Positions 1-64,000 of a stretch of DNA of 64,000 nt are shown piece after piece. The notes under the pieces were generated by a model, which had not been told where the DNA came from, did not search any database, and was given only the letters and a program-made list of their open reading frames with translations. The DNA is from a virus, in the IMG/VR virus record IMGVR_UViG_3300012919_000005, positions 1 to 64,000 of that record; one strand, written 5' to 3'. Numbering within the stretch: position 1 is the first letter of the stretch; the number at the start of each line of letters is the position of its first letter. The translations under genes and the position numbers were made by a program.

Positions 1-3000
1 GCTGCTTTTAAGTTAGTTCCTGCTCTAGCACCTACAGTAGCACTTGCCTCTATGCCTGTTAGCTTACTATTCTGTGCTGAGTCTAATGAATTTAAATCAC
101 TTAGGCCGACATTACCTTTGTTAAATGCCTGTGTATCAATAACTGTGCTACCTTTTTTAATCCTAAAAGTTGTGTTGCCTGTAAAATCTACAGATAAGTC
201 GCTGTTCCTTACATCTTCATCACCTAAACTAGCACCACCACTATCTTTTAAATTTGTTCCTGCTACAGCTCCTAGTGTAGCTCCATCTTCGGGTAAAGTT
301 GTTGCAAATAATTTTCCTGTTCCAACTACATTGCTAGATACTATTTTATCATTTGAAAGCACTACGCTATTAAATGCAGAGTTTGCTCCTGTTATTTTAC
401 CATTTCCATCTATACTAATTGTTGAGTTTTTAAGAGTACTTGGTACAGTATCAGTTGAATTAGTATCTCCTGCTTTTGTAAGTGTAATGGTAGTTCCATC
501 TAAAGTAATGCCTAAGTCACTATTTAAGAATTTATTTGTATTTGTTTCGCCAGTACCACCTTTACCTGTAGGCACTGCTCTGTTTACATCTCCATTTGCT
601 GCTAATCCTGCAAAGCCTCTGGCTGCTCCAGTTTTAGTATTTCCAGAGTCAACTATATTATTTATATTTGGTGCTACTGCTGTTGTGCCATCATAGTTTA
701 TTGTACCGTCTGCATTTGTTGTTATCCTATCATTGAATAGTTGTGTTGCACTTGTAACTTGGTCAAATCCTGTGTCATTTACATCAGGTCTTATTTTGAT
801 TCTTCTATTTGTATCATCTATTTCTATTCTAAAATCATCTGGAGGTAGTCTTAACCAACTTGAAACTCCTCTTACAGTATCAAAAGTTACACTACCATCG
901 CCTTCTCTAAAGCTAAATCCTGAAACAGCATAAGGTGGTAAAGGCTTGGATAGACTCCAGCCACTTGTTAAACCAGTTAAAGATTTAGTAGAAAATACAA
1001 AAGCACTTGCAGTTGGAGTACTTGGTAAAGAACTAGTACCATTCCAAGCACTAAAATATACATTACCTTTTACAAACTGAGGAGAGTCGGCAGGAGCAGA
1101 AGTTACAAACTGATCTGCTAATGTATAAGCTGTGCTTCCATTTGTGGTTATTCGTGCAAGTATAAAGTCTGAATTTGTATCTGGTATAAAGCTTTGTTTA
1201 AAATATTCAGCTTCATTATAAGGTCTATTTGTTGTTTCATCTAAAAATAATAAAGTGTCGCTTTCTACAAATCTTACCCTAGCATATGTAATTAAAGGTG
1301 TAAAAGTTAAAGTAACACCACTATTTATTGTTTGTTGATTTGATAAAGTTAAACTTGTTCCACTAATTTCTGAGACATGGCATGGATTAATTATTCCAGT
1401 TCCTGTTACTGTTTGACCAACTTTTATATTACTATTTGTACTAGAAAGAGTAACTGATTTAGAATTTGTAATAGAGCCGCTTGTTGTTCTAGTAGTACTA
1501 CTTCCACCAGCTATTCTAAATAAATCTCCTGCTATAAAATCAGACTCAAAAGAAGTTCCTGTACCATTTACTTGATTTGAAAATTGATTTATTTGTATAC
1601 TACCACTTCCTGCTGTTAGACCATTATTAGAGGCTCCTACTTCTTTTATGTAGTTTATTGATGGAGTACTTCCACTATCTGTATGTACTTGTATTGCTTT
1701 TAATCTATCTGTAGATTCGCTTGTATCAAAAAGTAAAAATGCTTCTGCACTTGCTCCCATACCTGCAAATGCTTGAGTATGAGTAGCAGAATTGCTATTA
1801 GTATTAGAAAATATAGAACCATCTGGAGAAGTCATTGTATAAGTGCTGCTTCCAAGAGAAACTGTACCATTTGCTGCTAAGCCAATTGTTTGATTTACTT
1901 CACCACCTCTTTGTATTTGTTCTAATCTTGATTTTGTTGGTGGAAGTAATTCTCTTTCTGTAATAGTTACTTCTCTTTGTAAAAATGGAGAAACTGTTCC
2001 AATACTTGATTTAGTTCTAATTTTTACTCTATATGTTCCTGCTGAGACATTATTTACATTTAAGGCTTGTTCTGAAGAACCTACGAGTTCTACAGTTTTT
2101 GAATTTAAAAAATCATGTTGAATTTCAAATCCATTACAAAATTTATACTTTGCCCCGTTTTCTTGTGGGTAATCCCATGTAATAACAACTTTGTGTCCTG
2201 TAAGAGTTCCATCATCTGTAGATCCATCAGTATCTTCTGTAGTTATTGGTTGAACATTTATAACTATATTTCTAGGAGAAGGAACTATATCTTCTGGATC
2301 AGGCATTGTTTTTAGAGGCCTAGGAGCAATATTGTAACCTCTCTCTATTTCTAAAAATTTATTTTTGTGGTAAAGTGACCCTGTTATTTCATACAGAAAA
2401 TCATCTTCTTCATTTACTGTTATTACTCTATATTCTTTTGCAGTTCCTGTTTTTACAGTACCATCAGTATTATAAAGTTTTAATGCCCATATAACTTCAG
2501 CATTTGGCACAGAACTAAAAGCACTTGCAACTGTTAAAGAATTTACATTTCCTGCTGAAGTAGTAACTCTTTGTCTTTCTACCCTAGTATTTTCTGACCA
2601 TACAACATTTATTGGATTATTACTGTCATCTTTGGCATTGGCTGCTGCTGTTGAGCTGGTAATACTTAGTATTAAATCTCCCTCAAAGAAAGTTGTGCCA
2701 CCAATTATTGCACTTTCTTCTTGTAAGTATGCTCCACCGCTTGGATAAATTAAATGAAGCTCATGTTTAAAATTACTATTATATGCAGGAAGAGAAATTG
2801 TTCTATCTAAAGGAATTACTGTAGTTGATCTTGTTCCAGAATTAGATACACGACCAGAGTAAGAAGATCTATCTCTGTCTGCATCTTGTACAAGTATTAT
2901 ATCTCCAGGTTTTAAACTTGCAGCATTTAAAGAAGTTGAAAAAGATACTGTTTCATTTTCATTTTGTTCACTTAGTAACTTCCACTTTCCTAATCTATGC

Positions 3001-5198
3001 GCCTGTCCTCTTGAGGTACACCCAAAAGCTAGTTGTTCTGACCTTACAATTCTTCCTGTATCCGCTATAGAGTCATAGTCTTCTACGTATTCTGTTGACT
3101 GTCTAAAATTGTCATCTGGGTCGTTCCAAGTTACTTTTACCTGATTAGTTCTAACTCTATCTCCTGTTCCTTCATAGTTAAATTGACCACCTATAATATT
3201 ACCTTTTGTAAATTGAAAAACAGGTTGTTTTGGTCTGTCTACTGCAACAGTAAGGCTCCCTTCATTCCATAATGCAATCCCTCTAAAAATACTAGCAAAT
3301 TGTTTTAATACTGTTGTTGCTTCTGCACCTTTTCCTAGATATACATTACAAGTAAATCTAGGTTCTGTTCCACCATTTCCATCGGGAACTAATTCGTCAC
3401 AATATTTTGCAATTCTAAATAGCTCGTATATATCTATTTGAGACTTATCAATAAATTGCCCAATACCGTATCTTTCATTAGTTAGTAAATCATAAAATAC
3501 CCAAACTGGATTATCGCAAAAAACTTTATTATGATTAATAGAAGATTCATTAAAAGTATTTACATCTCCTCTAAAATTTCCGTCCCAGTTTTGATAAGAG
3601 CTTTCTGTTGCTCCTGTGCTTACATTTCTTGTATACGAAGCAGCTGTTCCTGTTTCTTCACGAGTACGGTAATTTGTTGGAACTTGAATTTTTAATCCTT
3701 TTAAAGTAAAGGATCTTTCAGGAAGTTGACTATTAAAATCTTTTGCATTAAATGAAGTTGCCGCGTAAGCACTATGAGGATAAGAAAACTTATCTTTAAC
3801 TATAGATTCTACAGTTTGTAGTGTACAAGGATTTGTATGTTGAAAAGAACTATCTTTAAAATTTAAATCATTTATTCTTCTAATACGAATTCTCCAATCA
3901 TCATAAGGTTGGAACTGTTCTGTATTTATTACAAATTCTTCTACAAAACTAGTATATTGAGGAGAGTCTGGTTTAATTTGACCATTATTTATAAAATTAA
4001 ATCCTGAAATAAATGCATTAATTCCTTCAGAACGATTAAGTATATCATTATCAGAATCACCAAAAGCTAACGCGCTAATAGGAAAACTAGAGCCTCCATC
4101 TGTACTAAATTCAAAGAATATCTGTAGTTCAACAAAAGAAGGACCTTTTGCTCCACTACTACTTTTTAATGCGTGACACTGTGGAAAATTAAAAGTTAAA
4201 TGAATTTCATCTACTTCACTAGGGTTAGATACACCTAAAAATGCTGAAGTTAGTAGAGTATCTGCTGCTGTTCCTTGATTTTGACTTTCTTCATCTATTT
4301 CTGCATCATTATAGTTTCCACCGTTTTTAGCAGCATTACCTGTTGTTCCAATGTTTGCTCGAATGTTATTTTGTAACATTTCTATATTTGGACTTGCAAT
4401 AATTGAAGATTGCCCAAAATTAGTATTTAAAATTATAGGGTCTTGACTAATAGTTCCTGTTGCTAAACTAAATCCAAAGTTTTCAATATTACATAAACTT
4501 TCAAGTTTAGTTTGACTTATATCTGCGCCGGAGATACTTACAGGAGTTCCAGTAAGTGTTACACCCGCATTTGCGAACAAAGTTGCAGTATTTCCTGAGA
4601 TGCTTGCTATTGTAGTAACTAAATCTACATGTAAGTCTTTATTTGATACTGTTGTTGAAATAGGCTGAGAAGTTCTAATCTGTGTAGAACTGATAAAAGT
4701 TGCTTTTGTTACTAAAGTTGAACCTGAAGGTCCTGCTCCTTCTAATCTTACAAAACCTTGAATCTTATTATTAAATAGTTGGTTTATCATTGCAGTAGTA
4801 AAAAAACTACTACCTGTTGTTATTATATTTGTATCGGCAGTTGCACTTGCATTTGTTGCTTTTGCTAATGCAGATTGTACTACTACATGTCTTGTACCTA
4901 ACCTTAAACCTGATAAGTTATCTAAAACTAAATCATCTATTTCTCCGAATTGAACATGAGAAACTTGATTAGATCCTGAGGTAGTATTCGAAGTTGCGCC
5001 TCTAAATTTTATTATTTCATTCGCAGTTTTGTCAAATACTGGAATATCATTAATAAATACAGAAGATAAACCATTTGCTAAGCCTTCTATCTCGCCTTCA
5101 CTTAATAAATCGTAAGTAACAGCTACCTGACTTTTATCTGGTTTCTTTCTATCTGTATTAGTTTTTACTCCAAAAGGTACTGAACTATATCTTGCCAT
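1..5198 (-). CDS. J: Tail tip/host-attachment protein, lambda gpJ-like (3' end outside window)
   Basis: Central tail-tip protein of the lambda gpJ family, which contacts the host receptor. The frame is open from the ATG at 5198 to the left edge (at least 1,732 codons), so the receptor-binding C-terminus is missing. Near residues 25-40 it has the family opening LLSEGEIEGLANGL, and near residues 720-735 the conserved FGCTSRGQAHRLGKW. The distal part is rich in Ser, Thr, Asn and Gly and repeats a GAxAGTNLK module about 80 residues apart. The ATG overlaps the stop of the upstream gpI-like gene (TAATG), so the two are probably translationally coupled. Lambda order J-I-K-L-M is kept. Family assignment is secure; receptor unknown. 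Confidence 0.93.
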   Translation of the reverse strand, partial: MARYSSVPFGVKTNTDRKKPDKSQVAVTYDLLSEGEIEGLANGLSSVFINDIPVFDKTANEIIKFRGATSNTTSGSNQVSHVQFGEIDDLVLDNLSGLRLGTRHVVVQSALAKATNASATADTNIITTGSSFFTTAMINQLFNNKIQGFVRLEGAGPSGSTLVTKATFISSTQIRTSQPISTTVSNKDLHVDLVTTIASISGNTATLFANAGVTLTGTPVSISGADISQTKLESLCNIENFGFSLATGTISQDPIILNTNFGQSSIIASPNIEMLQNNIRANIGTTGNAAKNGGNYNDAEIDEESQNQGTAADTLLTSAFLGVSNPSEVDEIHLTFNFPQCHALKSSSGAKGPSFVELQIFFEFSTDGGSSFPISALAFGDSDNDILNRSEGINAFISGFNFINNGQIKPDSPQYTSFVEEFVINTEQFQPYDDWRIRIRRINDLNFKDSSFQHTNPCTLQTVESIVKDKFSYPHSAYAATSFNAKDFNSQLPERSFTLKGLKIQVPTNYRTREETGTAASYTRNVSTGATESSYQNWDGNFRGDVNTFNESSINHNKVFCDNPVWVFYDLLTNERYGIGQFIDKSQIDIYELFRIAKYCDELVPDGNGGTEPRFTCNVYLGKGAEATTVLKQFASIFRGIALWNEGSLTVAVDRPKQPVFQFTKGNIIGGQFNYEGTGDRVRTNQVKVTWNDPDDNFRQSTEYVEDYDSIADTGRIVRSEQLAFGCTSRGQAHRLGKWKLLSEQNENETVSFSTSLNAASLKPGDIILVQDADRDRSSYSGRVSNSGTRSTTVIPLDRTISLPAYNSNFKHELHLIYPSGGAYLQEESAIIGGTTFFEGDLILSITSSTAAANAKDDSNNPINVVWSENTRVERQRVTTSAGNVNSLTVASAFSSVPNAEVIWALKLYNTDGTVKTGTAKEYRVITVNEEDDFLYEITGSLYHKNKFLEIERGYNIAPRPLKTMPDPEDIVPSPRNIVINVQPITTEDTDGSTDDGTLTGHKVVITWDYPQENGAKYKFCNGFEIQHDFLNSKTVELVGSSEQALNVNNVSAGTYRVKIRTKSSIGTVSPFLQREVTITERELLPPTKSRLEQIQRGGEVNQTIGLAANGTVSLGSSTYTMTSPDGSIFSNTNSNSATHTQAFAGMGASAEAFLLFDTSESTDRLKAIQVHTDSGSTPSINYIKEVGASNNGLTAGSGSIQINQFSNQVNGTGTSFESDFIAGDLFRIAGGSSTTRTTSGSITNSKSVTLSSTNSNIKVGQTVTGTGIINPCHVSEISGTSLTLSNQQTINSGVTLTFTPLITYARVRFVESDTLLFLDETTNRPYNEAEYFKQSFIPDTNSDFILARITTNGSTAYTLADQFVTSAPADSPQFVKGNVYFSAWNGTSSLPSTPTASAFVFSTKSLTGLTSGWSLSKPLPPYAVSGFSFREGDGSVTFDTVRGVSSWLRLPPDDFRIEIDDTNRRIKIRPDVNDTGFDQVTSATQLFNDRITTNADGTINYDGTTAVAPNINNIVDSGNTKTGAARGFAGLAANGDVNRAVPTGKGGTGETNTNKFLNSDLGITLDGTTITLTKAGDTNSTDTVPSTLKNSTISIDGNGKITGANSAFNSVVLSNDKIVSSNVVGTGKLFATTLPEDGATLGAVAGTNLKDSGGASLGDEDVRNSDLSVDFTGNTTFRIKKGSTVIDTQAFNKGNVGLSDLNSLDSAQNSKLTGIEASATVGARAGTNLKA

Positions 5199-6064
5199 TA
5201 TCTATGTGCCGTGCCTCCGCCACTACCGCCCGAACTACCACCACTTGAAGCAGTACCCCCGCTTGCACTCCCAATATAAGAAGGCAGTGCTGTGCCTGCC
5301 TGCATATCAAATGTTGTGTTATTTATTTCGCCTGATTGAAAACCCTGACTCAATACAGACCCGCCTATTTTCATAGTTCCATATAGTACTGGAACTGGTT
5401 GTCCTTGTTCAATGTTAGAATTTGCTCCATTAAATAGGAATGAAGGATCGCTTGTTTGATCTCCGGGGTCTGGCATCATATATTCTGTTAGCCCTGTAAT
5501 ACCTAACATAGCTCCTGTTCCCATAACTGCATACCCTGCAGTATTTAGAGAAGCCCCATACTTTAATGCTTCTGATGTAGTCAAAGCAGCTGCTCTTTCT
5601 TGTCCTACGCTTACTGCTATATCAGTTGTCATTGATATTGTTTCTCCTGTGCTAGCAAATTGTACACTTCCTAATTCTACAGTCTTACTACTTGTAGTTG
5701 CTCCCATTGTACCCCCTTCTGTCATTGCGCCACCTAATCCAGGTAGATGAAATAGCCCATACATTATAAAAACTGCAGCAATAAGTTTTTTAATACCTTT
5801 ACCAGAACCTGCAGGAACTGGAGTTATAACAACAGTGTCTTTTAGAATTGGAAGTATAAAGTCATTTAAATCATCATCTAAAAAATCATTTCCATTTTTT
5901 ACTGTAAATCCTATACCTTTATTTGCACATTCTACTAAATAATCTTGTAACCCATCATATTGACAATCAATTAACTTAAAAATTTCACGCAAAGAACTAG
6001 ACCCAGATTTCCAATCTGTGCCAAATTTTTCTCCTAATTCTCCTAATAATTTAACATGGGTCAT
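5198..6064 (-). CDS. I: Tail assembly protein, lambda gpI-like
   Basis: 288 aa. An N-terminal ubiquitin-like fold of the gpI type (VKLLGELGEKFG..., acidic patch DFLDDDLNDF), then PVPAGSGKG and a hydrophobic Gly/Ala-rich stretch (about residues 90-115), then a Gly/Ser-rich C-terminal tail. In lambda, gpI is needed for tail-tip assembly with gpK but is absent or cleaved in the mature particle. It overlaps the gpK-like gene by 14 nt and the J start by 1 nt, as in lambda-type tail operons. Call rests on domain look and position. Confidence 0.85.
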   Translation of the reverse strand: MTHVKLLGELGEKFGTDWKSGSSSLREIFKLIDCQYDGLQDYLVECANKGIGFTVKNGNDFLDDDLNDFILPILKDTVVITPVPAGSGKGIKKLIAAVFIMYGLFHLPGLGGAMTEGGTMGATTSSKTVELGSVQFASTGETISMTTDIAVSVGQERAAALTTSEALKYGASLNTAGYAVMGTGAMLGITGLTEYMMPDPGDQTSDPSFLFNGANSNIEQGQPVPVLYGTMKIGGSVLSQGFQSGEINNTTFDMQAGTALPSYIGSASGGTASSGGSSGGSGGGTAHR

Positions 6065-6398
6065 AAATATATTCTCCTTTTTCTGGTAGTGATACGATTA
6101 GATATGGTATACCTAAAATTTTTGCAGCATCTTTATCATGCTGACTTGGGCGACAATCTTGCATATAGTGACTATGGACTACATATAATATTTTTGAAAT
6201 AATCGAGTACTTAACGAATTCTTTTGGGTCAATCTCAAAGTGATTTTTTGTTTCACTCATATTTCTCAGAGGAATAAAAGAAGGGTCGTCTTCGTCAATA
6301 ATCAATCCACATCCTTCCATTGGAGCCGCTTTTGCCATATGGTCATAGATTTCTGGTAGTAGTTTACTTAAATTTTCTTGCACCTGGAAATCCTCCAA
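6051..6398 (-). CDS. K: Tail assembly JAMM peptidase, lambda gpK N-domain-like
   Basis: 115 aa with a complete JAMM/MPN zinc-peptidase signature: Glu28 (MEGCGLI), His75-x-His77, then Ser85-x-x-Asp88 (HSHYMQDCRPSQHD). In lambda gpK this domain is followed by an NlpC/P60 domain, which is absent here, so this is a JAMM-only version. It probably acts with the gpI homologue during tail-tip maturation. It overlaps the gpL-like gene by 35 nt and the gpI-like gene by 14 nt. Confidence 0.88.
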   Translation of the reverse strand: MEDFQVQENLSKLLPEIYDHMAKAAPMEGCGLIIDEDDPSFIPLRNMSETKNHFEIDPKEFVKYSIISKILYVVHSHYMQDCRPSQHDKDAAKILGIPYLIVSLPEKGEYIYDPC

Positions 6399-7575
6399 AA
6401 GGTAATACTTTACTTGTATCTTTTAAAGCTTTACCTGTACTACTTGCTGTTCCTGAATTTATAGGATTAAATCCAAATCTACATTGACAAGAAGAAACTC
6501 TTTTTCCACAAAGATCTCCTCTTCTCCAATACTGTCCAAATCCAGGTACATTACCCTGTGTTGTTATTTTTGCTTTCCATATAAAAGCAGTTCCTGAAGT
6601 AGCTTTTACATAGTTATTATGCCTATCATCAGTATAAGCATAGTAAGTTGTACTTGCATTATAGTTTTCAAATACTCTAATTCTGCTCCAGTCATCACTA
6701 CTATCAGAGGGTGCCTCAGTAGTAGCTCTTATTGTTTGCCAGTAATTTATTACAGTACTGCCATCTGCCCCTGTGTCGATTGTACCATCTTTATTATATC
6801 TTCTTACGCCACTTGCTATTCCAAGAGTAGTTGTAGTTTTATGATAAGTATTTGCAACTTTAGTCCCTGAAGTATAAGTCGAAAAACTAGTTGAAGATGG
6901 TAAAAGATATTCATCATCTTCATTTACATATACATTATAAGTTGTTCCAGTTATATTATATTTTCCTTCTTCGTGCCAAGTACACCCTCCTCTTCTTTCA
7001 GAAATTGATTTAGTAGGACTTACTCCTTGAAATACCCATGGACATGCATTATGCCCTACCACACGGTAAGGAAGTACTAATCCTTCTACACTGAAAGGGC
7101 TTGTTACTTCAAAGGCAACTTCTAGTGCATTCTCTGTTTCTACTCTGTCAATAACCCATACTTGTCTACCAAACTCTATTGGAGTATTTCCACTGCCAGG
7201 GTCTGCACTCCCGTCTTTTAAATATTTAGCTAGTGTTTTTCTTCTGTAAAGTTTTTTACCGACTAAAGATTGAAAATCTGAAGTTCCTAATTCTGTTTCA
7301 AAGTCTGTAGTAATATTTGAAAATCGTATAACAGGCCTAGGTGCTGTACCTTGACCACTAATTTCGAATCCTTCTTGTTCTATTGGAACTGCTTGATATG
7401 TTCGTAAAGTACTATTATTATCATAATCATACATTTGAATAGCATTTAAATCACTATCTAAAGCATGAGTAAAGAAAGCTTTTCCTGTTGTAATTTTGTC
7501 TATTTCATATAAAGTTACAAGTCCAGAAGATTGTTCTAAACCTTGAACTTCCTTGATTGCAATTTTTTCCGTCAT
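6364..7575 (-). CDS. L: Tail tip protein, lambda gpL-like, with Fe-S ligand cysteines
   Basis: 403 aa, longer than lambda gpL (about 230). The C-terminal part has four spaced cysteines matching the family pattern: Cys178 (HNACPW), Cys198 (GGCTW), Cys356 and Cys363 in DLCGKRVSSCQCRFG; Cys365 is an extra one. Lambda gpL-type proteins are known to bind an iron-sulfur cluster through this set. An insertion of about 150 residues lies between the second and third cysteine and is rich in Thr, Ser and Tyr. The late operon also encodes IscU- and IscA-like proteins, which could load the cluster (inference). Confidence 0.88.
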   Translation of the reverse strand: MTEKIAIKEVQGLEQSSGLVTLYEIDKITTGKAFFTHALDSDLNAIQMYDYDNNSTLRTYQAVPIEQEGFEISGQGTAPRPVIRFSNITTDFETELGTSDFQSLVGKKLYRRKTLAKYLKDGSADPGSGNTPIEFGRQVWVIDRVETENALEVAFEVTSPFSVEGLVLPYRVVGHNACPWVFQGVSPTKSISERRGGCTWHEEGKYNITGTTYNVYVNEDDEYLLPSSTSFSTYTSGTKVANTYHKTTTTLGIASGVRRYNKDGTIDTGADGSTVINYWQTIRATTEAPSDSSDDWSRIRVFENYNASTTYYAYTDDRHNNYVKATSGTAFIWKAKITTQGNVPGFGQYWRRGDLCGKRVSSCQCRFGFNPINSGTASSTGKALKDTSKVLPFGGFPGARKFK

Positions 7576-7958
7576 GCCTCATAACACCTTATTAAAGAAC
7601 ACGATAAACTGTAAAAGTTATCATACGCCCATGTTTGATTCCATGTTTGACAAAGCACTTTTATAGTTTCATTTCCATTTGTATCGTCTATAATTAATTC
7701 AAATTTATCTACACCTCCTAAACTTTCAAAGAAAGCTACCAAATCATCTATCTCTGCTTTTGGTCGTGTACTAAATGATACAGTCATTGTTTGTTGTAAA
7801 TTATTTATTCCATCAGCTATTCTCTGGCTATACCCATCGCCAAATCCTGATGTATGAACTTTTGGAGAAGAAGATCTAGTAAATCCTTTATCTACAGGAA
7901 CTACCGCAGAAAATCCACTTATATTTGCTCCACCATTTTGTCTTATTCCTGTTGCCAT
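7572..7958 (-). CDS. M: Minor tail protein, lambda gpM-like
   Basis: 128 aa, the usual size for the gpM family. Recognisable features are GFGDGYSQRIADGIN near residues 38-52 and a C-terminal region rich in Trp and Tyr. It links the tape-measure/tip complex to the tube in lambda-type tails. Overlaps the gpL-like gene (ATGA) and abuts the tape-measure stop; position between H and L fits exactly. Confidence 0.85.
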   Translation of the reverse strand: MATGIRQNGGANISGFSAVVPVDKGFTRSSSPKVHTSGFGDGYSQRIADGINNLQQTMTVSFSTRPKAEIDDLVAFFESLGGVDKFELIIDDTNGNETIKVLCQTWNQTWAYDNFYSLSCSLIRCYEA

Positions 7959-10900
7959 TATCTACTTAATACTCCTCCAGGTCTTTTTTCTCTCTGTATT
8001 GTTTCCATTACTGTTGCTGCAATTGCTTTTCCTAGAGCAGCTCCTTGTGCTCCATTCATTCCTGTTGAACTTGCATTACCACTATTATCAATATTAATAC
8101 TTATATTATTATTTGCACCGCCACCAGTCATGCTTACTGGAATACTTCTTCCATCTGGTAAAGGTACAACAGCTTCATTATGTTTACCTTCCCCTACTAA
8201 ATAAGTAGGCTCAGTTGCAATTCCGCCACCTCTATATCCTCGTATAACTCCACCTCTTGCCATAGGAATTGTTAAGCCAAACATATTTGTCATTATACTC
8301 ATTGCTACTTGTTGAGCTGCTATTTCTGCCATTTTTTTCAACATAAACATTGCTAAATCTGCAAAAGCTTCTTTTGCTGTTTTTGCTCCTGTAAAGAAGG
8401 CAGTAAACATATCCTCCATACCTTTAGCAAAACTATTTTGTAATTGACCCCCTAATGTTAAGGCTTCCTCTTGGAATCTAGTTTGTTCTTTTAATAATTT
8501 TAGTTTTGCTTCATTATTATGTATAGAGCTTAATTCTGTTTGAAATTCTTGACTACTTCTTGCAATATTTTTGTCCATTAAATTTTGTCTTTGTGTATCA
8601 ATAGATAGTTGCATTCTTGCAGCTTTAGTTTGTGCGTCTCTAATTCCTTGTTGTTTTAATGCAAACGATCCAAATTGTGTTCCTGCAAATGCAGTATTAA
8701 ATCCTAATCTTCCTGCAGATCTTTTAGCACTATTAATGTCCATTAAATTTTGTCTTTGTTTTAAAGCTAGATTATTTAATTGAATTTTTAATTGTTTTCT
8801 TTGTTCTTCTGTTAATAGTTCTGTTGTTCTTAATTCTGTCTCTGCAGTACTGACTTTCTCTCTTGCTAAATCAACTGCAAATTCAGCATCTTTTACATTT
8901 TCTTCTAATATTCCTCCGTTTTCTACGTAGGCATCTAAAGCTGCTTGATCTAACACTCCTTCCTCTGTCATAAACTCTGATGTAGTTTTATACCCTTTTT
9001 GTTCTAAAGCATTTAATGAAGCTTGCGCATTCCTTAAATCTTGTTTAACTTTTAGACTTTTTTCTTCTGCTTTTAAATTTTTTGTATTTAAATGTAATAG
9101 TTTATCTTCTATTGTTACAGCTCGAGAAGCTATACTTCTAGCTCTATTATTTGCTTCTAAAGTTTCTAATCTTTCTACTTCTTTGTCAACTATTTCTCCT
9201 AGCTCTACCTTAAAATTTTGTAGTACTTGAAGTCTTGCTCTATCTGTTGCTAGTTGATCTTTACTTTTTTGAGTTCTTTCTGATTCGTTCTCTACTCCTT
9301 CTTTTTCCATTGTAATTTGAGCTTCAACAGTTCTCATCATATCATTTAAAGCTCTTCTTTGATTTTGGAAAGGTAATCCTTTTCCTGCCATTCCTGTTAA
9401 AGATTGTTGATATGTTTTATTTACTTCAGATGCTTTTGCAACTCTGTCTGCCATACCAATAAAACGACCTTCTAATTTTCTTATATTCTCCGCTTGGTCT
9501 TTTGTTATAGGCTCTCCTCTAAGAAATTGATCGTATAAAGCTGCATATTCTTTTTTAAGAGGGCCTACAGCTGCATCTCTTAGAGTAGCTAAAGTTTCTC
9601 TTTGTTCTTGAAATTGTTTATTTAAATTTTTATTTGCAATCGTTGTTTCTTCCCCTACTTTAACAGTTTCGAAACTGGTACCTCCATAAGGTCCATTGCT
9701 CATACTTGTACGTTGTTCCATTATATCTTTTATCTGAGGATTTGTTTGCGCTGAAATAAATGACTGAGTTGCACCTTTCTCCATTAGAAGTTTTGCTATT
9801 GCTCTTCTATTTGCTTCAAAGTCTGCTAAAGATTTAAGTGTTCCTGCAGATTTTAACATATTTGCAAATTGTAATGAAGTTTCTTGTCCTTGAGCAATAA
9901 GACCTTCTTTTCTAACTTCTAGCATTTTTGCAAGCTCTTTATTTAACCCTTTTTGAGTTTCTGTAGCGGCTTGAATATCATCATTAATTGCTTTAAAAGG
10001 GCTTTCACCTCTTATCGCTTTAAATGCAGAAACCACAAGACTACCAATTAGAACTAATGCTCCAATAACTCCTGCTGCCATAAATGCTCTGTTCATTTGC
10101 TTTGCAGCAAACTGAGAAAATGTTATCATTCTTACTTGTGCTTTTCTGTATTGAAGTTCCATTTTTTGAGTTTGTAAATTAAAAAATGTAGCTGTTTTTT
10201 GAAATTCTCCTCTTTTCTTCTTTTCAGAAATTTCTAAAGATAGTAGTTGTATTCTTAAGTGTCTTTTATATTGTGCACGCTCTTTAGCATTTAACATATC
10301 TCTAAGCTTTCCGCCTCTTTTTAATTCTTTCATTTGAGCATCAATTGACCTACGAGTCATTTGTCCATGCATAACACTCACAGGTTTTAATCCCTCTCTT
10401 GATCTTAAATCATTTATTGCCGTGGAAGATGACTCTCTAAATCCTTTATTATCTCCAGTCATCATTAACATTTTTCCTTGCGTCTTTTGTATTTGTTTCT
10501 GTACTATACCAAAATTCTCTTTAGCTCTTTTTCCCATCTCGTCAAAGTTGGGAAGTATTGTTTTTATAATTGGAAGTGCAAAAAGACTTAATGCTGCTGT
10601 AAGTGCTGGAACATTATTAGAAAGAAATTGTATCATAGGTAATAAGGCACTACCTAGCAATACTTTGAATCTATTTAATAAATCATCAAAAGCAACTGCA
10701 AACTGTTGTAGTGCAAAAGCTGAAGGATCCATAATTTCTGTAATTCTACCAAATTTCATTTCTGCTTGACCAAGAACTTCATTCGCAACAGCTTGCGATT
10801 TTTCGAATTGGTTTAATTGTTCTTTTGATTTACCTACTGAATCTGCATAGGCTTTAAGTGCGGGTTCTAATCTAAGTATGATACCTAGTTCGTCTAGTAA

Positions 10901-11464
10901 TTCTGGCTCTGCTTTTGTTATACCTCTTGTAAGACGATTAAATGAGTCTGTTAAATCTCTTCCTAATGCAAGAGAAGTATTCTTTGCGGCTGTACCAATC
11001 TCTTCTAATTGGGCTCTAGATAGTCCTGCAGCTATACCAATAGCTGTTGCTTGTGCAGCTTCTGCAAATCTTAACTGACCCCCTGTAGCTTCTTGAATAC
11101 CTTTTGTATATGTTTGAAATGCAATACCTGTAACAGCTCCAAAAGCTTCTTGTCCAGCTATTAAATTTTTATAATCTATTGCACTTGATAAAAACTGGAA
11201 CGCAGCTGTTACAGCAAATACTTGAGCAGCAAGAGTCGCGTAAGCAGGAACAAGTCCTCCACTAATCCCTTGTTGAATTTTTGAAAAGTTTTTAGTCTGA
11301 TTAGAAGACTGACCTGTTATGCCTTTACCGGCTCTATCAGCAGATCTTTGTGAAGTTGCAAGTGCATCAAAACCTCTACTGGTTTTTTTGACTTTCTTCT
11401 CTAATTTTTTAAGACTGTCACCATCACTAAATTCGGTTACTACTCTATTTTTACCTTTTGCCAT
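7958..11464 (-). CDS. H: Tail tape measure protein
   Basis: 1,168 aa, the longest complete gene in the window. It has an N-terminal basic segment, hydrophobic helices near residues 71-95 and 455-480 (VIGALVLIGSLVV), long Gln/Lys/Glu-rich coiled-coil stretches (about 500-950) and the common tape-measure ending with Gly-rich ARGGVIRGYRGGG followed by PTYLVGEG. It sets tail length and is delivered into the host envelope on DNA ejection. By the usual rule of about 1.5 angstrom per residue the tail would be about 175 nm (inference). It follows the G/T chaperone genes directly. Confidence 0.95.
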   Translation of the reverse strand: MAKGKNRVVTEFSDGDSLKKLEKKVKKTSRGFDALATSQRSADRAGKGITGQSSNQTKNFSKIQQGISGGLVPAYATLAAQVFAVTAAFQFLSSAIDYKNLIAGQEAFGAVTGIAFQTYTKGIQEATGGQLRFAEAAQATAIGIAAGLSRAQLEEIGTAAKNTSLALGRDLTDSFNRLTRGITKAEPELLDELGIILRLEPALKAYADSVGKSKEQLNQFEKSQAVANEVLGQAEMKFGRITEIMDPSAFALQQFAVAFDDLLNRFKVLLGSALLPMIQFLSNNVPALTAALSLFALPIIKTILPNFDEMGKRAKENFGIVQKQIQKTQGKMLMMTGDNKGFRESSSTAINDLRSREGLKPVSVMHGQMTRRSIDAQMKELKRGGKLRDMLNAKERAQYKRHLRIQLLSLEISEKKKRGEFQKTATFFNLQTQKMELQYRKAQVRMITFSQFAAKQMNRAFMAAGVIGALVLIGSLVVSAFKAIRGESPFKAINDDIQAATETQKGLNKELAKMLEVRKEGLIAQGQETSLQFANMLKSAGTLKSLADFEANRRAIAKLLMEKGATQSFISAQTNPQIKDIMEQRTSMSNGPYGGTSFETVKVGEETTIANKNLNKQFQEQRETLATLRDAAVGPLKKEYAALYDQFLRGEPITKDQAENIRKLEGRFIGMADRVAKASEVNKTYQQSLTGMAGKGLPFQNQRRALNDMMRTVEAQITMEKEGVENESERTQKSKDQLATDRARLQVLQNFKVELGEIVDKEVERLETLEANNRARSIASRAVTIEDKLLHLNTKNLKAEEKSLKVKQDLRNAQASLNALEQKGYKTTSEFMTEEGVLDQAALDAYVENGGILEENVKDAEFAVDLAREKVSTAETELRTTELLTEEQRKQLKIQLNNLALKQRQNLMDINSAKRSAGRLGFNTAFAGTQFGSFALKQQGIRDAQTKAARMQLSIDTQRQNLMDKNIARSSQEFQTELSSIHNNEAKLKLLKEQTRFQEEALTLGGQLQNSFAKGMEDMFTAFFTGAKTAKEAFADLAMFMLKKMAEIAAQQVAMSIMTNMFGLTIPMARGGVIRGYRGGGIATEPTYLVGEGKHNEAVVPLPDGRSIPVSMTGGGANNNISINIDNSGNASSTGMNGAQGAALGKAIAATVMETIQREKRPGGVLSR

Positions 11465-11466
11465 TT

Positions 11467-11832
11467 TTATTTAACTGCGTTTCCGCCTTTGTTCTTTGAA
11501 CTTTTTCTTTTTCTTTCTAAGTCTTTATTAATAGTTTGTGAGTTTCTTGCTTCTATATGTTTTAAAAATACTATACATAATTGTCTTTCTTTTATATTAA
11601 ATTCTTTTAACATAGTTCCAAGTGCGGAATAATCTTTTCCTAAGTATGAACCACTCATTCCTTCCCATCTATCGGGAAGTAAATCATGTATTGTAAAAGC
11701 TTCTTGTACTTCTATTGGAAACTCACTTCTATCTGGTGGCATTTTATCTGGGTCAGGCTCTTCTCCTAACTCCTCACATACTCTCAAATATGTGTCTATT
11801 GGTAGCATACCTTCTTTATAATGTCTATCCAA
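11467..11832 (-). CDS. Tail assembly chaperone, T part of the G-T frameshift product
   Basis: A 121-codon frame with a weak TTG start and no good ribosome site; it is better read as the downstream half of a -1 frameshift product. The -1 frame is open upstream of the TTG back to the slippery site at 11865-11871, which would join 138 residues of the G frame to about 132 residues in this frame (about 270 aa in all). In lambda the GT product wraps the tape measure while G alone is made in excess. Contains charged, Pro-rich EEPDPDKMPPDRSEFP. Confidence 0.8.
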   Translation of the reverse strand: MDRHYKEGMLPIDTYLRVCEELGEEPDPDKMPPDRSEFPIEVQEAFTIHDLLPDRWEGMSGSYLGKDYSALGTMLKEFNIKERQLCIVFLKHIEARNSQTINKDLERKRKSSKNKGGNAVK

Positions 11833-11849
11833 TTTTGCAAGTATTTCTA

Positions 11850-12278
11850 CTACTTGCTGTGAGAAAAATTTTCTAGGTCACCTACCACCTCCGTAACCCA
11901 CATGTCGAAGTCAGACGCATTTTTCATAAGTATTTCTGCATCTTCTTGACTATAATCTAACTCACCATTTAAATCTTTAACGTTAGCTAAATTAACTAAA
12001 AGCATTTTTTCTAAGTATTTGTACTTAAGTCCTTTCCAACCTTTTATTACTGCTTTACAGTATTCGGTTAAAAATTTATCGTCGTCCATTTGCTCTTCAA
12101 ATGCTCTAGTTTTTCTGTTGAACTTTTGAGTAAGACATTTACTTCTTAATTTAAGTAACTCTTCTCTTGCTAAGTAACAGAGGTCAACAGTAAATCCTTC
12201 AAATTCAGGATAGTCTACTGTTACTGTTTTACTTGGAGTTAATAAACTCGCTAGTGATACTTTTTTGTTTTCTTCCAT
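11850..12278 (-). CDS. G: Tail assembly chaperone, gpG-like
   Basis: 142 aa, upstream member of the tail chaperone pair located between the tail tube gene and the tape measure. No enzymatic motif; acidic C-terminus ends in GDLENFSHSK then TAG. A canonical slippery heptamer lies five codons before the stop, so a fraction of ribosomes should continue into the T frame. It follows the intrinsic terminator after the tube gene, so transcription reaches it by read-through. Has its own start with a weak purine stretch upstream. Confidence 0.82.
   Translation of the reverse strand: MEENKKVSLASLLTPSKTVTVDYPEFEGFTVDLCYLAREELLKLRSKCLTQKFNRKTRAFEEQMDDDKFLTEYCKAVIKGWKGLKYKYLEKMLLVNLANVKDLNGELDYSQEDAEILMKNASDFDMWVTEVVGDLENFSHSK
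11865..11871 (-). other. Slippery site for -1 ribosomal frameshift (A AAT TTT)
   Basis: In the G reading frame the codons are GAA-AAT-TTT-TCT, giving the heptamer A AAT TTT in the X XXY YYZ arrangement. Slipping back one base puts ribosomes into the frame that contains the T part, which stays open to 11467. Placement between G and the tape measure is where lambda-like phages use this device. Confidence 0.82.
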
Positions 12279-12289
12279 TTGTATTCCTT

Positions 12290-12315
12290 AAAAAAGGGGA
12301 GGAGTTACCCTCCCC
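12290..12315 (-). terminator. Intrinsic terminator after the tail tube gene
   Basis: A 7-bp GC stem (GGGGAGG/CCTCCCC) with a 6-nt loop, followed on the minus strand by six T. It lies just after the major tail protein stop and before the G chaperone, so it should reduce transcription of the later tail genes relative to the abundant tube protein. Confidence 0.85.
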
Positions 12316-12328
12316 GGGTTAATTGGTA

Positions 12329-13483
12329 TTAACTACCTGTATAAGTAACTTTTGCTTCAAACTGATCAGCAGTTGTCGGATCTACTGAGGCTGGTAAAGC
12401 ATGGAAACTTGTTTCTACTGAAATTATATCATCAATAGAATGAGCGGGTACTTCAAAGTGACATTTCGGTAAATCGATTTGTATCTTTGGAGCTGTTGTT
12501 CCACCTATTTTAAATACTGTATTAAAACTATTAGTTACAACTGTATTAGCTTCAATTAAGTCTTCAAATAAGTCTGCACTTCCACCTGTCTCGTTATTTA
12601 AATAACAAGTAAAGTTTCCTGAAACACTTCTTGTTCCTGTAACATGTCCTAATGGTTGGTTAACGACTCCTAAAGTTTCTGGAGTTAAGTAAGTAATATT
12701 ATTTTCCATTGTTATATTACCACCTGTTAACACTAAGTTATAAACACCATTAGATGATGCACCTGGGAATGTAGTTGTGTCTGCAGCTGTTACTGCTAGC
12801 TGAGTTAATCTATTTCTTATGAAATTACCTGTTCCTGTTGTTCCTTCAGAAATTAATGTGCCAGAAGCTAGTGCACTTTCGTCAGTAATCATTGAAGCAT
12901 TACCTGACCAAGTTGCAGTTGCTATACCATCGATATCAAAATCAATAGATACAGAACTTACTACACAATTAGCTAGTTTGTAGAAGGTTTCCCCACTACC
13001 TTGGGTTGCACCCATTTCAAAGAACAAATCAAAAGTTGCCAATGCTGGTACTTCTGAGTTTGTGAAATCAAAGACAACATTTGATGTTGAGTTGGTTACT
13101 GTATCACTCCATGAAGCTTCGGTTGCACCATTAGTTTTAGTAAACGTTGCTGCTCCCATAAAGCAAGCCCATAAAGCTTCCTCTACTGCGTGATGGTGAT
13201 TATCAGAACCTGAGCCTTCCCAACCATTAGTCGCTCCAGCTGTTGCTTGGAACGGTCTTAAATAAGTTTGGAAAGACCACTCAGCTGGTGCATATGAATC
13301 AGTAAACATTTGTCTACTTCTTCTGCTTTTACCGCTGCCGTCTGCCATTTCATTCAGAGTAATTTCACTTGTGTTTGTGCCTTGTGAAAAACTGAAGCCA
13401 TCTAAAACAGGGATAAGCCACTTGGACGAATCCTTTATTAAATAAACTTCGGTATCTCGGCTAAAATAAAATTTATCTGCCAT
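12329..13483 (-). CDS. Major tail (tube) protein
   Basis: 384 aa, between the tail terminator gene and the chaperones, where lambda has gpV. Rich in Thr, Ser, Gly and Asn with a beta-strand pattern. N-terminal MADKFYFSRDTEVYL and GFSFSQGTNTSEITLNEMA resemble tube proteins of marine siphoviruses. A good ribosome site (AGGAG) precedes the ATG, and a terminator follows the gene, both fitting high expression. Assigned from position, size and composition rather than a diagnostic motif. Confidence 0.8.
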   Translation of the reverse strand: MADKFYFSRDTEVYLIKDSSKWLIPVLDGFSFSQGTNTSEITLNEMADGSGKSRRSRQMFTDSYAPAEWSFQTYLRPFQATAGATNGWEGSGSDNHHHAVEEALWACFMGAATFTKTNGATEASWSDTVTNSTSNVVFDFTNSEVPALATFDLFFEMGATQGSGETFYKLANCVVSSVSIDFDIDGIATATWSGNASMITDESALASGTLISEGTTGTGNFIRNRLTQLAVTAADTTTFPGASSNGVYNLVLTGGNITMENNITYLTPETLGVVNQPLGHVTGTRSVSGNFTCYLNNETGGSADLFEDLIEANTVVTNSFNTVFKIGGTTAPKIQIDLPKCHFEVPAHSIDDIISVETSFHALPASVDPTTADQFEAKVTYTGS

Positions 13484-13542
13484 TTTTATTCTCCTAATCT
13501 TGAAAAGAGCCTTGACAAATAATTACTTATCGTGGCTGTTTT

Positions 13543-14007
13543 CTAATATTGAACCTCTATTTGTATTTCTCCTACTCCTAGAGGGTCTAAGACACCTTCA
13601 TCGGTATCTACGCTTAGTATTGAAGTTTGCACAGTACTTTGTGCAACTCCATTTTTATCATAATATGTAAGAGGATCTTTTGCCTCTAAGACAGTTTCAA
13701 TGTCTTCAAGTAAAGCATCTAATGCTCCTACACTATCTTCATTATCTTCTACATAACATCTTAATGTAATTGCAAGATAACGAAATTTAAATCCTCCTCC
13801 ATCATATGAGCGGGTTTCTCTACCTGCATTTATGTGGACGGAAGGAAATTCTGTTACTTCGTCCCAAAATTTTAGTCTTGGTTCTACTGTATGTAATGAG
13901 GATTGATAAGCACCTGTACCGTCAATAAGTTCTAATGCATCAACGAGTGCATTGACAATATTTTGTCTTCGTGTTGTATATTGTCTTGTACTAGTTTCTG
14001 TTGGCAT
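13543..14007 (-). CDS. Tail terminator / minor tail protein U-like
   Basis: 154 aa. The pattern IVNALVDALELIDG, EFPSVHINAGRE and a later acidic helix LEDIETVLE resembles the tail-terminator fold (lambda gpU, HK97 gp10-neighbour class), which caps the tube and joins it to the head. Its start overlaps the stop of the preceding 527-aa gene. Position between neck genes and tube gene supports the call. Confidence 0.72.
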   Translation of the reverse strand: MPTETSTRQYTTRRQNIVNALVDALELIDGTGAYQSSLHTVEPRLKFWDEVTEFPSVHINAGRETRSYDGGGFKFRYLAITLRCYVEDNEDSVGALDALLEDIETVLEAKDPLTYYDKNGVAQSTVQTSILSVDTDEGVLDPLGVGEIQIEVQY

Positions 14008-15590
14008 TAGCTAAATACTCTCCTTGTTGACGCAACTGGTTGACCTCCCATGTTTACTGCAACTATCTCTCTTATACTCATTCCTATTAAATGTCTTGGG
14101 TCTCTAAATTGATTTGCCCAGGGGGCTTTACCTGTACCCGGTTCAAATACTCCATAAGGTTTTTGTGGATATGAATAATCTATATACAATCCTCCTCTTG
14201 GCCCTACTATAACTTGTTCTACTTTTGATTCTCTTCTTAGTCTACCTGATTGATTCTGTAATCTTGGACGAACCATATTCTTATCCATTGCTCTAGGTAA
14301 TAATCTATTAATTAAATCTCTTATAAGCAAACCTTCCTTATCCATTCTAAATCCTGAATTTTGTAAATGCTCTCCTCTTTTATTTGGAGATACTTTACTT
14401 AAGGCAACTTTCTTAACTTTTGGTTTCTTAGTCGCTACTACTGTTTTAACAGCTTTATTACTTTTTGGTGTTACAAAACCTTCTTTCCCTTGTTTCTTTT
14501 CGTATCTTACTTTTTCTAACTGTTTTTTAAAACTTATTTTTGTTTTCTTTACTATACCTTGATTCATTCTACCTGAACTTCTTTGCATAGCTTTAACAGA
14601 TCTTTCTATTTGTTCTATCCACTGATCTTCAGATATACCAGCTCCTTCATCATCAAAGTTGGGAGAGTCTGCTATATAATTAACTTTTTTTAATCCTGTT
14701 AAAGTACTTGCATAAGCAGTCATCTGTGTATTAAATTCTTCAGTGAATAAATCTAAAAATTCTTTACTGTCACTTTTATCGGGAGCACCAGTATTTCCTA
14801 CTGATCTTCCTGGCATCATAACAATTCTTATTGTATGATTTCTTTGTATACTATTTTTTGTTTTTCTTCTATCTACTTTAGTACCATATTTATACTGAAA
14901 ATAGTTTAGTATAAATCCTTTTTCCCAGCCTAGCCAATCTTCAGTACTTGCATTTCCAACTATACCAGCAATAATTGCATTATTTATATTATTACCTTCA
15001 GAGCCTGGTCTAGTTTGTGCTTGAACACTAGTAGCTTGACTCATAGTAAATCCACTCAGTTGTTGCATTGCGCCTTGTTTCTGAAACTTTTGAACAAGTT
15101 TACCATGTTCAGCTGTAGAAATTCCTTTATGCCATTTTTTTATAACATTCTTTTTTAAAGATCTTATTGCGTTTGCTGCCCATTTTTTATTTAGATTACC
15201 AGACTTTAAAGTTTGTCTTCTATTTACACATGTAAAAGTATAACTTTTACCATTATCACTTACCCATCTACCTGCTCCATCTTTTTTAGTATACCAAGTA
15301 GGTCTTTTACCAAACTTCATCCAACCTTCTAAATGCTTTTTAAACGCTTTCCAAGATTTATCAGTTTCTGATTTACCATCTCCTTCCATATATGCTTTAA
15401 AAGCTAATGCTGTTTCATCGCCTGTGTCTTGGTCAAAATCTTTAATTTCTTGTATAATCTTCTGTTTTAAAGAGTCTAACCAATCTGATTTATTTATAGT
15501 AAAAGTTAAATACTGAATAGAAGAAGTATCTCTTTCATTTTTTATTCTATGATACTCTTGTATTGCTTGCTTTCTTCTTGCTATGGACAT
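14007..15590 (-). CDS. Large head-tail joining protein candidate (gp10/Z-like C-terminus)
   Basis: 527 aa, Lys-rich. The last 90 residues (YSYPQKPYGVFEPGTG... and RDPRHLIGMSIREIVAV) look like the tail-completion family that includes HK97 gp10 and lambda Z, normally 120-200 aa. The first 400 residues are an unexplained extension that includes a Gln/Ala-rich middle and a basic stretch near residues 370-400. It sits between the connector and the tail terminator, the slot of the tail-completion protein. Function of the extension unknown. Confidence 0.55.
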   Translation of the reverse strand: MSIARRKQAIQEYHRIKNERDTSSIQYLTFTINKSDWLDSLKQKIIQEIKDFDQDTGDETALAFKAYMEGDGKSETDKSWKAFKKHLEGWMKFGKRPTWYTKKDGAGRWVSDNGKSYTFTCVNRRQTLKSGNLNKKWAANAIRSLKKNVIKKWHKGISTAEHGKLVQKFQKQGAMQQLSGFTMSQATSVQAQTRPGSEGNNINNAIIAGIVGNASTEDWLGWEKGFILNYFQYKYGTKVDRRKTKNSIQRNHTIRIVMMPGRSVGNTGAPDKSDSKEFLDLFTEEFNTQMTAYASTLTGLKKVNYIADSPNFDDEGAGISEDQWIEQIERSVKAMQRSSGRMNQGIVKKTKISFKKQLEKVRYEKKQGKEGFVTPKSNKAVKTVVATKKPKVKKVALSKVSPNKRGEHLQNSGFRMDKEGLLIRDLINRLLPRAMDKNMVRPRLQNQSGRLRRESKVEQVIVGPRGGLYIDYSYPQKPYGVFEPGTGKAPWANQFRDPRHLIGMSIREIVAVNMGGQPVASTRRVFS

Positions 15591-16177
15591 TACACTATTA
15601 CTCTATACAAATCAAGCACTCTTTTAATATGGTCAGGAAAATCAGTATTATTTCTAACACTTGAGGAGCCTTGTGATTCTATTGTTGCTCCTTGCATTGT
15701 TCTTCTTGACTTATGCTCATCTCGTAAGTAGTATGTAATTAAATCCATTACGGCTAATTTAAGATCAGAAGGTACAGCTGAGTAGCCAGATCGATATGCT
15801 ATTTGTACGGCTCCAAAACCTTTCTGATAGTTTTTTGTACCATTACCAACAATTCTTCTTACTGCGTCAAATGTATTATCAACATAGTAATCTTGATTCG
15901 CTGTTAAAGTAGTATAACTCTCAGTTGGGCTGCCGCGTTCTTTAACAGATGTCACGCTAATCAGTGGACTTTCACTTACTATTATAACTGAAGTGTCCTC
16001 TGTAACATTGAATGTCTCTGTTTTATCAGAACTGAAAAAATCAACAAAACTTGTTCCACAATATCTCTTTACTAATTCGGAGATTTGAGGAACTAAAATA
16101 TTAAGGCGATCGTCGTCCTTAGCACCAGTTAGCCCTTCTGCGTCTTTATAATCTTGTACTGTTACTAAGTCTGCCAT
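15590..16177 (-). CDS. Head-tail connector (adaptor), HK97 gp6-like
   Basis: 195 aa. N-terminal VTVQDYKDAEGL, DDRLNILVPQISELVKRYCG and later DLKLAVMDLITYYLRDEH are typical of the gp6-like connector family, which forms a ring under the portal. It follows the capsid gene after a strong hairpin and overlaps the next gene by one base. Confidence 0.85.
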   Translation of the reverse strand: MADLVTVQDYKDAEGLTGAKDDDRLNILVPQISELVKRYCGTSFVDFFSSDKTETFNVTEDTSVIIVSESPLISVTSVKERGSPTESYTTLTANQDYYVDNTFDAVRRIVGNGTKNYQKGFGAVQIAYRSGYSAVPSDLKLAVMDLITYYLRDEHKSRRTMQGATIESQGSSSVRNNTDFPDHIKRVLDLYRVIV

Positions 16178-16186
16178 AATTCAAGT

Positions 16187-16208
16187 GTGGGTTTTAAGGT
16201 AAACCCAC
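16187..16208 (-). promoter_or_regulatory. RNA hairpin between capsid and connector genes
   Basis: Perfect 8-bp inverted repeat (GTGGGTTT/AAACCCAC, 6-nt loop) directly after the major capsid gene. There is no long T-run downstream on the minus strand, so it may protect the capsid mRNA 3' end or only attenuate transcription. Confidence 0.6.
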
Positions 16209-16226
16209 AAAACCATAATTAAGCTA

Positions 16227-18263
16227 TTAACTAGCTTTGTAGTTTCTGATAACAACTGCGTCAGAACCGCCGATGATGTCATCAAATCCAAGTCTTTGTG
16301 AAGCCACAAGTACTCTTCTCTGATTAGCTACATCGTAGTCTGATTCAATTGTAACGCCTCTTAATCTAGGCATAACGAAGTTTCTAGCATATAAAGCTAC
16401 AGCGTGAGTCTTATTAGCTGCTCTTGCTGCGAATTCATCACAGATTAATACTCTAGATCCGAAGACCTGACCAATCTCACCAGATAGCTTAGTTGCCATA
16501 TCGCCAACGAGGTTAGCGTCTTGGAACTCAGCATCTTCTAGCAAGTTGTAGTATGCTTCTTGTGATACAATATATACGACTTCATTTGGATTTACACCAT
16601 ATTTGCCCATTGATTTTCTCATTTCTAATAACTCTGTTGCAGTAAGTTTATCAGCTGCGAAAGCTTCTGAACCTACGAGTACATTTGAAGCATCAGTAGC
16701 TTTGTGAACTAGTCCATCAAAAATACCTGATGTGTATGTACCTTGTGCATTGTTACCAAATAAGATAGCATTTTCCATACCTCTTGCATGAGCTCTAACC
16801 ATTGATTCTCTGATTAATGGTAGAATTGGCATAATCGCGTCTTCTTCTGTTTCATTACCAATAAATGATTTTGAAATCAATTTCTTAACAGTTAATGTTT
16901 TTTCTGTTAAGTCGATACCGCCTCTATCACCAGTAGTTACATAAGAGTCGCCTCTTTCTGATAAGTTACCGTGTGGGCTTGCACCGTCGCCTGTACCAGC
17001 AGCTGATACGAATTCAGCGTATCCTGCATCTGGTAAGATTGGCATAATCATTGAAGCACTAGTCATTGCAACTTCTCTAAATAGAGGAGCTAAGACTAAT
17101 TCATTTTGAATGTCTCTTTCAACATTAGTTGAAACAACTTGTTCGAAGTCTGCAGATGATACTGCAACACTTGAGTCAGCGTTTACTTTTTCTATGATAC
17201 CTTGACCATATTTTGTGCTTTCAATTGATTTCTGTCCAGTAATAACTGAAAGAACTTTTGCGTCCATGATTTCCTCTTTATGAGTTTCTTTCCAGTTAGA
17301 GTTTGTACCTCTATCTGAGAAGATTCGCTTGGACTCTCTCATCTTCATGATTTCATCTGATTTCTCAGTTAAATCTTTTTGTAGTTCTGAAACTACTGAT
17401 GAAAGCTCTTCATTCTTTTCTAACAGTCTTGACTCGACATCATTTACTAATTTCTCGGCACCGGATAATCCAGCTTCGATTATAGTTTTCTGTTCGTCCT
17501 GTTTTGCCTCTTGAACAGCCTTTGCTTCAGCCTCGACATCAGCAGCTTTTTGAAGTTCTGCGTCGTCTTTAGCTTTTTGCTCTGCTTGTTGCATAGCAAT
17601 AGTAGTTGCAGTTTTCTTAGCAACTTCTTCAGCAAATGCCTTCAGATCAAATTCTGGACTCTGAGTGTCATTTGACATATCTTTCTCCATATTATCCGCA
17701 TTTGCGGCACTTGGCTGCTCAGTTTTGTCAGTAATAACTGACTCCACAGAGTGAGCCTTGTTAAAATGCTGTTTAAACTCTTGATACTCATCATCGCTGT
17801 CAAATGACTTTGATATTGAGAAAGTAGCAGTTTGATTAGCTGGTATGCTAACCACTGATACTTCAAGAAGTTCAGCACTTTTTATAAAAAATCCGTCAGT
17901 TTCTTTATTGTATTCAGCGTCCTTGACCTTGAAACCAACGGAAAAGGCTCCAAGGACACCGTCTTTAATTAGGTCTACTACATCTCCAGCAGACTTTGAA
18001 ATTTTTGCTTCTATTTCAAGGCCGTTTTGAGTAACATCGCAATATTTTGCTCTACCAATCGGTCTATCATAGTTGTGATTAAAAAGAATAATTGGGTTAT
18101 CCCCATAATTATCTAAACCACCTTGTTTCCATGCATTGTGATCAATTACATCTCCGGTTCTATCTAGTGCACTAGTACTAGCTAGACCTTTAATATTAAT
18201 TGAACCATCTTCAGCAACATCAGATTTCTGAAAAGTGTTAGTCATGTGAAATATCTTTTTCAT
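16227..18263 (-). CDS. Fused prohead protease-scaffold-major capsid protein (HK97 fold)
   Basis: 678 aa. Residues 1-160 are a U35/S78-type prohead protease (SALDRTGDVIDH, FNHN, GAFSVGF with the likely Ser nucleophile, EVSVVSIPANQ). Residues about 170-310 are a charged, Ala/Glu/Lys-rich coiled coil like a scaffold or delta domain. From about residue 330 the sequence is an HK97-type major capsid protein (IMPILPDAGYAEF, AFAADKLTATELL..., end LVASQRLGFDDIIGG). In HK97 protease and capsid are separate genes; here one polypeptide carries both, so it must free itself by cleavage. Confidence 0.93.
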   Translation of the reverse strand: MKKIFHMTNTFQKSDVAEDGSINIKGLASTSALDRTGDVIDHNAWKQGGLDNYGDNPIILFNHNYDRPIGRAKYCDVTQNGLEIEAKISKSAGDVVDLIKDGVLGAFSVGFKVKDAEYNKETDGFFIKSAELLEVSVVSIPANQTATFSISKSFDSDDEYQEFKQHFNKAHSVESVITDKTEQPSAANADNMEKDMSNDTQSPEFDLKAFAEEVAKKTATTIAMQQAEQKAKDDAELQKAADVEAEAKAVQEAKQDEQKTIIEAGLSGAEKLVNDVESRLLEKNEELSSVVSELQKDLTEKSDEIMKMRESKRIFSDRGTNSNWKETHKEEIMDAKVLSVITGQKSIESTKYGQGIIEKVNADSSVAVSSADFEQVVSTNVERDIQNELVLAPLFREVAMTSASMIMPILPDAGYAEFVSAAGTGDGASPHGNLSERGDSYVTTGDRGGIDLTEKTLTVKKLISKSFIGNETEEDAIMPILPLIRESMVRAHARGMENAILFGNNAQGTYTSGIFDGLVHKATDASNVLVGSEAFAADKLTATELLEMRKSMGKYGVNPNEVVYIVSQEAYYNLLEDAEFQDANLVGDMATKLSGEIGQVFGSRVLICDEFAARAANKTHAVALYARNFVMPRLRGVTIESDYDVANQRRVLVASQRLGFDDIIGGSDAVVIRNYKAS

Positions 18264-18264
18264 A

Positions 18265-18519
18265 TTACGTCTCCTTTACTTCTTTCTTTGCTACTGGTTT
18301 AGCTTTTACTTTAGGTGCAGGCTTGTGCATTTCTTCCCATTTCTCTGGAAAGTTAGACTTAATAAGTTGTGTAAGTCTTGACCAGCTGCCCCATGCTCTT
18401 TTTATAAGTATATAATTATAAGGTTTGTCGGAAGCTGCTTTGTATTCTACAATACTTAACATTTTGCCTTTTGATACCATATAATCAGCTACTTTTTCTA
18501 GTATTGCTTTTCTATTCAT
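18265..18519 (-). CDS. Small hypothetical protein between portal and capsid genes
   Basis: 84 aa from the ATG at 18519, which has AGAGGAAAACG directly upstream and overlaps the portal stop. Basic, with a C-terminal Lys/Pro/Ala tail (PKVKAKPVAKKE). Middle has AWGSWSRLTQLI, which looks like a small helical DNA- or protein-binding segment. No family recognised. Confidence 0.75.
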   Translation of the reverse strand: MNRKAILEKVADYMVSKGKMLSIVEYKAASDKPYNYILIKRAWGSWSRLTQLIKSNFPEKWEEMHKPAPKVKAKPVAKKEVKET

Positions 18520-19726
18520 CGTTTTCCTCTGTTTGCTCAGGCGGTCTTCCACCTTCTTCGGGATTTGCTGCTGAACCTGCTATATTTGCAGGTACACGAG
18601 GTTCATCGAATCCCTCCATTCTTTCTAATCTTAATGCGTCCCTAGCCTCGTTAGGTGACATTATTCCTGTGTTCACAAGAGTTGCATAGTAGCCTGCTTG
18701 ATCTCTTAGCTCTGGCTGTAAAGCAGGTATTCCTGATACATTTTCATTTGCTTCGAAACCGAAGTATCGTTCTAATGCATACTTAATTTTTCTAACTATA
18801 GGTAGTATTGTTTCTAAGTAATACAATCTATGATTAGGTCTTATGTTTGCATTGTTGCCACTATTTAAAAGGATAGGCGGTATGCCTAATGCTTCTAAAA
18901 TTACTCTCTCACATTGTGTGATAGAGTCTTGAAAGTCCAACTCTTTAAAGTTTACATTTGTTAGTTTATCAACTTCCAAACCTCCATCTAAAATAAGTGG
19001 TCTTCTTCCACCGGAAACAGGATTATATCTAGCTGTCCATGCTTGTAACATTCTCTCTTTAATTTTCTCAGAAAGAGTGTTAGGACTTTTTAGTACTAAT
19101 CCTGGCACTGCTCCATTTTTAAAGAAGTTATCCTGAAAGTGTCTTAAGTTAGAAAGTAGATTCATTGTTCTAAATGCAGGCTTAAGTCTAGGTACTCCCC
19201 TGTAAATGGAGTGAAAACTGTTTTCTTTTATGTGTATGATTTCGTTTACCTGATAATCGATAGAGGAATCAAACTCATACTTTTCTACATATAGTTTATC
19301 ATCAGTATGAATTCTTACCTTTTCGGCTGGTAAGTGATATAGATGCATTCCATCAAAGTATATAAATATATTACCATCTAGTAATAAATCTATAATAAGA
19401 TTTCTTTTAAATGTACTAACATCTTGAAATGGATTAGGTTCGTAGTTTAGTATTAAATCTACTCGTGATTGTCTTATGTTCTTGATTATGGGCGTCATGC
19501 CAACTATTTTGCCATCAAACTCAAAAGGAATTTCAGCAACGTCATCAACTATCATGTTTACGCCACGATTTACTACTTCTAGTTTTTCATAAGCGTCTCG
19601 ATAATTTTGAACTCTTTCACGAGATGCGATTTCTAATCCCTCATCTCTGGCGATAATATACTGCGCAGGATTGTGCTTTTCCTCTACGCTTTTATTTCCG
19701 CCTGTTATAAAATCATACCATGCCAT
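18512..19726 (-). CDS. Portal protein, HK97 family
   Basis: 404 aa, the usual length. Family features: NRGVNMIVDDVAEIPFEF near the N-terminus, LLLDGNIFIYFDG, IIHIKENSF, GVPRLKPAF, and QDSITQCERVILEALGIPPILL near residue 270. It forms the dodecameric ring through which DNA is packaged. An acidic Pro/Glu-rich C-terminus ends the protein. Starts within the last codons of the HNH gene. Confidence 0.94.
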   Translation of the reverse strand: MAWYDFITGGNKSVEEKHNPAQYIIARDEGLEIASRERVQNYRDAYEKLEVVNRGVNMIVDDVAEIPFEFDGKIVGMTPIIKNIRQSRVDLILNYEPNPFQDVSTFKRNLIIDLLLDGNIFIYFDGMHLYHLPAEKVRIHTDDKLYVEKYEFDSSIDYQVNEIIHIKENSFHSIYRGVPRLKPAFRTMNLLSNLRHFQDNFFKNGAVPGLVLKSPNTLSEKIKERMLQAWTARYNPVSGGRRPLILDGGLEVDKLTNVNFKELDFQDSITQCERVILEALGIPPILLNSGNNANIRPNHRLYYLETILPIVRKIKYALERYFGFEANENVSGIPALQPELRDQAGYYATLVNTGIMSPNEARDALRLERMEGFDEPRVPANIAGSAANPEEGGRPPEQTEENDE

Positions 19727-20084
19727 ATTTATTCCTTTGAATCTCTACCCATTTTTCTTGCTTTTGTGCTGTTATCAATTTTGGTTTCTTTCCATAAATC
19801 GAATGTAGTTTCAAATGATGTTTATGGCATATGGTAACAGCTTTGTTATAAATTTTATCGAAGTATTCTTCAATAAACTTCTCTCGAACTTCGAGAATTT
19901 GTTCTTCTGTTGTTATTTCCAGATTATGCTTTGTCATATACTCTTCAAACAACTCTGTCAATGAGTAAAAATGATGAAAGTCTAATCTAGTCTGAGAACC
20001 GCAGATGTAACATTTATCTGTTTTCTCGTACTTGGATTTTGCTTTATCCCTTATGTATTTTATTAGGTCTCTTTTTAATTCCAC
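19713..20084 (-). CDS. HNH endonuclease-like protein next to terminase
   Basis: 123 aa from a GTG start 12 nt after the -10 box. Zinc-type HNH features: C23YICG26, LDFHH36-37, then TICHKHHLKLH near residues 88-98. HNH proteins encoded beside the terminase in HK97-like phages stimulate terminase cutting; this could do the same. A free-standing mobile endonuclease is the alternative, but its placement at the head of the portal operon argues for a packaging role. Confidence 0.8.
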   Translation of the reverse strand: MELKRDLIKYIRDKAKSKYEKTDKCYICGSQTRLDFHHFYSLTELFEEYMTKHNLEITTEEQILEVREKFIEEYFDKIYNKAVTICHKHHLKLHSIYGKKPKLITAQKQEKWVEIQRNKYGMV

Positions 20085-20096
20085 TTTATATTATCA

Positions 20097-20125
20097 ATTA
20101 TATCTATTTTTTAACCAAAAGTCAA
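20097..20125 (-). promoter_or_regulatory. Sigma70-type promoter for the HNH-portal-capsid operon
   Basis: On the minus strand: TTGACT, 17 bp, TATAAT. It lies between TerL and the HNH gene, giving the structural genes their own start of transcription separate from the terminase unit. Confidence 0.85.
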
Positions 20126-20142
20126 GAGTTATTTTTGACATG

Positions 20143-21444
20143 CTAAAAAGTAGTCGCAGTCGTTTCAAAAGAATATAGAGCATACCTTATTGCATCGGCC
20201 ATGTGAGACGCAGCATTGTGCTTAGGTTTCTCTTTCAGCAAATTAGGATTTGGATCCCACTGATACTGGTCAAGACACATTAACGCTTCGTTACATCTCT
20301 GGTCAACTAATAATAAGTCATTGTCTACTACTGTTGCCACTTTACCAATTCCATCTAGTACTGACTTTTTCGCATTAATAGTAGTAATGTCATAATTCTG
20401 TGCAAAATCAAATCTAGTCTGTTGAGCTGCAGAATCAATATAAATATAGTCAATATCCCACTTTTGTATTAACTGTCGTATTTGCACTGCATGTTGTTCG
20501 GTAGTTCTTTCTGCATCTAAGTATTCATCAACTAAGTAATACTTTTGTTCGTCCCAATCATATGCTATTACACAAAATGCTGTGGGGTCTTTATAACCGA
20601 CATCAAGCCCTGCAAATACGTCCATTTTACTAGTGTCAAAAGCAGATAGGTCTGCTACACAATCCTCATGGTTAAAGGCCCAGACTTGTCCTTCATAAAT
20701 ATTAAAGTCTGCTTCATACTCTTGGCTAAACTCAGCTTCTGACATGCTGATTTTTGCTTCTTTAATGTCTTGTTCTGATAGTCTTGGATTCTCGTGATAA
20801 GTTGCTCTAAGTGATGCCCATTCTGGGTATTCTTCACTAAAGCCTCTGTAATAAAAATCTGCAAACCAATTGTTTCTTCCACGAGGAGTTGATATAAATA
20901 ATGCTTTTGAATTTGCTTTGTCTAGTGTAGGACGAAGAGCTACATTAAAGGCATCTTTACCATTTACTAATGCTGCTTCGTCAAAAATAATTAAGTCGTA
21001 ACTTCTACCGACCACTGAGTCAACTTGATTTACAGATCCCATTCTAACTGTTGACCCATTAGAAAGTTCAATAACTTTGTCTTTTGCATTATCCTTAACA
21101 ACCTCTAAAGCGAAGTGTTTGATTAGATTTCTTTGTAAATCAAAAGAAATTTGGGATAATGAATAGTTAGGTGACATTAATAATATATGAGAGCCAGGTA
21201 CTAAAGAAACTAACTGGCCAATAATATTAGCAATATATGTTTTACCTTGTCTACGAGAAACTGCCGCACATACAAATCTATATTTAGGATTATTAAGTGC
21301 ATTTATGATAGCAGTTTGTGAAGAATTTGGTGTAATTCCTAGTAAGTCCATATAGCCTTCAATAGGTAGCTTGATAAATCTATCCTGTTCTTGAAAGTCC
21401 ATCAAGTACTCTTTTACTATATCTTCTCTACTTAGTGTTAACAT
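20143..21444 (-). CDS. terL: Terminase large subunit
   Basis: 433 aa. ATPase: Walker A variant SRRQGKT (residues 63-69), Walker B LIIFDEAA (Asp155, Glu156), coupling motif FISTPRG. Nuclease: first metal Asp281 in GLDVGYKDPTA, DYIYIDSAAQ near 346, and HMADAIRY near 420. It packages DNA through the portal. The gene begins at the stop of the preceding small gene. TerS is about 9 kb away at the other end of the cargo block, an unusual separation. Confidence 0.95.
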   Translation of the reverse strand: MLTLSREDIVKEYLMDFQEQDRFIKLPIEGYMDLLGITPNSSQTAIINALNNPKYRFVCAAVSRRQGKTYIANIIGQLVSLVPGSHILLMSPNYSLSQISFDLQRNLIKHFALEVVKDNAKDKVIELSNGSTVRMGSVNQVDSVVGRSYDLIIFDEAALVNGKDAFNVALRPTLDKANSKALFISTPRGRNNWFADFYYRGFSEEYPEWASLRATYHENPRLSEQDIKEAKISMSEAEFSQEYEADFNIYEGQVWAFNHEDCVADLSAFDTSKMDVFAGLDVGYKDPTAFCVIAYDWDEQKYYLVDEYLDAERTTEQHAVQIRQLIQKWDIDYIYIDSAAQQTRFDFAQNYDITTINAKKSVLDGIGKVATVVDNDLLLVDQRCNEALMCLDQYQWDPNPNLLKEKPKHNAASHMADAIRYALYSFETTATTF

Positions 21445-21683
21445 TAGTGAAGAATCTCGTCTTTAAAAAAGTTATCCTCATCTCCAGGTTTCAGTAATCC
21501 TTCTTCCTGGACTTTATGATATAGATAGCAGTACGCTGCAGCAATCTGTTTCATGCTTACTTCTCTAGGCGTAAGTTCTCTTCTTTCTTCTGTGCCTTCC
21601 ATTCTTACTAATGTTTTAGTACTACTTAGTAGACATTCTTGAAGCCAGAGTTTTCTGCCATCTATCATATATTTTCTTGCCAT
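21444..21683 (-). CDS. Small hypothetical protein upstream of terL
   Basis: 79 aa if started at the ATG at 21683, one base after the preceding stop; a longer frame to 21821 runs through the upstream gene and is not needed. It contains RRELTPREVSMKQIAAAYCYL, mildly helix-turn-helix-like, and an acidic end (GDEDNFFKDE). Function unknown; a second packaging accessory is possible from position. Confidence 0.7.
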   Translation of the reverse strand: MARKYMIDGRKLWLQECLLSSTKTLVRMEGTEERRELTPREVSMKQIAAAYCYLYHKVQEEGLLKPGDEDNFFKDEILH

Positions 21684-21684
21684 A

Positions 21685-21912
21685 TTATCTTTTAAATCTT
21701 GGTTTTGGTGGGTTTTTAGTTTTACCGAATCTAGGTCCGATTGCTTTTGGTGCTGCTGCATACCTAAAAGCTGTAAATCCGTTATGAAGTTTAGTATTAA
21801 CTGGAACTCCAGCAGCTGCATTCATATCTCTCGTAACGCCTCTTTTGAGTACATGTTTACGAATTTTTTGAGTACCGTGCGTGCCTGTTGGTCCGCTTAG
21901 AAACTTTGCCAT
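21685..21912 (-). CDS. Small basic hypothetical protein
   Basis: 75 aa, Lys/Arg/Pro-rich with C-terminal GKTKNPPKPRFKR. Good ribosome site (AAAAGGAG) before the ATG. No family recognised; part of the chain of small basic genes upstream of terL. Confidence 0.7.
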   Translation of the reverse strand: MAKFLSGPTGTHGTQKIRKHVLKRGVTRDMNAAAGVPVNTKLHNGFTAFRYAAAPKAIGPRFGKTKNPPKPRFKR

Positions 21913-21946
21913 TGCATTCTCCTTTTAGCTTAGCGTTATAATACGC

Positions 21947-22069
21947 CTATTTAGTTTTTACTGCTTTTTGTTTAGCTGCTATCATTTTATCAGTGATATC
22001 AACTGTACCGTCAAAGTTTTTATCTTTGAGAGTAATTATATTCCAAAGCATTTTTAAATATTTTATCAT
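21947..22069 (-). CDS. 40-aa peptide with an EF-hand-like loop
   Basis: Starts at an ATG overlapping the stop of the gene before it (ATGA at 22066-22069), which supports translation. The 12-residue stretch DKNFDGTVDITD (residues 16-27) fits the calcium-binding EF-hand/dockerin loop: Asp, Asn and Asp at positions 1, 3, 5, Gly at 6, hydrophobic at 8, acid at 12. The rest is a hydrophobic N-terminal helix and a Lys-rich tail. Confidence 0.6.
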   Translation of the reverse strand: MIKYLKMLWNIITLKDKNFDGTVDITDKMIAAKQKAVKTK

Positions 22070-22365
22070 CTTTTTTTCCTTCTAGTTGTTGTTCTTTTCT
22101 TTCTGCGTCTACCTGCAAAGGTTTTAACATTAGTAGGTTTTCCACCTACTCCTTGCTTCTTTGCCCTCTTTCGTCTAACTGCTGATTTAATTTGTGCCTT
22201 ACTCATTCTAGCTGCCTTTGATGCAGGAACGCACTTAGGATACCCTCCTTTTCCTGCCTTTCTTCTTCCACATGGAGCGTATCCACCACCTTTCTTTGGT
22301 CTAGAAATGTCTACCCACTTCTCACCAAACCATTTGGTTAATCCTCCACTTCTTCTTACAGCCAT
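22066..22365 (-). CDS. Basic protein, DUF5872-like
   Basis: 99 aa, very Lys/Arg-rich. Contains the motif WFGEKWVDISRPKKGGG...PCGRR...YPKCVPASKA, which I recall from a viral family of unknown function (DUF5872, name from memory). The last 20 residues are almost all Lys, Arg and Thr. Probably binds nucleic acid or is packaged with DNA; not demonstrated. Confidence 0.75.
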   Translation of the reverse strand: MAVRRSGGLTKWFGEKWVDISRPKKGGGYAPCGRRKAGKGGYPKCVPASKAARMSKAQIKSAVRRKRAKKQGVGGKPTNVKTFAGRRRKKRTTTRRKKR

Positions 22366-22538
22366 TACTTACCAACCTTTCGCATAGCTAATTTATGGGC
22401 TTGACCAAAAGTTTTTCCTTCTTTCATAGCTCTCACCATAACTGTCATATGCTTTTTGGTATGGTGAGACCTATGTCTGCGGAGTGTAGCAATTTGTCTC
22501 TTAGTTAGTTTTTTAAGTTTTTTCTTTTTTCTAGCCAC
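22365..22538 (-). CDS. Small basic protein (GTG start)
   Basis: 57 aa. GTG at 22538 follows GGGGGA; the stop overlaps the next ATG (TAATG). Sequence begins VARKKKKLKKLTKRQI and has a His-rich turn RHRSHHTKKH, then VMVRAMKEGKTFGQAH. DNA-binding-like composition; no family recognised. Confidence 0.65.
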   Translation of the reverse strand: MARKKKKLKKLTKRQIATLRRHRSHHTKKHMTVMVRAMKEGKTFGQAHKLAMRKVGK

Positions 22539-22563
22539 GACGATATCTTCCCCCTTTTTTCTT

Positions 22564-22713
22564 TTACTCTCTTACAAGCCACGCATTTGCATATGCACTT
22601 GGATATACCGCAAACTTTCTTTTTGCTGCTGCTTTAACTCTAGCATACAACTTTGAGTTTGTAGGTATGTTACGCTTTTTAGTACTCTTTCTTCTTTTTC
22701 TTTTAACGGCCAT
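22564..22713 (-). CDS. Basic protein of the YPSAYAN motif family, cut short by an in-frame TAA
   Basis: 49 aa to a TAA at 22564-22566. The motif LYARVKAAAKRKFAVYPSAYANAW (residues about 22-45) belongs to a viral family that, from memory, normally continues with YKKxGGxY. Here the Tyr codon is TAA, and the same frame continues KKKGGRYRRG to a TAG at 22531-22533. The next gene's GTG overlaps that TAG, as if the longer version were the original gene. Truncation, sequencing error or read-through are all possible. Confidence 0.7.
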   Translation of the reverse strand: MAVKRKRRKSTKKRNIPTNSKLYARVKAAAKRKFAVYPSAYANAWLVRE

Positions 22714-22859
22714 TACTTACCTCGTTGCTTTTTTAAGATTGCTCTTTGCAAAGCCATAGGTAGTTTCTTTTGTTTAGCGGTCAAACCTTTCTTTTTCTTC
22801 ATTCCGCCTTTTTTCTTCTTACCGTTCTTCTTTTTCTTTTTACCTGTGTGATATGGCAT
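22713..22859 (-). CDS. Lys/Gly-rich 48-aa peptide
   Basis: Begins MPYHTGKKKKKNGKKKK; overlaps both neighbours by TAATG, which supports it being translated. Lys makes up over a third of the residues. The C-terminal half (LTAKQKKLPMALQRAILKKQRG) is a likely helix. Unknown function; one of several tiny basic proteins in this run. Confidence 0.65.
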   Translation of the reverse strand: MPYHTGKKKKKNGKKKKGGMKKKKGLTAKQKKLPMALQRAILKKQRGK

Positions 22860-23068
22860 TATATACTCCATTGTCCTAAAGGACACTCTGCCCGTTTGAT
22901 TCTAGTTTTGATGGGCATAAAACATTTACAAACTTTACAAATATTTAATGTGAAGTTTGGACACTTCTTGCAAACAGCAAGTCTGTCCTTATAATTTTGT
23001 AACGAATTCTTTTGCGTCTTTGTTTGTGAGGAATACTCCAAGTCTGTTACCGTTAAGATCTTTAACAT
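22859..23068 (-). CDS. Zinc-ribbon-like phage protein (DUF6171-like)
   Basis: Up to 69 aa. Cys pattern CKKCPNF...CKVCKCFMPIKT...CPLGQW matches a small phage zinc-binding family. The ATG at 23068 has a good site (GAGGAAG) but overlaps the preceding gene by 80 nt, so a later non-ATG start is possible. Stop overlaps the next ATG. Confidence 0.7.
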   Translation of the reverse strand: MLKILTVTDLEYSSQTKTQKNSLQNYKDRLAVCKKCPNFTLNICKVCKCFMPIKTRIKRAECPLGQWSI

Positions 23069-23177
23069 AATATCTTCCTCTCTTCTCTTCTATAAGAGCT
23101 TTATCAGGTTTTATTGTTGCCTCTACTTTTATTTCAGGCTCACCTGCTTTCATTTCTTTTGTTGTATATTCTTTCAT
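22989..23177 (-). CDS. Small hypothetical protein
   Basis: 62 aa: EYTTKEMKAGEPEIKVEATI, then KRGRYYVKDLNGNRLG, a compact beta-type pattern. Located between a membrane-anchored coiled-coil gene and the zinc-ribbon gene. No family recognised. Confidence 0.65.
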   Translation of the reverse strand: MKEYTTKEMKAGEPEIKVEATIKPDKALIEEKRGRYYVKDLNGNRLGVFLTNKDAKEFVTKL

Positions 23178-23179
23178 AA

Positions 23180-23383
23180 TTAGTGTATTGTTAATAGGGT
23201 TACTATCAAGCCTGCCATAAATATTATGACTCCGCCCGCTCCTGATAAGAAATAAGTATCTATTCGATTTAGTCTTTCTTCAATTTCATCAAAGCGATTA
23301 AATGCAGTCTTCCACCGTTCTGCAACGGCAGTCTCAAGTTTTGCTAAATCTATCCTTATCTTATTCATTTCGTCATCTGACAT
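23180..23383 (-). CDS. Coiled-coil plus C-terminal membrane segment (XhlA/holin-like)
   Basis: 67 aa. N-terminal amphipathic coiled coil (KLETAVAERWKTAFNRF, IEERLNRIDTYF) followed by a single membrane helix GGVIIFMAGLIVTLLTIH. This is the layout of XhlA-like haemolysin/holin accessory proteins. First gene after the promoter at 23424-23452, with CGGAG before the ATG. Role in lysis is possible but the main lysis cassette is elsewhere. Confidence 0.7.
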   Translation of the reverse strand: MSDDEMNKIRIDLAKLETAVAERWKTAFNRFDEIEERLNRIDTYFLSGAGGVIIFMAGLIVTLLTIH

Positions 23384-23423
23384 TTTGACTCCGTTTCCGC
23401 TGTGAGAATTTCACATAGATTAT

Positions 23424-23452
23424 ATTATACTAAAAGTGGCAACAAATGTCAA
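23424..23452 (-). promoter_or_regulatory. Sigma70-type promoter for the terL unit
   Basis: Minus strand TTGACA, 17 bp, TATAAT, directly after the cyclase gene and before the coiled-coil membrane gene. Should drive the small basic genes and terL. Confidence 0.88.
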
Positions 23453-23455
23453 GTA

Positions 23456-25237
23456 CTATTTTCGTATGGTATAGATTTCAACGGGCTCATTCTTTCCTTT
23501 AACCTTTACTTGGTCTAAAAACTCGTAATCGTAATCATCGAGTAAACTGTGTTCGGAAATTATTAAGTCAGTATCGTACTCTTTACAACTTGATTCTAAA
23601 CGCGCAGCAAGGTTGACAGAATCCCCAAGAACGCTATAGTCGAAGCGAGTGCTAGAACCAAAGTTTCCGACCACGCAGAGTCCTGTATTGATTCCCGCTC
23701 CTGTATTAATTTGATCCAAGCCTTCTTCTCTGAGTCTTTCATTTAACTCTCCTAATGATTCTCGCATTTCGAGAACCGCCTTGGTTGCATTCTCCACTTG
23801 ATTTTCATCGTCAAGTGGTGCACCCCAAAATGCCATTATACAATCTCCCATATACTTGTCAATTGTACCGCCATGTTTTAATATAATCTCTGTTTGATTG
23901 TCTAAAAATCTATTTATTAACTCAGTTAATCCTTGTGGATCTTTTTGATATTTTTCCGATATTGGTGTAAATCCTCGAATATCAGAAAATAAAAATGTTA
24001 GTCGTTTTGTCTCCCCACCCAATCTCAGCAATGTTGGGTCTTTTTGTAATTTTTTAACCAAGGCAGGACTAACGTATGTCCCAAATTGTCGTTTTATTTC
24101 CATTTTCTCGAAGTAGGTCTTTATAAAATTCCTGAAACTTTCAATACTCCAGAATAAAATCGATATTAAAATAATGCCTGAAACGTCAAATAAGTAAGAA
24201 GATTGAAAGGCATACCAGGCTCCATATGCTGAACCTCCTACAACTAGCACTAAAGCGGGCAAGCTTAAATAAATTCTACTAGCTGTTAGTAATAAAACGA
24301 GCAAAGCTAAGACTGCAGCTCCTAGCTCCGCTCCTGCACTCCAATTTGGAATTGAAGGCGCTGTGCCTGATACTAAATTATGCAATACATTTGCTTGTAC
24401 CTCATGCGGGTATTTAGCTCCAGATGCAGTAGGAACTGGATTTACCACTCCTTCTGCTGTTACTCCAAATATAACAAAAGGTGCAGGAATTGGATCAGCC
24501 ATATATTGTGCTGCAGTTTGTCTATAAAACTTTACATTCGTATTTATCCAAATAAACCCATTAGCATCGGTATTCATATTTGGATAGTTAGGAACTCGAA
24601 TCCACTCTACACCTGTATCTCCAGTTTTAATTTGATAGCTTGGGTCGCCTACAGCGAGTCTAAGCATTTCTAGTGCAAAACTTGGGTATATTTTTCCCTC
24701 ACTTCCTACGACTACGGGCAGTCGCCTGACGACGCCGTCTAGCTCTGGTGAGGAGTTTACGATACCTTTGCCGTCTGCGCTTACCGATAAGATTGGTAAT
24801 TGTCGTAAAATTCCTGGATATGTTAATAGCCATTCTAATGGATCACCTCCTAATTGAGCAGTACCTACATGAGGGCCTAGCTCAGATGCTTGTGTTGATG
24901 CTGCGTAAGCTAACACTGTGGGTTTATTGGCTAATGCACTTGCTAAGTACAAGTCATTTTCGTTGCCACGTAAATCTGGGTCAGGCATAAGAATAGTAAA
25001 GCCCCCTATTCCAGGAGTCCTTTCTATCATTTGTCCATATAGTTTTCTTGGAAGTGGATAACCTCCGTATGCTTCGACGATGTTTTCATCGATGTCGACA
25101 ATTAGAATATTGTCATTTTGAATTTCTGGTTGACTATTCATAATATAGTCGAATGTTTTTAGTTCTAGAATTTGTAGAGGGTACGGATTCCAGATAAAGA
25201 ATCCGAGTACCACTCCAAAAGTAATTAATCTTACCAT
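23456..25237 (-). CDS. CHASE2-domain adenylate/guanylate cyclase
   Basis: 593 aa. Signal-anchor at residues 1-20; CHASE2 sensor about 30-290 outside the inner membrane (ILIVDIDENIV, GGYPLPRKLYG); membrane helices about 303-370; class III cyclase domain about 410-593. Catalytic residues appear intact: metal Asp419 (FLFSDIRGFT) and Asp465 (YMGDCIMAF), purine-binding Lys461, transition-state Asn542 and Arg546 (GDSVNLAARLE). It should make a cyclic nucleotide, most likely cAMP, in response to an envelope signal. Last gene of the cargo block; its ATG overlaps the preceding stop. Host-derived acquisition is likely. Confidence 0.93.
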   Translation of the reverse strand: MVRLITFGVVLGFFIWNPYPLQILELKTFDYIMNSQPEIQNDNILIVDIDENIVEAYGGYPLPRKLYGQMIERTPGIGGFTILMPDPDLRGNENDLYLASALANKPTVLAYAASTQASELGPHVGTAQLGGDPLEWLLTYPGILRQLPILSVSADGKGIVNSSPELDGVVRRLPVVVGSEGKIYPSFALEMLRLAVGDPSYQIKTGDTGVEWIRVPNYPNMNTDANGFIWINTNVKFYRQTAAQYMADPIPAPFVIFGVTAEGVVNPVPTASGAKYPHEVQANVLHNLVSGTAPSIPNWSAGAELGAAVLALLVLLLTASRIYLSLPALVLVVGGSAYGAWYAFQSSYLFDVSGIILISILFWSIESFRNFIKTYFEKMEIKRQFGTYVSPALVKKLQKDPTLLRLGGETKRLTFLFSDIRGFTPISEKYQKDPQGLTELINRFLDNQTEIILKHGGTIDKYMGDCIMAFWGAPLDDENQVENATKAVLEMRESLGELNERLREEGLDQINTGAGINTGLCVVGNFGSSTRFDYSVLGDSVNLAARLESSCKEYDTDLIISEHSLLDDYDYEFLDQVKVKGKNEPVEIYTIRK

Positions 25238-25521
25238 TTAACTTTGTTTGCCCAATAAGCTGCAGACATTTTTCCTTTGGCTATGTTTCTTCTATGTCTT
25301 GCTTTGAATGAAGCTCTTTTCTTCTTCATTCTCATTGATTCACCTTTCTTTGGTTTACCAGCAGTTTTTGCTCCCTGCTGTCCAAATCGTATTGTCTTTA
25401 TTTTGTTGCCTACTTTAGCAACTACAATATGAGACTTCTTAGGGTGTCCAGGTGTTCTTTTTGGTTTATTAAAACCTCTAACGCCTGCTCTTTTTAGTCT
25501 TGGATCTTTTTTTCTTGGCAT
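25231..25521 (-). CDS. Basic protein, DUF6321-like
   Basis: 96 aa, Lys/Arg-rich. Motifs KKSHIVVAKVGNKIKTIRFG and the ending KARHRRNIAKGKMSAAYWAN match a phage/viral family of unknown function that I recall as DUF6321. Overlaps the preceding basic gene by 44 nt and the cyclase start by 7 nt. Possible DNA-associated protein. Confidence 0.75.
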   Translation of the reverse strand: MPRKKDPRLKRAGVRGFNKPKRTPGHPKKSHIVVAKVGNKIKTIRFGQQGAKTAGKPKKGESMRMKKKRASFKARHRRNIAKGKMSAAYWANKVKW

Positions 25522-25801
25522 TGTTTGCTCTCCTTAAACTTGCCTTACCAGATTTAAATACTGATGCGACAGTTTTCTTGCCCATAACTTTTGCTCGTTG
25601 TTCTCCTACAGTTAGTATTTGAATTTTTCTAGCATAAGACTTACGGACTCTTTTTACTTTTCGTACTGTTGCTCTTGCATCTTTTACAGTTGCAAATTTA
25701 ATTCTAACGGTATCTTTTGGATTCTCGTCAGTATAGAGTCTTCTTCCAGACCCCTTAGGTTTTTTACCTGTTCCTTTTTTTGGATCTCTTTTCTTACTCA
25801 T
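25478..25801 (-). CDS. Basic phage protein with GSGRRLYTDENPKDT motif
   Basis: 107 aa, strongly basic at both ends. The core KGSGRRLYTDENPKDTV and ARKIQILTVGEQRAKVMGK is, to my memory, conserved in marine myoviruses without known function. The Lys/Arg C-terminus (AKKKRSKTKKSRR) suggests nucleic-acid binding. Confidence 0.72.
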   Translation of the reverse strand: MSKKRDPKKGTGKKPKGSGRRLYTDENPKDTVRIKFATVKDARATVRKVKRVRKSYARKIQILTVGEQRAKVMGKKTVASVFKSGKASLRRANNAKKKRSKTKKSRR

Positions 25802-26225
25802 TGTCTATTATTACCCAAGTATTATTTATAACTACTAACGCACCAAGTGTGTTAAAATTTTCTATTGTTTCAATGTCTTCAAAAACATTCATTGTATATA
25901 GTAAATAATTAACTGCTAATTTTTGAGCTATCAATCTTTCTAAAGAAGGATAGTCTGGTAGTAAAGGATTTAGCTCTTTTCCGTACCTTCCACGTATTGC
26001 TCTATTTGTAGTGTATACATCAAGTACATTCCAAGCAACCCATTCATGAATATGTGAGTTATCTGACATTTTAAAATGCATTGTTTGATTTTGATTGTAT
26101 TGTTCTATGAGTAAAGCATCTGCTTTAATTTGTTCATAGTCCCAAGGTATATCAACCTCCAGATTGGCGGATTGTAATGACTGAGCCAGACCCAGAGTTA
26201 AGAATAATGTTATAAGCTTTTCCAT
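25794..26225 (-). CDS. Secreted/periplasmic protein, DUF5658-like
   Basis: 143 aa with a signal peptide (LITLFLTLGLAQSLQSA, residues 3-19). The region WNVLDVYTTNRAIRGRYGKELNPLLP resembles the DxxTT...ENP pattern of DUF5658-type proteins. It overlaps the FecR gene by 74 nt and is likely co-translated with the curli-type cluster. No specific function known. Confidence 0.65.
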   Translation of the reverse strand: MEKLITLFLTLGLAQSLQSANLEVDIPWDYEQIKADALLIEQYNQNQTMHFKMSDNSHIHEWVAWNVLDVYTTNRAIRGRYGKELNPLLPDYPSLERLIAQKLAVNYLLYTMNVFEDIETIENFNTLGALVVINNTWVIIDNE

Positions 26226-27270
26226 CTTGTTCTATTATTATATTATAACTTGTAGTGCCATTTAAATCAAGTCTCACATTTTGATTAACTTGTCTTAAAA
26301 TGCTTACTACTTCCCCATCTGTAAATGTGGTAATTTGGGTTGTGGGGTCATTCCCAAATTGTGTACCTTGTAAATCTATAGGCGAAAAGCCATCTTGGGC
26401 TAACTCGTCCTCAGAGGATAGAGCATCTAGTTCTTCAATAACATCTAATAAATCCTCTAAAAAGTTTACGTCTAAGTATTCGATATCTAGTTCTGTGAAT
26501 TCTAATTCATCTGTAGCTAAATAATCTGTTTCTAACTCGTCGTAATCGAGGAAATCGATATCAAGAATATTGTTATCAGAGTCGTCAGTTCGAGCTTCTC
26601 CTGCAGTTTGTCCTTCTTCATCTTTCTTTGGTGGGCTCACTATGAGCATATTATCTATGAGGTCTAGTGTCAGATCCAGTATTACTGGTCTAGTAGGAAT
26701 TGCTTCCCATACACTCGTAACAGTAGACTCATATGGTTTGTTTAAAATTACAGAACCCAAAGCAGTTGTTACGACAATCTCCCCTGAGCTTATACCAAAT
26801 TCGTCTGGTAAAAGAATAACCAAACTTCTTCCTAATTCATCAACGGTAACAGTAAAATCTGTCCCACGAATTGCTATCTGAGAAGTTGGTGTTGATAGAT
26901 TAATGTTTTGTTTATTAATACTACCTATCTTTCCAGTTATAAAACGAGCAGTCCCACTGGCAAACTTAAGTGCCATTTCTGACTTGTTTGGGTCGGGATT
27001 AAAAACAACCTTATCAATAATAAGTTTGCTATGCTCTGTTAGTCTGACTTTGCTATCATCTAAAAACGATATTGCTAATCGGCCATTACCTGTGCGAACA
27101 TCGTCCATTTGCTGTATGTCAAAGCCAACCTCAGCGGTATAGGTGTCATCTCGTAAGACAGCACCTATTCCACGAAGTTCTGTGATATCACCTATATTGT
27201 CAGCATGAAGTGGAGGTGCCACCATCATTTTGAACAATACAAATATTTGAATTAGATGTATCAGCTTCAA
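26152..27270 (-). CDS. FecR-domain secreted protein
   Basis: 372 aa. Signal peptide residues 1-23 (LIHLIQIFVLFKMM...HA). FecR domain about 30-170: RGIGAVLRDDTY, DDVRTGNGRLAISFLDDSKVRL, GTARFITGKIG, TPTSQIAIRGTDFTV. A very acidic Asp/Glu/Leu linker spans about 220-290. The last 45 residues (QNVRLDLNG...IIIEQDGKAYNIIL...ITIRQSGG) look like curlin repeat strands. It overlaps the curlin-like gene by 71 nt. FecR proteins are often next to CHASE2 cyclases in bacteria and may relay an envelope signal; a surface-fibre adaptor is the alternative. Confidence 0.85.
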   Translation of the reverse strand: MKLIHLIQIFVLFKMMVAPPLHADNIGDITELRGIGAVLRDDTYTAEVGFDIQQMDDVRTGNGRLAISFLDDSKVRLTEHSKLIIDKVVFNPDPNKSEMALKFASGTARFITGKIGSINKQNINLSTPTSQIAIRGTDFTVTVDELGRSLVILLPDEFGISSGEIVVTTALGSVILNKPYESTVTSVWEAIPTRPVILDLTLDLIDNMLIVSPPKKDEEGQTAGEARTDDSDNNILDIDFLDYDELETDYLATDELEFTELDIEYLDVNFLEDLLDVIEELDALSSEDELAQDGFSPIDLQGTQFGNDPTTQITTFTDGEVVSILRQVNQNVRLDLNGTTSYNIIIEQDGKAYNIILNSGSGSVITIRQSGG

Positions 27271-27916
27271 TTTTCAACCAGTCTGCTGCAAGTGTAGAAG
27301 ATTGAGTAATAGTCATTGTATTACTATCTCCGTCTAAATCTAAATAGAAATAAGCGGCATCGCTACTGCTTGCTCCGTATCCACTGCCTGTGAATGTAAG
27401 TGTATTAGAGTCTCCTAAAATGTCCATGTAATTTGTGGCGTATGCAGAATCTAAGTCTAGAGTGATTTCATTACTGTCACCAGTAAATAACCAGTCTAAG
27501 TCTAAATACGATACGTCATCATCTTGGCCTAAGTCGATATCTGCTGTGTTTGAAGAACCAGTAATGTCAAAATTTAAATTAACATAGTCTGCTCCGTTTA
27601 AACCATCAGTATCCATACTTATAGTCCATTCGTTAGAGTCACCAATAAAATCAAATGTTCCAGTGAAGTTATCACCTATTATTCCGTCAGTAAGAAATAA
27701 GTTGGAGGCTCCTATTTGATTTAAATCTAATGTCCAAGAGGTGCCATTTAATATTGCTGCTGTCATTGAACCTGTTGTTGCATTTAATCCACCAATTAAA
27801 TTGCTGGAACCAAGTTGTTCAATATCTATTGCTGCATTGTCACCTGTTTGGTCGATATAGATTTCATTGTCTGCATAGAGACCGATTGATAAAAATAAGG
27901 CAAATAAAGCTCTCAT
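27200..27916 (-). CDS. Curlin-like secreted fibre protein
   Basis: 238 aa. Signal peptide residues 1-16 (MRALFALFLSIGLYA). The mature part has about seven imperfect 25-30-residue repeats built on xDxxGxSNxxxI, for example IYIDQTGDNAAIDIEQ, FIGDSNEW, ITGSSNTADI, FTGDSNEITL, LGDSNTLTF, LDGDSNTMTI. This Gln/Gly/Asn ladder is the hallmark of curlins (CsgA/CsgB), which stack into amyloid. It is more acidic than CsgA and has two Cys in the last 17 residues. It directly follows csgG, the channel that would export it. Confidence 0.85.
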   Translation of the reverse strand: MRALFALFLSIGLYADNEIYIDQTGDNAAIDIEQLGSSNLIGGLNATTGSMTAAILNGTSWTLDLNQIGASNLFLTDGIIGDNFTGTFDFIGDSNEWTISMDTDGLNGADYVNLNFDITGSSNTADIDLGQDDDVSYLDLDWLFTGDSNEITLDLDSAYATNYMDILGDSNTLTFTGSGYGASSSDAAYFYLDLDGDSNTMTITQSSTLAADWLKIEADTSNSNICIVQNDGGTSTSC

Positions 27917-27917
27917 T

Positions 27918-28769
27918 TTACTCTCCCATGTAGTACTTCCAGTACCCTTTCTCTATTCCTTGTTTAATTAACGCTACTACTCCTGTTTCTACTGCTGCTT
28001 GCACAGCGATATACTTAGGTTCATTCATTGTGTTTCCACTTTCAAATTCAACGAGTTCAGTATCATTTGAATGAAATCTAAAATAGTCATTACTTAAACC
28101 TACGGATAGAATTGCTTTTGAAGTAAGGATCTCCAATAAGATTTCTCCTGTACTCACAGAAACTAATCTCATAGAAACGATTACCTTATCTTCACGATAT
28201 TGTTTAGAAGTGCCAATGCCTAAGTTTCTAGCACCTACACCTCCAGTTAATAAGTTAGTATTGTAATCAACAATACCACCTTCGATAATAAGACCAGCAA
28301 ACAGTAAAGGTTGCTGCTCTTTATCGTCTTCAAAACTTTGTCTTGTTTGTCTAATTAATTGTCTTTCTTTTGTTAAGTGGTCTAACCCTTTTCTTTCTAC
28401 CACTTTGAAGAAGCCGGATTGTTTTAATGCACGAATTAAATATGCTTCTGGTGCTTGTGTGACTGCACTTGAGAAGTCTGCTATACCGTCCCTTGATTTT
28501 CTTTGACCAGTTAAGTCTTCAAACTTATATACTGCAACAACAGGAACTCGTGCCGGTAATGGCACAGTAGTTATTGCTTTTGTTATCGGTTGCTCAATAA
28601 TAGAATCACCAGAGAAACATTTTGCTTCTCCAACAATTGTGACTAAGTCTTTGTAATCCCCTTGAGGATTAGTTAGACAGGGTGATGCGTATTTCCAGTG
28701 CGTTGCGCAACTAGAAACCAAAATCGCCGATAGGGATAGTAATAGTAGTTGTTTCACCTGTAGCTTCAT
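27918..28769 (-). CDS. csgG: Curli secretion channel lipoprotein CsgG
   Basis: 283 aa. Signal peptide with lipobox LVSSC (lipidated Cys21). Close to Escherichia coli CsgG along its length, especially VVAVYKFEDLTGQ, VERKGLDHLTKERQLIRQ, GGVGARNLGIG, VSMRLVSVSTGEILLEILTSKAIL. In the constriction loop the aromatic of CsgG Phe56 is kept (ADFSSAV), while Asn55 is Asp and Tyr51 is not conserved, so pore selectivity may differ. CsgG nonamers form the outer-membrane channel for curlin. CsgF lies immediately upstream, curlin immediately downstream. Confidence 0.95.
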   Translation of the reverse strand: MKLQVKQLLLLSLSAILVSSCATHWKYASPCLTNPQGDYKDLVTIVGEAKCFSGDSIIEQPITKAITTVPLPARVPVVAVYKFEDLTGQRKSRDGIADFSSAVTQAPEAYLIRALKQSGFFKVVERKGLDHLTKERQLIRQTRQSFEDDKEQQPLLFAGLIIEGGIVDYNTNLLTGGVGARNLGIGTSKQYREDKVIVSMRLVSVSTGEILLEILTSKAILSVGLSNDYFRFHSNDTELVEFESGNTMNEPKYIAVQAAVETGVVALIKQGIEKGYWKYYMGE

Positions 28770-29196
28770 TAAATATAGTTAGGGTGATTGATATACCATC
28801 TGATGTCCAAGTAATTAGATTATCAAATAATGTAAATGACCCTTCCGTTGCAGGATTCTCTCCAAATAGCTGGTCTACCAACTGTCTAGAAAGCTGTGCA
28901 TAAATTCTACTCTCAAAGTTCTTTAAAAATCTAGCAAGAGTAGTATTATCTTCTTCTCTTTGCAAAGCTTCTTGCATTGCTTTTATTTCTAGTCTTAGTG
29001 CCTCTTTTCTTGAGAACTCTTGATTCTCAATGGTTAAGTAGTGACTTGATGTACCTATGCCACTAAAAGAGGGTGACTTGAATTCATGTTTAATTTCATC
29101 TGCAGAAAGTTCTGCTACAAATAAAACGCTAAGTAGTACAAAAATTGTGCCTAGTACAGCATTAGATACTCTATTGTTTATTTTTCTTTCGTTCAT
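28711..29196 (-). CDS. csgF: Curli assembly factor CsgF
   Basis: 161 aa with a signal peptide (VLGTIFVLLSVLFVAELSA). The mature start HEFKSPSFSGIG matches CsgF TFQFRNPNFGG, the part that plugs into the CsgG pore, and the C-terminal half has SRQLVDQLFG and ITLTIFNEATGETTTITIP like CsgF. CsgF sits on the outside of CsgG and anchors the nucleator. It overlaps csgG by 59 nt. No CsgE, CsgC or CsgD homologue was seen in the window. Confidence 0.9.
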   Translation of the reverse strand: MNERKINNRVSNAVLGTIFVLLSVLFVAELSADEIKHEFKSPSFSGIGTSSHYLTIENQEFSRKEALRLEIKAMQEALQREEDNTTLARFLKNFESRIYAQLSRQLVDQLFGENPATEGSFTLFDNLITWTSDGISITLTIFNEATGETTTITIPIGDFGF

Positions 29197-29425
29197 TTTC
29201 TTTTAACTGTAAAACTGTGTCCAGTTTCTTTTGCAGTCGAATCATATCATTATCTAACATTCTTATCTGGTCAATTAACTGTAAGATTGTCATCTTCATG
29301 TCTTCGATTGCAGGGTCTATCTTTTCGGTTACTGTAGTCCAAACAAAGTATACGAAATATCCTAATCCAACCATTGCAACAACTGGAAAACCAAATTGTT
29401 GAATAGCATCAATCACGTCTTGCAT
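29171..29425 (-). CDS. Small membrane protein, UviB/BhlA-like (copy 2)
   Basis: 84 aa: one membrane helix (FPVVAMVGLGYFVYFVW, residues about 13-29) then a charged coiled coil ILQLIDQIRMLDNDMIRLQKKLD. This resembles UviB/BhlA holin-like proteins common in marine phages. It appears to be a paralogue of the gene just upstream (shared MxNDMIxI/L pattern). Precedes csgF with overlapping reading frames. Confidence 0.72.
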   Translation of the reverse strand: MQDVIDAIQQFGFPVVAMVGLGYFVYFVWTTVTEKIDPAIEDMKMTILQLIDQIRMLDNDMIRLQKKLDTVLQLKENERKKNKQ

Positions 29426-29702
29426 CTATACTTCCTGATTCTACAAAATTTTCTGCTCTTGCTATTTTATCTAAGTCTGGTGTGAGTCCAAGAGCTGAAC
29501 TTACACTCATGTCTATCTTAATCATATCATTGTTCATTGTTTTAATACGAGTAATTAGCATTTTTGAAATACCTTGTACTTCACAAGTATCGCCTACTAC
29601 ATCGTCCATAATTTTTCTTATGATTAAAAAGATGAAGCCTCCCATAAACAGTGCTGCTGCTATTGGTGCTCCTACTTGTCCTATTATATCAAATACTTCC
29701 AT
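29409..29702 (-). CDS. Small membrane protein, UviB/BhlA-like (copy 1)
   Basis: 97 aa: N-terminal membrane helix (GAPIAAALFMGGFIFLIIRK) and a following helix with ITRIKTMNNDMIKIDMSV. Same plan as its downstream neighbour. ATG overlaps the stop of nothing but follows the Fe-S carrier gene at once. Could be a holin or a virion membrane component. Confidence 0.7.
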   Translation of the reverse strand: MEVFDIIGQVGAPIAAALFMGGFIFLIIRKIMDDVVGDTCEVQGISKMLITRIKTMNNDMIKIDMSVSSALGLTPDLDKIARAENFVESGSIDARRD

Positions 29703-30067
29703 TATACCTCTATTGCGAATATTTTATCTTTATCTACCTTTTCTAAATCAAAATTTATTGAAACTCCACAACCACAAGAAGACTGCTCTTTTGGGTTGAT
29801 AAACTTAAATACTTCATTTAGTCCTTCTACTTGAAAGTCTAATGTCATTCCTACTAAGTATGGAACTGATATTTTATCTATTAGTATCCTAAAGAGTCCA
29901 TAATCCAATTCCACGTCTTCTTCAGTAGCTGCATTATTAGTCCGATCAAATACATACTCAAAACCAGCACACCCCCCACCAGTAATACCCAAGCGGATAC
30001 CAGTAAACTTCTCTCTTTCCTGTTTCTCCAAAATCTTGGTGATTGCTTCATCTGTAATCTCTATCAT
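29702..30067 (-). CDS. A-type iron-sulfur carrier (IscA/ErpA-like)
   Basis: 121 aa, normal length. The three family cysteines are present: Cys33 (GGGCAGFEY) and Cys98-x-Cys100 (SSCGCGVS). Such proteins receive [2Fe-2S] or [4Fe-4S] clusters from scaffolds and pass them to targets. The ATG overlaps the stop of the preceding small gene. In the same operon as an IscU-like scaffold, so it forms a minimal scaffold-plus-carrier pair without cysteine desulfurase; sulfur would come from the host IscS. Confidence 0.95.
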   Translation of the reverse strand: MIEITDEAITKILEKQEREKFTGIRLGITGGGCAGFEYVFDRTNNAATEEDVELDYGLFRILIDKISVPYLVGMTLDFQVEGLNEVFKFINPKEQSSCGCGVSINFDLEKVDKDKIFAIEV

Positions 30068-30258
30068 GGCATATTGTCGCCGTAGAACTCTCTACATTGC
30101 TCTTCAAAGTCTGAATCCCAGTATTCGTCTGTTTTCTTTTTATTTTTGTGAACTTGAGTTCTGCCGTGCTTTGGTGTCTTTTTTCGTGTGAATATCTTAT
30201 CGTAGTTATCTCTGAACTGCTTTTCGTTTGTTGGTCTTCGTTTGCTTCCCTTTCCCAT
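30064..30258 (-). CDS. Small basic phage protein (MGKGSKRRPTN motif)
   Basis: 64 aa: MGKGSKRRPTNEKQFRDNYD then KIFTRKK, a conserved phage N-terminus of unknown role. Sits between the IscU-like and IscA-like genes and overlaps the latter's start by 4 nt. Confidence 0.75.
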   Translation of the reverse strand: MGKGSKRRPTNEKQFRDNYDKIFTRKKTPKHGRTQVHKNKKKTDEYWDSDFEEQCREFYGDNMP

Positions 30259-30314
30259 CTTCTACTAATCTCCAAACATTTTGTATTCTATTTTGTTTCA
30301 TAAACTTATGAATA

Positions 30315-30728
30315 TCATTTATTATCTTTGTCATGTTGCTTCTGCTCCCAGTTTTCAATTGCTTTTTTAATCGAATCTTCAGCTAAAACAGAACAGTGTA
30401 ATTTTATTGGAGGCAATTGTAATGCCTCGGCTATGTCTTTATCTTTTATTAATTTGGCTTCTTCTATGCTAAGGCCTTTCAGCATTTCAACAAACATAGT
30501 AGAGGAAGCAATTGCGCTTCCACAACCATAGGTCTTAAACTTGATATCTGTAATAATATCGTTTTCATCTAGTTTAAGTTGTAACTTCATGACATCACCA
30601 CATGCGGGTGCTCCTGTCATTCCTGTTGCTACATTTGGGTCTTTTGGATCAAACCGACCGACGCTAAACTGCTGCGGACTGTTCAAGACTCCGTAAAATC
30701 TTTCTGTGACTTCTTTACTATAGGCCAT
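30315..30728 (-). CDS. iscU: IscU-type iron-sulfur scaffold
   Basis: 137 aa. All active-site elements are intact: Cys43 and Asp45 (APACGDVMKL), Cys69 (TYGCGSAIASS), the HscA-binding LPPIK loop (about 105-109) and Cys112 (KLHCSVLAED). This is a complete IscU rather than a fragment of NifU. It should build clusters with host IscS. Its ATG overlaps the terS stop (TAATG), tying its synthesis to the packaging gene. Likely acquired from a proteobacterium. Confidence 0.96.
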   Translation of the reverse strand: MAYSKEVTERFYGVLNSPQQFSVGRFDPKDPNVATGMTGAPACGDVMKLQLKLDENDIITDIKFKTYGCGSAIASSTMFVEMLKGLSIEEAKLIKDKDIAEALQLPPIKLHCSVLAEDSIKKAIENWEQKQHDKDNK

Positions 30729-31195
30729 TATTTTTTCTCTTCTTTGAGAAGCTTGGACATAAGCTTCCCATAGTTCCCTGTGCCAAAGGCACCATCATTT
30801 ATTTGTACATTAGTTTGATTTTTAATATTTGTAGCTTTTGCTTTTTCTAGTTCTGCTTGAGCTTTTAGTTCGTCCATTCTCATTTTGTGGGCCATTTGTA
30901 GTAAGTCTGCGAGGTCTTTGCTAGTATATATTTCCGACTCTTCGGCTTCTTCCATTTTCTTATCAATCAAAGTATCTAATGTGTCCGCAAGTTTAAATCT
31001 ATTTCTATACCCTGTGTCTAGATATACAGTGTCAATATATTGTTTGACTTCTCTGCGATTTAATATTTCACTAACTTGCGCTTCTCCTAAACCCATTCTA
31101 AGGCTAACAGTCGGGATTGAGCCATGCTGCAAATATGCATTGGCTATCTCGAGACCCTCTGGGCTTATTTTTGTTGTTAAAGCTACACTTGACAT
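30728..31195 (-). CDS. terS: Terminase small subunit candidate
   Basis: 155 aa. N-terminal helix-turn-helix-like part (LEIANAYLQHGSIPTVSLRMGLGEAQVSEILNR split over residues 15-47), a long helical middle, and a charged tail, the plan of TerS proteins that bind DNA and form rings. First gene of the leftward late unit, with ATG 8 nt from the -10 box, so the mRNA is nearly leaderless. Call is by layout and fold pattern, not by a unique motif. Confidence 0.7.
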   Translation of the reverse strand: MSSVALTTKISPEGLEIANAYLQHGSIPTVSLRMGLGEAQVSEILNRREVKQYIDTVYLDTGYRNRFKLADTLDTLIDKKMEEAEESEIYTSKDLADLLQMAHKMRMDELKAQAELEKAKATNIKNQTNVQINDGAFGTGNYGKLMSKLLKEEKK

Positions 31196-31203
31196 ATAAA
31201 CAT

Positions 31204-31232
31204 ATTATACTAAAAATATAACCATTTGTCAA
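31204..31232 (-). promoter_or_regulatory. Sigma70-type promoter, leftward late region
   Basis: Minus strand TTGACA, 17 bp, TATAAT. The start codon of the TerS candidate is 8 nt past the -10, giving a leaderless or near-leaderless message. Drives TerS and the cargo block. Confidence 0.88.
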
Positions 31233-31403
31233 GAACTATTTATCCATATGTATCATTATGATACTATACGGCACTTTTTTGTAAGTACCATTTTTTCCAA
31301 AGTTGTACGCGCGGGGGAGTCTGCGGGAGCGTGTCAAGGTAGGTCTGATAACCCCCCTAACTACTGTATAAACGCAGAAAACTACTGTATATACTGTGAC
31401 AAT

Positions 31404-31433
31404 TGTGTGACATCGCTTTTTTGGGTGTATAAT
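31404..31433 (+). promoter_or_regulatory. Possible rightward promoter
   Basis: A good -10 (TATAAT at 31428-31433) but only a poor -35 (TTGTGT/TGTGTG region at about 19-18 bp). Faces away from the TerS promoter and would feed the leader at 31434-31691. The 31233-31400 stretch upstream holds no gene I can support. Confidence 0.45.
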
Positions 31434-31691
31434 TAACTCAATTGCTTATGCGACTGAATATCGGACGGCACAGGGGAAACCCCACGAAGAGACCGCCTTG
31501 CAGATTCAGAAAACAAGATAAACTTCTACTGTTTATCGGTGAAACTCTCTCAGAGAAACTTACGGCAATGAGGTTGGAGACAATCGGTTTATATACTCCC
31601 AATATGTAAACTGCTCACGAATCGAACGCTCGGAACAACGAGGTTAAATAAAAATTAAAATTTTCCTTAAATTAAATGCGAGGTATTTAAT
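31434..31691 (+). ncRNA. Structured untranslated leader upstream of the 60-aa gene
   Basis: No gene; several perfect hairpins in order: CTGAAT/ATTCAG enclosing GGGG-AAA-CCCC, GATAAAC/GTTTATC, CTCT/AGAG, GTTTATAT pairing with ATATGTAAAC, and CTCG/CGAG. This density is high for ordinary intergenic DNA. It could be a cis-regulatory leader or a stable RNA; no known riboswitch class was recognised. Confidence 0.45.
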
Positions 31692-31874
31692 ATGAAAACT
31701 ACTAGAAAACGATACAAGATTTATCAATTGGTTGAAAAGGAATCATGGCTCGGCAATTATGAATTTTTTGCTCTGTATATGGTTACTACTTCAATACGCC
31801 AACGAATGAGGACTGTATCGAGGTTGAATAAAAGGGGAATCAAAACCAATGTCGTGGTCGAGATTCTAAAATAA
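31692..31874 (+). CDS. Small basic hypothetical protein
   Basis: 60 aa, basic (MKTTRKRYKIYQLVEKESW..., SIRQRMRTVSRLNKRG). GAGG 8 nt before the ATG. Flanked by a structured leader and a strong terminator, so it is a self-contained unit. No family recognised. Confidence 0.65.
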   Translation: MKTTRKRYKIYQLVEKESWLGNYEFFALYMVTTSIRQRMRTVSRLNKRGIKTNVVVEILK

Positions 31875-31880
31875 CTATAA

Positions 31881-31914
31881 ACGCTCTCAGACGCTCTCTG
31901 AGGGCGTTTCTTTT
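31881..31914 (+). terminator. Intrinsic terminator
   Basis: An 11-bp stem (ACGCTCTCAGA with TCTGAGGGCGT, one G-U pair, 5-nt loop) followed by TTCTTTT. Confidence 0.88.
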
Positions 31915-31927
31915 ATAGGGGGTTTCT

Positions 31928-32116
31928 ATGACTATAGAAAACTTAAAACAAACGATTAGACAAGCTCATACGCTATCTGATACTCAACTAAACTTCGAGC
32001 TAGACGCTATATTGTGTGTGATGGATTTCAACACACAAGCGTTAAGCATGGAAGAATGGAATTATCTCAGAGCAACGAGGTTGCTAATCGAAGAAATACT
32101 AAACAACAGGGTATAA
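31928..32116 (+). CDS. Small hypothetical protein
   Basis: 62 aa, acidic and helical (MTIENLKQTIRQAH, DFNTQALSMEEWNYLRATRLL). Follows the terminator; no family recognised. Confidence 0.65.
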   Translation: MTIENLKQTIRQAHTLSDTQLNFELDAILCVMDFNTQALSMEEWNYLRATRLLIEEILNNRV

Positions 32117-32178
32117 AACTGTTGGGGTCTAGGCTCGTTACCTAATACAAAAACGAGCCAATTTAATGAGGTAATATT

Positions 32179-32370
32179 ATGGCTAATGCTAATAATAAAA
32201 CGACTTCTGAATTGAAGAAGATGACAAGGACTGATTATGAAAAATTAGTCCGAGACACTTTCGGAGATGAAGAAGGTATCGAGACACTTCTTCGCTCAGG
32301 CATGAAGGGTCTTAAAATGGTGCTTATCGGCATGGGTGTTAAACCTATCGCGGGTAAGAAGTGGGGTTAA
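32179..32370 (+). CDS. Small hypothetical protein
   Basis: 63 aa: TSELKKMTRTDYEKLVRDTFG then GIETLLRSGMKGLKMVLIGMG. Mixed charged helix and Gly/Met-rich hydrophobic end. Precedes the exonuclease by a few bases. Confidence 0.65.
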   Translation: MANANNKTTSELKKMTRTDYEKLVRDTFGDEEGIETLLRSGMKGLKMVLIGMGVKPIAGKKWG

Positions 32371-32374
32371 CGCT

Positions 32375-33247
32375 ATGGTTATGGTTCAAGACTATAGGCA
32401 TAAGCATATCGCTTTAATCCTAGATACTGAAACTTGCTTTAAGAACGAACATCAAGGCTTAATCGCTGAGATAGGTTGGACTTTTGGCAATGTTCTTAAT
32501 AATCAAGATACGCCTACTTGTAGGCGTTTTCTTGTAGCTGATACGCTGTTCAATCCTAACTATTGGTTACATTCTCAAAAATTGAAGAATGTTCACGAAT
32601 CGTTGCAAGGATTAGCAGAGGGTGAAAGGACGGCTTACAAGACTGATTCGAGATATGTTGAATATCTTGAACAGTTAAAGCGACTGAATCAAATCGGAAA
32701 GACCGATAAGGTTCTAAAATCGTGGCAGGAAATATTAGAAATACTTACTAAGGATTTGGCTTTAGTCGATTCCGTAGGTGCTTATAATATGCCTTTCGAC
32801 CTACGAGCAATGCAAACGACAACGAAGAGATTTCATCATTCACATTATGTAGAAATCGAAAGGTTGCCGAAATTTTGCTTAATGGATATGTTCGCTAACA
32901 AGGTTATAAACCGAAGATATTTCGAAAAGGTTGATAATCTAAGCGAAGAAGAGAGAGTAAAATTCATGTCAAAAAGTGGCAAGAATCTTGGGTATTCGGC
33001 TGAGATAATGGCTCGATATATTCAAGAAGACCTTGGGTATGTAGAATGTCATACTGCCTTAGAGGATTCACTAATTGAATATGAACTTGCTCAATACTTC
33101 TTGGATAAATACAAAGATTCATTCTTTGAAAATTATCTTAACAAGATAGGTTCTGTATCTTGGCAATCAATCCGTAAGAGGTTGACTGCTAAAGATAAGG
33201 AAGAGCAACGAGAACTCAATTTCGGAGGGTTTGAAAATGAAACTTAA
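32375..33247 (+). CDS. DEDD-family 3'-5' exonuclease
   Basis: About 290 aa from the ATG at 32375 (ATG at 32381 also possible). Exo I: IALILDTETC; Exo II: VGAYNMPFDLRAM; Exo III: HTALEDSLIEYELA with His and Asp four residues apart, the DEDDh arrangement. Likely an RNase T/DnaQ-type nuclease in DNA or RNA turnover. Overlaps the downstream HAD gene. Confidence 0.85.
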   Translation: MVMVQDYRHKHIALILDTETCFKNEHQGLIAEIGWTFGNVLNNQDTPTCRRFLVADTLFNPNYWLHSQKLKNVHESLQGLAEGERTAYKTDSRYVEYLEQLKRLNQIGKTDKVLKSWQEILEILTKDLALVDSVGAYNMPFDLRAMQTTTKRFHHSHYVEIERLPKFCLMDMFANKVINRRYFEKVDNLSEEERVKFMSKSGKNLGYSAEIMARYIQEDLGYVECHTALEDSLIEYELAQYFLDKYKDSFFENYLNKIGSVSWQSIRKRLTAKDKEEQRELNFGGFENET

Positions 33248-33851
33248 ATACATTTTAAATCCGAGAGATAATTGGGAAAGGGCGACACGACATATGTCGC
33301 CCATTCTCGACTATAGAGCAAAGCACGGACTAATAAAGAAGGCTAAGAGGAATACTGACAATCTTTTGAAGGTATTCGCTGAATCAAAAGATGTGTTTAT
33401 TTTCGACCTTGATAAAACGACTTTTATCAGACCGAAGATATTCACTCATAAGATTAAATTTTCTTTCAAGAAGGGTTTCTATCTTGTTGAGGATTTAGCA
33501 ACTTATATCTTTTGGGATTCTTTTATCGTGTCCTTATTTGATAGACCCCTACCACTAGCCAAAAAGATGAAGAGATTCATTCGAGAAGGCAAAAAGGTAG
33601 GTATCTATACTGCTAGGCAATATCGTTGGTTTTCCAAACTTTGGATAAGGTTAAAAATTGGTAAGGTTTCTTTTATCAAATTTAGACCTAAAGGCGATAA
33701 CACTATCGACCACGAGTTGAAGGAAAGGTATCTAAAAGAGTGTATTCATACTTACGATTACTTCACCTTTGCTCATATCGTTGCTTATGATGATAATGCA
33801 GAGATTATCAAGATGTATCATCAAAACGATATAGAGGGTATAAAATGTTAA
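33237..33851 (+). CDS. HAD-superfamily phosphatase
   Basis: 204 aa from the ATG at 33237, eight bases after GGAGGG. HAD motifs in order: DLDKTTF (nucleophile and acid/base Asp), GIYTARQ (motif II), FRPKGDN (motif III Lys), AYDDNAEII (motif IV). Resembles polynucleotide 3'-phosphatase or nucleotidase-like phage proteins; substrate unknown. Confidence 0.82.
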   Translation: MKLKYILNPRDNWERATRHMSPILDYRAKHGLIKKAKRNTDNLLKVFAESKDVFIFDLDKTTFIRPKIFTHKIKFSFKKGFYLVEDLATYIFWDSFIVSLFDRPLPLAKKMKRFIREGKKVGIYTARQYRWFSKLWIRLKIGKVSFIKFRPKGDNTIDHELKERYLKECIHTYDYFTFAHIVAYDDNAEIIKMYHQNDIEGIKC

Positions 33852-34111
33852 GCGTTTCAATGGTTGTCGCAACTGTTGTCTTTTGGAGCATGGGGGTAGG
33901 CTTAGTCGCCTACGCCCTTGCCTTTATAGACAAGAGAATACGAGCGTATTACATCTGTATTATCTTCGGTAATGCAATAATACTTTTAACTAGCCCTTTG
34001 ATTTATCAGAGTGAATTTAATATCGGTATCTTAACTATGGTTATGGTATCGGCTCAGATTAAATCAGGATTAGGAGAAAGGAAACGATTAAACAATGGGG
34101 GTTGGTTATGA
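33845..34111 (+). CDS. Small integral membrane protein
   Basis: 88 aa with three hydrophobic segments (MVVATVVFWSMGVGLVAYAL, YYICIIFGNAIILLTSPLIY, IGILTMVMVSA). Overlaps both neighbours by a few bases. Function unknown. Confidence 0.7.
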   Translation: MLSVSMVVATVVFWSMGVGLVAYALAFIDKRIRAYYICIIFGNAIILLTSPLIYQSEFNIGILTMVMVSAQIKSGLGERKRLNNGGWL

Positions 34112-34278
34112 AATGGTTATTTCAAGATAATCCTACGCCTACCCAAATTGCTAATCGTATAATTTTTAACGCATGGGTAAAACGCCAAAAGAAAACATGG
34201 TTGAATGTGCCTTTTCTAGGTATCTTTCTGATTACTGCTTTGGTTTGGGTTTTATTCTTTATGGGGGTATTTATATGA
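34108..34278 (+). CDS. Small single-pass membrane protein
   Basis: 56 aa: cytoplasmic-type N-terminus (KWLFQDNPTPTQIANRII), then one helix FLGIFLITALVWVLFFMGVF. ATGA overlaps with both neighbours. Unknown function. Confidence 0.65.
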   Translation: MKWLFQDNPTPTQIANRIIFNAWVKRQKKTWLNVPFLGIFLITALVWVLFFMGVFI

Positions 34279-34469
34279 ATGGTAAACGACCTTTTGTAAG
34301 GGAAAATGCCTATGATTTAGCCGATATGGTAGCAAAAGAATTTGCTAAACATAATCCTGACAAGAAAACGATTCGAGAGATTCAGTCGGAATTATATTTT
34401 AGAACAAATGCTGTTGCTAAAATAATCGGGCAAATCATAGAGACCTATTTTAAATCCTTGCCTAAATGA
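34275..34469 (+). CDS. Small soluble hypothetical protein
   Basis: 64 aa from the ATG at 34275 (ATGA overlap); a longer frame from 34173 runs over the previous gene. Helical: YDLADMVAKEFAKHN, TIREIQSELYFRTNAVAKII. Possibly helix-turn-helix, not certain. Confidence 0.65.
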   Translation: MNGKRPFVRENAYDLADMVAKEFAKHNPDKKTIREIQSELYFRTNAVAKIIGQIIETYFKSLPK

Positions 34470-34597
34470 GTAAAAATCGGGTGCAACGATTAGAGGAGCG
34501 GTGGTTTTGGATAAGACTAATAATGGAATTTCTTAGAACGATGATTCCTGTTCTTGTCCTGATACTACAAATCGTTGTATTGCAGAAATTACTCTAG
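34466..34597 (+). CDS. Small membrane-anchored peptide (paralogue of 39926-40066)
   Basis: 43 aa; basic N-terminus then a membrane helix IPVLVLILQIVVLQKLL preceded by FLRTM. The same plan (IRTIVPVAVLILQVVILSK) is found in the gene at 39926-40066, so the two look like paralogues. ATGA overlap with the previous gene. Confidence 0.65.
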   Translation: MSKNRVQRLEERWFWIRLIMEFLRTMIPVLVLILQIVVLQKLL

Positions 34598-34648
34598 GTT
34601 TGCGATTTAAGGGAACGGCTTGGCTAGAGCCGTGAAAATCTAGCCATT

Positions 34649-34698
34649 AGCGTGGTGGATTCTTTACTCGACTGGTTGGATCCGCCACGCTTTTTTTT
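34649..34698 (+). terminator. Strong intrinsic terminator
   Basis: Long stem (GCGTGGTGGAT with ATCCGCCACGC, one G-U pair, 19-nt loop) followed by eight T. Ends the small rightward operon. Confidence 0.9.
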
Positions 34699-34931
34699 AT
34701 TTTTTATTTTTCTGCGCCTAAGTAGTAGTACGACGACGACTTTTGTAGCGCGTCAGCGCCAAAGTGCAAGTACGAAGTATAAAACTGGTCTGTCTGCGCG
34801 GCCGCGACATTTGTCCCATATTATGCGAAGTCTGTCCTTCCCTCCCCACCTACCCCATTATTATATCACAAAAATTTGAGCATGTCAAGAAAAATATGAA
34901 AAAACTTTTTTGAAAAAACTTTCGCAATTGC
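34699..34931. other. Gene-poor stretch with a leftward promoter
   Basis: No gene I can support on either strand. It contains a CG-rich patch near 34745-34810 and a leftward sigma70 promoter at 34860-34888 that would transcribe it. A 75-codon plus-strand frame here crosses the terminator and looks accidental. Confidence 0.6.
34860..34888 (-). promoter_or_regulatory. Leftward sigma70 promoter, no gene downstream
   Basis: Minus strand TTGACA, 17 bp, TATAAT. Transcript would cover about 34850 down to the region of the terminator at 34650-34698 with no coding frame. Confidence 0.75.
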
Positions 34932-34960
34932 TTGACAAAACCCATTTCGCCTTATATAAT
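34932..34960 (+). promoter_or_regulatory. Rightward sigma70 promoter
   Basis: TTGACA, 17 bp, TATAAT. ATG of the next gene is 7 nt past the -10, so the mRNA is predicted leaderless. Confidence 0.88.
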
Positions 34961-34967
34961 AATACAC

Positions 34968-35126
34968 ATGAAAAACGAAAAAACAATCGAAAAGGTCAAA
35001 AGACCAAACAAGAAAGTTTTATTACGCGAGATTGCTGACATGACTGGCAAAAGCATCAGAGACCTTGATAGCTTAGGAAGAAGCAACATCAGCACAATCG
35101 AATGGGTAAAAGAACTTGTGTCCTAA
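34968..35126 (+). CDS. Small basic protein on a predicted leaderless mRNA
   Basis: 52 aa from the ATG at 34968. Lys/Arg-rich N-terminus (MKNEKTIEKVKRPNKKVLLRE), then IADMTGKSIRDLDSLGRSN, which may be a helix-turn-helix. Expressed from the promoter directly upstream. Could be a regulator of the neighbouring RNA island; no family recognised. Confidence 0.65.
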   Translation: MKNEKTIEKVKRPNKKVLLREIADMTGKSIRDLDSLGRSNISTIEWVKELVS

Positions 35127-35210
35127 TTTCTGAAGTGTAAGCGACTTTATTACTCAACGCTAGACATCGGTCCCTATTGGCACGGGACGGTTGTCCGCTT
35201 TTGCGCGCCG

Positions 35211-35239
35211 ATTTTACCACATCTATTCTAGCTTGTCAA
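35211..35239 (-). promoter_or_regulatory. Leftward sigma70 promoter
   Basis: Minus strand TTGACA, 17 bp, TAAAAT. Would make a transcript antisense to the small gene at 34968-35126. Confidence 0.65.
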
Positions 35240-35564
35240 TACCTGCGTGAAAAATAATTCAACTTTTTTATTTGCTAAGTCTCCCTAAAACAAGGGTCTT
35301 GCCGACCTTCTCGCAAATCCCCTACAACCCCCATTCTTACTCACTTCGCAAACCTTATAAAATAGGGTTCTCCAGTGATAGTAAGTACTAACTATGCGAA
35401 GACCATGGCACAAGTGTTTCAAAGGTAGCCGCCCCGCGCGCCCAAGTGCGAAAACGATAAGTGCCAAAGTGGTGAGCCTGCGCCAATAAGTGCAAAACTG
35501 GTAAGTGCTAGGTCTACTTTAGTGGGCAAGTGGCCGCCGCGAGTCTAGAATAAGTCTTATTTAT

Positions 35565-35593
35565 ATTGTATCATGCTTTTAAAGACTTGTCAA
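35565..35593 (-). promoter_or_regulatory. Leftward sigma70 promoter
   Basis: Minus strand TTGACA, 17 bp, TACAAT. Transcript would read through the AAGTGC repeats. Confidence 0.7.
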
Positions 35594-35699
35594 GACTTTT
35601 GCTGACTTGCGCCGACTTTTTTAAGGCTTTGCTACGGTTTCGCGTCCGGCCCCCGAGAATTCCTTTGCGTAAGTTTATTAATATTTCTTTTGCATTTGC

Positions 35700-35728
35700 T
35701 TGACACTACATCAATAGCTTGATATAAT
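35700..35728 (+). promoter_or_regulatory. Rightward sigma70 promoter, no gene downstream
   Basis: TTGACA, 17 bp, TATAAT; the next 150 bases carry no reading frame with a ribosome site. Confidence 0.88.
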
Positions 35729-35734
35729 ATATAC

Positions 35735-35879
35735 ATAATTTGAAGTGAGGAAACCACCGAACACCAAAAGCGACCTACGGGTCGAGAGAGTAGAAGTGAT
35801 TCGCTGTAGGAATTGAAGCTATACGGCAAAGATTCAAAAAAATGTTGGCAGTCTTCCCCGAACTCGCTTTAAATTATAC
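35735..35879 (+). ncRNA. Candidate small non-coding RNA
   Basis: About 145 nt between one consensus promoter and the next. Contains a CGACC-TAC-GGGTCG hairpin near 35773-35790 and AG-rich segments. No clear terminator; the 3' end is unknown and it may run into the next transcript. Confidence 0.45.
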
Positions 35880-35908
35880 TTGACAAGACAATGTCAGCGT
35901 GATATAAT
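35880..35908 (+). promoter_or_regulatory. Rightward sigma70 promoter
   Basis: TTGACA, 17 bp, TATAAT; ATG of the 38-aa gene lies 8 nt after the -10. Confidence 0.88.
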
Positions 35909-35915
35909 ATTAAGT

Positions 35916-36032
35916 ATGAAACAGAAAAGATTACCGAAAAAAATGACTGCCGAGATGAAACTCGTAATAGTAAATCTAATAGCCATTGGAGTAGGAGTAG
36001 CAATACTGATATGGGACACATGGTTAAGGTAA
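35916..36032 (+). CDS. 38-aa membrane peptide on a leaderless mRNA
   Basis: Basic start (MKQKRLPKKMTAEMK) then one membrane helix LVIVNLIAIGVGVAILIW. Start codon sits at the predicted transcription start. Unknown function. Confidence 0.65.
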   Translation: MKQKRLPKKMTAEMKLVIVNLIAIGVGVAILIWDTWLR

Positions 36033-36056
36033 GTTTGAAAAAGATTAAGCAATCAC

Positions 36057-36085
36057 TTGACAAAACCTTAAACGCAGTATATAAT
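36057..36085 (+). promoter_or_regulatory. Rightward sigma70 promoter
   Basis: TTGACA, 17 bp, TATAAT, upstream of the HTH-like gene at 36122. Confidence 0.88.
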
Positions 36086-36121
36086 ATAAAGTATAAATTA
36101 AATATTAAAACAGGAGTAGAA

Positions 36122-36451
36122 ATGGCATCAGCTAAAAATTACACAGATGAAATGGTCAACACAATGACCGAACAATACCAAGCTAATCCGACAAGGGAAA
36201 CTGTTGACGCACTAGCAAGAGAATTTGGCAAAACTACAAGAAGTATTATTGCTAAGTTATCAAGAGAAGGCGTATATGTTGCTCAACCAAGAACAACAAA
36301 AACAGGCGAGCCTATCGTTAGCAAAAATGAGATTGTCAATGACATTGCTAGCCTTCTACAAGTTGAAGTTGATGACATCGCTTCTCTTGAGAAAGCAACA
36401 AAGATTGACCTCAGAAACTTAGTGGAAAGACTCGAAGCAGTCGTTCAGTAA
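36122..36451 (+). CDS. HTH-like DNA-binding protein (paralogue family member 1)
   Basis: 109 aa from the ATG at 36122 with AGGAG upstream. Core YTDEMVNTMTEQYQANPTRE, LAREFGKTTRSIIAKL and SREGVY form a three-helix Myb/SANT- or homeodomain-like unit. The same signature (GK, SII, KLSxEGVY) recurs at 40313-40639 and more distantly at 41391, 47171 and 51346. Likely a phage regulator or DNA-organising protein. Followed by an 8-bp hairpin. Confidence 0.75.
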   Translation: MASAKNYTDEMVNTMTEQYQANPTRETVDALAREFGKTTRSIIAKLSREGVYVAQPRTTKTGEPIVSKNEIVNDIASLLQVEVDDIASLEKATKIDLRNLVERLEAVVQ

Positions 36452-36460
36452 GAAAGTGAT

Positions 36461-36482
36461 GAGGTAGTGTTAAAACTACCTC
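36461..36482 (+). terminator. Hairpin after the HTH-like gene
   Basis: Perfect 8-bp inverted repeat GAGGTAGT/ACTACCTC with a 6-nt loop. It lacks a T-run, so it may stabilise the mRNA end rather than terminate. Confidence 0.5.
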
Positions 36483-36516
36483 GCCACAGTCAAGATAACC
36501 TCGTTAAAAATAGTTC

Positions 36517-36545
36517 TTGACAAAAGGTTATTAGCGAGATATAAT
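36517..36545 (+). promoter_or_regulatory. Rightward sigma70 promoter (twin of 36726-36754)
   Basis: TTGACA, 17 bp, TATAAT, with TTC before the -35. The flanks and spacer start are nearly identical to the promoter 209 bp downstream, suggesting duplication. Confidence 0.9.
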
Positions 36546-36551
36546 ATATCT

Positions 36552-36716
36552 TATAAAATAAAAAAAGAACAGTAGTGAAACTACGCAGACAATGACCAAC
36601 ATTGCGTAGTTTGAAAGTGGTAAACCTACTCTAGCTATGAAAAATACCCTATCACATAGCAGATAGTGCACTTTGGGAAAGTGGCGGGATTTAACTACTG
36701 AGCTCAAGAAAGTGAA
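36552..36716 (+). ncRNA. Candidate structured small RNA
   Basis: No reading frame. A perfect 10-bp stem (AAACTACGCA/TGCGTAGTTT, 15-nt loop, about 36583-36617) is followed by GCTATG/CATAGC with a 15-nt loop, and the motif GAAAGTGG occurs twice. It ends at or before the next promoter. Confidence 0.6.
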
Positions 36717-36725
36717 AAATAGTTC

Positions 36726-36754
36726 TTGACAAAAGGTTAAAAGCTTGATATAAT
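36726..36754 (+). promoter_or_regulatory. Promoter of the large non-coding RNA
   Basis: TTGACA, 17 bp, TATAAT; predicted start near 36761. Confidence 0.92.
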
Positions 36755-36760
36755 ATACAT

Positions 36761-37567
36761 ATCAAAAACAAAAAAAACAAGGGGATTTCTGACTCGCCAA
36801 GCAAGTAGTAATCTGAGCATTAGCCAGCATCACTACAGCGAGAGTCAGAAACCACGAGAGGCATCTCATTAAATATTGCCGTATGCTCTTTCAATGATTA
36901 GAGGGACACGATATCAGAGTAAATCATTCGACAGTTGCAGGTTGCTAGTAGTTAACAGATTCACGGAAGAATAAGGGAACTAGCCGTTTTAACTCAAACG
37001 ATAAGGAGTAAGTGCAATACTACAGCAGTAAGTGTGTAAGTGCGTAGTCTCAACCGATTCGGTAGCAGACATAAGAAGACCTTCTCACGAGGGCAAAGCC
37101 GACCAGTTAGCCTGTAGTTCCCACTTCTCGAGCAGTTTGTCGAAACTTAAAAACCTACGGGATTACGCAGTATTACAGTAGTAAAACAGTAAATCTTCGC
37201 GTGATTGACACCAGATACAGCGATAATATCAGGGAGTGTTTAGTAGCAAAACGCTTCGGTCATCAAGTCCTGCAGATGTAGGAAACGACAGATAAAGGTG
37301 AACTACCATAAGAACGGCATCTCTATCTCTAGTGTAAAAGTGATGATTGTAAAGAGACGCTATAGTAGACAAATGACTTCTCGAACATCATTTGAAGTTT
37401 GCTAGAGTTCTTTACCAAACTAGCACTTTCAACCTAGTGTAAAAGGTGTAGGTTTTTAGGACGCTATTGTAATAAAATGCCGACCTACTGCACGACAAAG
37501 GAGTAAACTTTCTAACTGTGTAAACAGATTAAGTTTGAAGGGCGACTCTTCGGAGTCGTCTTTTTTT
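36761..37567 (+). ncRNA. Large structured non-coding RNA (about 807 nt)
   Basis: No reading frame of 60 codons on either strand. Own consensus promoter and a textbook terminator. Clear helices include TTTCTGACTC/GAGTCAGAAA (36786-36795 with 36842-36851), GAGA/TCTC, AATGATT/AATCATT (36893-36899 with 36922-36928), GCTAGT/ACTAGC, ACCG/CGGT, GCGTAGTC/GATTACGC, GCTAG/CTAGC, AACCTA/TAGGTT, and near the 3' end AAACTT/AAGTTT enclosing CTGT-GTAA-ACAG with a GNRA tetraloop. A 12-nt motif pair repeats inside it. Size and phage setting recall large ornate RNAs such as GOLLD or ROOL; membership is unproven. Confidence 0.82.
37541..37567 (+). terminator. Intrinsic terminator of the large RNA
   Basis: Eight-bp stem GGCGACTC/GAGTCGTC with a TTCG tetraloop and seven T. 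Confidence 0.95.
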
Positions 37568-37616
37568 GTCTCAAATGCAGATATCACAAAATTTCAAGGT
37601 TAATTTAAAAAAGTTC

Positions 37617-37645
37617 TTGACAAACAACTTAACGCTTGATATAAT
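37617..37645 (+). promoter_or_regulatory. Rightward sigma70 promoter for the accessory operon
   Basis: TTGACA, 17 bp, TATAAT, 24 nt before an AGGAG/ATG start at 37669. Confidence 0.9.
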
Positions 37646-37668
37646 ATATAGTATAAAAAGGAGAAAAA

Positions 37669-38016
37669 ATGGATATATGGACAATGCTTAAACAAATTGA
37701 GAAGTCTGGAGACTGCTTAATTTATGGAGTGCTAGAGATACAAGGTGTAGCAGAAGATTTATCTGGCTGGCCTGAGTTCGATAGTAGTGAACCTATGAGC
37801 CACTTATATCTCATGGATTCACAGGACATACCAAAGCAACTTATGTTAGATGCCTTTCAAGTAGCATACAACAATACAAGTTGCGAGTATGACTCTTACA
37901 ACAATATGCTAGAAGCAGTTGGAGAGTATATAATAGAAGAATTAAAAAAGAAGCAGTGCGTATGTGGAACAATAGATTGTGAAGATGCATATGGCTGCGT
38001 AACACACGGAGTATAA
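37669..38016 (+). CDS. Hypothetical protein
   Basis: 115 aa, acidic. Middle has LYLMDSQDIPKQLMLDAFQVAYN; C-terminal Cys-rich tail CVCGTIDCEDAYGC could bind a metal. First gene after the promoter, with a strong AGGAG. No family recognised. Confidence 0.7.
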   Translation: MDIWTMLKQIEKSGDCLIYGVLEIQGVAEDLSGWPEFDSSEPMSHLYLMDSQDIPKQLMLDAFQVAYNNTSCEYDSYNNMLEAVGEYIIEELKKKQCVCGTIDCEDAYGCVTHGV

Positions 38017-38018
38017 GA

Positions 38019-38309
38019 ATGGCAGATAGTAGAAAAACGAAGGGAGTCAAAGGCGACCAAAGTGGTAAAGTGATGCCATTCCCAACTCTCGATAGAGTAG
38101 CATTCTATAGAGAACACTTACAAAGAAGTATGCGTTCTACATTAGAGTTATACTCTGAATACATAAACATACAGGATAGGCTAGTATCAGAAGTAATAGA
38201 GTGCGAAAACTGTATGCTAGAATTAGTAGAAGAAATAGGCAGACTTGAAAAAGTCTTAAATCAAACGGCAATACATCAAAAGGAGGTGCACGATGCCAGC
38301 AAAATTTAA
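38019..38309 (+). CDS. Coiled-coil hypothetical protein
   Basis: 96 aa; basic N-terminus then a long helix (FYREHLQRSMRSTLELY, ECENCMLELVEEIGRLEKVL) with a CxxC pair. Starts two bases after the previous stop. Unknown function. Confidence 0.65.
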   Translation: MADSRKTKGVKGDQSGKVMPFPTLDRVAFYREHLQRSMRSTLELYSEYINIQDRLVSEVIECENCMLELVEEIGRLEKVLNQTAIHQKEVHDASKI

Positions 38310-38511
38310 ACCAAGTGAAAAAATATACAAGCGAGGAGTTCCTGCTAGTAAACAAAAAACTAGGCATTACTACCTGCACAACACACCAAAGCAAGAGTTA
38401 TTTGATTACATCAATAAACATAATGCTAAACCTAAAATTAGACAAAAGTGCTTAAACGAATTAGTTCGCAGAGGTATCAAAGTAGTCTGGGAGGTGCAAA
38501 GTGGCAGTTAA
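38293..38511 (+). CDS. Conserved small phage protein (FKPSEKIY motif)
   Basis: 72 aa: KFKPSEKIYKRGVPA, TRHYYLHNTPKQELFDYI and a final NELVRRGI. I recall this N-terminal motif and the closing RNELVRR in marine T4-like phages, without known role. AGGAGG eight bases before the ATG. Confidence 0.75.
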   Translation: MPAKFKPSEKIYKRGVPASKQKTRHYYLHNTPKQELFDYINKHNAKPKIRQKCLNELVRRGIKVVWEVQSGS

Positions 38512-38644
38512 AAGTAGATGGCAACAAGCACATACCTCGCACAAGAAGAAAACGGCACAAGGCGATTCTCACCCAAGAATTAGCTTAAACATGAACAAAA
38601 ATAAAAAGCGTTCATTTAAAAAATACAGGGGGCAAGGCAGATGA
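38501..38644 (+). CDS. Tiny basic phage protein ending KKYRGQGR
   Basis: 47 aa from a GTG with GGGAGG upstream; overlaps both neighbours. The ending SFKKYRGQGR is, from memory, shared by many tiny marine phage proteins. Basic, unknown function. Confidence 0.65.
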   Translation: MAVKSRWQQAHTSHKKKTAQGDSHPRISLNMNKNKKRSFKKYRGQGR

Positions 38645-38820
38645 GAATAGTATATCTTCCCCAGACCGAGTATAAAAACTACCAACGCAAAGTAGCAAAA
38701 CTTAAGCAAAAGGGCATTAATTTAGACATAGTAGTAGCACAACCAAAGAAAAGAAAGGTAAAGCTAACTGTAAACACTGAATACGATTGGCAGGAGTTAG
38801 ACAGACTATGCGAAAGTTAA
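38641..38820 (+). CDS. Small basic hypothetical protein
   Basis: 59 aa: MRIVYLPQTEYKNYQRKVAK then PKKRKVKLTVNTEYDW. ATGA overlap with the previous gene; next gene starts inside its last codons. Confidence 0.62.
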   Translation: MRIVYLPQTEYKNYQRKVAKLKQKGINLDIVVAQPKKRKVKLTVNTEYDWQELDRLCES

Positions 38821-38933
38821 TCAAAAAAATTAACCACGAAGTATGGCGACCTTATGATAGTGGAGTAGTAGATAATCTACTGCTTACTATCGGGGTCGCT
38901 TTTTTCGTATATATAATAGGAGTAGGCATATGA
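38808..38933 (+). CDS. Small single-pass membrane protein
   Basis: 41 aa: basic N-terminus, then a C-terminal helix NLLLTIGVAFFVYIIGVGI. ATGA overlap with the MazG-like gene. Unknown function. Confidence 0.62.
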   Translation: MRKLIKKINHEVWRPYDSGVVDNLLLTIGVAFFVYIIGVGI

Positions 38934-39328
38934 TAAATGAATATGGCAAATTTGTGGACTCCACCACAAGTAGCGAATCTAAGTATACAGGTGACCTAGT
39001 AGCAAGACTAACAGTTTTGCAGACCAAACACAAAGATATCGCATGGAGTAGATTAATGACTTCTGCTATAGGAATGTTAGCAGAAAGTGGTGAATTTGCT
39101 GAAATAATGAAAAAGATATTATTTCAAGGCAAAGTAATGAATGATGATAATAGGTATCATATGAAGCGTGAACTAGGAGATATCCTTTGGTATTGGATTC
39201 AAGGGTGCATTGCGCTAGGTTATGAACCTGAAGATGTAATGAAAGAGAATATTTCAAAGCTAGAAAGTAGATATCCGAATGGTTTTGAGATTGCAAGAAG
39301 CGAATACAGACAAGAGGGGGATATATAA
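38930..39328 (+). CDS. MazG-like nucleotide pyrophosphohydrolase
   Basis: 132 aa. The metal-binding pattern is visible: GMLAESGEFAEIMKK (ExxE-type first helix) and, 30 residues on, KRELGDILWYWIQG (ExxD second helix). MazG-type enzymes hydrolyse NTPs or dNTPs, and in marine phages are thought to affect alarmone or nucleotide pools. Starts inside the previous stop. Confidence 0.85.
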   Translation: MINEYGKFVDSTTSSESKYTGDLVARLTVLQTKHKDIAWSRLMTSAIGMLAESGEFAEIMKKILFQGKVMNDDNRYHMKRELGDILWYWIQGCIALGYEPEDVMKENISKLESRYPNGFEIARSEYRQEGDI

Positions 39329-39933
39329 TGGCAAATCATGTATATTTTAATATAGACCTAAGTTTAGATGCAGGTCAATCAGAATTAGTAGAGAAACTAG
39401 GTAATTCTTGTCGCCATGCTCAGGGAGAGATGCAGTGGATAACTTATGAAGTAGAAACTCTACCTATATATCCTGTGCCTTATGATGAAGAAGACTGGTA
39501 TAGCTGGGGTTGTGAACAAATGGGAGCTAAGTGGGTGAGCGTAGATGACTGGAATGAGAATATTATTAGTGGTCATTCAGCTTGGAGTCCTCCAATACCT
39601 TTTATTACAAACCTAATACAACACATATACGACCAAGTAGGTGGTATACCTAGTGCAAAAATGACATATGAAGACGAGTTTAGAAACTTTATAGGAGTGT
39701 GTGAAGTATGGATTACAGGTGATGATGTGGATTGGGATTACTACGAAGTAGAAGGTAGTGATTTGAATGAAGCTATGCAAGAGTGGAGTGGCTGGGATAT
39801 TGACAGTCCAGAGTTTGACTGGTGGGCTTTAACTGAAGCTAAAAATGGTGATAAGTATGAGCCTCAAGAAGTAATAGATGAAATGGTCTATGGCTTCTTT
39901 GAAGATAAGGAAGTAAAGGTGAGACATGACTAA
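39328..39933 (+). CDS. Api92/DUF1281-like ferredoxin-fold protein
   Basis: 201 aa, acidic and very Trp-rich. MANHVYFNIDLSLD at the start and WYSWGCEQMGAKWVS in the first half resemble the ferredoxin-like domain of Api92-type phage proteins. Enzymatic role unknown. ATG overlaps the previous stop. Confidence 0.62.
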   Translation: MANHVYFNIDLSLDAGQSELVEKLGNSCRHAQGEMQWITYEVETLPIYPVPYDEEDWYSWGCEQMGAKWVSVDDWNENIISGHSAWSPPIPFITNLIQHIYDQVGGIPSAKMTYEDEFRNFIGVCEVWITGDDVDWDYYEVEGSDLNEAMQEWSGWDIDSPEFDWWALTEAKNGDKYEPQEVIDEMVYGFFEDKEVKVRHD

Positions 39934-40066
39934 GCAAATGAGAAAAAGACAGAAGAAGTTAGAATACGAACTAGCGAAAACAAAACACACGCTTGAACTT
40001 ATAAGAACGATAGTGCCAGTTGCAGTTCTAATTCTACAAGTAGTAATTCTAAGTAAGGTGATATAA
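39926..40066 (+). CDS. Small membrane-anchored peptide (paralogue of 34466-34597)
   Basis: 46 aa: basic coiled start (MTKQMRKRQKKLEYEL) then LIRTIVPVAVLILQVVILSK. Shares its C-terminal half with the 43-aa gene at 34466. TAATG overlap with the next gene. Confidence 0.65.
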   Translation: MTKQMRKRQKKLEYELAKTKHTLELIRTIVPVAVLILQVVILSKVI

Positions 40067-40323
40067 TGACTGAGTATAGTGAAAGAGTAGTAAAACGAGC
40101 TAAAGAAATAGCTGCTGAAGCTTGGGCAGGTAAAATAAGGGATATTCATATGCACAGGCTAAACAGTATGTGGTATGAGCCAGAACCTGATGTTGCTAAA
40201 GACCAAGGCGTGACTGATATAACCTACAATAGTGGTAAAATTACGAGAGATGGTAAGACGATTGTAGAGGGAGTAACTGGAGAAGACCTAATATCAAAAT
40301 GGGAGAAAACGAATGAATTATAG
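40066..40323 (+). CDS. Hypothetical protein
   Basis: 85 aa: YSERVVKRAKEIAAEAWAGK, later GKITRDGKTIVEGVTGEDLI. No family recognised; in a chain of overlapping genes. Confidence 0.65.
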   Translation: MTEYSERVVKRAKEIAAEAWAGKIRDIHMHRLNSMWYEPEPDVAKDQGVTDITYNSGKITRDGKTIVEGVTGEDLISKWEKTNEL

Positions 40324-40639
40324 TAAAGAAATGACGCTAGATATGGTGAGTTGTTATAAGGAAGCTCCAAACCGTGCCACCGTTGCGATTCTCGCAGAAA
40401 GGTATGGCAAGTCGGAGAAGTCAATAATTGGAAAGCTATCTAAAGAAGGTGTGTATCAAAGGCAAGAGTATAAAACAAAAGCTGGAGAGAAGCCAATAAC
40501 AAAGGCTGAGATAGTAGAAAATCTAAGTGGAGAACTGAACGAAAATTTGAGTGGGCTAGAGAAAGCTCCGAAAGAAGTATTAAAACGATTGTGGTTTGCA
40601 CTAGAGGAATATAGATGGAGGGCAATATGCGAAGACTAG
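40313..40639 (+). CDS. HTH-like DNA-binding protein (paralogue family member 2)
   Basis: 108 aa. YSKEMTLDMVSCYKEAPNRA, LAERYGKSEKSIIGKL, SKEGVYQRQEYKTKAGEKP line up with the 36122 gene over nearly the full length. Same predicted three-helix DNA-binding unit. Overlaps both neighbours by about 11 nt. Confidence 0.75.
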   Translation: MNYSKEMTLDMVSCYKEAPNRATVAILAERYGKSEKSIIGKLSKEGVYQRQEYKTKAGEKPITKAEIVENLSGELNENLSGLEKAPKEVLKRLWFALEEYRWRAICED

Positions 40640-40848
40640 TAATGACAAGTAGAGGACTCGGAGTGTGCGAAGGAGTACAAAAACGACATGGAGATTTATT
40701 ATACCTAGAAGTGACGCTAAAGACTGGAGAAAAATTCTGGGAAATGAATACGGATTGTCGGTATATAGACCTTGAAGTTGAAATTGAGGAAATGAAAAGA
40801 CGCAAAAGATTAGACCAAATTACAGGAAAAATAGATAAAAAATTTTGA
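40627..40848 (+). CDS. Hypothetical protein
   Basis: 73 aa from the ATG at 40627, shortly after GGAGGG; an upstream in-frame ATG at 40615 is also possible. Pattern GLGVCEGVQKRHGDLLYLEV suggests a small SH3-like beta barrel, then a charged helix. Last gene before a bidirectional terminator. Confidence 0.65.
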   Translation: MRRLVMTSRGLGVCEGVQKRHGDLLYLEVTLKTGEKFWEMNTDCRYIDLEVEIEEMKRRKRLDQITGKIDKKF

Positions 40849-40898
40849 AGTTGGGCGAAGTCGTCGCTTAGATTAGACGCATTTGTAGTAAATTAATG

Positions 40899-41090
40899 AA
40901 AGACCGATTGCATGTTAGTAGTCGGTCTTATATATTATTTATTTAGATTAAAACTGTTTCTCTCGGTTTTTGCTCTCGTTTCATCTCTAGTCTCTTCTTC
41001 GCTTACGCTCGAAGAGCCTTAGTCAAAGATAAATCGAGAAAACCTTCGAGAGGAAAGAGATTACAATTACTAAAGTAATTAATATAATTT
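40899..41090 (-). ncRNA. Structured non-coding RNA, leftward (about 190 nt)
   Basis: Own promoter and terminator, no gene. From its 5' end: hairpin AATTAC-TTTA-GTAATT; then a long-range stem in which CTCTC, GGTTTT and CTCG pair in order with CGAG, AAAACC and GAGAG about 80-90 nt later; inside it ATCTTT/AGAGAT and a hairpin CTTC-GA-GC-GTAA-GC-GAAG with a GNRA loop. The ordered, multi-part pairing is unlikely by chance. Class not recognised. Confidence 0.68.
40900..40936. terminator. Bidirectional terminator
   Basis: Perfect 8-bp stem AAGACCGA/TCGGTCTT with a 14-nt loop between convergent units; TTT follows on the minus strand and TATATATT on the plus. Would end both the rightward operon and the leftward RNA. 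Confidence 0.75.
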
Positions 41091-41096
41091 ACATAT

Positions 41097-41125
41097 ATTA
41101 TACCACAACTTTTGCAAGAAAGCAA
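41097..41125 (-). promoter_or_regulatory. Leftward promoter of the 190-nt RNA
   Basis: Minus strand TTGCTT, 17 bp, TATAAT; weaker -35 than the others. Predicted start near 41090. Confidence 0.7.
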
Positions 41126-41170
41126 GTGATATTTTTGGGTAGGTTATCATTTGAGGGGTCTGGGAGCGTC

Positions 41171-41398
41171 TTATCTCCGAGAAAATTTATTCCTCTGACG
41201 ATAGTTAGTAGGATTTTGATTGGATTTTTTAAGATGTCTCTTCTTTCCTTCGTTCTTTTTGCGTTTGCGTTTTGCTGTTGGTTTCTCATAAAATTCAAGT
41301 TCACGGCATCTTTCTTTTATCTTAGCCGTCTCACATTTCTTACGAAAAATCCGAATTGCCTTTTCTGTAGGCATATTTTTACAATAAACGCTAGGCAT
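41171..41398 (-). CDS. rpsU: Ribosomal protein bS21 homologue
   Basis: 75 aa. MPSVYCKNMPTEKAIRIFRKKCE and ELEFYEKPTAKRKRKK follow bS21 closely (family pattern RRFKR-CE, REFYEKPT-RKR). bS21 helps the 30S subunit select mRNA starts; phage copies may bias host ribosomes toward phage messages. AAGGTGG before the ATG, which overlaps the stop of the upstream HTH gene. In an inverted island inside the rightward operons, like a moron. Confidence 0.93.
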   Translation of the reverse strand: MPSVYCKNMPTEKAIRIFRKKCETAKIKERCRELEFYEKPTAKRKRKKNEGKKRHLKKSNQNPTNYRQRNKFSRR

Positions 41399-41561
41399 TT
41401 ACCACCTTTCCAAAAGTCCAACCTCGTTTTCGAAGGTAATGTATTTGAGAATAAAGTTGCTGTTCACTTACCTTTAGCTCTTTACATATCTCGCTAGTAG
41501 GTAATACACGATAATTATCGCGTAAGTATTGTTTTTCAGCCTGAGTCCATCTTTTATTCAT
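41391..41561 (-). CDS. Small HTH-like protein on a leaderless mRNA
   Basis: 56 aa from the ATG at 41561, six bases after the -10. MNKRWTQAEKQYLRDNYRVL, TSEICKELKVSEQQLYSQI, HYLRKRGW is a Myb/SANT-like or homeodomain-like unit, distantly like the other HTH paralogues. Co-transcribed with bS21 and possibly its regulator. Confidence 0.75.
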   Translation of the reverse strand: MNKRWTQAEKQYLRDNYRVLPTSEICKELKVSEQQLYSQIHYLRKRGWTFGKVVNA

Positions 41562-41567
41562 ACACAT

Positions 41568-41596
41568 ATTATACAAAAATTCTGAGCATAAGTCAA
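41568..41596 (-). promoter_or_regulatory. Leftward promoter of the HTH-bS21 pair
   Basis: Minus strand TTGACT, 17 bp, TATAAT. Divergent from the promoter at 41628-41656, 31 bp away. Confidence 0.88.
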
Positions 41597-41627
41597 GAAT
41601 TATTTTTCACCATCTTAAAAATTGTTC

Positions 41628-41656
41628 TTGACTTGGCTTCAAAATAGTAGTATAAT
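41628..41656 (+). promoter_or_regulatory. Rightward sigma70 promoter
   Basis: TTGACT, 17 bp, TATAAT, before the 47-aa membrane gene. Confidence 0.87.
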
Positions 41657-41682
41657 ATATACATTAATTTAAGGAAAACAAT

Positions 41683-41826
41683 ATGAATAATGATATCGCA
41701 TTTTTAATTTGGTTAATTCTGACAAATATAGCAACTTACTTTTATTGTAAGTCATATTTTATAAAATTTACCATAGATGTTCTTGATGAAAAAGGCTTAC
41801 TGTTAGAAGAACCAAACGGAAAATAA
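41683..41826 (+). CDS. Small membrane protein
   Basis: 47 aa: one helix AFLIWLILTNIATYFYC, then a short charged tail ending LLLEEPNGK. AAGGAAAACAAT before the ATG. Unknown function. Confidence 0.65.
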   Translation: MNNDIAFLIWLILTNIATYFYCKSYFIKFTIDVLDEKGLLLEEPNGK

Positions 41827-41829
41827 TTC

Positions 41830-41858
41830 TTGACAGCAGGTGCAAAATTTAGTATAAT
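41830..41858 (+). promoter_or_regulatory. Promoter of hsp20
   Basis: TTGACA, 17 bp, TATAAT; start near 41865, leaving a 160-nt leader. Confidence 0.9.
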
Positions 41859-41864
41859 ATATCT

Positions 41865-42025
41865 GTAGTTAGATTAATCTAGCTAAGGGATTTGGGAAGG
41901 ACATAATCCGTTCTATAAAACAAGTTCTTTCTGCATCTAAAGACATTCGTTTTAGGATTATGGGAACTACTACCGAAAGGAGTAGAAATATAACAGATGC
42001 AAAGCTTACTGAAAAGGAGTAAACA
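41865..42025 (+). promoter_or_regulatory. Structured hsp20 leader, possible RNA thermometer
   Basis: Helices: TAGAT/ATCTA; CATAATCC/GGATTATG (41902-41909 with 41955-41962); CTACT-A-CC-GAAA-GG-AGTAG (41967-41985, GNRA loop); and TTACT/AGTAA (42006-42010 with 42018-42022) around the Shine-Dalgarno AAGGAG, part of which is paired. A weak hairpin over the ribosome site of a heat-shock gene suits a thermosensor. Confidence 0.5.
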
Positions 42026-42421
42026 ATGACAATAGATAACCTATTATATAAGCACTTTCTCGGCTTTGACGAGAGATTTTTTAACCCTGTCGAAGATACA
42101 CAATATCCTCGACATAATATAGTAACACACGGTGATGACTACTTTCGAATTGAAATGGCGTTGCCAGGCTGGATAAAAGAGAACATTAAAGTCCAATTAG
42201 ACAAGCGAGTCTTGACTATTGAAGGCACACAAAAACTCGAGTGTGGAGAAGAAGAACAATATTTACACAAAGGAATAAGTGGAAAAATGTTTAAGAGAAC
42301 ATTCTCATTGGGTGAGTTCATAGAAATCCAAGGAGTAAAGTTTGAAAACGGCTTGCTAAGCATTGAATTAGAGAAAGTCATACCCGAAGATAAAAAACCA
42401 AAGGTATATGACATTCAATGA
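42026..42421 (+). CDS. Small heat-shock protein, Hsp20/IbpA family
   Basis: 131 aa with a full alpha-crystallin domain: YFRIEMALPGW, IKVQLDKRVLTIEG, YLHKGISGKMFKRTFSLGE, ENGLLSIELEK. The usual C-terminal IxI is reduced. ATP-independent holdase; phage copies may protect proteins during late infection. Has a dedicated promoter and structured leader. Confidence 0.93.
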   Translation: MTIDNLLYKHFLGFDERFFNPVEDTQYPRHNIVTHGDDYFRIEMALPGWIKENIKVQLDKRVLTIEGTQKLECGEEEQYLHKGISGKMFKRTFSLGEFIEIQGVKFENGLLSIELEKVIPEDKKPKVYDIQ

Positions 42422-42549
42422 AAACAAAAATTTACGAATTAAAAACTTTAATTTGTGAAGACGGCAGGTTCTGTGATGCTACTATGAACTACATACTAAT
42501 AATCGCTTTCGGCGCAGTAGTATGGAATAGTATCGTTTCACTTACCTAA
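42418..42549 (+). CDS. Small membrane peptide
   Basis: 43 aa: CEDGRFC in the first half, then helix YILIIAFGAVVWNSIVSL. ATGA overlap with hsp20. Unknown function. Confidence 0.6.
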   Translation: MKTKIYELKTLICEDGRFCDATMNYILIIAFGAVVWNSIVSLT

Positions 42550-42570
42550 AGAAATTACAGGGAAAAGTTT

Positions 42571-42592
42571 GGGGAGCTTCGGCTCCCCTTTT
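42571..42592 (+). terminator. Intrinsic terminator before lysozyme
   Basis: Seven-bp stem GGGGAGC/GCTCCCC with TTCG loop and TTTT. It falls inside the in-frame extension of the lysozyme frame, so lysozyme starts after it. Confidence 0.9.
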
Positions 42593-43045
42593 ATGGAACA
42601 ATATATGAAAATATCAGAAAACGGACTTGAAATTATCAAGCATTTTGAAGGCTTAGAATTAGAAGCCTATAAATGCGCAGCCAATGTATTGACTATCGGT
42701 TATGGACATACAGCAGGAGTGCAGGAAGGTGATGTCTGGTCTGAAGAACAAGCAAATGAACAATTAGAAATCGACATGGAAGAATATGCTGGGTATATAA
42801 ACGACCTAGTAACATGTCCCCTATCACAAAACCAGTTTGACGCCCTAGTATCTTGGGTTTACAATCTCGGCCCCGCTAATCTAAAAGCATCTACTTTATT
42901 AAAACGGCTCAATGCAGGAGACTATTCTGATGTGCCAAATCAAATAAAAAGGTGGAACAAAGCTGGAGGAAAAGTTTTAGAAGGCTTAGTAAGAAGACGA
43001 GAAGCAGAAGCGTTAATGTTTGAGGGAAAGGAGTGGAATCACTAA
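42593..43045 (+). CDS. Endolysin, GH24 lysozyme
   Basis: 150 aa from the ATG at 42593 (ATG at 42605 equally possible); the longer frame crosses a terminator. GH24 features: catalytic Glu in IKHFEGLELEAY, then YKCAANVLTIGYGHTAG with Cys where T4 lysozyme has Asp20, a variant common in this family, and the Thr. DALVSWVYNLG and RRREAEALMFEG complete the fold. No signal peptide, so it needs a holin. First gene of the lysis cassette. Confidence 0.93.
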   Translation: MEQYMKISENGLEIIKHFEGLELEAYKCAANVLTIGYGHTAGVQEGDVWSEEQANEQLEIDMEEYAGYINDLVTCPLSQNQFDALVSWVYNLGPANLKASTLLKRLNAGDYSDVPNQIKRWNKAGGKVLEGLVRRREAEALMFEGKEWNH

Positions 43046-43209
43046 TCGAACAACTACAAATAGTAGTAAGCAATTTAAACAGAAGAGTCTCAGAGTTAGA
43101 GAAAGATTCACACCCAGCAATAGGGCTGTGTGAATTTGAGGGCTTCAAAGAGTTATTAGAGAGGATAGAAAAATTAGAAAGCAATTTGAAAGATTCAAAC
43201 AATGGATAA
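43033..43209 (+). CDS. Coiled-coil protein in lysis cassette
   Basis: 58 aa from a GTG after GAGGG. QLQIVVSNLNRRVSELEKD and LLERIEKLESNLK are strong heptads. Overlaps lysozyme. Function unknown. Confidence 0.6.
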   Translation: MESLIEQLQIVVSNLNRRVSELEKDSHPAIGLCEFEGFKELLERIEKLESNLKDSNNG

Positions 43210-43403
43210 TCAGTTTATTCACTGAGAGGTATAAACTTACAGTAAGTTATAACTCTACATATGGAGACGCTGATGACCAGAGCTTTGTTGTAAAGAAATT
43301 TTATTACAAACAAGATAAGTATATCTCTTTTAAAACAGTAGACAATGAAGTTGTAGAGATAAGAGGAGCGGAAGGTTTAAATTATAGGATAAGTAAATTA
43401 TGA
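43173..43403 (+). CDS. Conserved phage protein with no standard start codon
   Basis: A frame without ATG, GTG or TTG: TERYKLTVSYNSTYGDADDQ, SFVVKKFYYKQDKYISF, AEGLNYRIS, which I recall from marine phages. Best start is ATT at 43173 (about 76 aa), eight bases after AGAGGA. ATA or ATC starts at 43206/43209 are alternatives. Its stop overlaps the spanin ATG. Confidence 0.5.
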   Translation: MRKQFERFKQWIISLFTERYKLTVSYNSTYGDADDQSFVVKKFYYKQDKYISFKTVDNEVVEIRGAEGLNYRISKL

Positions 43404-43810
43404 ATCAATTTTATATAGGGATTATATTAGTGTTAGGTTTAGGAAGCTATTGGTTATATAATGAGAATCAAACACTAAAAGAAAACAATGCCCAATTACA
43501 AGTAGGTATTGAAACACAAGAAAAAACAATAGAGTCTTTAAAAAATGACTTTGCATTACAGGGAGAAGCTTTAGGCACTCTACAGGCAAAGAATAACGAG
43601 ATAGAGTTAGAAATGAATCGCTATCTTGACATTTTTAAAAGACATAATTTAACCAAGTTAGCTGCTGCAAAGCCAGGCTTGATAGAATCAAGAGCTAACA
43701 AAGCAACGAAAGAGGTATTTGATGGAATTGAAAACGACAGTAGGGATATTGACAACCTTGATAATGGTGTCGAACTGCTCCCTACTCCCAACGAAGACAT
43801 TAGAGGTTAG
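43400..43810 (+). CDS. i-spanin (Rz-like)
   Basis: 136 aa: N-terminal membrane anchor (YIGIILVLGLGSYWLY) followed by a periplasmic coiled coil (LKENNAQLQVGIETQEKTI, EIELEMNRYLDI). This is the Rz plan. The o-spanin gene starts inside it in another frame, the usual nested arrangement. Confidence 0.85.
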   Translation: MNQFYIGIILVLGLGSYWLYNENQTLKENNAQLQVGIETQEKTIESLKNDFALQGEALGTLQAKNNEIELEMNRYLDIFKRHNLTKLAAAKPGLIESRANKATKEVFDGIENDSRDIDNLDNGVELLPTPNEDIRG

Positions 43811-44084
43811 TGCAGAGCCAATCGAAAGGCAGATAATACAACCTGTTATGCCTCGAGAAATAGATTTGAAGGAGCCATATTGGTATGTGGTTTCATCAAA
43901 AAATCTTGACGAATTTCTTGCTCGTATAGAGAAAGACCAAGGTCAAGTAGTATTTTTTGCTATGTCTGTTCCAGACTACGAACTCATGGCATACAATACT
44001 CAAGAGCTAAAAAGATATATTAGAGAGCTCAAAGAGGTAGTAGTTTACTATAAAACAGTAACGACTACCGAACAAGGAGACTAG
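43722..44084 (+). CDS. o-spanin candidate (Rz1-like lipoprotein)
   Basis: 120 aa from the ATG at 43722, nested 89 nt into the i-spanin gene. Signal peptide with lipobox-like VSNC near residue 19, then EVSAEPIERQIIQPVMP. Longer than lambda Rz1 and with a globular C-terminal half. Together with the i-spanin it would fuse inner and outer membranes at lysis. Confidence 0.8.
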   Translation: MELKTTVGILTTLIMVSNCSLLPTKTLEVSAEPIERQIIQPVMPREIDLKEPYWYVVSSKNLDEFLARIEKDQGQVVFFAMSVPDYELMAYNTQELKRYIRELKEVVVYYKTVTTTEQGD

Positions 44085-44085
44085 A

Positions 44086-44262
44086 ATGTTAGAATTCTTC
44101 GAATGGATTATCCGATGGATACAAATTGTTCCATGGTTAGTTATGGGAGCATCGTTAGTTGCTGCTTTAACTCCTACACCACTCGACGACGGCTGGGTCA
44201 AGAAAATATACAAAATTCTTGATTGGGTCGCATTAAATGTCGGAAAGGCAAAGGATAAATAA
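44086..44262 (+). CDS. Small membrane protein, lysis cassette
   Basis: 58 aa; N-terminal hydrophobic helix (IVPWLVMGASLVAALTP), then TPTPLDDGWVKKIYKILDWVAL. AAGGAG before the ATG. I recall similar TPTPxDD proteins in marine phages; holin-associated role possible. Confidence 0.65.
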   Translation: MLEFFEWIIRWIQIVPWLVMGASLVAALTPTPLDDGWVKKIYKILDWVALNVGKAKDK

Positions 44263-44264
44263 TC

Positions 44265-44642
44265 ATGGCAGATGCAACAACTGACAATTCGAGAAACGAA
44301 GTTCAAATTGATTTAGAAAAGTATATGTCCCTAGTAGATAAACTAGATGCGGCAGAAGATACAATTACTGAACTCAAAGACGAAGCTAAGAAGGCTCGTG
44401 ACCAGCTCGCTCCACCTAAGAGAAAATTTATGGATTTATTCCTAGATGATAATGATATAAATGAGAAAGCTATCATAGGATTTCTTTCTTTCTTCTTAAT
44501 GTTCGTATTCGGAATGTGTGATTTACTCACAGCATTTTGGGGTATGGATTTAAAGATTTCAGATACAATTTACACTTCTTTTGTAGTTGTAACACTAGGA
44601 GCATTTGGTATTTCTGAAGCAGGCAAGGCGTTCGGAAAATAA
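44265..44642 (+). CDS. Holin candidate
   Basis: 125 aa. N-terminal coiled coil (LVDKLDAAEDTITELKDEAKK), then two membrane helices (AIIGFLSFFLMFVFGMCDLL and IYTSFVVVTLGAFGISEAG). Class II-like holin layout, at the end of the lysozyme-spanin cassette. Confidence 0.7.
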   Translation: MADATTDNSRNEVQIDLEKYMSLVDKLDAAEDTITELKDEAKKARDQLAPPKRKFMDLFLDDNDINEKAIIGFLSFFLMFVFGMCDLLTAFWGMDLKISDTIYTSFVVVTLGAFGISEAGKAFGK

Positions 44643-44733
44643 TTATCTCAATACACGAAAGTCGGACTCACTCGTAGTTCGACTTTCACTTACTCTAACC
44701 CCACATTATCACAAACCTCACTAAAAATAAGTC

Positions 44734-44762
44734 TTGACAACAGGTTCAAATTTCTGTATAAT
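44734..44762 (+). promoter_or_regulatory. Rightward sigma70 promoter
   Basis: TTGACA, 17 bp, TATAAT; ATG at 44770 is seven bases later (leaderless). Confidence 0.9.
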
Positions 44763-44769
44763 ATGTATT

Positions 44770-45369
44770 ATGAATTTATTTTATTTAGACGAAAATCTTG
44801 ACAAATGCGCAGAATATCATGTAGATAAGCACATAGTTAAGATGCCGTTAGAGGCAGCCCAGCTGCTATGTACGGCCGTCTGGGTGGATTCCGTTTTAGG
44901 TTTCGTTCCGAGAGCATTGAATAAAGAGGAAACTCGAGAACTTAATTCTCGTAAGTCAGAAATTAAACATTTGCCAATGGAGGAGAGACCTTTAACACCT
45001 TACCTTCCTATGATGTACAACCACCCGTGCACGATTTGGACTCGGTCATCTCTTGATAACTTCGAATGGGTTCACTGTTATGCAAACGCCCTCAACGATG
45101 AATACTTTTACAGATACGGGAAGCAGCATAAATCAGTGGTGGAAGTTATTAACAGACTACCAGAACCCAAGAACATGACTAGGCTAGGAATGACGGAGTT
45201 CCTATTAGCCATGCCGGACGAGCTCAAAATGGAAGGTAATCCGATTCAGTCTTATAGAGACTATTATCATTTAGACAAAGCAACATTTGCTAGTTGGAAG
45301 TATCGTGAGAAACCTCATTGGTGGAATGAAGACTATGCAGATTATGACAAAAGGATTACAGCAAAATGA
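44770..45369 (+). CDS. Conserved phage protein (FYLDEN/HVDKHIVKM family)
   Basis: 199 aa from the ATG at 44770; a longer frame from 44734 would start inside the promoter. FYLDENLDKCAEYHVDKHIVKM then EAAQLLCTA is a widespread phage and bacterial motif of unknown function; the clustered His, Asp and Lys look catalytic. A second block reads HPCTIWTRSSLDNFEW. Later HLDKATFASWKYREKPHWW. Confidence 0.8.
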   Translation: MNLFYLDENLDKCAEYHVDKHIVKMPLEAAQLLCTAVWVDSVLGFVPRALNKEETRELNSRKSEIKHLPMEERPLTPYLPMMYNHPCTIWTRSSLDNFEWVHCYANALNDEYFYRYGKQHKSVVEVINRLPEPKNMTRLGMTEFLLAMPDELKMEGNPIQSYRDYYHLDKATFASWKYREKPHWWNEDYADYDKRITAK

Positions 45370-45500
45370 TTGATATAATTATAGGAATAACAGGATTAGT
45401 AGTGGTTCTTTTTGGAGGATACTTTGCTTATATGTCAAGTCATATAATAGAAGAAGAAAAACAAGGCAAAAGAATTCCTTTGCCATGGGAGAAGAAATGA
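45366..45500 (+). CDS. Small membrane peptide
   Basis: 44 aa: helix IIIGITGLVVVLFGGYFAYM, then a charged tail. ATGA overlaps on both sides. Unknown function. Confidence 0.62.
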   Translation: MIDIIIGITGLVVVLFGGYFAYMSSHIIEEEKQGKRIPLPWEKK

Positions 45501-45730
45501 ACAAAGTTATAATTTATAGCAAACCTAGTTGTCCTGCATGTAAACAGGCAAAGATGTTAGCAGAAAATAAAAAGTGCGAAGTAGAGTATTTAATGATGGG
45601 AGAAGATTTTGATGCCAGTGTTTTAATGGCAACTTTTCCTGGAGCTAGAACCTTTCCGCAAATTATTTTTAATGAAGAAAAAATAGGTGGACTAGCTGCC
45701 TTGATAGAGATGCTAACAAATGAAGTTTAA
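45497..45730 (+). CDS. Glutaredoxin
   Basis: 77 aa from the ATG at 45497. VIIYSKPSCPACKQAKML holds the active site CPAC; ARTFPQIIFNEEKIGG is the cis-Pro loop and GG motif. Probably recycles a phage or host ribonucleotide reductase or maintains thiols. The ATGA overlap with the previous gene supports this start. Confidence 0.9.
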   Translation: MNKVIIYSKPSCPACKQAKMLAENKKCEVEYLMMGEDFDASVLMATFPGARTFPQIIFNEEKIGGLAALIEMLTNEV

Positions 45731-45980
45731 AGAAGATAAAGTATTAAATTGGGTTCAAAATCACATTCGTGATACATATGGACAACATTATGGAGAGAGT
45801 AAAATTCAGACAACTGAGTTTGTATTTGACTCTGGACATGGTGAGGGATTCTGTATCGGTAATATAATTAAATATGCACAACGATACGGAAAGAAGGCAG
45901 GGCATAACCCTGAAGATTTATTAAAAATAATACACTACGCAGTTATTTTATTAGGGAGTGAACATTATGATAAAAAGTAA
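45720..45980 (+). CDS. DUF3310-like protein
   Basis: 86 aa: HYGESKIQTTEFVFDSGHG, FCIGNIIKYAQRYGKKAGH, EDLLKIIHYAVILLG, the core of the phage DUF3310 family (sometimes called nucleotide kinase, unproven). Confidence 0.8.
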   Translation: MKFKEDKVLNWVQNHIRDTYGQHYGESKIQTTEFVFDSGHGEGFCIGNIIKYAQRYGKKAGHNPEDLLKIIHYAVILLGSEHYDKK

Positions 45981-46623
45981 ATCGTATGAAAAACTATCAG
46001 ACACAAACATTGAAAAAGTTGTGTCTTTGCTAGAACAAGATAATCCTATAACTAAAAAGGAAGCTTGTAATATTCTTAATATAAGGTATAACACGACCAG
46101 ACTAGCAAAAATAATAGAAGAATGGAAAGACACACAAGACTTTCGACAAAGAAGAAAAGCACAGAATAAAGGTAAAATGGCTACCAAAGATGAGATTCGT
46201 ATGGTAGTCCAAAGCTATTTGGAAGGAGATAACATTTCTAATATTTCACAAAGCATTTATCGCTCATCTTCTTTTGTTAGAAACATAATAGAAAGGCTCG
46301 GTGTTCCTCAGAAGTTAGCAGAATCTGACCATGAGGGAAAAAGAAGAGCAATGTTACCAGAGCAGTGTGTAAGTGAAAAGTTTCAAGTAGGTGAAAAAGT
46401 ATGGTCACCAAGAAACAATAAGTTCGCAGAAGTAATAGAAGAGTTTGATACTCCATACAATGAAGAAAAGTATGGGTGTCCTTGTTATAGACTATGGGTT
46501 CTAGAACCTTGCGACACTTCACAAACATTCTTCCCATGGCTAGATGGAAGTAGAACAGGCTATACAAGTTTTGCATTAGCCTATGAACTAGGAAGTTTAA
46601 GACACTTAAAAGAATATTTATAA
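45967..46623 (+). CDS. HTH-containing hypothetical protein
   Basis: 218 aa from the ATG at 45967. First half has two helix-turn-helix-like units (ITKKEACNILNIRYNTTRL and NISNISQSIYRSSSFVRNI); second half (VGEKVWSPRNNKFAEVIEEF) looks like an SH3-type barrel. Likely DNA-binding. Known in marine phages to my memory without a function. Confidence 0.7.
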   Translation: MIKSKSYEKLSDTNIEKVVSLLEQDNPITKKEACNILNIRYNTTRLAKIIEEWKDTQDFRQRRKAQNKGKMATKDEIRMVVQSYLEGDNISNISQSIYRSSSFVRNIIERLGVPQKLAESDHEGKRRAMLPEQCVSEKFQVGEKVWSPRNNKFAEVIEEFDTPYNEEKYGCPCYRLWVLEPCDTSQTFFPWLDGSRTGYTSFALAYELGSLRHLKEYL

Positions 46624-46632
46624 GGATTATCA

Positions 46633-46887
46633 ATGTGGGAATTATTATTGGCATTTTATATGTCAAGCGTAGGAATGTTAATGTATCGTCTATGGTGGCC
46701 GATACACAAGTTTATGCGCAAAACTCACCCACACCATACAACAACACAGTATTGGCCAGTTATATTTATAATATTTTTGGTCGGATTAACAGTAGGAGCA
46801 GTCTTTTTACTCGGTTGCATCATAAGTGATGACTTGAGAGAAAGATTCTGCTCTAAGTATTTATTAACATTATTCGAGGAAACATGA
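46633..46887 (+). CDS. Membrane protein
   Basis: 84 aa with two hydrophobic segments (LLLAFYMSSVGMLMYRLWW and WPVIFIIFLVGLTVGAVFLLG). Between an HTH gene and a small helical gene. Unknown. Confidence 0.68.
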   Translation: MWELLLAFYMSSVGMLMYRLWWPIHKFMRKTHPHHTTTQYWPVIFIIFLVGLTVGAVFLLGCIISDDLRERFCSKYLLTLFEET

Positions 46888-47096
46888 GCAATAATTACAG
46901 AGAAAGATTAGTAAAAGCACTCATAAAATTTTATGAAGGTGGTATAGAAGCCCACAAAGTAAACATTGAAGTTTTGTTAGGCTCTCATGTGGGACTAGCA
47001 GAACACGGAGACATTATCGAAACTCTTGACGCAGAAATAGAAAAGCTAGCAGCTCTCGAAGATAAATTAGCATCATTGAAAAAGTATTTTTCATAG
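46884..47096 (+). CDS. Small helical hypothetical protein
   Basis: 70 aa: RLVKALIKFYEGGIEAHKV, HGDIIETLDAEIEKLAALEDK. Coiled-coil-like; ATGA overlap with the previous gene. Confidence 0.65.
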   Translation: MSNNYRERLVKALIKFYEGGIEAHKVNIEVLLGSHVGLAEHGDIIETLDAEIEKLAALEDKLASLKKYFS

Positions 47097-47113
47097 CATG
47101 TCTAAAATAGTTC

Positions 47114-47142
47114 TTGACAAATCTTTCAAAATTTAATATAAT
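47114..47142 (+). promoter_or_regulatory. Rightward sigma70 promoter
   Basis: TTGACA, 17 bp, TATAAT before the gene at 47171. Confidence 0.9.
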
Positions 47143-47170
47143 ATATTATAAATTTAGGAAAGATATCAAT

Positions 47171-47614
47171 ATGAGTGATAGATTTTATTTTCAGATGAAG
47201 CAGTCAACGGGTTGGTGCCCTGGCATGCCAGAATCTTACAAAAACAGGAGAAGAAGAATGTCAACTTGGACAGATGAAACAAAACAAGAAGCAGTAGAAT
47301 TATATACTGCTGAAGAACCAACTCCAGAAAACAGTATGGAGATTGTTGCTGACATAGCTGAGCAACTTGGACAAACACCTAATGGTGTTAGAATGATATT
47401 AACAAAAGCAGGAGTATATGTTAAGAAAACTCCAGCCGCTAAATCCTCAGGTGGAAGCACAGGTGGAACTAGAGTATCAAAACAAGACGCTCAAGAGAGC
47501 TTAAGTGCAGCAATCAGTGATGCAGGACACGATGTGGACATGGCAATCATTGATAAATTAACAGGTAAAGCAGCGAATTACTTTGCTGACATTATCAATA
47601 AACTAAACGCGTAA
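47171..47614 (+). CDS. HTH-like DNA-binding protein (paralogue family member 3)
   Basis: 147 aa from the ATG at 47171 (AGGAAAG upstream); an internal ATG at 47258 is a second option. Short Cys/Arg-rich head (STGWCPGMPESYKNRRRRM), then WTDETKQEAVELY, IVADIAEQLGQTPNGVRMIL, TKAGVY, the family unit, and a Gly/Ser linker to a helical tail. Single gene with own promoter and terminator. Confidence 0.75.
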   Translation: MSDRFYFQMKQSTGWCPGMPESYKNRRRRMSTWTDETKQEAVELYTAEEPTPENSMEIVADIAEQLGQTPNGVRMILTKAGVYVKKTPAAKSSGGSTGGTRVSKQDAQESLSAAISDAGHDVDMAIIDKLTGKAANYFADIINKLNA

Positions 47615-47620
47615 GTTTTA

Positions 47621-47647
47621 TACCCCGACTAGTTTCGGGGTATTTTT
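47621..47647 (+). terminator. Intrinsic terminator
   Basis: Eight-bp stem TACCCCGA/TCGGGGTA, 6-nt loop, five T. Confidence 0.93.
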
Positions 47648-47711
47648 GTATCTAAAATATTGACCTTCAGTTAAAAAGAAGAAAATTTTCAACTATTAAC
47701 TAAGGAGCAAT

Positions 47712-47981
47712 ATGAAGAAAAAAGAGTTCATCGAAAAGATGGACAGAGCAGGCGATGCAATAATTACTTACAGAAGTCAAAATAGTCGTAAACTAAAATA
47801 TAATGTTTGCACAATGGATTTTGATAACAAGTATATTCAGTCTAAAAAGACTAGAGCCAAGGCAGGTCAACATACTGTTTTATGCTTTTGCTGGGATACA
47901 GATTCATACAGAATACTTATACCCGACAATGTAACTTCTATAGTTCCATTAAATAAGGTGATAAAAAATGAACCTTTATGA
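47712..47981 (+). CDS. Hypothetical protein
   Basis: 89 aa, basic: KEFIEKMDRAGDAIITYRS, KYNVCTMDFDNKYIQ, DNVTSIVPLNKV, a beta-rich pattern. AGGAG upstream. Precedes the PC4-like gene and may act with it. Confidence 0.68.
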   Translation: MKKKEFIEKMDRAGDAIITYRSQNSRKLKYNVCTMDFDNKYIQSKKTRAKAGQHTVLCFCWDTDSYRILIPDNVTSIVPLNKVIKNEPL

Positions 47982-48270
47982 AGTACCAGCAACATACGAA
48001 AAAGTTATTTCAATCAACGAAGATAACTCAGAACAAATAAGACTAGTAATAAATAGTTTTAGAGGGAAAGAGTATTTACATCTTCGCAAGTACTACCAAG
48101 ACTTTGATGAACAATGGAAGCCTAGTAAGGACGGTATTGCTATGTCTATAGATTTTAATAATACTAGAGAACTCTTCCAAGGATTAGTAGAGATTATTTC
48201 TCTCGCTGAAAGCAAAGAGATACTAGAAAGAGAGTTTAAAGAGTTGATAACAAATACCTATCAATCATAA
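47968..48270 (+). CDS. PC4/YdbC-like single-stranded DNA-binding protein
   Basis: 100 aa. GKEYLHLRKYYQDFDEQWKP followed by SKDGIAMSIDFNNTRELFQ matches the PC4 (p15) fold pattern: IRxYY, then KPxxxGI. PC4-type proteins bind ssDNA and may act in transcription or recombination. Confidence 0.75.
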   Translation: MNLYEVPATYEKVISINEDNSEQIRLVINSFRGKEYLHLRKYYQDFDEQWKPSKDGIAMSIDFNNTRELFQGLVEIISLAESKEILEREFKELITNTYQS

Positions 48271-48281
48271 AAAAATAATTC

Positions 48282-48310
48282 TTGACAAATCCTCATAATT
48301 TTAGTATAAT
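48282..48310 (+). promoter_or_regulatory. Rightward sigma70 promoter
   Basis: TTGACA, 17 bp, TATAAT; an ATG lies seven bases after the -10. Confidence 0.9.
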
Positions 48311-48316
48311 ATACAT

Positions 48317-48610
48317 ATGATTATAAAAGGAAACATGGGCTACGACCAACACGGGCGTAAAAGAAAGAGAAGACCACTTAGCAGGAAACGACCTAAAGCC
48401 AAACTTGGCTGGTCGGTAGTAAAGCGAAAAGAGTATACAGAAAACAAAAAAAGAAATGAAATAAAAAGTGCACCTATAGGAGAGTATAAAGTTCCTAAAG
48501 ACACTTCTTATAAAAAAGAAATAAGTAAACAATACACAGTCTCTATTGCATATAACAAAGGTGCCTACCAAGTTATACCTAATAGTGACATTGAGCATAT
48601 AGGCAAATGA
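48317..48610 (+). CDS. Conserved basic phage protein
   Basis: 97 aa from the leaderless ATG at 48317, or 91 aa from the ATG at 48335, which has AAGGA. Basic first half (RKRKRRPLSRKRPKAK), conserved end YKKEISKQYTVSIAYNKGAY, which I recall from marine T4-like phages. Precedes the ligase with a 4-nt overlap. Confidence 0.7.
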   Translation: MIIKGNMGYDQHGRKRKRRPLSRKRPKAKLGWSVVKRKEYTENKKRNEIKSAPIGEYKVPKDTSYKKEISKQYTVSIAYNKGAYQVIPNSDIEHIGK

Positions 48611-49539
48611 TAGACAAATTAGTTAGAACAGCAGCGCAAGCATATTATGAAGGCAATCCCATCATGTCAGATGAGATATATGACCACTTATTAGAACTTG
48701 CAAGTATCGAAGATGTAGGCTACTCAGCCAATTCAGAAAAAAGATTTCCACATTTATATCCAATGTTTTCCCTACAAAAAATTTGGGACGCAGAGGATAG
48801 ACCTATGTGGAAAGAAGCATTTGTTAGTCCAAAACTAGATGGAGCCGCAGTAAGCATTCTTATTGGTGAAGGTATTTTACAAAAAGTACTAACACGAGGT
48901 GACGGTAAAGAAGGACTTGACATCACACATCTTATGAGATATAAACTTCCAACACATTTTCCAAATCAAGGAGTGTATCAGATAACAGGAGAAGTAGTAG
49001 CACCTAAAAGTATACCAAATGCAAGAAACTATGCTGCAGGAGCGTTGGGGCTAAAAGATGCAGAAGAGTTTAAAACACGAGATGTTAGATTTGTAGCATA
49101 CGGTATAGAGCCTTCTCCAACAGAAGATTATCATAACGATTTAAGATTCATAGAAACATTAGGATTTACAACAGTAAAAAACTTATCTAACCCTGAGAAA
49201 TATCCACAAGATGGTATGGTTGTTAGAATGATGAATAATGCAGACTTTTACGATGCAGGATTTACTAGTCACCACCCAAGAGGAGCATATGCTCTGAAAG
49301 AAAGAGAGAAGGGAGTAGTTACAAAACTACTTGATGTAGAGTGGCAAGTTGGAAAATCAGGAGCAGTATCTCCAGTTGCAATATTAGAACCTGTTATGAT
49401 AGAAGACGCAGTAGTTAGTAGAGCAAGTTTACATAATAAAGGAATCATAGAGGCGCTTGAACTAGAAATAGGTTGTCAAGTAGAAGTAATTAGAGCGGGA
49501 AAAATAATCCCACAAATAGTAGGAAGGATAGATGTTTAG
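48607..49539 (+). CDS. ligA: NAD-dependent DNA ligase, subunit A (adenylation and OB domains)
   Basis: 310 aa. Catalytic KLDG near residue 76 (VSPKLDGAAVSI), TRGDGKEG, NYAAGALGLKD, DGMVVRM and the OB-fold GAVSPVAILEPV...VIRAGKIIPQI. A shortened Ia-like N-terminus (YYEGNPIMSDEIYD) is present. The zinc, helix-hairpin-helix and BRCT domains are in a separate gene at 50591, as in phage T5. Confidence 0.93.
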   Translation: MIDKLVRTAAQAYYEGNPIMSDEIYDHLLELASIEDVGYSANSEKRFPHLYPMFSLQKIWDAEDRPMWKEAFVSPKLDGAAVSILIGEGILQKVLTRGDGKEGLDITHLMRYKLPTHFPNQGVYQITGEVVAPKSIPNARNYAAGALGLKDAEEFKTRDVRFVAYGIEPSPTEDYHNDLRFIETLGFTTVKNLSNPEKYPQDGMVVRMMNNADFYDAGFTSHHPRGAYALKEREKGVVTKLLDVEWQVGKSGAVSPVAILEPVMIEDAVVSRASLHNKGIIEALELEIGCQVEVIRAGKIIPQIVGRIDV

Positions 49540-49729
49540 TGTAGAAAAAGATATATTACATGAGTATAGAAAAGGTTCAAGATGGGCACAAGTGTACCAA
49601 CTGAATAGTGGACACTATCTTGTTAGAATGTTTGAAGAACAAGTCTGGCAAGAAGATAGAGTAATAAAAAACAAAACAGAAAGATACGCAGAAGATTGTG
49701 CTGAAAATTATGTTGAAGGAATCTTTTAG
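49532..49729 (+). CDS. Small hypothetical protein between ligase halves
   Basis: 65 aa: HEYRKGSRWAQVYQLNSGHY, acidic end. Overlaps ligA by 8 nt. Unknown. Confidence 0.65.
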   Translation: MFSVEKDILHEYRKGSRWAQVYQLNSGHYLVRMFEEQVWQEDRVIKNKTERYAEDCAENYVEGIF

Positions 49730-49842
49730 TGGAATTTATTATAGGAGCAGTATGGATTTTATATATGGTAGCAATTCATGTACTAGCAATTGTTGGTAGT
49801 GTAGTTGGCTTTATCATATGGGAGCAAGGTAGGAAATACTAA
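49729..49842 (+). CDS. 37-aa membrane peptide
   Basis: GTG start in TAGTG overlap; nearly all one or two hydrophobic helices (FIIGAVWILYMVAIHVLAIV). TAATG overlap with the next gene. Unknown. Confidence 0.6.
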   Translation: MEFIIGAVWILYMVAIHVLAIVGSVVGFIIWEQGRKY

Positions 49843-50177
49843 TGAAATCTTTATGGCATGATTATATGACAAAACAAAAATTCACACTTGCAGAAATAGA
49901 AAACAGCAAAAGAATATACAAAAGTGCAACGCCTAAACAAACCTTAGATTGGTATGTTAAGTGGATAGCTTCTACTATATTGTTATGTGGTATGATGTTT
50001 CGGGCAGAAGGATTGTACCCATTAGCTGATTTAGTTCTATCTTTTGTAGGAGTTACTCTATGGTTATGGGTAGCACTTATTTGGAGAGACCGAGCATTAA
50101 TTATACTAAATGCAGTAGCAATGTTAGTATTAGGCTCGGGATTACTTAGGTATTTTTCACCGATGCTTCTATCGTGA
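49842..50177 (+). CDS. Membrane protein
   Basis: 111 aa: charged N-terminus, then three helices (IASTILLCGMMF, LVLSFVGVTLWLWVALIW, IILNAVAMLVLGSGLL). Unknown function. Confidence 0.68.
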   Translation: MKSLWHDYMTKQKFTLAEIENSKRIYKSATPKQTLDWYVKWIASTILLCGMMFRAEGLYPLADLVLSFVGVTLWLWVALIWRDRALIILNAVAMLVLGSGLLRYFSPMLLS

Positions 50178-50542
50178 GTAAGGGAGTATATAACCAAACA
50201 TACTTTAACAACCACCCACTAGAAAAAGAAAGGGAAGGAGTTTTATATGGCGTGATTTTGGTAAACACAAGAACATGGGAACGCGAATGTATCAAAGTCG
50301 GAATTGCTAGTGGGAAAGACTGGCGCCATGTAATTAAGCGCAGTCGTGGCTTCAAAGGATATGATTTAAGAATCCAAAGAACTTTCCATGACACGATTTA
50401 CAATTGCTGGAAGTATGAACAAGAACTTCATACTAAATATCAGCAAGACAAGTATAGTCCAAAAATTAAGTTTGGAGGACATACGGAGTGTTTCAAAATT
50501 TCGTCCTCAATTCTACAGGACTTCCCGAAAAATAAATCTTGA
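50174..50542 (+). CDS. GIY-YIG/T5orf172-like nuclease
   Basis: 122 aa, GTG start. GVLYGVILVN...IKVGIASGKDWR and later YKYEQELHTKYQ-type region (CWKYEQELHTKY) fit the T5orf172/GIY-YIG fold: tyrosine, KVG, Arg and a Glu. Such genes are often mobile. It lies between the two ligase genes, which may explain the split. Confidence 0.7.
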   Translation: MSKGVYNQTYFNNHPLEKEREGVLYGVILVNTRTWERECIKVGIASGKDWRHVIKRSRGFKGYDLRIQRTFHDTIYNCWKYEQELHTKYQQDKYSPKIKFGGHTECFKISSSILQDFPKNKS

Positions 50543-50567
50543 CAAATGGTCAGAATCTTAGTATAAT
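50539..50567 (+). promoter_or_regulatory. Rightward sigma70 promoter for ligB
   Basis: TTGACA, 17 bp, TATAAT; overlaps the end of the GIY-YIG gene. Confidence 0.9.
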
Positions 50568-50590
50568 ATATAATATATTTTGAGAAAAGA

Positions 50591-51334
50591 ATGATAGCAA
50601 TACCAACAGAATGTCCAAGTTGTAAATCAAGTCTAAAACTTGTTAAGGATATTTTGTATTGCTTAAACGACCATTGTCCTGCTAAGTGGGACAAACGGGT
50701 GGAAGGCTTTGCCAAACACCTCAAAATAAAAGGTCTCGGACCTTCGACCATTCAGAAACTAGAGTTACAGGACTTTCACGACATATACTCTCTTGAAGAG
50801 CCAGTGATTTCTGACCTCTTAAATTCTGAGAGATTGGGTAGTAAACTCTGGAAAGAGATTGCTTTATCCACAGACAAAGGTCTCGAAGAACTCCTCCCAG
50901 CATTTGGTATTCCACTTGTTGGCAGGTCAGTTGCTTCGAAGATATGTTCTAAAATTGAACATATATCTCAAATTAATTGGGATTCCTGTCGTCTTGCAGG
51001 TCTAGGTCCGAAGGCTTCTCAAAACTTAATAAACTGGATAGAAGATGAGTTTTATCCCTATGAATACGACAAACTTCCTTTCTCTTTCAAGACGAAACAA
51101 AAAAGTGTAAAAGAAGAGAGTAAAGGAGTCGTCTGTATCACAGGAAAGCTTAAAAGTTATCCGAATAAATCAGCTGCTCATGCAGTGCTTGAGAAAGCTG
51201 GTTATACAGTAAAAAGTAGTGTGACAAACGCCGTTACAATACTTATAAACGAAAGTGGCATTGATAGTTCTAAAACTAATAATGCCAGAGCAAAAGGCGT
51301 AAAGATAATAACAAATATAAAGGAAATATTATAA
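50591..51334 (+). CDS. ligB: NAD-dependent DNA ligase, subunit B (Zn, HhH, BRCT)
   Basis: 247 aa. Zinc finger CPSC...CLNDHCPAK (residues about 8-31), helix-hairpin-helix KHLKIKGLGPSTIQKL and FGIPLVGRSVASKI, and a C-terminal BRCT domain (GVVCITGKLKSYPNKSAAH). Completes the ligase with the gene at 48607. It has its own promoter. Confidence 0.93.
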   Translation: MIAIPTECPSCKSSLKLVKDILYCLNDHCPAKWDKRVEGFAKHLKIKGLGPSTIQKLELQDFHDIYSLEEPVISDLLNSERLGSKLWKEIALSTDKGLEELLPAFGIPLVGRSVASKICSKIEHISQINWDSCRLAGLGPKASQNLINWIEDEFYPYEYDKLPFSFKTKQKSVKEESKGVVCITGKLKSYPNKSAAHAVLEKAGYTVKSSVTNAVTILINESGIDSSKTNNARAKGVKIITNIKEIL

Positions 51335-51345
51335 AAGGAATAATT

Positions 51346-52065
51346 ATGGCATTACCAAAGTGGACAGACGAGAGAACCGATCAACTGGTTAACTTTGTCG
51401 GTGACGGACCTGTTTCCCAACATCAAGTAGCTGAAGCTGCTGATATGTTAGAAACTTCAACAAGAAGTGTTTCTAGCAAGTTGAGAAAAATGGGTTATGA
51501 AGTTGAATTAGCTTCTTCATCAGCAACTAAAGCTTTTTCTGATGAACAAGAAGCAACCCTACAAAATTTTGTAGAATCAAACAGCGGAACATATACATAC
51601 GCTGAAATAGCAGAGTCTTTTGAAAACGGACATTTTTCTGCTAAATCAATACAAGGAAAAATCCTTTCTATGGAATTAACAGAACATGTTAAACCAGCAG
51701 AGAAAGTTGTAACACCTAGAACTTACAACGAAGACGAAGAAGCACAGTTTATTCAAATGGTAAACGATGGTGCTTTCGTAGAAGCTATAGCTGAAACTCT
51801 TGACAGAAGTGTAAACTCTATCAGAGGTAAAGCTCTTTCTTTACTTAGAAGTGGCGATATTAACGCTATTCCTAAGCAAGAGTTCACAAAAGGCTCAAAC
51901 AAAGCTGACCCTTTTGCAGACTTAGATATTGCTTCAATGACTGTAGAAGAAATCTCAGAAAACATCGGCAAAACTGTTAGAGGCGTGAAAACAATGCTAA
52001 CAAGAAGAGGTCTTGCATCAGCAGACTACGATGGTTCAGCTAGAAAAGAAAAATCAGTCAGCTAA
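51346..52065 (+). CDS. Multi-HTH protein (paralogue family member 4, repeated units)
   Basis: 239 aa with about four tandem helix-turn-helix-like units: residues 5-50 (WTDERTDQLVNFV, TSTRSVSSKLRKMGYE), 60-110 (FSDEQEATLQNFV, FSAKSIQGKILSM), 125-165 (YNEDEEAQFIQMV, RSVNSIRGKALSL) and 190-225 (MTVEEISENIGK, RGVKTMLTRRG). Acts probably as a DNA-coating or regulatory protein. Related to the 36122/40313/47171 genes. Ends before a terminator. Confidence 0.78.
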   Translation: MALPKWTDERTDQLVNFVGDGPVSQHQVAEAADMLETSTRSVSSKLRKMGYEVELASSSATKAFSDEQEATLQNFVESNSGTYTYAEIAESFENGHFSAKSIQGKILSMELTEHVKPAEKVVTPRTYNEDEEAQFIQMVNDGAFVEAIAETLDRSVNSIRGKALSLLRSGDINAIPKQEFTKGSNKADPFADLDIASMTVEEISENIGKTVRGVKTMLTRRGLASADYDGSARKEKSVS

Positions 52066-52085
52066 TTTTATTAGTTTAATTTAAG

Positions 52086-52117
52086 TGAGTGGGGAGTAAT
52101 CCTCACTCATGTTTTTT
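52086..52117 (+). terminator. Intrinsic terminator between HTH and dnaB
   Basis: Stem TGAGTG/CACTCA extended by GG/CC, then six T (52112-52117). Confidence 0.85.
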
Positions 52118-52129
52118 GGGAGAAAAGCA

Positions 52130-53479
52130 TTGACACTTGCATCAGCACTGTTGCATCAAATTATATCACAAGAACATATTTCAGTTTGGACAGAACTGAA
52201 GGAATCTTATTTACCTCAAGAATATAAATCGCTATGGAAAATAGTTAACTCGCATGTCGACAGATATGGGAGACTTCCTTCGTTTGAAGATTTAAAGTTT
52301 GAAATTAGGGATTCCAAACTACAGGAAATGGTTTTTGCGATAGAATCGATAGAAACAGAAATCGATGCAGACACTCTGCTTGATTACCAAAAGAACGAAT
52401 ACACACAAAATGAGATATTATCTCAGATAGATAAGTATGTAGATGAAACGATTGCGTTCTCTACAGCTGAAGAAAATCTCGAAGGACTACAAGAAATAGT
52501 TATCGAGGTTTCAGAAAAGGTAGATACTACTCCGCCTGAAGAAAACATGTCAAAAATAGAACTGTTTGATGCAGAAGACGAACTTGGCAAGTATGTAACT
52601 TTAGGGTTAAATCAGGAGTATGATTTAGACTTTTCATTTTCTCCCAAGGACTTAGTGCTAGTGGGAGGACGACGAGGTGCAGGTAAATCTATTACCTGTG
52701 CAAACCTGGCTAATAGTATATACGAAAAAGGAAGGTCTGCTGTTTATTTCACGATTGAGATGGATAGTAGACAAATCCTACAAAGAATCTGTGCTTTAGG
52801 AGCAAATGTTCCAGTTAACAGATTAAAACAGAAAAACTTATCCCAAGATGAATGGAATAGAGTAGCAAAATGGTGGTGTGATAGATACGAAGATAGTGAA
52901 GGTCATTTAGTTGACTTTTATGAACATCGTAACTTTGATGCCATGCACACTAAACTAGTTAAGGGAAGTTTACGAGAAGATAGGCAAATAGAGATAATCT
53001 ATGACCCTATACTTACTATTGGAAAAATTGACGCAGTTTTAAAAACTAAAATGAATCAATTACCAGATGTTGGAGTAATCATTGTAGATTACCTCAACCA
53101 AGTCAAACGCTCGCTAGCACAAGGTCGTCAGTATGAGTGGACAGAACAGATAGAAGTTAGTAAAGCTTTGAAGTCTATGGCTCAAGAGTATGAAACTATG
53201 GTGTTCTCTCCATATCAAACTGATGCAACAGGAGAAGCAAGATTTGCAAAAGGTATACTTGATGCTGCTGATGCAGCCTACAGTCTTAACGCATGGAATC
53301 AAGAAGATAGTTGTATTACTTTCAGCTGTCAGAAAATGAGAAGTGCACAAATGAGAGACTTTACTTCTGAAATGGATTGGGAAACATTACGAATTGGACC
53401 GCAATCTGTGATGAATCCAGAAGAAAGAGAAGAAATGAAAGAAAGTATGGCAACAGGAGAATCAGTAAATGAACTTTAA
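52130..53479 (+). CDS. Replicative DNA helicase, DnaB/gp41-like
   Basis: 449 aa from a TTG at 52130 with GGGAG eight bases before; the ATG at 52109 lies inside the terminator. Walker A GGRRGAGKSITCA (about residue 180), RecA-fold VYFTIEMD, Walker B VIIVDYLNQV, arginine-finger region later. Unwinds DNA at the phage fork with the primase encoded downstream. Confidence 0.92.
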   Translation: MTLASALLHQIISQEHISVWTELKESYLPQEYKSLWKIVNSHVDRYGRLPSFEDLKFEIRDSKLQEMVFAIESIETEIDADTLLDYQKNEYTQNEILSQIDKYVDETIAFSTAEENLEGLQEIVIEVSEKVDTTPPEENMSKIELFDAEDELGKYVTLGLNQEYDLDFSFSPKDLVLVGGRRGAGKSITCANLANSIYEKGRSAVYFTIEMDSRQILQRICALGANVPVNRLKQKNLSQDEWNRVAKWWCDRYEDSEGHLVDFYEHRNFDAMHTKLVKGSLREDRQIEIIYDPILTIGKIDAVLKTKMNQLPDVGVIIVDYLNQVKRSLAQGRQYEWTEQIEVSKALKSMAQEYETMVFSPYQTDATGEARFAKGILDAADAAYSLNAWNQEDSCITFSCQKMRSAQMRDFTSEMDWETLRIGPQSVMNPEEREEMKESMATGESVNEL

Positions 53480-53588
53480 AGAATGGGCAAAAGATTGTAT
53501 CCTTAGAAAATTACTAGGATTACCACTAAAGTGCCCGCATTGTGATGAAGATTTACCAAAGGAGTTAGAATGGACACAACAACAATAA
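53469..53588 (+). CDS. 39-aa peptide with a CxxC
   Basis: NFKEWAKDCILRKLLGLPLK then CPHCDEDLP. ATG overlaps the helicase stop region. Possibly metal-binding; unknown. Confidence 0.58.
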   Translation: MNFKEWAKDCILRKLLGLPLKCPHCDEDLPKELEWTQQQ

Positions 53589-53653
53589 TAATAGTAGCAA
53601 TGTTTTTGGTTTATATGTATTTCAATGATAACGACAGGAATGGATACTCATGA
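53570..53653 (+). CDS. 27-aa membrane peptide
   Basis: MDTTTIIIVAMFLVYMYF then a polar tail. AGGAG before the ATG and ATGA overlap with the next gene support translation. Unknown. Confidence 0.5.
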   Translation: MDTTTIIIVAMFLVYMYFNDNDRNGYS

Positions 53654-53844
53654 GATTATTAGTAGAAACAGTTGGAGAAGTAAGAGTATTCAAAGATAGG
53701 TCACTATTTGGGCTACCTAGATATGTGGTAGAACATTTTGACCCAGAGTTTGGATTTAGATATACAAAAGTATTATCAGGAATATGGTACAAAAAAGATG
53801 ATGTAATAGAAATAGCCACAAATATTAATGAGGGGTTAGAATGA
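53650..53844 (+). CDS. Small hypothetical protein
   Basis: 64 aa: RLLVETVGEVRVFKDRSLFG, FDPEFGFRYTKV; beta-type. In a chain of ATGA overlaps between helicase and primase. Confidence 0.65.
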   Translation: MRLLVETVGEVRVFKDRSLFGLPRYVVEHFDPEFGFRYTKVLSGIWYKKDDVIEIATNINEGLE

Positions 53845-54014
53845 TATTATATACAGAAAAACAGTTACAAACAGCTTATATTAAGTATGTAAGAGAACTA
53901 CATAAATATAATATAAGTAATAAACTTTATATAAAGATTCCTACATTGGAAGAGTTTAGACCAATGTATGAAGCAGAGATGGAATTACAAATGGAAGGAG
54001 GAGATATACACTAA
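53841..54014 (+). CDS. Small hypothetical protein
   Basis: 57 aa: TEKQLQTAYIKYVRELHKYN, LEEFRPMYEAEMELQME. Acidic C-terminus; overlaps both neighbours (ATGA, TAATG). Confidence 0.62.
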   Translation: MILYTEKQLQTAYIKYVRELHKYNISNKLYIKIPTLEEFRPMYEAEMELQMEGGDIH

Positions 54015-54856
54015 TGGAAGCAGTACAATTACTAGATGATAAAGGTGTTGACTATACATTATCGGGGAAAGATGCAGTTATAAAATGCTTGAACCCTGAG
54101 CATGATGATAACAACCCTTCTATGAGAGTAGACAAAGTTACAGGAATGTTTCATTGTTTCTCTTGTGGTTTCAAAGGTAATTTATTTACTTTCTTTGGTG
54201 CACCTCAGTCACCTCTTGAAGTAAAAAGAGCATTGTTAAAAGAGAAAATAGCAGAAAAGAAAGCTTCAAGTGTTGGATTAAAAATGCCAACAGGAGCAAT
54301 GATGTATAATGGAACACTAAGAAATATTAGTGCAGAAACATTAAAAATATGGAGTGCTTTTACTTGGGACGATGGAGACAAATTTACAGGTAGAGTTGTC
54401 TTTCCTATACGAGATATAACAGGGAAGACAGTAGGATTGATTGGAAGATTATTAAAAGATGACCCAACAAGACCTAAGTATCATATCTACCCACCAGGAT
54501 TAAAATTACCATTATGTCCTGCAAAACCAAAAATGATACAAAATAGGGTAATATTAGTTGAGGGTATATTTGATGCTCTCAATCTATGGGATAAAGGATT
54601 AAAAAATACAGTCTGTTGTTTTGGAACACAGTCTGTAGATTGGGTAAAACTATCTATTCTAAAAATGCAAGGCGCAACAGGAATGGATATTATGTTTGAC
54701 GGAGATGAAGCAGGGCAAACAGCTGCCACTAGAGTGCAGTCTATATGTGATGAACTTGGTCTTGCTCATCAAACAATAAAATTAAAACAGGGAAATGACC
54801 CTGGCAACTTCACAAAAGAGGGAGTTACTAGATTAAAAAGGAGATTATATGGCTAG
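54014..54856 (+). CDS. DNA primase (CHC2 zinc finger plus Toprim)
   Basis: 280 aa. Zinc finger Cys25, His30, Cys48, Cys51 (KCLNPEH...FHCFSCGFKG). Toprim: LVEGIFDALN near residue 180 and MFDGDEAG near 227. Compact DnaG-type primase, works with the upstream helicase. Overlaps the polymerase gene by 8 nt. Confidence 0.93.
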   Translation: MEAVQLLDDKGVDYTLSGKDAVIKCLNPEHDDNNPSMRVDKVTGMFHCFSCGFKGNLFTFFGAPQSPLEVKRALLKEKIAEKKASSVGLKMPTGAMMYNGTLRNISAETLKIWSAFTWDDGDKFTGRVVFPIRDITGKTVGLIGRLLKDDPTRPKYHIYPPGLKLPLCPAKPKMIQNRVILVEGIFDALNLWDKGLKNTVCCFGTQSVDWVKLSILKMQGATGMDIMFDGDEAGQTAATRVQSICDELGLAHQTIKLKQGNDPGNFTKEGVTRLKRRLYG

Positions 54857-57122
54857 AGTAGCACTAATAGAAAGTAAACCATCAAAGACCGATTTTATTG
54901 GACACTTTGATAATTCATTTGAGTTTGATAGATATTCTTTAGCCTCTGACCCAAGTTTGAAGAAAGTATTAAAGAGAGATGTTGATATAGAAATAGACAT
55001 AGATAGTTATGATTGGATAATACTAATCGGGTCTGAATGTCTAAAGTTTTTTACTAATGTTACATCTATTATGGAGTATAGTGGTAAAGTGGTAGACAAA
55101 AAGTTTATCCCTGTCATAAATCCATCAATGCTTGCTTTTAAACCAGAAGTTAGAGACTTATGGGAAGACTCTAAAAGTAATATTCAAAAGTATGTATCTG
55201 GACAATTAAAAGTTGTGGAGATAGATGAAAGCATGGCATTTGGTATTACAGATAGTAGAGATTTATATGTATTCTTAGATGATGCATTAAATGATAGTGG
55301 AGAGTATATTGCACTCGACTCAGAAACAACAGGATTATACCCGCGTGACGGACACATGATTGGAATTAGTTTAAGCTTTGATGGAAAGAAAGGGGCATAC
55401 ATAGATTCCAACTGTATTGATGAAAGAGCAGAACACTTACTGCAACTACTCTTTGATAAGAAGATAGTAGTATTTCATAATGCAAAGTTTGATGTATCTT
55501 GGTTTGAGTATCATTTTAACTTTAAGTTTCCACGATTTGAAGATACTATGTTACAACACTACTTAATAGATGAAAACCCAGGCACACATGGACTAAAACA
55601 ATTATCACTAAAACATACTAAGTATGGAGACTATGAAAAACCAATGTATGATTGGATAGAACAATTTAGAAAATCACATGGTATTCTTAAAGCAGATTTT
55701 ACTTGGGATATGATTCCGTTTGATGTAATGAAAACATATGCTGCAATGGACGCAGTTTGTACCTACATCTTACACGGAAAATTTAAGAAAGCATTAGACA
55801 CTAATAAGAGACTAACTTGGGTATATGAAAATATTCTGAAACCTGGCTGTAGATTTCTTATAGATGCAGAAAATAATGGTGTCCCTTTTGATAAAAACAG
55901 ATTGTATAAATCACAACAACTTATGGGTGATGTGATAGAAGATGCTGCACATAAACTTGACGAGTATGACGCAGTACAAAAATATAAACAAGTTACAGGA
56001 GACTTTAATCCTAACTCAACAAAGCAGTTGAGAGAGTTATTATTTGACTATATTGGATTACAGCCTACTGGAAAGTTGACAGGAACAGGTGCACATTCTA
56101 CTGATGCAGAAAGTTTACAAAACTTAGCAGAAGAGCATGAGGTTCCACAACTCATTCTGAATGTAAGACAGAATGTAAAAATAAAAACAACTTACATTGA
56201 TAAAATTATACCTGCACTAGATAGAGATGGCAGATTAAGAACAAACTTTAATCTTCATGGTACAACATCAGGTCGTCTATCTTCTAGTGGTAAATTGAAT
56301 ATGCAACAACTACCTCGTGATAATCCGATAGTAAAAGGTTGTATGAAAGCAAAAGACGGAAATAAGATAGTTGCAATGGACTTAACAACTGCCGAAGTAT
56401 ATTGTGCAGCAGTTCTTGCAAAAGATGAAAATCTAAAAGATGTCTTTAGAAGTGGAGGAAACTTCCATAGTAATATTGCTAAGTTAGTATTTGGACTACC
56501 TTGTGAGGCAGACCAAGTTGCAGAACTCTATTCAATGGAAAGACAGGCAGCAAAAGCTGTTACTTTTGGTATAATGTATGGGGCTGGCCCACAGAAAATA
56601 AGCTGGCAAGTAACAAAAGATAGCGGTAAAGAGTTTACCGTAAGAGAAGCAAAAGAGGTAATTGATGACTACTTTAAACAGTTTTCGGGGTTACGAAGAT
56701 GGATTGATACCTCTCAGAACTTTATTCGTGATAACGGTTTTATCTACAGCCATTTTGGCAGAAAGAGAAGGTTACCGAATGTTGCCAGTAAAGACAAGGG
56801 TATTGCCTCACATGAGGTTCGCTCAGGGTTAAACTTTCTAGTTCAATCCGTAGCCTCCGATGTAAACTTATTAGGAGCGATTGATGCTCATAATGAAGTA
56901 AAACAAAAAGAAATCCCTGCAAAAATATTTGCACTAGTGCATGACTCAATTTTAGCAGAGGTTCAAGAAGACGCAGTAGATGAATACTGTGAAATATTAC
57001 AAAGAAATGTTCAAAAGGATAGAGGACTATCAATTATAGGTTGCCCTATTGGGTGTGACTTTGATATAGGTAATGACTATTCTTTTGGAAAGTTTAGTAA
57101 GAAATATGAGGATTTAGTATGA
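54849..57122 (+). CDS. polA: DNA polymerase I (family A) with 3'-5' exonuclease
   Basis: 757 aa. Exonuclease: DSETTG near residue 156, VFHNAKFDVSWF, YAAMDAVCTY. Polymerase: motif A DLTTAEVYCAA (usually DYSQIELR), O helix RQAAKAVTFGIMYG with Arg, Lys, Phe and Tyr in register (Phe at the E. coli 762 position), motif C LVHDSILAEV. No 5'-nuclease domain. N-terminal 120 residues are phage-specific. It is the replicative polymerase. Confidence 0.95.
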   Translation: MARVALIESKPSKTDFIGHFDNSFEFDRYSLASDPSLKKVLKRDVDIEIDIDSYDWIILIGSECLKFFTNVTSIMEYSGKVVDKKFIPVINPSMLAFKPEVRDLWEDSKSNIQKYVSGQLKVVEIDESMAFGITDSRDLYVFLDDALNDSGEYIALDSETTGLYPRDGHMIGISLSFDGKKGAYIDSNCIDERAEHLLQLLFDKKIVVFHNAKFDVSWFEYHFNFKFPRFEDTMLQHYLIDENPGTHGLKQLSLKHTKYGDYEKPMYDWIEQFRKSHGILKADFTWDMIPFDVMKTYAAMDAVCTYILHGKFKKALDTNKRLTWVYENILKPGCRFLIDAENNGVPFDKNRLYKSQQLMGDVIEDAAHKLDEYDAVQKYKQVTGDFNPNSTKQLRELLFDYIGLQPTGKLTGTGAHSTDAESLQNLAEEHEVPQLILNVRQNVKIKTTYIDKIIPALDRDGRLRTNFNLHGTTSGRLSSSGKLNMQQLPRDNPIVKGCMKAKDGNKIVAMDLTTAEVYCAAVLAKDENLKDVFRSGGNFHSNIAKLVFGLPCEADQVAELYSMERQAAKAVTFGIMYGAGPQKISWQVTKDSGKEFTVREAKEVIDDYFKQFSGLRRWIDTSQNFIRDNGFIYSHFGRKRRLPNVASKDKGIASHEVRSGLNFLVQSVASDVNLLGAIDAHNEVKQKEIPAKIFALVHDSILAEVQEDAVDEYCEILQRNVQKDRGLSIIGCPIGCDFDIGNDYSFGKFSKKYEDLV

Positions 57123-57502
57123 AAAAATTAATTTTTTGGATAGTAGATTGCTGGAGACTTGTTATGGATATGAGATATAATCCTCTAAGACATATAAAAG
57201 ACCCATCAATACAAATGTATTTCTATCTAGCACTCTTTATTATGTGGAGTGGTTACTTTTCTGTAGTAGCATGGACATGGTTAGCATGGGAAAACTATAG
57301 TGTAGTTGTATCAATTATTATACATATGGCTGTATTAGTTCCCCTATTTATTACTACTCAGATATTTGCAGAAGCAGAAAAGAATGGTTCCAAATGGTAT
57401 AGACAATACCGAACTGAACAAAGCATTGAAGCGATGAATCAAAGACTTAAACAAAGAAACTATGAAAAGCGTGTAAAATGGGATATAGATAGAGAAGCAT
57501 GA
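57119..57502 (+). CDS. Membrane protein of the cytochrome/DoxX cassette
   Basis: 127 aa; two membrane helices (FYLALFIMWSGYFSVVAWTW, VVVSIIIHMAVLVPLFITT) and a basic cytoplasmic tail. ATGA overlap with polA and with the cytochrome gene. No family recognised. Confidence 0.7.
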   Translation: MKKLIFWIVDCWRLVMDMRYNPLRHIKDPSIQMYFYLALFIMWSGYFSVVAWTWLAWENYSVVVSIIIHMAVLVPLFITTQIFAEAEKNGSKWYRQYRTEQSIEAMNQRLKQRNYEKRVKWDIDREA

Positions 57503-57948
57503 GAAACGAATCATTTTATTTAGTTATAGGTATATGTGGTTTTATGTATGGCATAATATCACATACTTACTCAAATCTAGAGTATAAAGGTTATGAAAGA
57601 AATACTGCATGTTATGGCGAATGTTATGAAAAATATGTAGAAGAAAATGGCACAGTAGTTGAACAACTACAAGCAAAACAAGCTGCAGCAGCAGAAGACC
57701 CTTTCTCTTCAATAAGAGGACTATGGGCAGGCTGTGCTGCTTGTCACGGACAAAATGGACAGGGTATGGGAATATTTCCTAAACTCGCAGGACAAAGTTC
57801 GGAGTATATAGTTGATAGACTTACAACTTATAAAAATAGAGGAGAAGTAGGAAACATGAGTTCTACAATGTGGGCTCAAGCAGGAATGTTATCTGAGCAA
57901 GATATGCAAACAATAGGTAACTTTATTGAGGAAACTATGAATGAATAG
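57499..57948 (+). CDS. Membrane-anchored c-type cytochrome
   Basis: 149 aa. Signal anchor (YLVIGICGFMYGIIS), a linker with Cys38 and Cys42, then a class I cytochrome domain with the heme motif Cys79-AA-Cys82-His83, FPKLAGQSSEYIVDRL and a Met-rich loop for the sixth ligand (NMSSTMW). Resembles c4/c553-type electron carriers of the periplasm; maturation needs host machinery. Overlaps the DoxX-like gene. Confidence 0.9.
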   Translation: MRNESFYLVIGICGFMYGIISHTYSNLEYKGYERNTACYGECYEKYVEENGTVVEQLQAKQAAAAEDPFSSIRGLWAGCAACHGQNGQGMGIFPKLAGQSSEYIVDRLTTYKNRGEVGNMSSTMWAQAGMLSEQDMQTIGNFIEETMNE

Positions 57949-58399
57949 ATTTAAAGCTCCACCAAATATAGCAACCTTCTTCTTAAGAATACCATTGTCG
58001 GCTATGTTTCTTCAGCAGGGACTAAGTAAGTTACCTGTTGATGGTACAGTTGCCGAAGCATGGGGATTGCCGTATATAGTATGGTGGTTTGTAACTTGGG
58101 GAGAGATTGGTGCTGCTGTAGGACTAATGGTAGGTGGACTAATAGGACTAATACCTTGGACAGCTAAGCATTTCTTCTTAGCAAGAATAGGTAGACACCA
58201 CCCTAATTTTAAGTTGATAACTGAAGAGTTAGGAGACTTAATTACAAGATTTAGTGGTATTACAATGACTTGTATAGCTACTGGGGTCATTTGGATTCTC
58301 AGTCCTGCAAGTCTATGGGACGTAATTTATAATGACTATTTACATATAAGTTTATATGTTGGTGGTCTTTATTTCGCATTAAGAGGAAATGTAAGATGA
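57941..58399 (+). CDS. DoxX-like membrane protein
   Basis: 152 aa, four hydrophobic segments. FFLRIPLSAMFLQQGLSKLP, then WGEIGAAVGLMVGGLIGL, follow the DoxX family (quinol-oxidase-linked or oxidoreductase-associated). With the cytochrome it suggests an electron-transfer cassette. Confidence 0.75.
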   Translation: MNRFKAPPNIATFFLRIPLSAMFLQQGLSKLPVDGTVAEAWGLPYIVWWFVTWGEIGAAVGLMVGGLIGLIPWTAKHFFLARIGRHHPNFKLITEELGDLITRFSGITMTCIATGVIWILSPASLWDVIYNDYLHISLYVGGLYFALRGNVR

Positions 58400-58605
58400 A
58401 GAAAAGAGGATATGAAGAACAACTACAGTTTAATTTACATAAACCAAGAGACGCAACTCCTAAAGAGTTTGAAGATTGGTATAAAGATGAATTAGAGCCT
58501 TGGGGAGAAAAGCAACTATCCATAGTATTTGTTATGGCACTAGTACAGTTTTCCGCATTGGCTTTTATGATGCTTTCTTTCTTTGTCATAGGGAGAGGAC
58601 TATGA
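58396..58605 (+). CDS. Small membrane protein
   Basis: 69 aa: acidic soluble start (TPKEFEDWYKDELEPWGEK), one C-terminal helix (SIVFVMALVQFSALAFMMLS). ATGA overlaps on both sides; part of the same cassette. Confidence 0.65.
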   Translation: MKKRGYEEQLQFNLHKPRDATPKEFEDWYKDELEPWGEKQLSIVFVMALVQFSALAFMMLSFFVIGRGL

Positions 58606-59096
58606 TATATGATGAAATACAGTTTCCAATCTATGTTGTCGGCACAGAAGATGTTGACTTAATTGATGGCTTGCTTGTGGCAGATGGACAAGTTATTGAT
58701 GATAAAAATATGCCTGGCAATAATCTTGCTATGCGTAGACTCCAGACGCCAATGAAGAGTATTTATCCTCTAAGATTTATGATAGATACAATTCCAGATT
58801 TGATACGGCATAGAGGCAAGAGTTATATTGATAGTAATGGACAATACTTCTTACTAGAGAAAACAAAGACTGCCTCTATCAAGTATCATAAAATAGGTAA
58901 ATTAGAGGGCAAGGGTAACGCAGCGTTAGTTTGGTGTTTAAAAAGTGACGGAATAGATATACCCTTTCCATTCGTTTGTAAAAGACCGCCAAAGTTAGAA
59001 GAAACTTGGGCAGGAATACTGTATAGAAATGGACTTCCATGGGAATTGTGGGAGTTTGCTACAGAGAAAAAGAGAGACACATGGCGAAAAATTTAA
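58602..59096 (+). CDS. Conserved hypothetical protein
   Basis: 164 aa from the ATG at 58602; a longer frame overlaps the membrane gene. FPIYVVGTEDVDLIDGLLVA, PMKSIYPLRFMID, KYHKIGKLEGKGNAALVW. No domain recognised. Confidence 0.7.
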   Translation: MIYDEIQFPIYVVGTEDVDLIDGLLVADGQVIDDKNMPGNNLAMRRLQTPMKSIYPLRFMIDTIPDLIRHRGKSYIDSNGQYFLLEKTKTASIKYHKIGKLEGKGNAALVWCLKSDGIDIPFPFVCKRPPKLEETWAGILYRNGLPWELWEFATEKKRDTWRKI

Positions 59097-59317
59097 TAGA
59101 AGATTTAACAGGTGGACTTTGTCTAGTAAAGTTTCAAAGTCTAAAGAGAGGTGGAGAAAGGGAAATGGAAATGACTCTTGACCCAGAACAAATACCAAAT
59201 CATTTTGTAATGAATCAACGAGATGATAGTGATAAAATTTTAATGTATAACACTACTTTTGAAAAATGGGAAGATATACAACAGGACACAATAATAGAAT
59301 GGACAAAGCTGTACTAG
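59081..59317 (+). CDS. DUF2693-like small protein
   Basis: 78 aa from the ATG at 59081. IEDLTGGLCLVKFQSLKRG then EMEMTLDPEQIPNH match the short SH3-like DUF2693 pattern of phages. Followed by the helicase in an overlapping frame. Confidence 0.65.
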   Translation: MAKNLIEDLTGGLCLVKFQSLKRGGEREMEMTLDPEQIPNHFVMNQRDDSDKILMYNTTFEKWEDIQQDTIIEWTKLY

Positions 59318-60582
59318 CAAATAGAGTATTTATGGAAGTTCCTGCCGATGTTCGTGAGAAAATCGACAGAGAATTAACATATGCTATACCGCCAAGAAAT
59401 CCACAAGATCCGCCTTTCATGATAAAAAACATGGGGTATATTCGTGGGGGATTAATTTCCATACCAATTGGAAGATTGGATTTAATCCCAAGTAATTACA
59501 CGATAGTTGATATGCGAGTAAACAAACCAATCGACTTTCCTGATTTTGCGTTCACTTTACGAGAATCGCAACAAAAGGTTTATGACGAAGTGCAAGACTG
59601 TGCAATAATAAACGCATGGGTTAGCTGGGGAAAGACTTTTACAGGTTTAGCAATCGCATCAAAACTAAAACAAAAAACATTAGTAGTTGTCCACACAATT
59701 GCACTAAGAAATCAGTGGGCAAAAGAAGTAGAAAAAGTCTTTGGATTTACGCCAGGAATTATTGGAAGTGGAAAGTTTGAAACTGATACTCCGATAGTGA
59801 TTGGAAATATACAAAGTCTTTATCGTAAAGTTGATGAAATAAAAAAGGAGTTCGGGACAGTCATACTTGACGAGATGCATCACATCTCAAGCCCGACATT
59901 TAGTAGAATTATCGACAAATTACATTGTCGATATAAAATAGGACTTACAGGAACATTGGAGAGAAAAGATGGAAAGCATGTAGTATTTCGAGATTATTTC
60001 GGACAGCATGTACTAAAACCACCAAAAGAGAACTTCATGACTCCTGTAATTGACATAATTGAGTCAGATGTGCGCTTCCTCGATGGGAATCGCGTACCTT
60101 GGGCAAATAGAATAAACCATTTAGTTTCGCAAGAAGAGTATTTACATAGTGTGGCAATGATTGCTTCGGGCTATGCTGCAAAGGGACACAAAGTTCTGGT
60201 AGTAAGTGACCGAGTATCCCTGCTAAAGACTTGCGCGAGACTAAGTGGAGAGGCTGCCGTCTGCATTACAGGTGAGCTAGACCAAGAACAGAGAGAAAGT
60301 CTTTTAGAAAGTGTACAAACTTCTAAAGATATTCTCTATGGCACACAAGCGATATTTTCGGAGGGCATCTCACTTAATGCTCTGAGTTGTCTAGTTTTGG
60401 CTACACCTATTAATAACGACCCTTTACTTACGCAGTTAATCGGCAGAATCGTTCGAAAGCAAGAAGGAAAGAAACAGCCTGTTGTTGTAGACATACACCT
60501 AAAAGGTAAAACGGCTACAAGACAGGCGAAGGCTCGATATGGCTTTTACATGAAACAGGGCTATGAGATACGAATTTTATAG
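59299..60582 (+). CDS. SF2 helicase, UvsW-like
   Basis: About 427 aa. Walker A variant WVSWGKTFTGLA, DExH box VILDEMHH, motif III GLTGTLERKDG, and the C-terminal lobe with VLVVSDRV, SEGISLNAL and QLIGRIVRKQ (motif VI). UvsW-type helicases remodel recombination forks. No ribosome site is clear, so translation may be coupled to the previous gene. Confidence 0.9.
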   Translation: MDKAVLANRVFMEVPADVREKIDRELTYAIPPRNPQDPPFMIKNMGYIRGGLISIPIGRLDLIPSNYTIVDMRVNKPIDFPDFAFTLRESQQKVYDEVQDCAIINAWVSWGKTFTGLAIASKLKQKTLVVVHTIALRNQWAKEVEKVFGFTPGIIGSGKFETDTPIVIGNIQSLYRKVDEIKKEFGTVILDEMHHISSPTFSRIIDKLHCRYKIGLTGTLERKDGKHVVFRDYFGQHVLKPPKENFMTPVIDIIESDVRFLDGNRVPWANRINHLVSQEEYLHSVAMIASGYAAKGHKVLVVSDRVSLLKTCARLSGEAAVCITGELDQEQRESLLESVQTSKDILYGTQAIFSEGISLNALSCLVLATPINNDPLLTQLIGRIVRKQEGKKQPVVVDIHLKGKTATRQAKARYGFYMKQGYEIRIL

Positions 60583-60615
60583 TCTAGGTAACAAAGTAGG
60601 TCAGAAAAATAATGC

Positions 60616-60644
60616 TTGACACAAGTTCAAATTTTTGTTATAAT
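60616..60644 (+). promoter_or_regulatory. Rightward sigma70 promoter
   Basis: TTGACA, 17 bp, TATAAT. The ATG at 60647 lies only two bases after the -10, so this promoter cannot transcribe it fully. Confidence 0.88.
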
Positions 60645-60646
60645 AT

Positions 60647-61057
60647 ATGATATTGTATAATTGGAAAAAGATTCTAAAAGAGACAAACGGTAGTGTAAAA
60701 GATGTCATGGTCATTCTTGACATTTTAACTCACAGAATACCGCCATCAAATTACTACGACCCCAAGTTCAAATTCTGGACGAAAAAATGGGGTGGGCGTA
60801 GTTATCTCTTGAATCCACAAGCATTATTTATACAACGGAATTTATATTCCGATAGAGAGATTGTGGAATATGCTGGTGTCGCTTCATTCCGCAACTATAA
60901 CAATTATGTTAGAACAAAAGACACCACACTGGACCTCATTATGTACCCACTTAGTGAGGATATAATAACAAATAATAGATTACTTTGGATTGAAAATGAT
61001 AAGATACATTTTAAGTTCGAAGAAATCACAGACCTAAAGGAATTAAAATGGCAATAA
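60647..61057 (+). CDS. Conserved marine-phage protein
   Basis: 136 aa from the ATG at 60647, or 134 aa from a TTG at 60653 if the mRNA begins at the promoter above. YNWKKILKETNGSVKDVMVIL and EIVEYAGVASFRNY are, from memory, conserved in marine T4-like phages. Function unknown; just before the SSB candidate. Confidence 0.72.
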   Translation: MILYNWKKILKETNGSVKDVMVILDILTHRIPPSNYYDPKFKFWTKKWGGRSYLLNPQALFIQRNLYSDREIVEYAGVASFRNYNNYVRTKDTTLDLIMYPLSEDIITNNRLLWIENDKIHFKFEEITDLKELKWQ

Positions 61058-61680
61058 AATTTAATCAAACTAAAGGCGAAGCAAGAAAAGAGAAACTTGA
61101 CTCTTATGTATACACAGGAAAAGAAGACCACCATGTAAGACTAGTGGGCGACTTACTTCCAAGATATGTATACTGGGTAAAAGGTGAGAACGGTAAAAAT
61201 ATACCTATGGAATGTCTTGCTTTCGATAGAAACACAGAAACATTTAACAATGCTGAGAAAGACCATGTTCAATCATACTTTCCTGATTTAAAATGTGGCT
61301 GGTCATACGCTATACAATGTATAGATTACGGCGACAACAAAGTAAAAATCTTCAACCTAAAGAAGAAGTTATTCGAACAACTTACTGTCGCTATGGAAGA
61401 CTTAGGTGACCCAACAGATTTTGAGACTGGTTGGGACGTTTTCTTCAAAAGAAAGAAAACAGGGCCAAATGCTTACAATGTTGAGTATCAACTACAAGCA
61501 TTAAAATGTAAAGTAAGACCGTTAAACGAAGATGAGTTATCATTAGTTGAAAACTTAAAATCTATGGACGAAGTATTACCAAGACCTACACCTGAAATTC
61601 AATTGGATTTACTCAAAAAGATAACACAAGCTGATGATGATATGGACGATTCTGTATCTGACGAGTTTGATGTTGCGTAG
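61048..61680 (+). CDS. Single-stranded DNA-binding protein candidate
   Basis: 210 aa. Beta-rich core (DHHVRLVGDLLPRYVYWVK, GWSYAIQCIDYGDNKVKIF) and an acidic C-terminus ending DDDMDDSVSDEFDVA, the type of tail SSBs use to recruit partners. Sits among replication genes. No diagnostic motif, so the call rests on layout and context. Confidence 0.65.
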   Translation: MAIKFNQTKGEARKEKLDSYVYTGKEDHHVRLVGDLLPRYVYWVKGENGKNIPMECLAFDRNTETFNNAEKDHVQSYFPDLKCGWSYAIQCIDYGDNKVKIFNLKKKLFEQLTVAMEDLGDPTDFETGWDVFFKRKKTGPNAYNVEYQLQALKCKVRPLNEDELSLVENLKSMDEVLPRPTPEIQLDLLKKITQADDDMDDSVSDEFDVA

Positions 61681-61689
61681 GAGACTGAT

Positions 61690-62229
61690 ATGATTGGAGT
61701 TGGAGAAAAATTTCCCGAGTTCGAAATGAATGGAGTAATCGGTAGTGGCGGTAATGCAGATTTACCTGACCATGACTTCTGTACTGTAAACAGTTGGGGG
61801 TTGACAGATTGGTCTATCATTTATTTTTATCCAAAAGATTTTACATTTATCTGTCCAACAGAAATTGTAGCTATGGATAAGTTAATGAACGAAACAACTG
61901 ACATCATTGGTGTTAGTGGAGATAATGAATACTGCAAATTTGCATGGAGAACAGCAGATGAACACCATGACTTATATGCGGTAGAACACGTCTTAGCTGC
62001 AGACTGTGGTCTTAAGTTAGCTTCAGAACTAGGAATAGTAAATGAAGACGAAGGAGTTTGCTACAGAGCAACTTACATACTTGACCCAGAAGGAATCATA
62101 AGACATGTATCAGTCAACGAACTTGACACAGGAAGAAATGCGGAAGAGATTAGAAGAACTCTTAAAGCACTTAAAGCTGGTGGACTCACTGGTTGTGCAT
62201 GGGAAGAAGGAGATGATTTCGTAGCATGA
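61690..62229 (+). CDS. Peroxiredoxin (AhpC/TSA family)
   Basis: 179 aa. FPEFEMNGV start, peroxidatic Cys in DFTFICPTE (about residue 55), VSGDNEYCKFAWR, DPEGIIRHVSVN and a late GCAWE that may hold a resolving Cys. Reduces hydrogen peroxide and organic peroxides. Follows SSB after a few bases and overlaps the nuclease gene. Confidence 0.94.
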   Translation: MIGVGEKFPEFEMNGVIGSGGNADLPDHDFCTVNSWGLTDWSIIYFYPKDFTFICPTEIVAMDKLMNETTDIIGVSGDNEYCKFAWRTADEHHDLYAVEHVLAADCGLKLASELGIVNEDEGVCYRATYILDPEGIIRHVSVNELDTGRNAEEIRRTLKALKAGGLTGCAWEEGDDFVA

Positions 62230-63188
62230 TTCTATTTACTGCAGATTGGCATATAAAACTAGGGCAAAAGAATGTACCGATGGAATGGGCTTGTAGTAGA
62301 TACAAGCTATTCTTCGACCAAATCTATGACTTAGAGAAGAATGTTAATCTGCATATCATTGGTGGGGACTTATTCGACCGAGTCCCCTCAATGGACGAGT
62401 TAACGCTCTACTTTGATTTTGTAAAAGGTGTTACTGTGGAAACTATTATATTTGATGGTAACCATGAAGCAACTCGTAAAAACAGAACATTTTTTACAAA
62501 CTTAAAAAGAGTTACAGAAGAACTCAATCCTTTAGTACAAGTTGTAGATACTACATGGTACTTAGGAACGGAAGGCAAAGCTGCAATATTACCGTATGCT
62601 GAACTTCACAAGAAAAACAGTATAGAATCTATAGATGATACTGTAGAGTATTTATTTACTCACGTTCGTGGAGAGATACCTCCCCATGTAACACCCGAAG
62701 TAGATTTAGAAAGATTTGACAAGTTTAAACTTGTTTTTGCAGGAGACTTACATGCACATGAGAACACTCAGAGAAACATTGTCTATCCTGGAAGTCCAAT
62801 GTCTACTTCGTTTCATAGAAATGAAATCAAGACTGGTTATCTCTTAATTGATGATGACTGGTCTTGGACATGGCATAAGTTTGACATGCCACAGCTTTAT
62901 CGAAAGACTGTGACAGACCCAGCAGACATGATACCTACAGATTTTCATCATACAATATATGAAATAGAAGGAGATGTTACTGACTTAGCAAACATTAAAA
63001 ATTCAGAGTTGCTGGATAAAAAATTATTAAAAAAGACAAGTGAATCTACTCTTGCTCTACTAAAAGAAATGAGTATAGAAGAAGAACTTGCACTATACTT
63101 TACAGAAGTATTGAATTTAGAAAAAGATAAAATAAGCAAAATTATAGGAGTATTTAGTGATTATTCTAAAGAAGTTGACATGGAGTAA
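62226..63188 (+). CDS. Recombination nuclease, gp47/SbcD-like
   Basis: 320 aa. Calcineurin-type phosphoesterase motifs: FTADWHIKLG, GGDLFDRVP, DGNHEATRKN, FAGDLHAHEN. Works with gp46/SbcC to resect DNA ends. Next gene starts within its 3' end. Confidence 0.93.
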   Translation: MILFTADWHIKLGQKNVPMEWACSRYKLFFDQIYDLEKNVNLHIIGGDLFDRVPSMDELTLYFDFVKGVTVETIIFDGNHEATRKNRTFFTNLKRVTEELNPLVQVVDTTWYLGTEGKAAILPYAELHKKNSIESIDDTVEYLFTHVRGEIPPHVTPEVDLERFDKFKLVFAGDLHAHENTQRNIVYPGSPMSTSFHRNEIKTGYLLIDDDWSWTWHKFDMPQLYRKTVTDPADMIPTDFHHTIYEIEGDVTDLANIKNSELLDKKLLKKTSESTLALLKEMSIEEELALYFTEVLNLEKDKISKIIGVFSDYSKEVDME

Positions 63189-64000
63189 CTGCTTCTCGTA
63201 CGGAGAAAATGTAGAGCTTGATTTAACAAACTCTACTCTTACGCAGTTAGTAGGAACAAATGGTGTCGGTAAGTCATCTATTCCACTAATATTAGAAGAG
63301 GTATTATTCAACAAAAACAGTAAAGGTGTTAAAAAAGCTGATATTCCTAATAGATATGCAAACAAAGGATATAGTATAAATCTTACTTTCTCTGTAGATG
63401 AAGATGATTACGAGATAGATGTAAATAGAAAAACTAGTATAAAGTGTAAATTACTAAAAAATGGAAAAGACATATCTTCGCATACAGCAACAAATACATA
63501 TAAAACAGTAGAAGAGCTATTAAAATTAGATTTTAAGACATTTACACAGTTAGTATATCAAAATACTAATGCAAGTTTGCAGTTTTTAACTGCCACAGAT
63601 ACTAACCGTAAAAAGTTCTTGATTGACTTATTGAACTTAGACCAATATGTAGATTTTTTTGAAGTGTTTAAAGAAGAAACAAGGCTTTCATCTCAGCAAT
63701 TGTCACACCTAAATGGAAGATCAGAACAAATTGTTTCATGGTTACAAGACAACAAATCGATGGATATGACACTACTATCAAAAGTGGATTTACCAAAAAT
63801 CTCGGAAGAAGATGAAGAAACTTTACGTTCACTATTAATAGAAATTGAAAATATCTCTGAAAATAACAGAAAAATTTTAGCAAATGAAAATTATAAACAA
63901 GCGTTAAAAGAAATCAGTATTTCCCAGTACCAGAATCTTGTAGCAAACGGAAAGATTGAAGATACAAAATTAAAAAGAGAAAGTCTAGGAACATGGAAGT
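63157..64000 (+). CDS. Recombination ATPase, gp46/SbcC-like (3' end outside window)
   Basis: Open from a GTG at 63157 (GGAG seven bases before) to the right edge, at least 281 codons. LVGTNGVGKSSI is the Walker A; KLTWSNCFSYGENVEL is the usual N-terminal strand, and the later part is coiled-coil. Missing the signature motif and Walker B, which are beyond the window. Confidence 0.92.
   Translation, partial: MIILKKLTWSNCFSYGENVELDLTNSTLTQLVGTNGVGKSSIPLILEEVLFNKNSKGVKKADIPNRYANKGYSINLTFSVDEDDYEIDVNRKTSIKCKLLKNGKDISSHTATNTYKTVEELLKLDFKTFTQLVYQNTNASLQFLTATDTNRKKFLIDLLNLDQYVDFFEVFKEETRLSSQQLSHLNGRSEQIVSWLQDNKSMDMTLLSKVDLPKISEEDEETLRSLLIEIENISENNRKILANENYKQALKEISISQYQNLVANGKIEDTKLKRESLGTWK

What the first reader, a model, noticed from the sequence alone, without database searches (positions are those of the whole stretch)
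23456..27270. CHASE2 cyclase and FecR protein linked to the curli cluster: possible phage envelope-to-cAMP signalling
The cyclase keeps all metal, purine and transition-state residues seen in active class III enzymes, and FecR-domain proteins commonly neighbour CHASE2 cyclases in bacteria. In a phage, this would let virus-made surface material feed into cyclic nucleotide levels during infection.
Basis: partly seen in the sequence, partly recalled or inferred. Interest (0 to 1): 0.75.

Follow-up and report, generated by a model that had tools for sequence, protein, structure and literature searches.

The report
Phage curli genes with a cyclase
An aquatic bacterial virus carries genes for sticky surface fibres together with an enzyme that probably makes the signal molecule cAMP; this gene set was already published in SAR11 viruses, but here it appears in a third kind of virus, the enzyme almost never travels without the fibre genes, and a few relatives also carry a protein that can probably bind the signal.

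Summary
The window is part of a T5-like siphovirus. It encodes an intact CHASE2-class III cyclase (23456-25237) and a secreted FecR-domain protein (26152-27270) downstream of csgF, csgG and a curlin gene. The module is not new: Wittmers et al. 2022 (PMC9599517) described curli genes with FecR and an adenylate cyclase in pelagi-podo- and myoviruses.

New here: (1) a third carrier lineage (T5-like), plus contigs over 280 kb; (2) tight coupling: 69/69 distinct cyclase loci carry csgF-csgG-curlin-fecR, and 38/40 distinct csgG loci carry the cyclase; (3) four of five catalytic residues essentially invariant (the transition-state Asn is Ser in 40 of 203), median dN/dS 0.15; (4) phage FecR proteins end in the same IxIxQ strand as phage curlins (164/175, against 6/931 other ORFs); (5) the genes called "histidine kinases" are small membrane proteins without kinase domains; (6) four contigs encode a cNMP-binding protein, next to csgF in the three where csgF is present. 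Most Pelagibacteraceae genomes (233/248) lack PF00027, so the usual cAMP receptor is missing if SAR11 is the host. The host is undetermined.

Best explanation: the cyclase reports envelope or fibre-assembly state, via FecR, to the infected cytoplasm. No biochemistry exists.

The parts
23456..25237 (-). CHASE2 sensor + three TM helices + class III nucleotide cyclase (593 aa; cyclase domain about 410-593)
   Evidence: Pfam CHASE2 and Guanylate_cyc; phrog_35576 E=5e-164; catalytic residues D419 K461 D465 S535 N542 R546; TM at 301-319, 322-340, 347-365
26152..27270 (-). Secreted FecR-domain protein with a curlin-like C-terminal strand (SVITIRQSGG)
   Evidence: Pfam FecR; C-terminal IxIxQ motif in 164/175 phage relatives vs 6/931 other ORFs; I365, I367, Q369 near-invariant
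27200..27916 (-). Curlin-repeat fibre subunit (CsgA/B-like)
   Evidence: Pfam Curlin_rpt E=1.4e-4; repeats IYIDQTGDNA, IDIEQLGSSN, LDLNQIGASN
27918..28769 (-). CsgG outer-membrane curli secretion pore
   Evidence: Pfam CsgG E=2.4e-47
28711..29196 (-). CsgF curli chaperone / pore partner
   Evidence: Pfam CsgF E=1.1e-17
29171..29425 (-). Small membrane protein sTM1 (84 aa), paralogue of the next; probably what was called 'histidine kinase' in the literature
   Evidence: phrog_18771 E=4e-27; no kinase family hit; an sTM gene in 67/69 cyclase loci; 120 of 287 relatives contain no histidine
29409..29702 (-). Small membrane protein sTM2 (97 aa), same family as sTM1
   Evidence: phrog_18771 E=5e-23; motif NNDMIKID shared with sTM1
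25794..26225 (-). 143-aa protein with N-terminal hydrophobic stretch, weak DUF5658 resemblance; in many relatives this slot holds a second curlin-like gene
   Evidence: DUF5658 E=0.024, below cut-off; slot comparison
25478..25801 (-). Small basic protein inside the module in this phage; elsewhere at other positions
   Evidence: no Pfam or PHROG hit; position varies
25231..25521 (-). Small basic protein of phrog_7595, position varies among phages
   Evidence: phrog_7595 E=2.7e-41; position varies; also in cyano- and roseophages

Best explanation
The region is a phage-borne curli (type VIII secretion) module with a built-in cyclic-nucleotide branch. SHOWN by sequence: CsgG and CsgF, a curlin-repeat subunit, a secreted FecR-domain protein and an inner-membrane CHASE2-cyclase are conserved together under purifying selection. 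INFERRED: curlin is exported through CsgG/CsgF. The FecR protein sits in the periplasm or at the pore and uses its curlin-like C-terminal strand to join the fibre or its subunits. The CHASE2 domain reads the state of FecR (free, bound or exported) and switches the cytoplasmic cyclase, so that cAMP in the infected cell reports fibre or envelope assembly. In a minority of related phages a cNMP-binding protein with hydrophobic C-terminal helices, encoded divergently next to csgF, would be the direct receptor. In the window phage the receptor is unknown.
For: Unbiased synteny: 69/69 cyclase-anchored and 38/40 CsgG-anchored distinct loci. Catalytic residues kept and median dN/dS 0.12-0.15 for AC, FecR, CsgG and CsgF. 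All 60 sampled phage cyclases form one clade (support 0.984) against an alphaproteobacterial sample, across T5-like, T4-like, podo- and >280-kb contigs. Identities of AC and FecR correlate across loci (r=0.70). The IxIxQ C-terminus is shared by FecR (164/175) and curlins (150/277), but not by CsgG (0/181) or other long ORFs (6/931); a short profile match FecR C-term vs curlin E=1.3e-4, control FecR domain vs curlin E=0.19. A cNMP-binding protein lies divergently beside csgF in all three contigs where csgF is present; a fourth contig ends there. Bacterial precedents for CHASE2 logic: S. meliloti CHASE2 cyclases respond to protein signals through the outer-membrane barrel NsrA (PMC7529298, PMC13001267); CyaD1 without CHASE2 is constitutively active (PMC5498481); a FecR + CHASE2-kinase operon controls Burkholderia biofilm (PMC5192318).
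Against: The window's 75.5-kb record has no cNMP-binding domain, and only 1 of 45 phage records searched has one. If the host is SAR11, 233 of 248 genomes have no PF00027 receptor. FecR-CHASE2 contact is inferred from neighbourhood only. The transition-state Asn is Ser in 40 of 203 homologues, including Melnitz, so part of the family may be weak or altered. FecR correlates better with CsgG/CsgF (r about 0.82) than with AC (0.70).
Confidence: 0.45

Rival explanations
1. The cyclase simply raises cAMP to reprogramme host transcription (CRP-type), including expression of the curli genes, as Wittmers et al. suggested by analogy with CRP-CsgD in E. coli; FecR and fibre state are not the signal.
For: Proposed in PMC9599517; CRP-cAMP controls csgD in E. 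coli according to that paper's citation; 15 of 248 Pelagibacteraceae genomes do have a PF00027 protein.
Against: 233 of 248 Pelagibacteraceae genomes have no PF00027 domain; no CRP was seen in phages, the PF00027 proteins found have hydrophobic helices and no HTH hit; does not explain why the cyclase is confined to the FecR-curli module.
Confidence: 0.2
2. The module is a lysis-timing or pore device: CsgG/CsgF form an outer-membrane pore, the paired small membrane proteins act like holins, and the cyclase times them.
For: Lysis role proposed for Melnitz (PMC9004378); an sTM gene in 67/69 loci and retained when the module is rearranged; one sTM has a very weak holin hit (phrog_4898 E=0.055); the cNMP-binding proteins have hydrophobic C-terminal helices.
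Against: Curlin and FecR genes are always present (69/69), so fibre making looks intended; no holin family reaches significance; the Melnitz authors thought curlin genes were missing, but they are annotated there.
Confidence: 0.15
3. The cyclase is a counter-defence or decoy: flooding the cell with a cyclic nucleotide to disturb nucleotide-signalling immunity or exclude competing phages.
For: The cyclase domain is homologous to Pycsar cyclases (PycC profile E=3e-29) and the neighbouring cNMP-binding protein of L107 to Pycsar effectors (PycTIR E=2.4e-11).
Against: Homology is at superfamily level only; the protein has a periplasmic sensor, which a decoy enzyme would not need; strict linkage to curli genes.
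Confidence: 0.06
4. FecR is an iron-responsive anti-sigma regulator of the module.
For: FecR domain present; called iron-dependent regulator in PMC9599517.
Against: N-terminal signal peptide directly followed by the FecR domain, no anti-sigma part found by Pfam; no Sigma70_r2 match in 14 of 18 phage records, the T5-like relatives searched among them.
Confidence: 0.03
5. The cyclase is a decaying hitchhiker without function.
For: 40 of 203 homologues have Ser for the transition-state Asn.
Against: Median dN/dS 0.151; Lys, both Asp and Arg invariant; kept across phages of very different kinds.
Confidence: 0.04

Closest known systems
Pelagiphage T8SS module (Wittmers et al. 2022, PMC9599517; Zaragoza-Solas et al. 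2020, PMC7029224)
   Same: Same genes in the same order: small genes, CsgF, CsgG, curlin, FecR, (second curlin), adenylate cyclase; CsgE not detected in the module
   Different: Carrier here is a T5-like siphovirus, not a T4-like myovirus or HTVC023P-type podovirus; the second curlin slot holds a different gene; the 'histidine kinases' are small membrane proteins; FecR does not look like an iron anti-sigma regulator
Cultured phages HTVC008M (gp014-gp019) and Melnitz (gp99-gp104)
   Same: Annotated CsgF-CsgG-curlin-(FecR)-curlin-cyclase run, 36-39% identity of the cyclase
   Different: T4-like genomes of 141-147 kb; Melnitz cyclase has Ser for the transition-state Asn
S. meliloti CHASE2 cyclases CyaD1/CyaD2/CyaK with outer-membrane NsrA and regulator Clr
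   Same: CHASE2-class III cyclase whose activity depends on an outer-membrane protein partner
Burkholderia BiofilmReg operon (FecR-LysM protein + CHASE2 histidine kinase)
   Same: Secreted FecR protein encoded next to a CHASE2 sensor, linked to biofilm
   Different: Output is a kinase, not a cyclase; no curli genes
Pycsar (pyrimidine cyclase + cNMP-binding effector)
   Same: Class III cyclase, and in four related phage contigs a cNMP-binding protein with hydrophobic C-terminus
   Different: Membrane sensor cyclase in a curli operon; encoded by phages; window phage has no effector

Membership tests
Phage curli/T8SS-FecR-cyclase module (PMC9599517) | CsgF, CsgG and curlin repeat genes together | tested here: met
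   Pfam hits for all three at 27200-29196
Phage curli/T8SS-FecR-cyclase module (PMC9599517) | FecR directly after curlin, cyclase further downstream | tested here: met
   FecR 26152-27270, cyclase 23456-25237; same order in relatives
Phage curli/T8SS-FecR-cyclase module (PMC9599517) | One or two 'histidine kinase' genes before CsgF (an annotation in that paper, not a functional requirement) | tested here: inconclusive
   Two genes lie at that place but are 84-97 aa membrane proteins with no kinase family match; probably the same genes, mis-named; the paper's sequences could not be compared
Class III nucleotide cyclase | Two metal Asp, purine Lys, transition-state Asn and Arg | tested here: met
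   D419, D465, K461, N542, R546; best solved relative CyaB 3r5g E=2e-39
Class III nucleotide cyclase | Product is cAMP | not testable with these tools
   K461 with S535 fits adenylate cyclases by established knowledge; no assay
CHASE2 sensor protein | CHASE2 domain followed by three TM helices and a cytoplasmic output | tested here: met
   CHASE2 10-316, TM 301-319, 322-340, 347-365, cyclase 411-591
FecR anti-sigma regulator (FecI/FecR type) | Cytoplasmic anti-sigma part plus TM before the FecR domain | tested here: not met
   Signal-like N-terminus, only the FecR domain found
FecR anti-sigma regulator (FecI/FecR type) | Cognate FecI-type sigma factor | tested here: inconclusive
   No Sigma70_r2 hit in the T5-like relatives searched; window record not searched with this family; host unknown
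Canonical enterobacterial curli operons | CsgD and CsgE present | tested here: inconclusive
   None among module ORFs scanned with Pfam; rest of genome not scanned for them
Pycsar defence | Cyclase paired with a cNMP-binding effector | tested here: not met
   No PF00027 in the 75.5-kb record; a partner exists only in four other contigs

The most novel reading that the evidence does not exclude
Phages carry a complete self-contained signalling circuit (FecR-curlin sensor, CHASE2 cyclase and, in some, a membrane cNMP receptor) that imposes a cyclic-nucleotide pathway on cells lacking one, so that virus-built surface fibres control the timing of infection or lysis.
Probability: 0.15. Interest if true: 0.88.

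Novelty: new member of a known kind. Interest (0 to 1): 0.5.

Why it matters
Curli genes in SAR11 phages have been a puzzle since 2020. The near-absolute coupling with a cyclase, the curlin-like tail of FecR and the occasional cNMP-binding neighbour turn 'odd auxiliary genes' into a testable sensor-messenger circuit. If the host is SAR11, the phage would install a second messenger in cells that mostly lack both a class III cyclase (245/248) and the common receptor domain (233/248). That would make the role of phage curli (fibre, pore or signal) directly testable with a few expression assays.

Tried and rejected
Host inference failed. There are no tRNAs in the window, the rest of its record or a 105-kb relative. 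IscU/NifU look-alikes in 'Pelagibacter', 'Synechococcus' and 'Planctomycetaceae' MAGs gave three different hosts; the Pelagibacter one is itself a phage contig, so binning is not evidence. Terminase searches of Pelagibacteraceae and Alphaproteobacteria found nothing at E<=1e-60 and lacked a positive control.

Rejected: FecR as an iron anti-sigma factor; sTM genes as histidine kinases; a CRP-type regulator in the phage (no PF00027). A long curlin-repeat fusion in FecR was not supported: only a terminal strand of about 12 columns matches, and Pfam finds no Curlin_rpt in FecR. The claim that FecR commonly neighbours CHASE2 in bacteria was weaker than stated (3 of 28).
Full report
OBSERVATION. The cyclase protein (593 aa) carries CHASE2 (E=5.8e-30) and a class III cyclase domain (E=1.4e-20); the second protein carries a FecR domain (E=1e-11). 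Upstream on the same strand lie curlin (27200-27916), CsgG (27918-28769), CsgF (28711-29196) and two small paralogous membrane proteins (29171-29425 and 29409-29702). Terminase, portal and capsid genes follow downstream. The record is 75,528 bases. Its terminase is 49% identical to that of T5-like Pectobacterium phage My1, its polymerase about 45% to T5-like Proteus phages, and it has a siphovirus tape measure. No phage record matches the central 24 kb by megablast.

PRIOR KNOWLEDGE. The module is published. Zaragoza-Solas 2020 (PMC7029224) reported CsgF/CsgG in pelagimyophages. Wittmers 2022 (PMC9599517) reported CsgF, CsgG, curlin, FecR, adenylate cyclase and 'histidine kinase' genes in pelagi-podoviruses and myoviruses. 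HTVC008M and Melnitz records annotate the cyclase. A later literature search found no other paper with this combination (open-access library only).

HOW TIGHT THE LINK IS. Scans of IMG/VR seeded with the cyclase and, separately, with CsgG gave hundreds of hits, of which up to 80 per scan were kept. After removing identical proteins and requiring enough flank, 69 of 69 cyclase-anchored loci hold CsgF, CsgG, curlin and FecR, and 67 of 69 also hold the small membrane genes; 38 of 40 CsgG-anchored loci hold the cyclase and 40 of 40 FecR. The commonest order is sTM-sTM-CsgF-CsgG-curlin-FecR-(curlin)-cyclase. Carriers include dozens of T5-like relatives of the window, T4-like phages, a podovirus-like contig in a SAR11-family MAG (L152) and contigs of 289-364 kb (L180, L209, L216, L220, L227). 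All 60 sampled phage cyclases form one clade (support 0.984) against 28 alphaproteobacterial CHASE2 proteins. The bacterial sample is narrow, so one origin is likely but not proven.

IS THE CYCLASE ALIVE? Metal Asp419/Asp465, Lys461 and Arg546 are invariant among aligned phage homologues; Asn542 is Asn in 163 and Ser in 40. Position 535 is Ser, Asp or Thr, which by established knowledge fits adenylate rather than guanylate cyclases. Median dN/dS is 0.151 for the cyclase and 0.12-0.14 for FecR, CsgG and CsgF. The closest solved relative is CyaB (3r5g, E=2e-39).

FecR. The protein has a signal-like N-terminus and no anti-sigma part, and no Sigma70_r2 gene was seen in the T5-like relatives searched, so the iron-regulator reading is unlikely. 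Its last residues (SVITIRQSGG) resemble the ends of phage curlins. The motif [IVL]x[IVL]xQ in the last ten residues occurs in 164 of 175 phage FecR proteins, 150 of 277 curlins, 0 of 181 CsgG and 6 of 931 other long ORFs. Profile comparison supports a short match (E=1.3e-4; control 0.19). Rows are related by descent, so the counts are not independent events. I infer that FecR can join or cap the fibre, or use the same exit.

THE 'HISTIDINE KINASES'. The genes before csgF are 84-120 aa membrane proteins with a shared core (RMLDNDMIRL / KTMNNDMIRID), no kinase domain, and no histidine at all in 120 of 287. I believe these are the genes named HK by Wittmers; the match rests on position and number ('sometimes two'), since the supplementary data could not be read.

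WHO READS cAMP? The window record has no PF00027. Of 45 further phage record searches, one rang: the 61.7-kb contig behind L107. There a 216-aa protein with a canonical phosphate-binding cassette (FIGEGALMSGAPRNATVKA) and two hydrophobic C-terminal stretches starts 18 bases from csgF on the opposite strand. L156 and L359 (43-50% identical) have the same arrangement; L358 encodes a relative but its contig ends there. L107 and L156 lack the sTM pair in the stretch held, and none was found in L359. The L107 contig shows tail-spike, exonuclease and HNH matches but no terminase, so it is probably an incomplete phage genome. In Pelagibacteraceae 245 of 248 genomes have no class III cyclase, and the two strong hits (G001, G013) are on phage contigs; 233 of 248 have no PF00027. 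Group membership rests on the title of one MAG. The host of the window phage is not established.

MECHANISM. Bacterial CHASE2 cyclases can respond to outer-membrane partners (NsrA with CyaD1/D2/K) and are restrained by CHASE2; FecR with a CHASE2 kinase lies in a biofilm-controlling operon. By analogy I propose that the phage FecR couples curlin export to the CHASE2 cyclase. Shown: gene content, conservation, residues, shared C-terminal motif. Inferred: localisation, contact, direction of regulation, product and receptor.

VERDICT. A real, widespread and mostly already described module; the window adds a T5-like carrier. The new sequence evidence makes the signalling idea more specific but leaves the receptor, and hence the outcome, open.

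Noticed in passing
L107:8767-9417 (-), L156:510-1196 (-), L359:6998-7654 (+), L358:264-923 (+): Phage-encoded cNMP-binding proteins with hydrophobic C-terminal helices, divergently adjacent to csgF in the three contigs that include csgF.
   Followed up: partly
window 29171-29702: Paired small membrane proteins (phrog_18771) that move with the curli module across phage types, even when it is rearranged; probably mis-named histidine kinases in the literature.
   Followed up: partly
window 29702-30067 and 30315-30728: A-type Fe-S carrier and NifU/IscU-like genes beside the module, conserved in many T5-like relatives.
   Followed up: no
L111/L154 (NZJW01000021.1) and L152 (G013:C1): Phage contigs carrying the curli module are binned inside SAR11-family MAGs used as species representatives.
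   Followed up: partly
L083 (Melnitz) cyclase and 39 other homologues: A set of phage cyclases has Ser in place of the transition-state Asn; possibly weak or altered enzymes.
   Followed up: no
L082:10583-11908 (HTVC008M gp018): The 'hypothetical' protein before the cyclase has three curlin repeats and a PA14 domain, so it may be a fibre-borne adhesin.
   Followed up: no
window 23180-23383: 67-aa protein with a coiled-coil-like stretch and a C-terminal TM helix next to the cyclase, conserved in most T5-like relatives; no named family.
   Followed up: no
L109: Module genes broken into several frames in one contig, probably sequencing errors.
   Followed up: no

Follow-up and report, generated by a model that had tools for sequence, protein, structure and literature searches.

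The presence of a curli-type (type VIII) secretion gene set in a phage genome raises three questions: which genes belong to it, whether they would form a working exporter, and what a phage would gain from exporting a fibre. We examined these in a window of 64,000 nucleotides, the whole stretch of DNA that was analysed, which covers positions 1 to 64,000 of the 75.5-kb record IMGVR_UViG_3300012919_000005. The original prediction had placed CsgF, CsgG, a curlin-like cargo and a FecR protein within 26152-29196. The gene content holds, these four genes being read in that order on the minus strand (29196-26152), but the extent does not: the module reaches upstream to 29702 and downstream to 23456. 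It is not the 'minimal' system proposed either, since it also has two conserved small membrane proteins before CsgF and a CHASE2-cyclase at its end. The features, from upstream to downstream, are:

31204..31232, minus strand: perfect sigma-70 consensus promoter (TTGACA-17-TATAAT, 12/12 match)
30728..31195, minus strand: terminase small subunit (TerS), first gene of the unit (phrog_3802, E 6.3e-41)
29409..29702, minus strand: one-helix membrane and coiled-coil protein, 97 aa (s97; phrog_18771, E 5.2e-23)
29171..29425, minus strand: one-helix membrane and coiled-coil protein, 84 aa (s84; phrog_18771, E 4.3e-27)
28711..29196, minus strand: CsgF, pore partner (Pfam PF10614, E 1.1e-17)
27918..28769, minus strand: CsgG outer-membrane channel lipoprotein (PF03783, E 2.4e-47)
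27200..27916, minus strand: curlin-like secreted protein, candidate fibre subunit, with a C-terminal Cys pair (PF07012, AF2 model)
26152..27270, minus strand: secreted FecR-domain protein with an acidic linker and a curlin-like C-terminal tail (PF04773, E 1e-11; TTG start)
25794..26225, minus strand: small protein (143 aa), signal peptide-like start (weak DUF5658 match, E 0.024)
25231..25801, minus strand: two small Lys/Arg-rich accessory proteins, 96 and 107 aa, whose place is not kept in all relatives
23456..25237, minus strand: CHASE2 sensor and class III nucleotide cyclase (PF05226, E 5.8e-30; PF00211, E 1.4e-20)
23424..23452, minus strand: perfect sigma-70 consensus promoter just past the cyclase gene, from which the next unit begins

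The module is bounded by two conserved consensus promoters at fixed spacing. The first begins 37 nt ahead of the TerS start and likely drives the whole transcription unit; among 17 related loci, 14 have a consensus promoter starting 35-37 nt before TerS. The second lies at +7 or +14 from the end of the cyclase frame in every intact siphovirus locus examined. The first promoter is common to the module and TerS, but the timing of expression is not readable from the sequence, and the claim that the system is made in late infection was not retained. In a T5-related siphovirus lineage, the site between TerS and TerL holds the module near-constantly, and the order s97-s84-CsgF-CsgG-curlin-FecR-cyclase is kept in siphovirus and myovirus-like contigs (with CsgG diverged down to 44-54% identity) as well as in phages HTVC008M and Melnitz. 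The five core genes are all under purifying selection, with dN/dS not exceeding 0.24 in any of the eight pairs compared.

Judged by its genes, the carrier is a T5-related siphovirus, which makes this lineage the third among phages for a curli-type module. Identity to T5-like phages amounts to 49% for TerL, 33-38% for the capsid and 45% for PolA, and long-tail genes (tape measure, major tail protein) are present; the T5-like phages matched are records of about 97-129 kb, whereas this one, with about 36% GC, is smaller. An HTVC023P-type podophage (about 58.8 kb, short-tailed, 42% GC) was ruled out as carrier by size, GC content and the long-tail genes. A TerL search matched 394 relatives, and by this count the carrier belongs to a common marine lineage. 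No phage match came from searching for near-identical sequences with the first 25 kb of the stretch, and the window yielded no hit to Rfam families and no tRNA. One Pelagibacteraceae genome contains a 14.6-kb contig of this phage lineage, which is only suggestive of a SAR11 host, as binning can err.

The export machinery is the clearest part of the module. CsgF and CsgG had been described as clear and overlapping, and both Pfam assignments bear this out, the two genes sharing 59 nt. A profile built on 17 phage CsgGs matched the E. coli CsgG structure with an E-value of 7e-65, and the lipobox Cys21 is invariant in the alignment. In CsgF, the N-terminal pore-insert motif FKxPxFxG is conserved and aligns, weakly, to solved CsgF. 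These features strongly support the assignment of CsgG as an outer-membrane channel lipoprotein and of CsgF as its pore partner. CsgE (PF10627) was not found in the 75.5-kb record. We did not use this to exclude a type VIII system, because CsgE is accessory, is missing in published phage modules and is nonessential, as reported for curli (PMC7029224); it does weigh against export as regards gating and efficiency. The earlier description, a phage-borne type VIII secretion set made up of a channel, its pore partner and a candidate fibre and lacking CsgE, is upheld.

The candidate cargo has a signal peptide-like N-terminus and, in the search for curlin repeats that had been proposed, one Curlin_rpt (PF07012) match above the Pfam cut-off (E 1.4e-4); only this first repeat passes, the remaining ones being degenerate, and the domain is also matched in 14 of 17 aligned homologues. 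In the mature protein, GxxN occurs eight times, where shuffled sequences would give 2.0 (p about 5e-5). Seven occurrences, at residues 36, 69, 92, 120, 146, 168 and 196, are spaced by 22-33 residues, so the earlier count of seven repeats is fair; the eighth, at 42, is an extra one outside the regular spacing. The AF2 model (pLDDT 80.3, pTM 0.79) is all-beta with strand-turn-strand units, and BFVD yielded matches to phage 'Curlin associated' proteins (best E 3.1e-5). Foldseek against the PDB returned no solved structure at E<=0.001, only insignificant beta-solenoid matches. The gene evolves under a dN/dS of 0.02-0.14, and one homologue (L012) has cleanly lost one whole repeat relative to its near relative L022. 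Together, these observations strongly support a co-selected cargo bearing the signature of a repeat beta-solenoid.

The curlin-like tail attributed to the FecR protein is also recovered, as a weak signal: tails scored against the curlin profile have a median of 11.8 bits (best 17.9), while shuffled tails have a median of 0.3 and a maximum of 13.0 (n=1,620). The protein terminates in I-x-I/V-x-Q, of which the I and Q are invariant in 21 homologues. Its structural model is poor (pLDDT 54.6, from an alignment that lacks the HTVC008M sequence), and in Foldseek only the FecR domain was matched (PupR fold, prob 1.00). A signal peptide-like N-terminus stands directly ahead of this domain, in place of a cytoplasmic anti-sigma N-terminus, and no FecI-type sigma gene was found in the module. 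On these grounds an anti-sigma regulator was rejected, and there is strong support for a secreted FecR protein with a curlin-like tail at its end. A FecR-domain protein of this kind has a bacterial counterpart in the Burkholderia BiofilmReg operon (PMC5192318), where a secreted one lies beside a CHASE2 sensor in a biofilm operon; that operon differs in its histidine kinase output and has no Csg genes.

In 28 contigs anchored on TerL, the cyclase is placed at one and the same junction; just 3 clearly lack it. Residues D419, K461, D465, N542 and R546, which we take to be the catalytic metal and transition-state residues, are invariant in 14 sequences, strongly supporting a predicted cyclase whose CHASE2 sensor is extracytoplasmic and whose catalytic residues are conserved. 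A cNMP_binding domain was detected in only 4 of 79 SAR11 genomes and not in the phage record, so that cyclic AMP would be without an obvious receptor if the host is SAR11. In one related locus (L031), a gene for a cyclic-nucleotide-binding protein adjoins csgF in divergent orientation.

It had been stated that CsgG alone was known in marine phages, yet the whole set is on record (HTVC008M; PMC7029224, PMC9599517, PMC9004378). The curli-type module is not new in kind; what is new is a siphovirus lineage as its carrier. CsgFG were described in pelagimyophages in 2020 (PMC7029224), and CsgF-CsgG-CsgA/B-FecR-cyclase in podo- and myophages by Wittmers et al. in 2022 (PMC9599517). The latter systems, of HTVC023P-type podophages and pelagimyophages, share with ours the order CsgF-CsgG-curlin-FecR-(second curlin)-cyclase, the small gene(s) before CsgF and the lack of CsgE; in ours the carrier is a T5-related siphovirus with a fixed TerS-TerL site, and an unrelated 143-aa protein replaces the second curlin, whose place in myophages it occupies, by synteny, in most siphovirus relatives. 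The genes before CsgF were published as 'histidine kinases' (PMC9599517), whereas those found here, two paralogues, encode small proteins in which no kinase domain was found among 17 relatives checked. From position and copy number, they look like the same genes, which would make this a label to correct and not a missing part.

Pelagibacter phage HTVC008M (KC465899, 6900-13807) has the same gene order and homologues of all genes, but is a T4-like myophage with CsgG 43-50% identical, and its second curlin bears a PA14 domain. Methylophilales phage Melnitz (MZ577097), a T4-like myophage of OM43, is annotated with CsgF, CsgG, two curlins, FecR and cyclase, contrary to the text of its publication, in which the fibre genes are missing (PMC9004378). 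E. coli curli (CsgA-G) shares the CsgG channel, the CsgF pore partner and curlin repeats; the phage module differs by the lack of CsgE, the degenerate cargo repeats and the addition of FecR and CHASE2-cyclase. Among bacteria, a Hyphomonas sp. TMED17 chromosome (L036, 705-kb contig) carries csgF-csgG-curlin-FecR-CHASE2 cyclase in order, although the small membrane genes were not found there, the curlin has 504 aa and the cyclase a C-terminal extension. Among the 385 genomes of the class and 105 of the family that were searched, no other such case turned up. In a tree test bearing on the direction of transfer between phages and this operon, a single clade of phage CsgGs was not rejected (p-AU 0.236), and the Hyphomonas sequence is long-branched. 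MAG loci with FecR and cyclase (L035, L171-L175) were not accepted as cellular, as their gene content resembles phage contigs binned into MAGs.

Taken as a whole, the module probably works as an exporter that brings the curlin-like protein to the cell surface. It would be expressed in the infected cell as one transcription unit headed by the terminase small subunit; the curlin-like protein would exit via CsgG-CsgF and polymerise on the surface; the FecR protein may join or anchor the fibre by its tail; and the FecR domain and CHASE2 cyclase may act as a sensor pair that reports on the condition of the fibre or of the envelope through a cyclic nucleotide.

We rank the possible benefits separately, since the export claim is independent of them. 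First comes a surface change by which the fibre would exclude superinfecting phages, through receptor masking or virion trapping, a reading that we hold to be plausible at somewhat less than even chance. Three phage lineages carry the module, no clumping is required, and curli layers are reported to bind T7 particles (PMC8346279); most of the evidence, on the other hand, is common to the next candidate. This is the tethering of cells and progeny, whereby fibres aggregate host cells and progeny reach new hosts, as proposed for pelagimyophages (PMC7029224) and restated since (PMC9599517). We find it doubtful: Melnitz cultures showed no clumping (PMC9004378) even though the full set is carried. 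PA14 domains are often adhesive. The one on the second curlin of HTVC008M is consistent with an adhesive fibre and favours tethering.

A channel by which nutrients such as iron and cofactors would be taken up, FecR being the iron regulator (PMC9599517), appears improbable. IscU and IscA genes do neighbour the module here, but they are missing from this place in several relatives; moreover, the signal peptide-like start, curlin-like tail and missing cytoplasmic anti-sigma domain of the FecR protein speak against such a regulator, and CsgF and the curlins are left unexplained. Most improbable is a repurposing of CsgG-CsgF as a lysis pore or pinholin timing progeny release, published for Melnitz (PMC9004378): CsgG is indeed a pore, but that proposal was built on an absence of curlins that the Melnitz record contradicts, a pore alone would have no need of the curlin-like protein, the FecR protein or the cyclase, all of which are kept and selected, and the carrier encodes an endolysin and an Rz-like spanin of its own at 42569-44084, separate from the module, which also weakens the earlier suggestion that the system opens the outer membrane.

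Export of a surface fibre remains our preferred reading, and it has wider consequences. The FecR protein seems to be part of the fibre or a ligand of the sensor, and not a regulator of iron, and the Hyphomonas operon indicates that FecR and the cyclase accompany csg genes in a bacterium too. It is conceivable, though we think it unlikely, that the FecR tail co-assembles with the curlin fibre while the FecR domain engages CHASE2, so that assembly or contact at the surface of the infected cell gives a cyclic-nucleotide signal; if true, this self-reporting fibre machine would amount to a complete surface sensor that phages encode and have kept in three lineages. Melnitz offers a phage with the full set in culture. 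As the new carrier belongs to a common marine lineage, the module is wider than the reported podo- and myophages, and its keeping, as the same costly export-and-fibre module, by three ocean phage lineages implies a strong benefit during infection.

The full virus record comprises 75,528 bases, of which the window is a part. The gene set is tightly packed on the minus strand, with overlaps between many adjacent genes, and runs in the order TerS, IscU, IscA, two small membrane proteins, CsgF, CsgG, curlin-like protein, FecR-domain protein, 143-aa protein, two basic proteins and CHASE2-cyclase.

Principal features of the packed set
30728-31195, minus strand: terminase small subunit (TerS), first gene
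29409-29702, minus strand: 97-aa membrane protein
29171-29425, minus strand: 84-aa membrane protein
28711-29196, minus strand: CsgF
27918-28769, minus strand: CsgG
27200-27916, minus strand: curlin-like protein
26152-27270, minus strand: FecR-domain protein
gene end at 23456, minus strand: CHASE2-cyclase, last gene

TerS is separated from the export module by two iron-sulphur assembly genes, IscA-like (29702-30067) and IscU-like (30315-30728); in some relatives, IscU is placed on the cyclase's other side.

By profile matching, the core family assignments are not in doubt: CsgG and CsgF, called clear in the original prediction, match Pfam at E 2.4e-47 and 1.1e-17, and the FecR, CHASE2 and cyclase domains do so at 1e-11, 5.8e-30 and 1.4e-20. 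Purifying selection acts on CsgF, CsgG, curlin, FecR and cyclase (dN/dS <=0.24, eight pairs tested; 0.02-0.14 for the curlin-like gene). The seven curlin-like repeats predicted for the candidate cargo are a fair count, with eight GxxN motifs against 2.0 in shuffles (p ~5e-5), 22-33 residues apart once an extra motif at 42 is set aside; an HMM search placed one repeat above the Pfam cut-off (1.4e-4) and matched the family in 14 of 17 aligned homologues. One repeat is cleanly missing in locus L012 relative to its near relative L022. As for a curlin-type solenoid, the AlphaFold2 model (17 homologues; pLDDT 80.3, pTM 0.79) has successive strands separated by short turns at the GxxN motifs. A PDB search gave no significant match; among viral models, the top matches (best E 3.1e-5) were phage proteins that carry the name 'Curlin associated'. 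These sequences support a module that is an exporter carrying its own cargo.

The FecR domain fold is real by structural comparison (PupR match, probability 1.00). The protein begins with a signal peptide-like segment, and neither an anti-sigma domain in it nor a FecI-type partner was found. Its C-terminal 70 residues are predicted to form beta strands, mostly at pLDDT 74-85, and close on an I-x-I/V-x-Q motif whose I and Q do not vary among 21 homologues. The predicted likeness of this tail to curlin is present in modest form (median 11.8 bits against the curlin profile, versus 0.3 for shuffled tails, maximum 13.0, n=1,620), and the protein may become part of the curlin fibre. FecR also adjoins CHASE2 sensors in a Burkholderia biofilm operon (PMC5192318).

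The view that CsgG alone is known in marine phages has to be abandoned, as HTVC008M, pelagimyophages and HTVC023P-type podophages already have the set: Zaragoza-Solas et al. 2020 described the operon in pelagimyophages (PMC7029224), and Wittmers et al. 2022 reported CsgF, CsgG, CsgA/B, FecR, second curlin and cyclase in HTVC023P-type podophages and myophages, with 'histidine kinases' before the Csg genes (PMC9599517). Pelagibacter phage HTVC008M has the same gene order as our module; its record names CsgF, CsgG and a 'curlin-associated protein', then two proteins marked hypothetical and finally a cyclase, and by profile matches the hypotheticals are FecR and a second curlin (10638-11963) with a PA14 domain and curlin repeats. 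Sequence inspection shows a single hydrophobic helix plus a coiled coil in both the 84-aa and the 97-aa protein, which are paralogues, and no kinase domain matched in any of 17 relatives. Because they share position and a 'sometimes two' copy number with the published 'histidine kinases', compared by description only, we infer that this label is a misannotation.

The nearest relatives of TerL, the fused protease-capsid protein and PolA are T5-like phages; TerL stands at 49% to Pectobacterium phage My1 and PolA at 45% to Proteus phage PM135, both of them T5-like phages. Tape measure, major tail and tail-tip proteins indicate a long tail. An HTVC023P-type podophage was rejected as carrier, since that type's averages (58.8 kb, 42% GC) differ from the present phage. 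Our scan found 394 TerL relatives, of which 80 were kept; the cyclase lies directly upstream of the same flanking genes in 28 contigs and clearly not in three. Siphovirus contigs L252, L259 and L285 have the usual junction without cyclase; other genes take its place, among them one for a coiled-coil protein and, in two of the contigs, one for a low-complexity repetitive protein. In the CsgG tree, siphovirus sequences form one clade (100/100), nested in a phage clade that also contains a Hyphomonas sequence (100/99) and is separate from every other cellular CsgG. We found no report of the module in T5-related siphoviruses in a literature search with subscription journals and preprints mostly outside it.

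FecR and cyclase occur in a single chromosomal case, Hyphomonas sp. TMED17, among the 80 CsgG loci of bacteria and the 20 additional T8SS loci of the Hyphomonas order. Its 705-kb contig carries metabolic genes to either side of the operon and belongs to a MAG, in which misassembly is conceivable. FecR profile searches of 385 genomes of the class and 105 of the family gave no second case. The operon qualifies the published statement that FecR/cyclase genes are not inside bacterial T8SS operons. Module-bearing phage contigs have also ended up in the bins of bacteria from several phyla (L171-L175; also L292, which is contig C11 in a Pelagibacteraceae genome), giving rise to spurious 'bacterial' csg genes.

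A perfect TTGACA-17-TATAAT promoter starts 37 nt upstream of TerS, and a consensus promoter starts 35-37 nt upstream in 14 of 17 related loci, several near-identical and hence not independent counts. A second promoter lies 7 (rarely 14) nt past the cyclase frame end in every intact siphovirus locus examined, these being partly near-identical. Given promoters before TerS and after the cyclase, module and TerS are most likely transcribed as one unit. Within 31193-31232, only ~9 nt separate the end of the TerS promoter from the TerS start codon, which would give a TerS transcript with almost no leader. The plus strand carries fourteen sigma-70 consensus promoters, perfect or nearly so (34932-60616; several of them cluster within 3 kb around 35-37.6 kb), versus six on the minus strand; a 239-aa protein (51346-52065), which matches sigma-70 region 4 weakly, is possibly a phage transcription factor. 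The phage also carries a redox/stress set (57499-57948, 57941-58399, 61690-62229, 42026-42421): cytochrome c and DoxX by Pfam, peroxiredoxin and small heat-shock protein by eye.

The cyclase's catalytic residues are invariant among 14 sequences; in a close relative, L003 (the same contig as L210), a stop inside the cyclase frame (7494-7522) may be real or a sequencing error. No cyclic-nucleotide-binding domain was found in the phage record, and 4 of 79 Pelagibacteraceae genomes have one, so that the published cAMP-dependent regulator route would, if the host is SAR11, have no obvious receptor. Class III cyclases exceed the cut-off in 2 of the 79, both on module-bearing contigs. Virus contig L031, with a full module, has a cNMP-binding protein gene (5767-6417) divergent to csgF.

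Export and polymerisation of the cargo are predicted, with several candidate benefits to the phage. Lysis timing is less favoured, as is uptake; a lysis-pore idea was discussed for the Methylophilales phage Melnitz by Buchholz et al. 2022, who considered fibre genes missing and reported no clumping (PMC9004378). In the deposited Melnitz record (MZ577097), two proteins are annotated as 'curlin associated repeat', alongside FecR and a cyclase, and the gene order matches that of our module. Since curlins are present, its lack of clumping is evidence against simple aggregation in the culture conditions used, and thus against sibling capture, proposed for pelagimyophages (PMC7029224) and likewise less favoured. 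We favour the reading that the module would alter the surface of the infected cell and so exclude competing phages.

Follow-up and report, generated by a model that had tools for sequence, protein, structure and literature searches.

A structured RNA of about 0.8 kb, predicted to be a stand-alone non-coding transcript, from a family of phage RNAs without a match in Rfam

The window, that is, the whole 64,000-nt stretch of DNA that was analysed, comes from a virus record of 75,528 bases. For its terminase the best match among phage isolates was about 49% identical (Pectobacterium phage My1), and for its DNA polymerase about 45% (Proteus phage PM135); we take both phages to be T5-like. PG07, among the terminase matches listed, is filed under Demerecviridae. 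An NAD-dependent DNA ligase was recognized by eye in two separate ORFs (48607-49539 and 50591-51334), and a split ligase occurs in T5-like phages. Bacterial-type accessory genes lie at 23456-30728, 42026-42421 and 57499-62229, and include CHASE2 with nucleotide cyclase, FecR-like, curlin repeat, CsgG, CsgF, NifU-like, HSP20, cytochrome c, DoxX and AhpC/TSA genes. The locus described here contains the following features.

36122..36451, + strand: gene of a 109-aa DNA-binding, D5-like protein (PHROG 1725 and 323)
36517..36725, + strand: small promoter-driven, ORF-less unit directly 5′ of the large RNA (12/12 promoter at 36517-36545)
36726..36754, + strand: sigma-70 promoter of the large RNA (TTGACA-N17-TATAAT, 12/12, TG before the −10 element)
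36761..37567, + strand: large structured non-coding RNA (ORF-poor; homologues and covariation)
37537..37564, + strand: intrinsic terminator (12-pair stem, UUCG loop, T-tail)

An earlier note on this DNA had claimed that 36761-37567 has its own promoter and terminator and no coding frame, and both claims were borne out. The 12/12 promoter and the UUCG-loop terminator with its T-tail are present, and the longest ORFs inside the unit encode 49 aa (+ strand) and 47 aa (− strand). A scan of 2.2 kb (35600-37800, threshold 9/12) gave seven promoter-like sites, which is not above shuffles (mean 5.5); outstanding were six 12/12 sites with 17-nt spacers, all on the + strand. Terminator-like sites in the same scan numbered five, versus 1.2 in shuffles. 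The large RNA ends at its own terminator and the gene 3′ of it has its own 12/12 promoter at 37617, indicating that the RNA is neither the leader nor a riboswitch of that gene, and this candidate was rejected. Judged by these signals, 36761-37567 is a stand-alone unit of ~0.8 kb; its transcription is inferred, and the length of 807 nt was deduced from promoter and terminator, without transcript data.

The RNA was compared with that of its closest relative, L002, which is ~94% identical. There were 53 substitutions in 807 nt, falling 19/17/17 on the three codon phases, and eight indel columns, while the flanking genes had 1.8% and 1.7% substitutions, with 15 indel columns in the second. A coding gene was rejected because no ORF exceeds 49 aa and the substitutions ignore codon phase. 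DNA similar to the small unit 36517-36725, a possible small RNA, was found in L002/L082 (one contig), L003 and L004. Another promoter-driven, ORF-less unit at 35700-35875 is also a possible small RNA, with similar DNA only in L002/L082.

Relatives were collected via the 109-aa protein, which has very many in IMG/VR; the best 80 among the matches listed were used. Downstream of the gene, 73 of the 80 loci have a stretch of 800 nt or more between one promoter and the next. Among the exceptions, L034 lies on a contig that stops too early; an additional promoter match divides the stretch in L011, L022 and L068; L054 and L075 seem to be units of less than 700 nt; and L055 has no matching upstream promoter. 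These stretches and the window formed 55 clusters at 90% identity. A terminator-like hairpin with a T-run preceded the next promoter in 61/80 regions, the hairpins being quite different from one another. Iterated nhmmer with the window RNA as the only seed reached 62 of 81 regions.

The elements assigned within the RNA are as follows.

36786..36851, + strand: 5′ domain, closed by a 10-bp stem (36786-36795/36842-36851) read from the sequence
36852..37039, + strand: domain I (alignment A3 and tree-based test)
36856-36859/36864-36867, + strand: domain I hairpin, with loop pair 36863-36876
36880-36882/36908-36910, + strand: domain I helix
36886-36889/36900-36903, + strand: domain I hairpin, crossed by 36893-36897/36924-36928
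36944-36949/36979-36984, + strand: domain I helix, crossing in relatives a small hairpin absent from the window
36985-36989/36996-37000, + strand: domain I hairpin
37131..37258, + strand: core (alignment counts, covariance models)
37134-37138/37143-37147, + strand: core helix H1, with loop pair 37139-37154
37155-37158/37178-37181, + strand: core helix H2, crossing H3
37166-37170/37195-37199, + strand: core helix H3, crossing H2
37210-37217/37227-37234, + strand: core helix H4, crossed by H5
37200-37201/37221-37222, + strand: core helix H5, a pseudoknot
37235-37239/37251-37255, + strand: core helix H6
37370..37493, + strand: 3′ domain, partly supported (helices 37371-37376/37388-37393 and 37437-37440/37490-37493)
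37516-37527, + strand: GNRA hairpin CUGU-GUAA-ACAG, read from the sequence

A full-length alignment of 25 diverse sequences was unusable because it had too many gaps. Domain I (A3, 23 sequences, window 36852-37039) and the core (A4, 17 sequences, window 37131-37255) were considered separately, each aligned with MAFFT without structure. A4 holds 17 of the 28 sequences of alignment A2; the other 11 were omitted because an insertion makes them misalign there. Paired cells amounted to 95.8% in A3, versus 74.2% when shuffled and 25-48% with partners slid, and to 84.1% in A4, versus 64.7% and 29-46%. Changes on both sides were seen in 22 of the 31 pairs of A3, whose weakest pair was unpaired in 18/23 sequences, and in 20 of the 29 pairs of A4, whose weakest helices were H3 (74%) and H6 (73%). 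Helices were named by eye on the alignments and then counted on those same alignments. H5 and the pair 37139-37154 are freer tests because they are absent from the fitted model: in a 43-sequence alignment the outer pair of H5 was paired in 42/42 (CG 21, GC 17, AU 4), its inner pair was GC in 42/42, and 37139-37154 was paired in 30/32. Taking both regions together, there are four helices that form pseudoknots by crossing another helix. A small motif is repeated, in that a loop base of each of the hairpins 36856-36867 and 37134-37147 pairs 13-15 nt downstream, and both pairs covary.

In the tree-based test, seven pairs of A3 and two of A2 lay beyond every simulated alignment, each with at least 96% standard pairs; with the alignment counts given above, this shows compensatory changes in excess of what phylogeny explains. 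Further down the ranking (E 0.07-0.5), 3/8 of the listed pairs in A3 and 2/5 in A2 were not good base pairs. The E-values are rough because they come from a simplified R-scape-like script in which substitutions are re-dealt along the tree. Covariation does not separate pairing within a molecule from pairing between molecules.

Outside these two regions, a 10-bp stem was found at the same position in 14/24 sequences; in 13 it scored higher than every one of 50 shuffles, and in the remaining one there was a tie. The stem occurs with four different sequences, one of which accounts for most cases. In the 3′ domain, the pair 37374-37390 covaries in nine sequences and was unreached by 20 simulations, while another group of sequences gave one pair at 0.45 and a third group none. 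Double compensatory changes relative to L002 occur at 37438-37492 and 37439-37491. A consensus fold of the window and L002 had five double compensatory, six one-sided consistent and no pair-breaking changes, the fold having been chosen on those same two sequences. The 3′ third of the RNA is its poorest-supported part. A 10-bp complement used by the lowest-energy fold, 37149-37158/37448-37457, was set aside since it competes with H2; in L002, the substitutions at 37149 and 37456 each break one of its pairs, and the one at 37450 makes another pair G-U. Covariation establishes the folds of domain I and the core, and the 5′ stem and the 3′ domain are partly supported.

Folding energy was low for the window RNA (z −3.84, 20 shuffles). 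Six model-matched relatives gave z from −1.41 to +0.91 (12 shuffles each), versus −1.42 to −1.73 for three unmatched gaps and +0.23, −2.60 and −2.69 for three other pieces of the window (12 shuffles). Since the relatives were no better than the controls, folding energy is not evidence here and −3.84 is not a feature of the family. The structured non-coding RNA proposed in the earlier note is supported by covariation and homologues, not by folding energy; the absence of covariation, which the note had named as a refutation, does not apply, for covariation is strong in domain I and the core, and nor does its second refutation, since no coding signal was seen; both the perfect 10-bp stem and the GNRA-capped 3′ hairpin that it described were located. 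We regard it as practically certain that 36761-37567 exists as a structured RNA.

Two covariance models of the core were used, and their E-values rest on a shortened calibration. R1, built from A4, matched 58 of 85 sources at E<0.01; 17 of these had gone into R1 itself, and the core motif had retrieved three. Given 23 further sources, R2, built from 43 aligned matches, matched seven at E<0.01. Together they matched 61 of the 80 anchor loci (E<0.01), a count that includes L053 (E 0.016 with R1, used in building R2). The contigs are often near-duplicates, and the 61 loci correspond to 42 of 56 clusters. The 19 loci unmatched at E<0.01 comprise L034, which is too short, L041, L071 and L072, which were not among R2's sources and stand without R2, and 15 that were missed or weak. 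Three loci (L008, L065 and L081) have gaps of ~1.2-1.3 kb 3′ of the anchor gene without an R1 or R2 match up to E 10; it is possible that these hold a further diverged or replaced RNA. When whole records were scanned, a core match at E<=0.01 was found in 15/20 and a second match at that level in none; many of these 20 had contributed to the model, and ICP1 was among the five without a match.

Among the matches listed, BLAST detected the large RNA in none of 50,697 phage records: the window RNA matched 300 isolate records, and the best 20 of the 300 all lay within 36716-36785, which is the promoter and the start. No match was obtained with domain I and the core of the relative L028 against phage isolates, or with the core model against one Demerecviridae isolate, and the core motif was not found in the bacterial genomes searched. 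The protein profile led to one Flavobacteriaceae MAG contig, in which the core is present (E 0.0009). No description of the ~0.8-kb RNA was found in the open-access literature searched. The fact that the RNA is present in 61/80 examined loci indicates that it is probably not a passing passenger in that phage lineage.

The gene upstream of the RNA has to be considered as a possible partner. The structure model of the 109-aa protein has six helices (mean pLDDT 90, pTM 0.56); a fold search with it gave no match at E<=0.001, and the protein had no match in phage isolates. Its PHROG matches are DNA-binding families, and searches from the RNA side returned the gene consistently: the core motif found 19 contigs, all 19 with the 109-aa gene upstream (16 were already in the protein-search set), and a second motif found 20 contigs, with the gene in 10/10 of those having more than 900 nt upstream. 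The RNA might thus bind protein, sequestering or cooperating with one, possibly the D5-like neighbour, to time phage transcription. We consider this unlikely, though it fares best among the alternatives. A 72-aa gene further downstream is present in 54/56 loci and five other families in 40-45, while the gene directly 3′ of the RNA is present in just 18/56. The whole region is syntenic, so linkage of RNA and gene is expected without interaction, and the neighbour need not be the partner. A paralogue at 40313-40639 matches PHROG 1725 and falls in the same cluster, yet the record has only one core match, and 800 nt is large for a decoy. Proteins at 47114-47614 and 51346-52065 also resemble the D5-like protein by eye.

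Antisense matches of the RNA to the rest of the window were no longer than 13 nt, and ten shuffles gave 11-14 nt. Antisense action on the phage's other genes was therefore rejected; host targets are outside this test. This weakens the proposal that the RNA is a base-pairing regulator or sponge of host or phage messages, in which the structure merely carries exposed loops, and so does the nature of the conserved parts, which are largely helices and crossing helices. It retains the consensus promoter and the precedent of phage-borne pairing RNAs (PMC13192938, in the part of that article available), and we give it little weight.

A second ORF-poor stretch lies at 34597-35700. Similar DNA occurs 5′ of the 109-aa gene in many loci (nhmmer gave 42 and 88 rows, counting duplicates), with repeats like AAGTGC-N-AAA, and the fold of 35127-35700 was ordinary on both strands (z −0.46 and +1.42). 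This stretch is perhaps an origin or control region. RNA II of ColE1 is a primer RNA at a replication origin, and the large RNA, which lies close to this second conserved non-coding stretch (34.6-35.7 kb) and near a switch of gene direction, might likewise be an origin transcript, a primer RNA or another element of an origin region. This is improbable in our view: a terminator closes the RNA, and the constraint falls on RNA pairing.

The earlier note had left the RNA unassigned, likening it to GOLLD and ROOL in length and phage setting, had thought it possibly a new class and had proposed an Rfam covariance search. None of the 4227 families of Rfam 15 reached its gathering threshold in the window, and 18 loci gave only tRNAs; permissive scans gave only tRNAs in 11 loci and noise at 34500-38100. 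A known Rfam family was thus rejected, including OLE RNA, presumably RF01071, which had no match in the window. GOLLD (RF02032, gathering 150 bits) was rejected with 0/20 records over the cut-off, its best score of 7.7 bits not being at the RNA, and ROOL (RF03087, gathering 99.1 bits) with 0/20 records at E<=10 and no appearance in the permissive scans. Fourteen control genomes likewise gave nothing over the cut-off for GOLLD and nothing for ROOL, so that neither search had a control above its cut-off. No tRNA gene is present in the window; tRNA-Glu adjoins the large RNA in 6/81 regions (L050, L051, L077-L079 and L010), before it in five and after it in one. A GOLLD, ROOL or other known large RNA diverged beyond recognition by covariance models would fit the size range, the phage setting, this tRNA-Glu and the division, known from GOLLD, into better and less well conserved parts, but the blank GOLLD, ROOL and permissive Rfam searches make it very improbable. 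The likeness in size and setting holds, no assignment to a known family was obtained, and a new class is possible.

The best overall explanation is a stand-alone ncRNA of ~0.8 kb, belonging to a phage family absent from Rfam and acting through its shape, for which we put the chances at about even. A host-type RNA polymerase would start the RNA at the consensus sigma-70 promoter and stop at the intrinsic terminator. The RNA folds into hairpins held together by helices that cross; its closed 5′ domain is followed by domain I, then by a core that is deeply conserved and finally by a 3′ domain that changes fast. By inference, it may be made in high amount during infection, and may act by self-assembly or as a scaffold for host or phage molecules, not as antisense or coding RNA. 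Action as a three-dimensional body like that of GOLLD or ROOL is a tentative inference by analogy, without expression or assembly data. Somewhat more doubtful still is a wider proposal, that these ornate phage RNAs form a class of their own that shares no descent with GOLLD and ROOL, has a distinct pseudoknotted fold and a distinct RNA-only or RNA-protein assembly, and would be a third independent origin of cage-scale RNA in phages; most of the examined phages in a diverse, uncultured T5-like lineage would carry it (core matched in 61/80 loci).

Why phages carry very large RNAs without a known job is an open question that rests on few classes. The present family is rich in sequences that differ widely, its secondary structure has been tested and includes crossing helices, its 5′ and 3′ ends are probable, and the RNA could be transcribed from a construct in the test tube. 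Should the RNA assemble, phages would have arrived at cage-scale RNA repeatedly; should it not, the cage idea would be less general.

Among known systems, an unclassified RNA of ~800 nt is the most abundant transcript of Vibrio phage ICP1 (PMC7567579, as far as the available part of that article goes) and resembles the present RNA in length, ORF-less space and lack of classification. The two differ in that no core match was found in the ICP1 gap and its edges (<=6.9 bits, R1 with filters off); the best R2 match, 19.7 bits, lies elsewhere in the ICP1 record, and homology with the ICP1 ncRNA was rejected. What follows on the assemblies and features of GOLLD, ROOL and OLE is taken from PMC12286853, apart from the length, hosts and ribonucleoprotein of OLE, which are given in abstracts of other papers. 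OLE, like GOLLD and ROOL, forms RNA-only assemblies; it is an ornate large bacterial RNA with an RNA-only dimer, and is unlike the present RNA in being ~600 nt long, found in extremophile and anaerobe bacteria and part of a ribonucleoprotein. GOLLD, which rises during lysis, is a stand-alone phage RNA of ~0.8 kb with pseudoknots, often near tRNA genes. The present RNA shares with it the stand-alone ORF-less phage unit of that size, the pseudoknots and the more and less conserved regions, and tRNA-Glu adjoins it in the 6/81 regions given above; it differs in having its conserved core in the middle of the molecule, no covariance-model match and no expression or cage data. The RF03087 model of ROOL matched nothing in 20 records, without a positive control, and the link to either RNA is an analogy of size, setting and complexity only, membership of neither having been demonstrated. 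ROOL is similarly a large, pseudoknotted phage RNA of unknown function, and it forms cages. A ROOL pairing earlier found by covariation proved to be a contact between molecules, so some pairs of the present RNA may be so too; in view of this and of the known assemblies of large RNAs, self-assembly is reasonable to test first, though it is not a finding.
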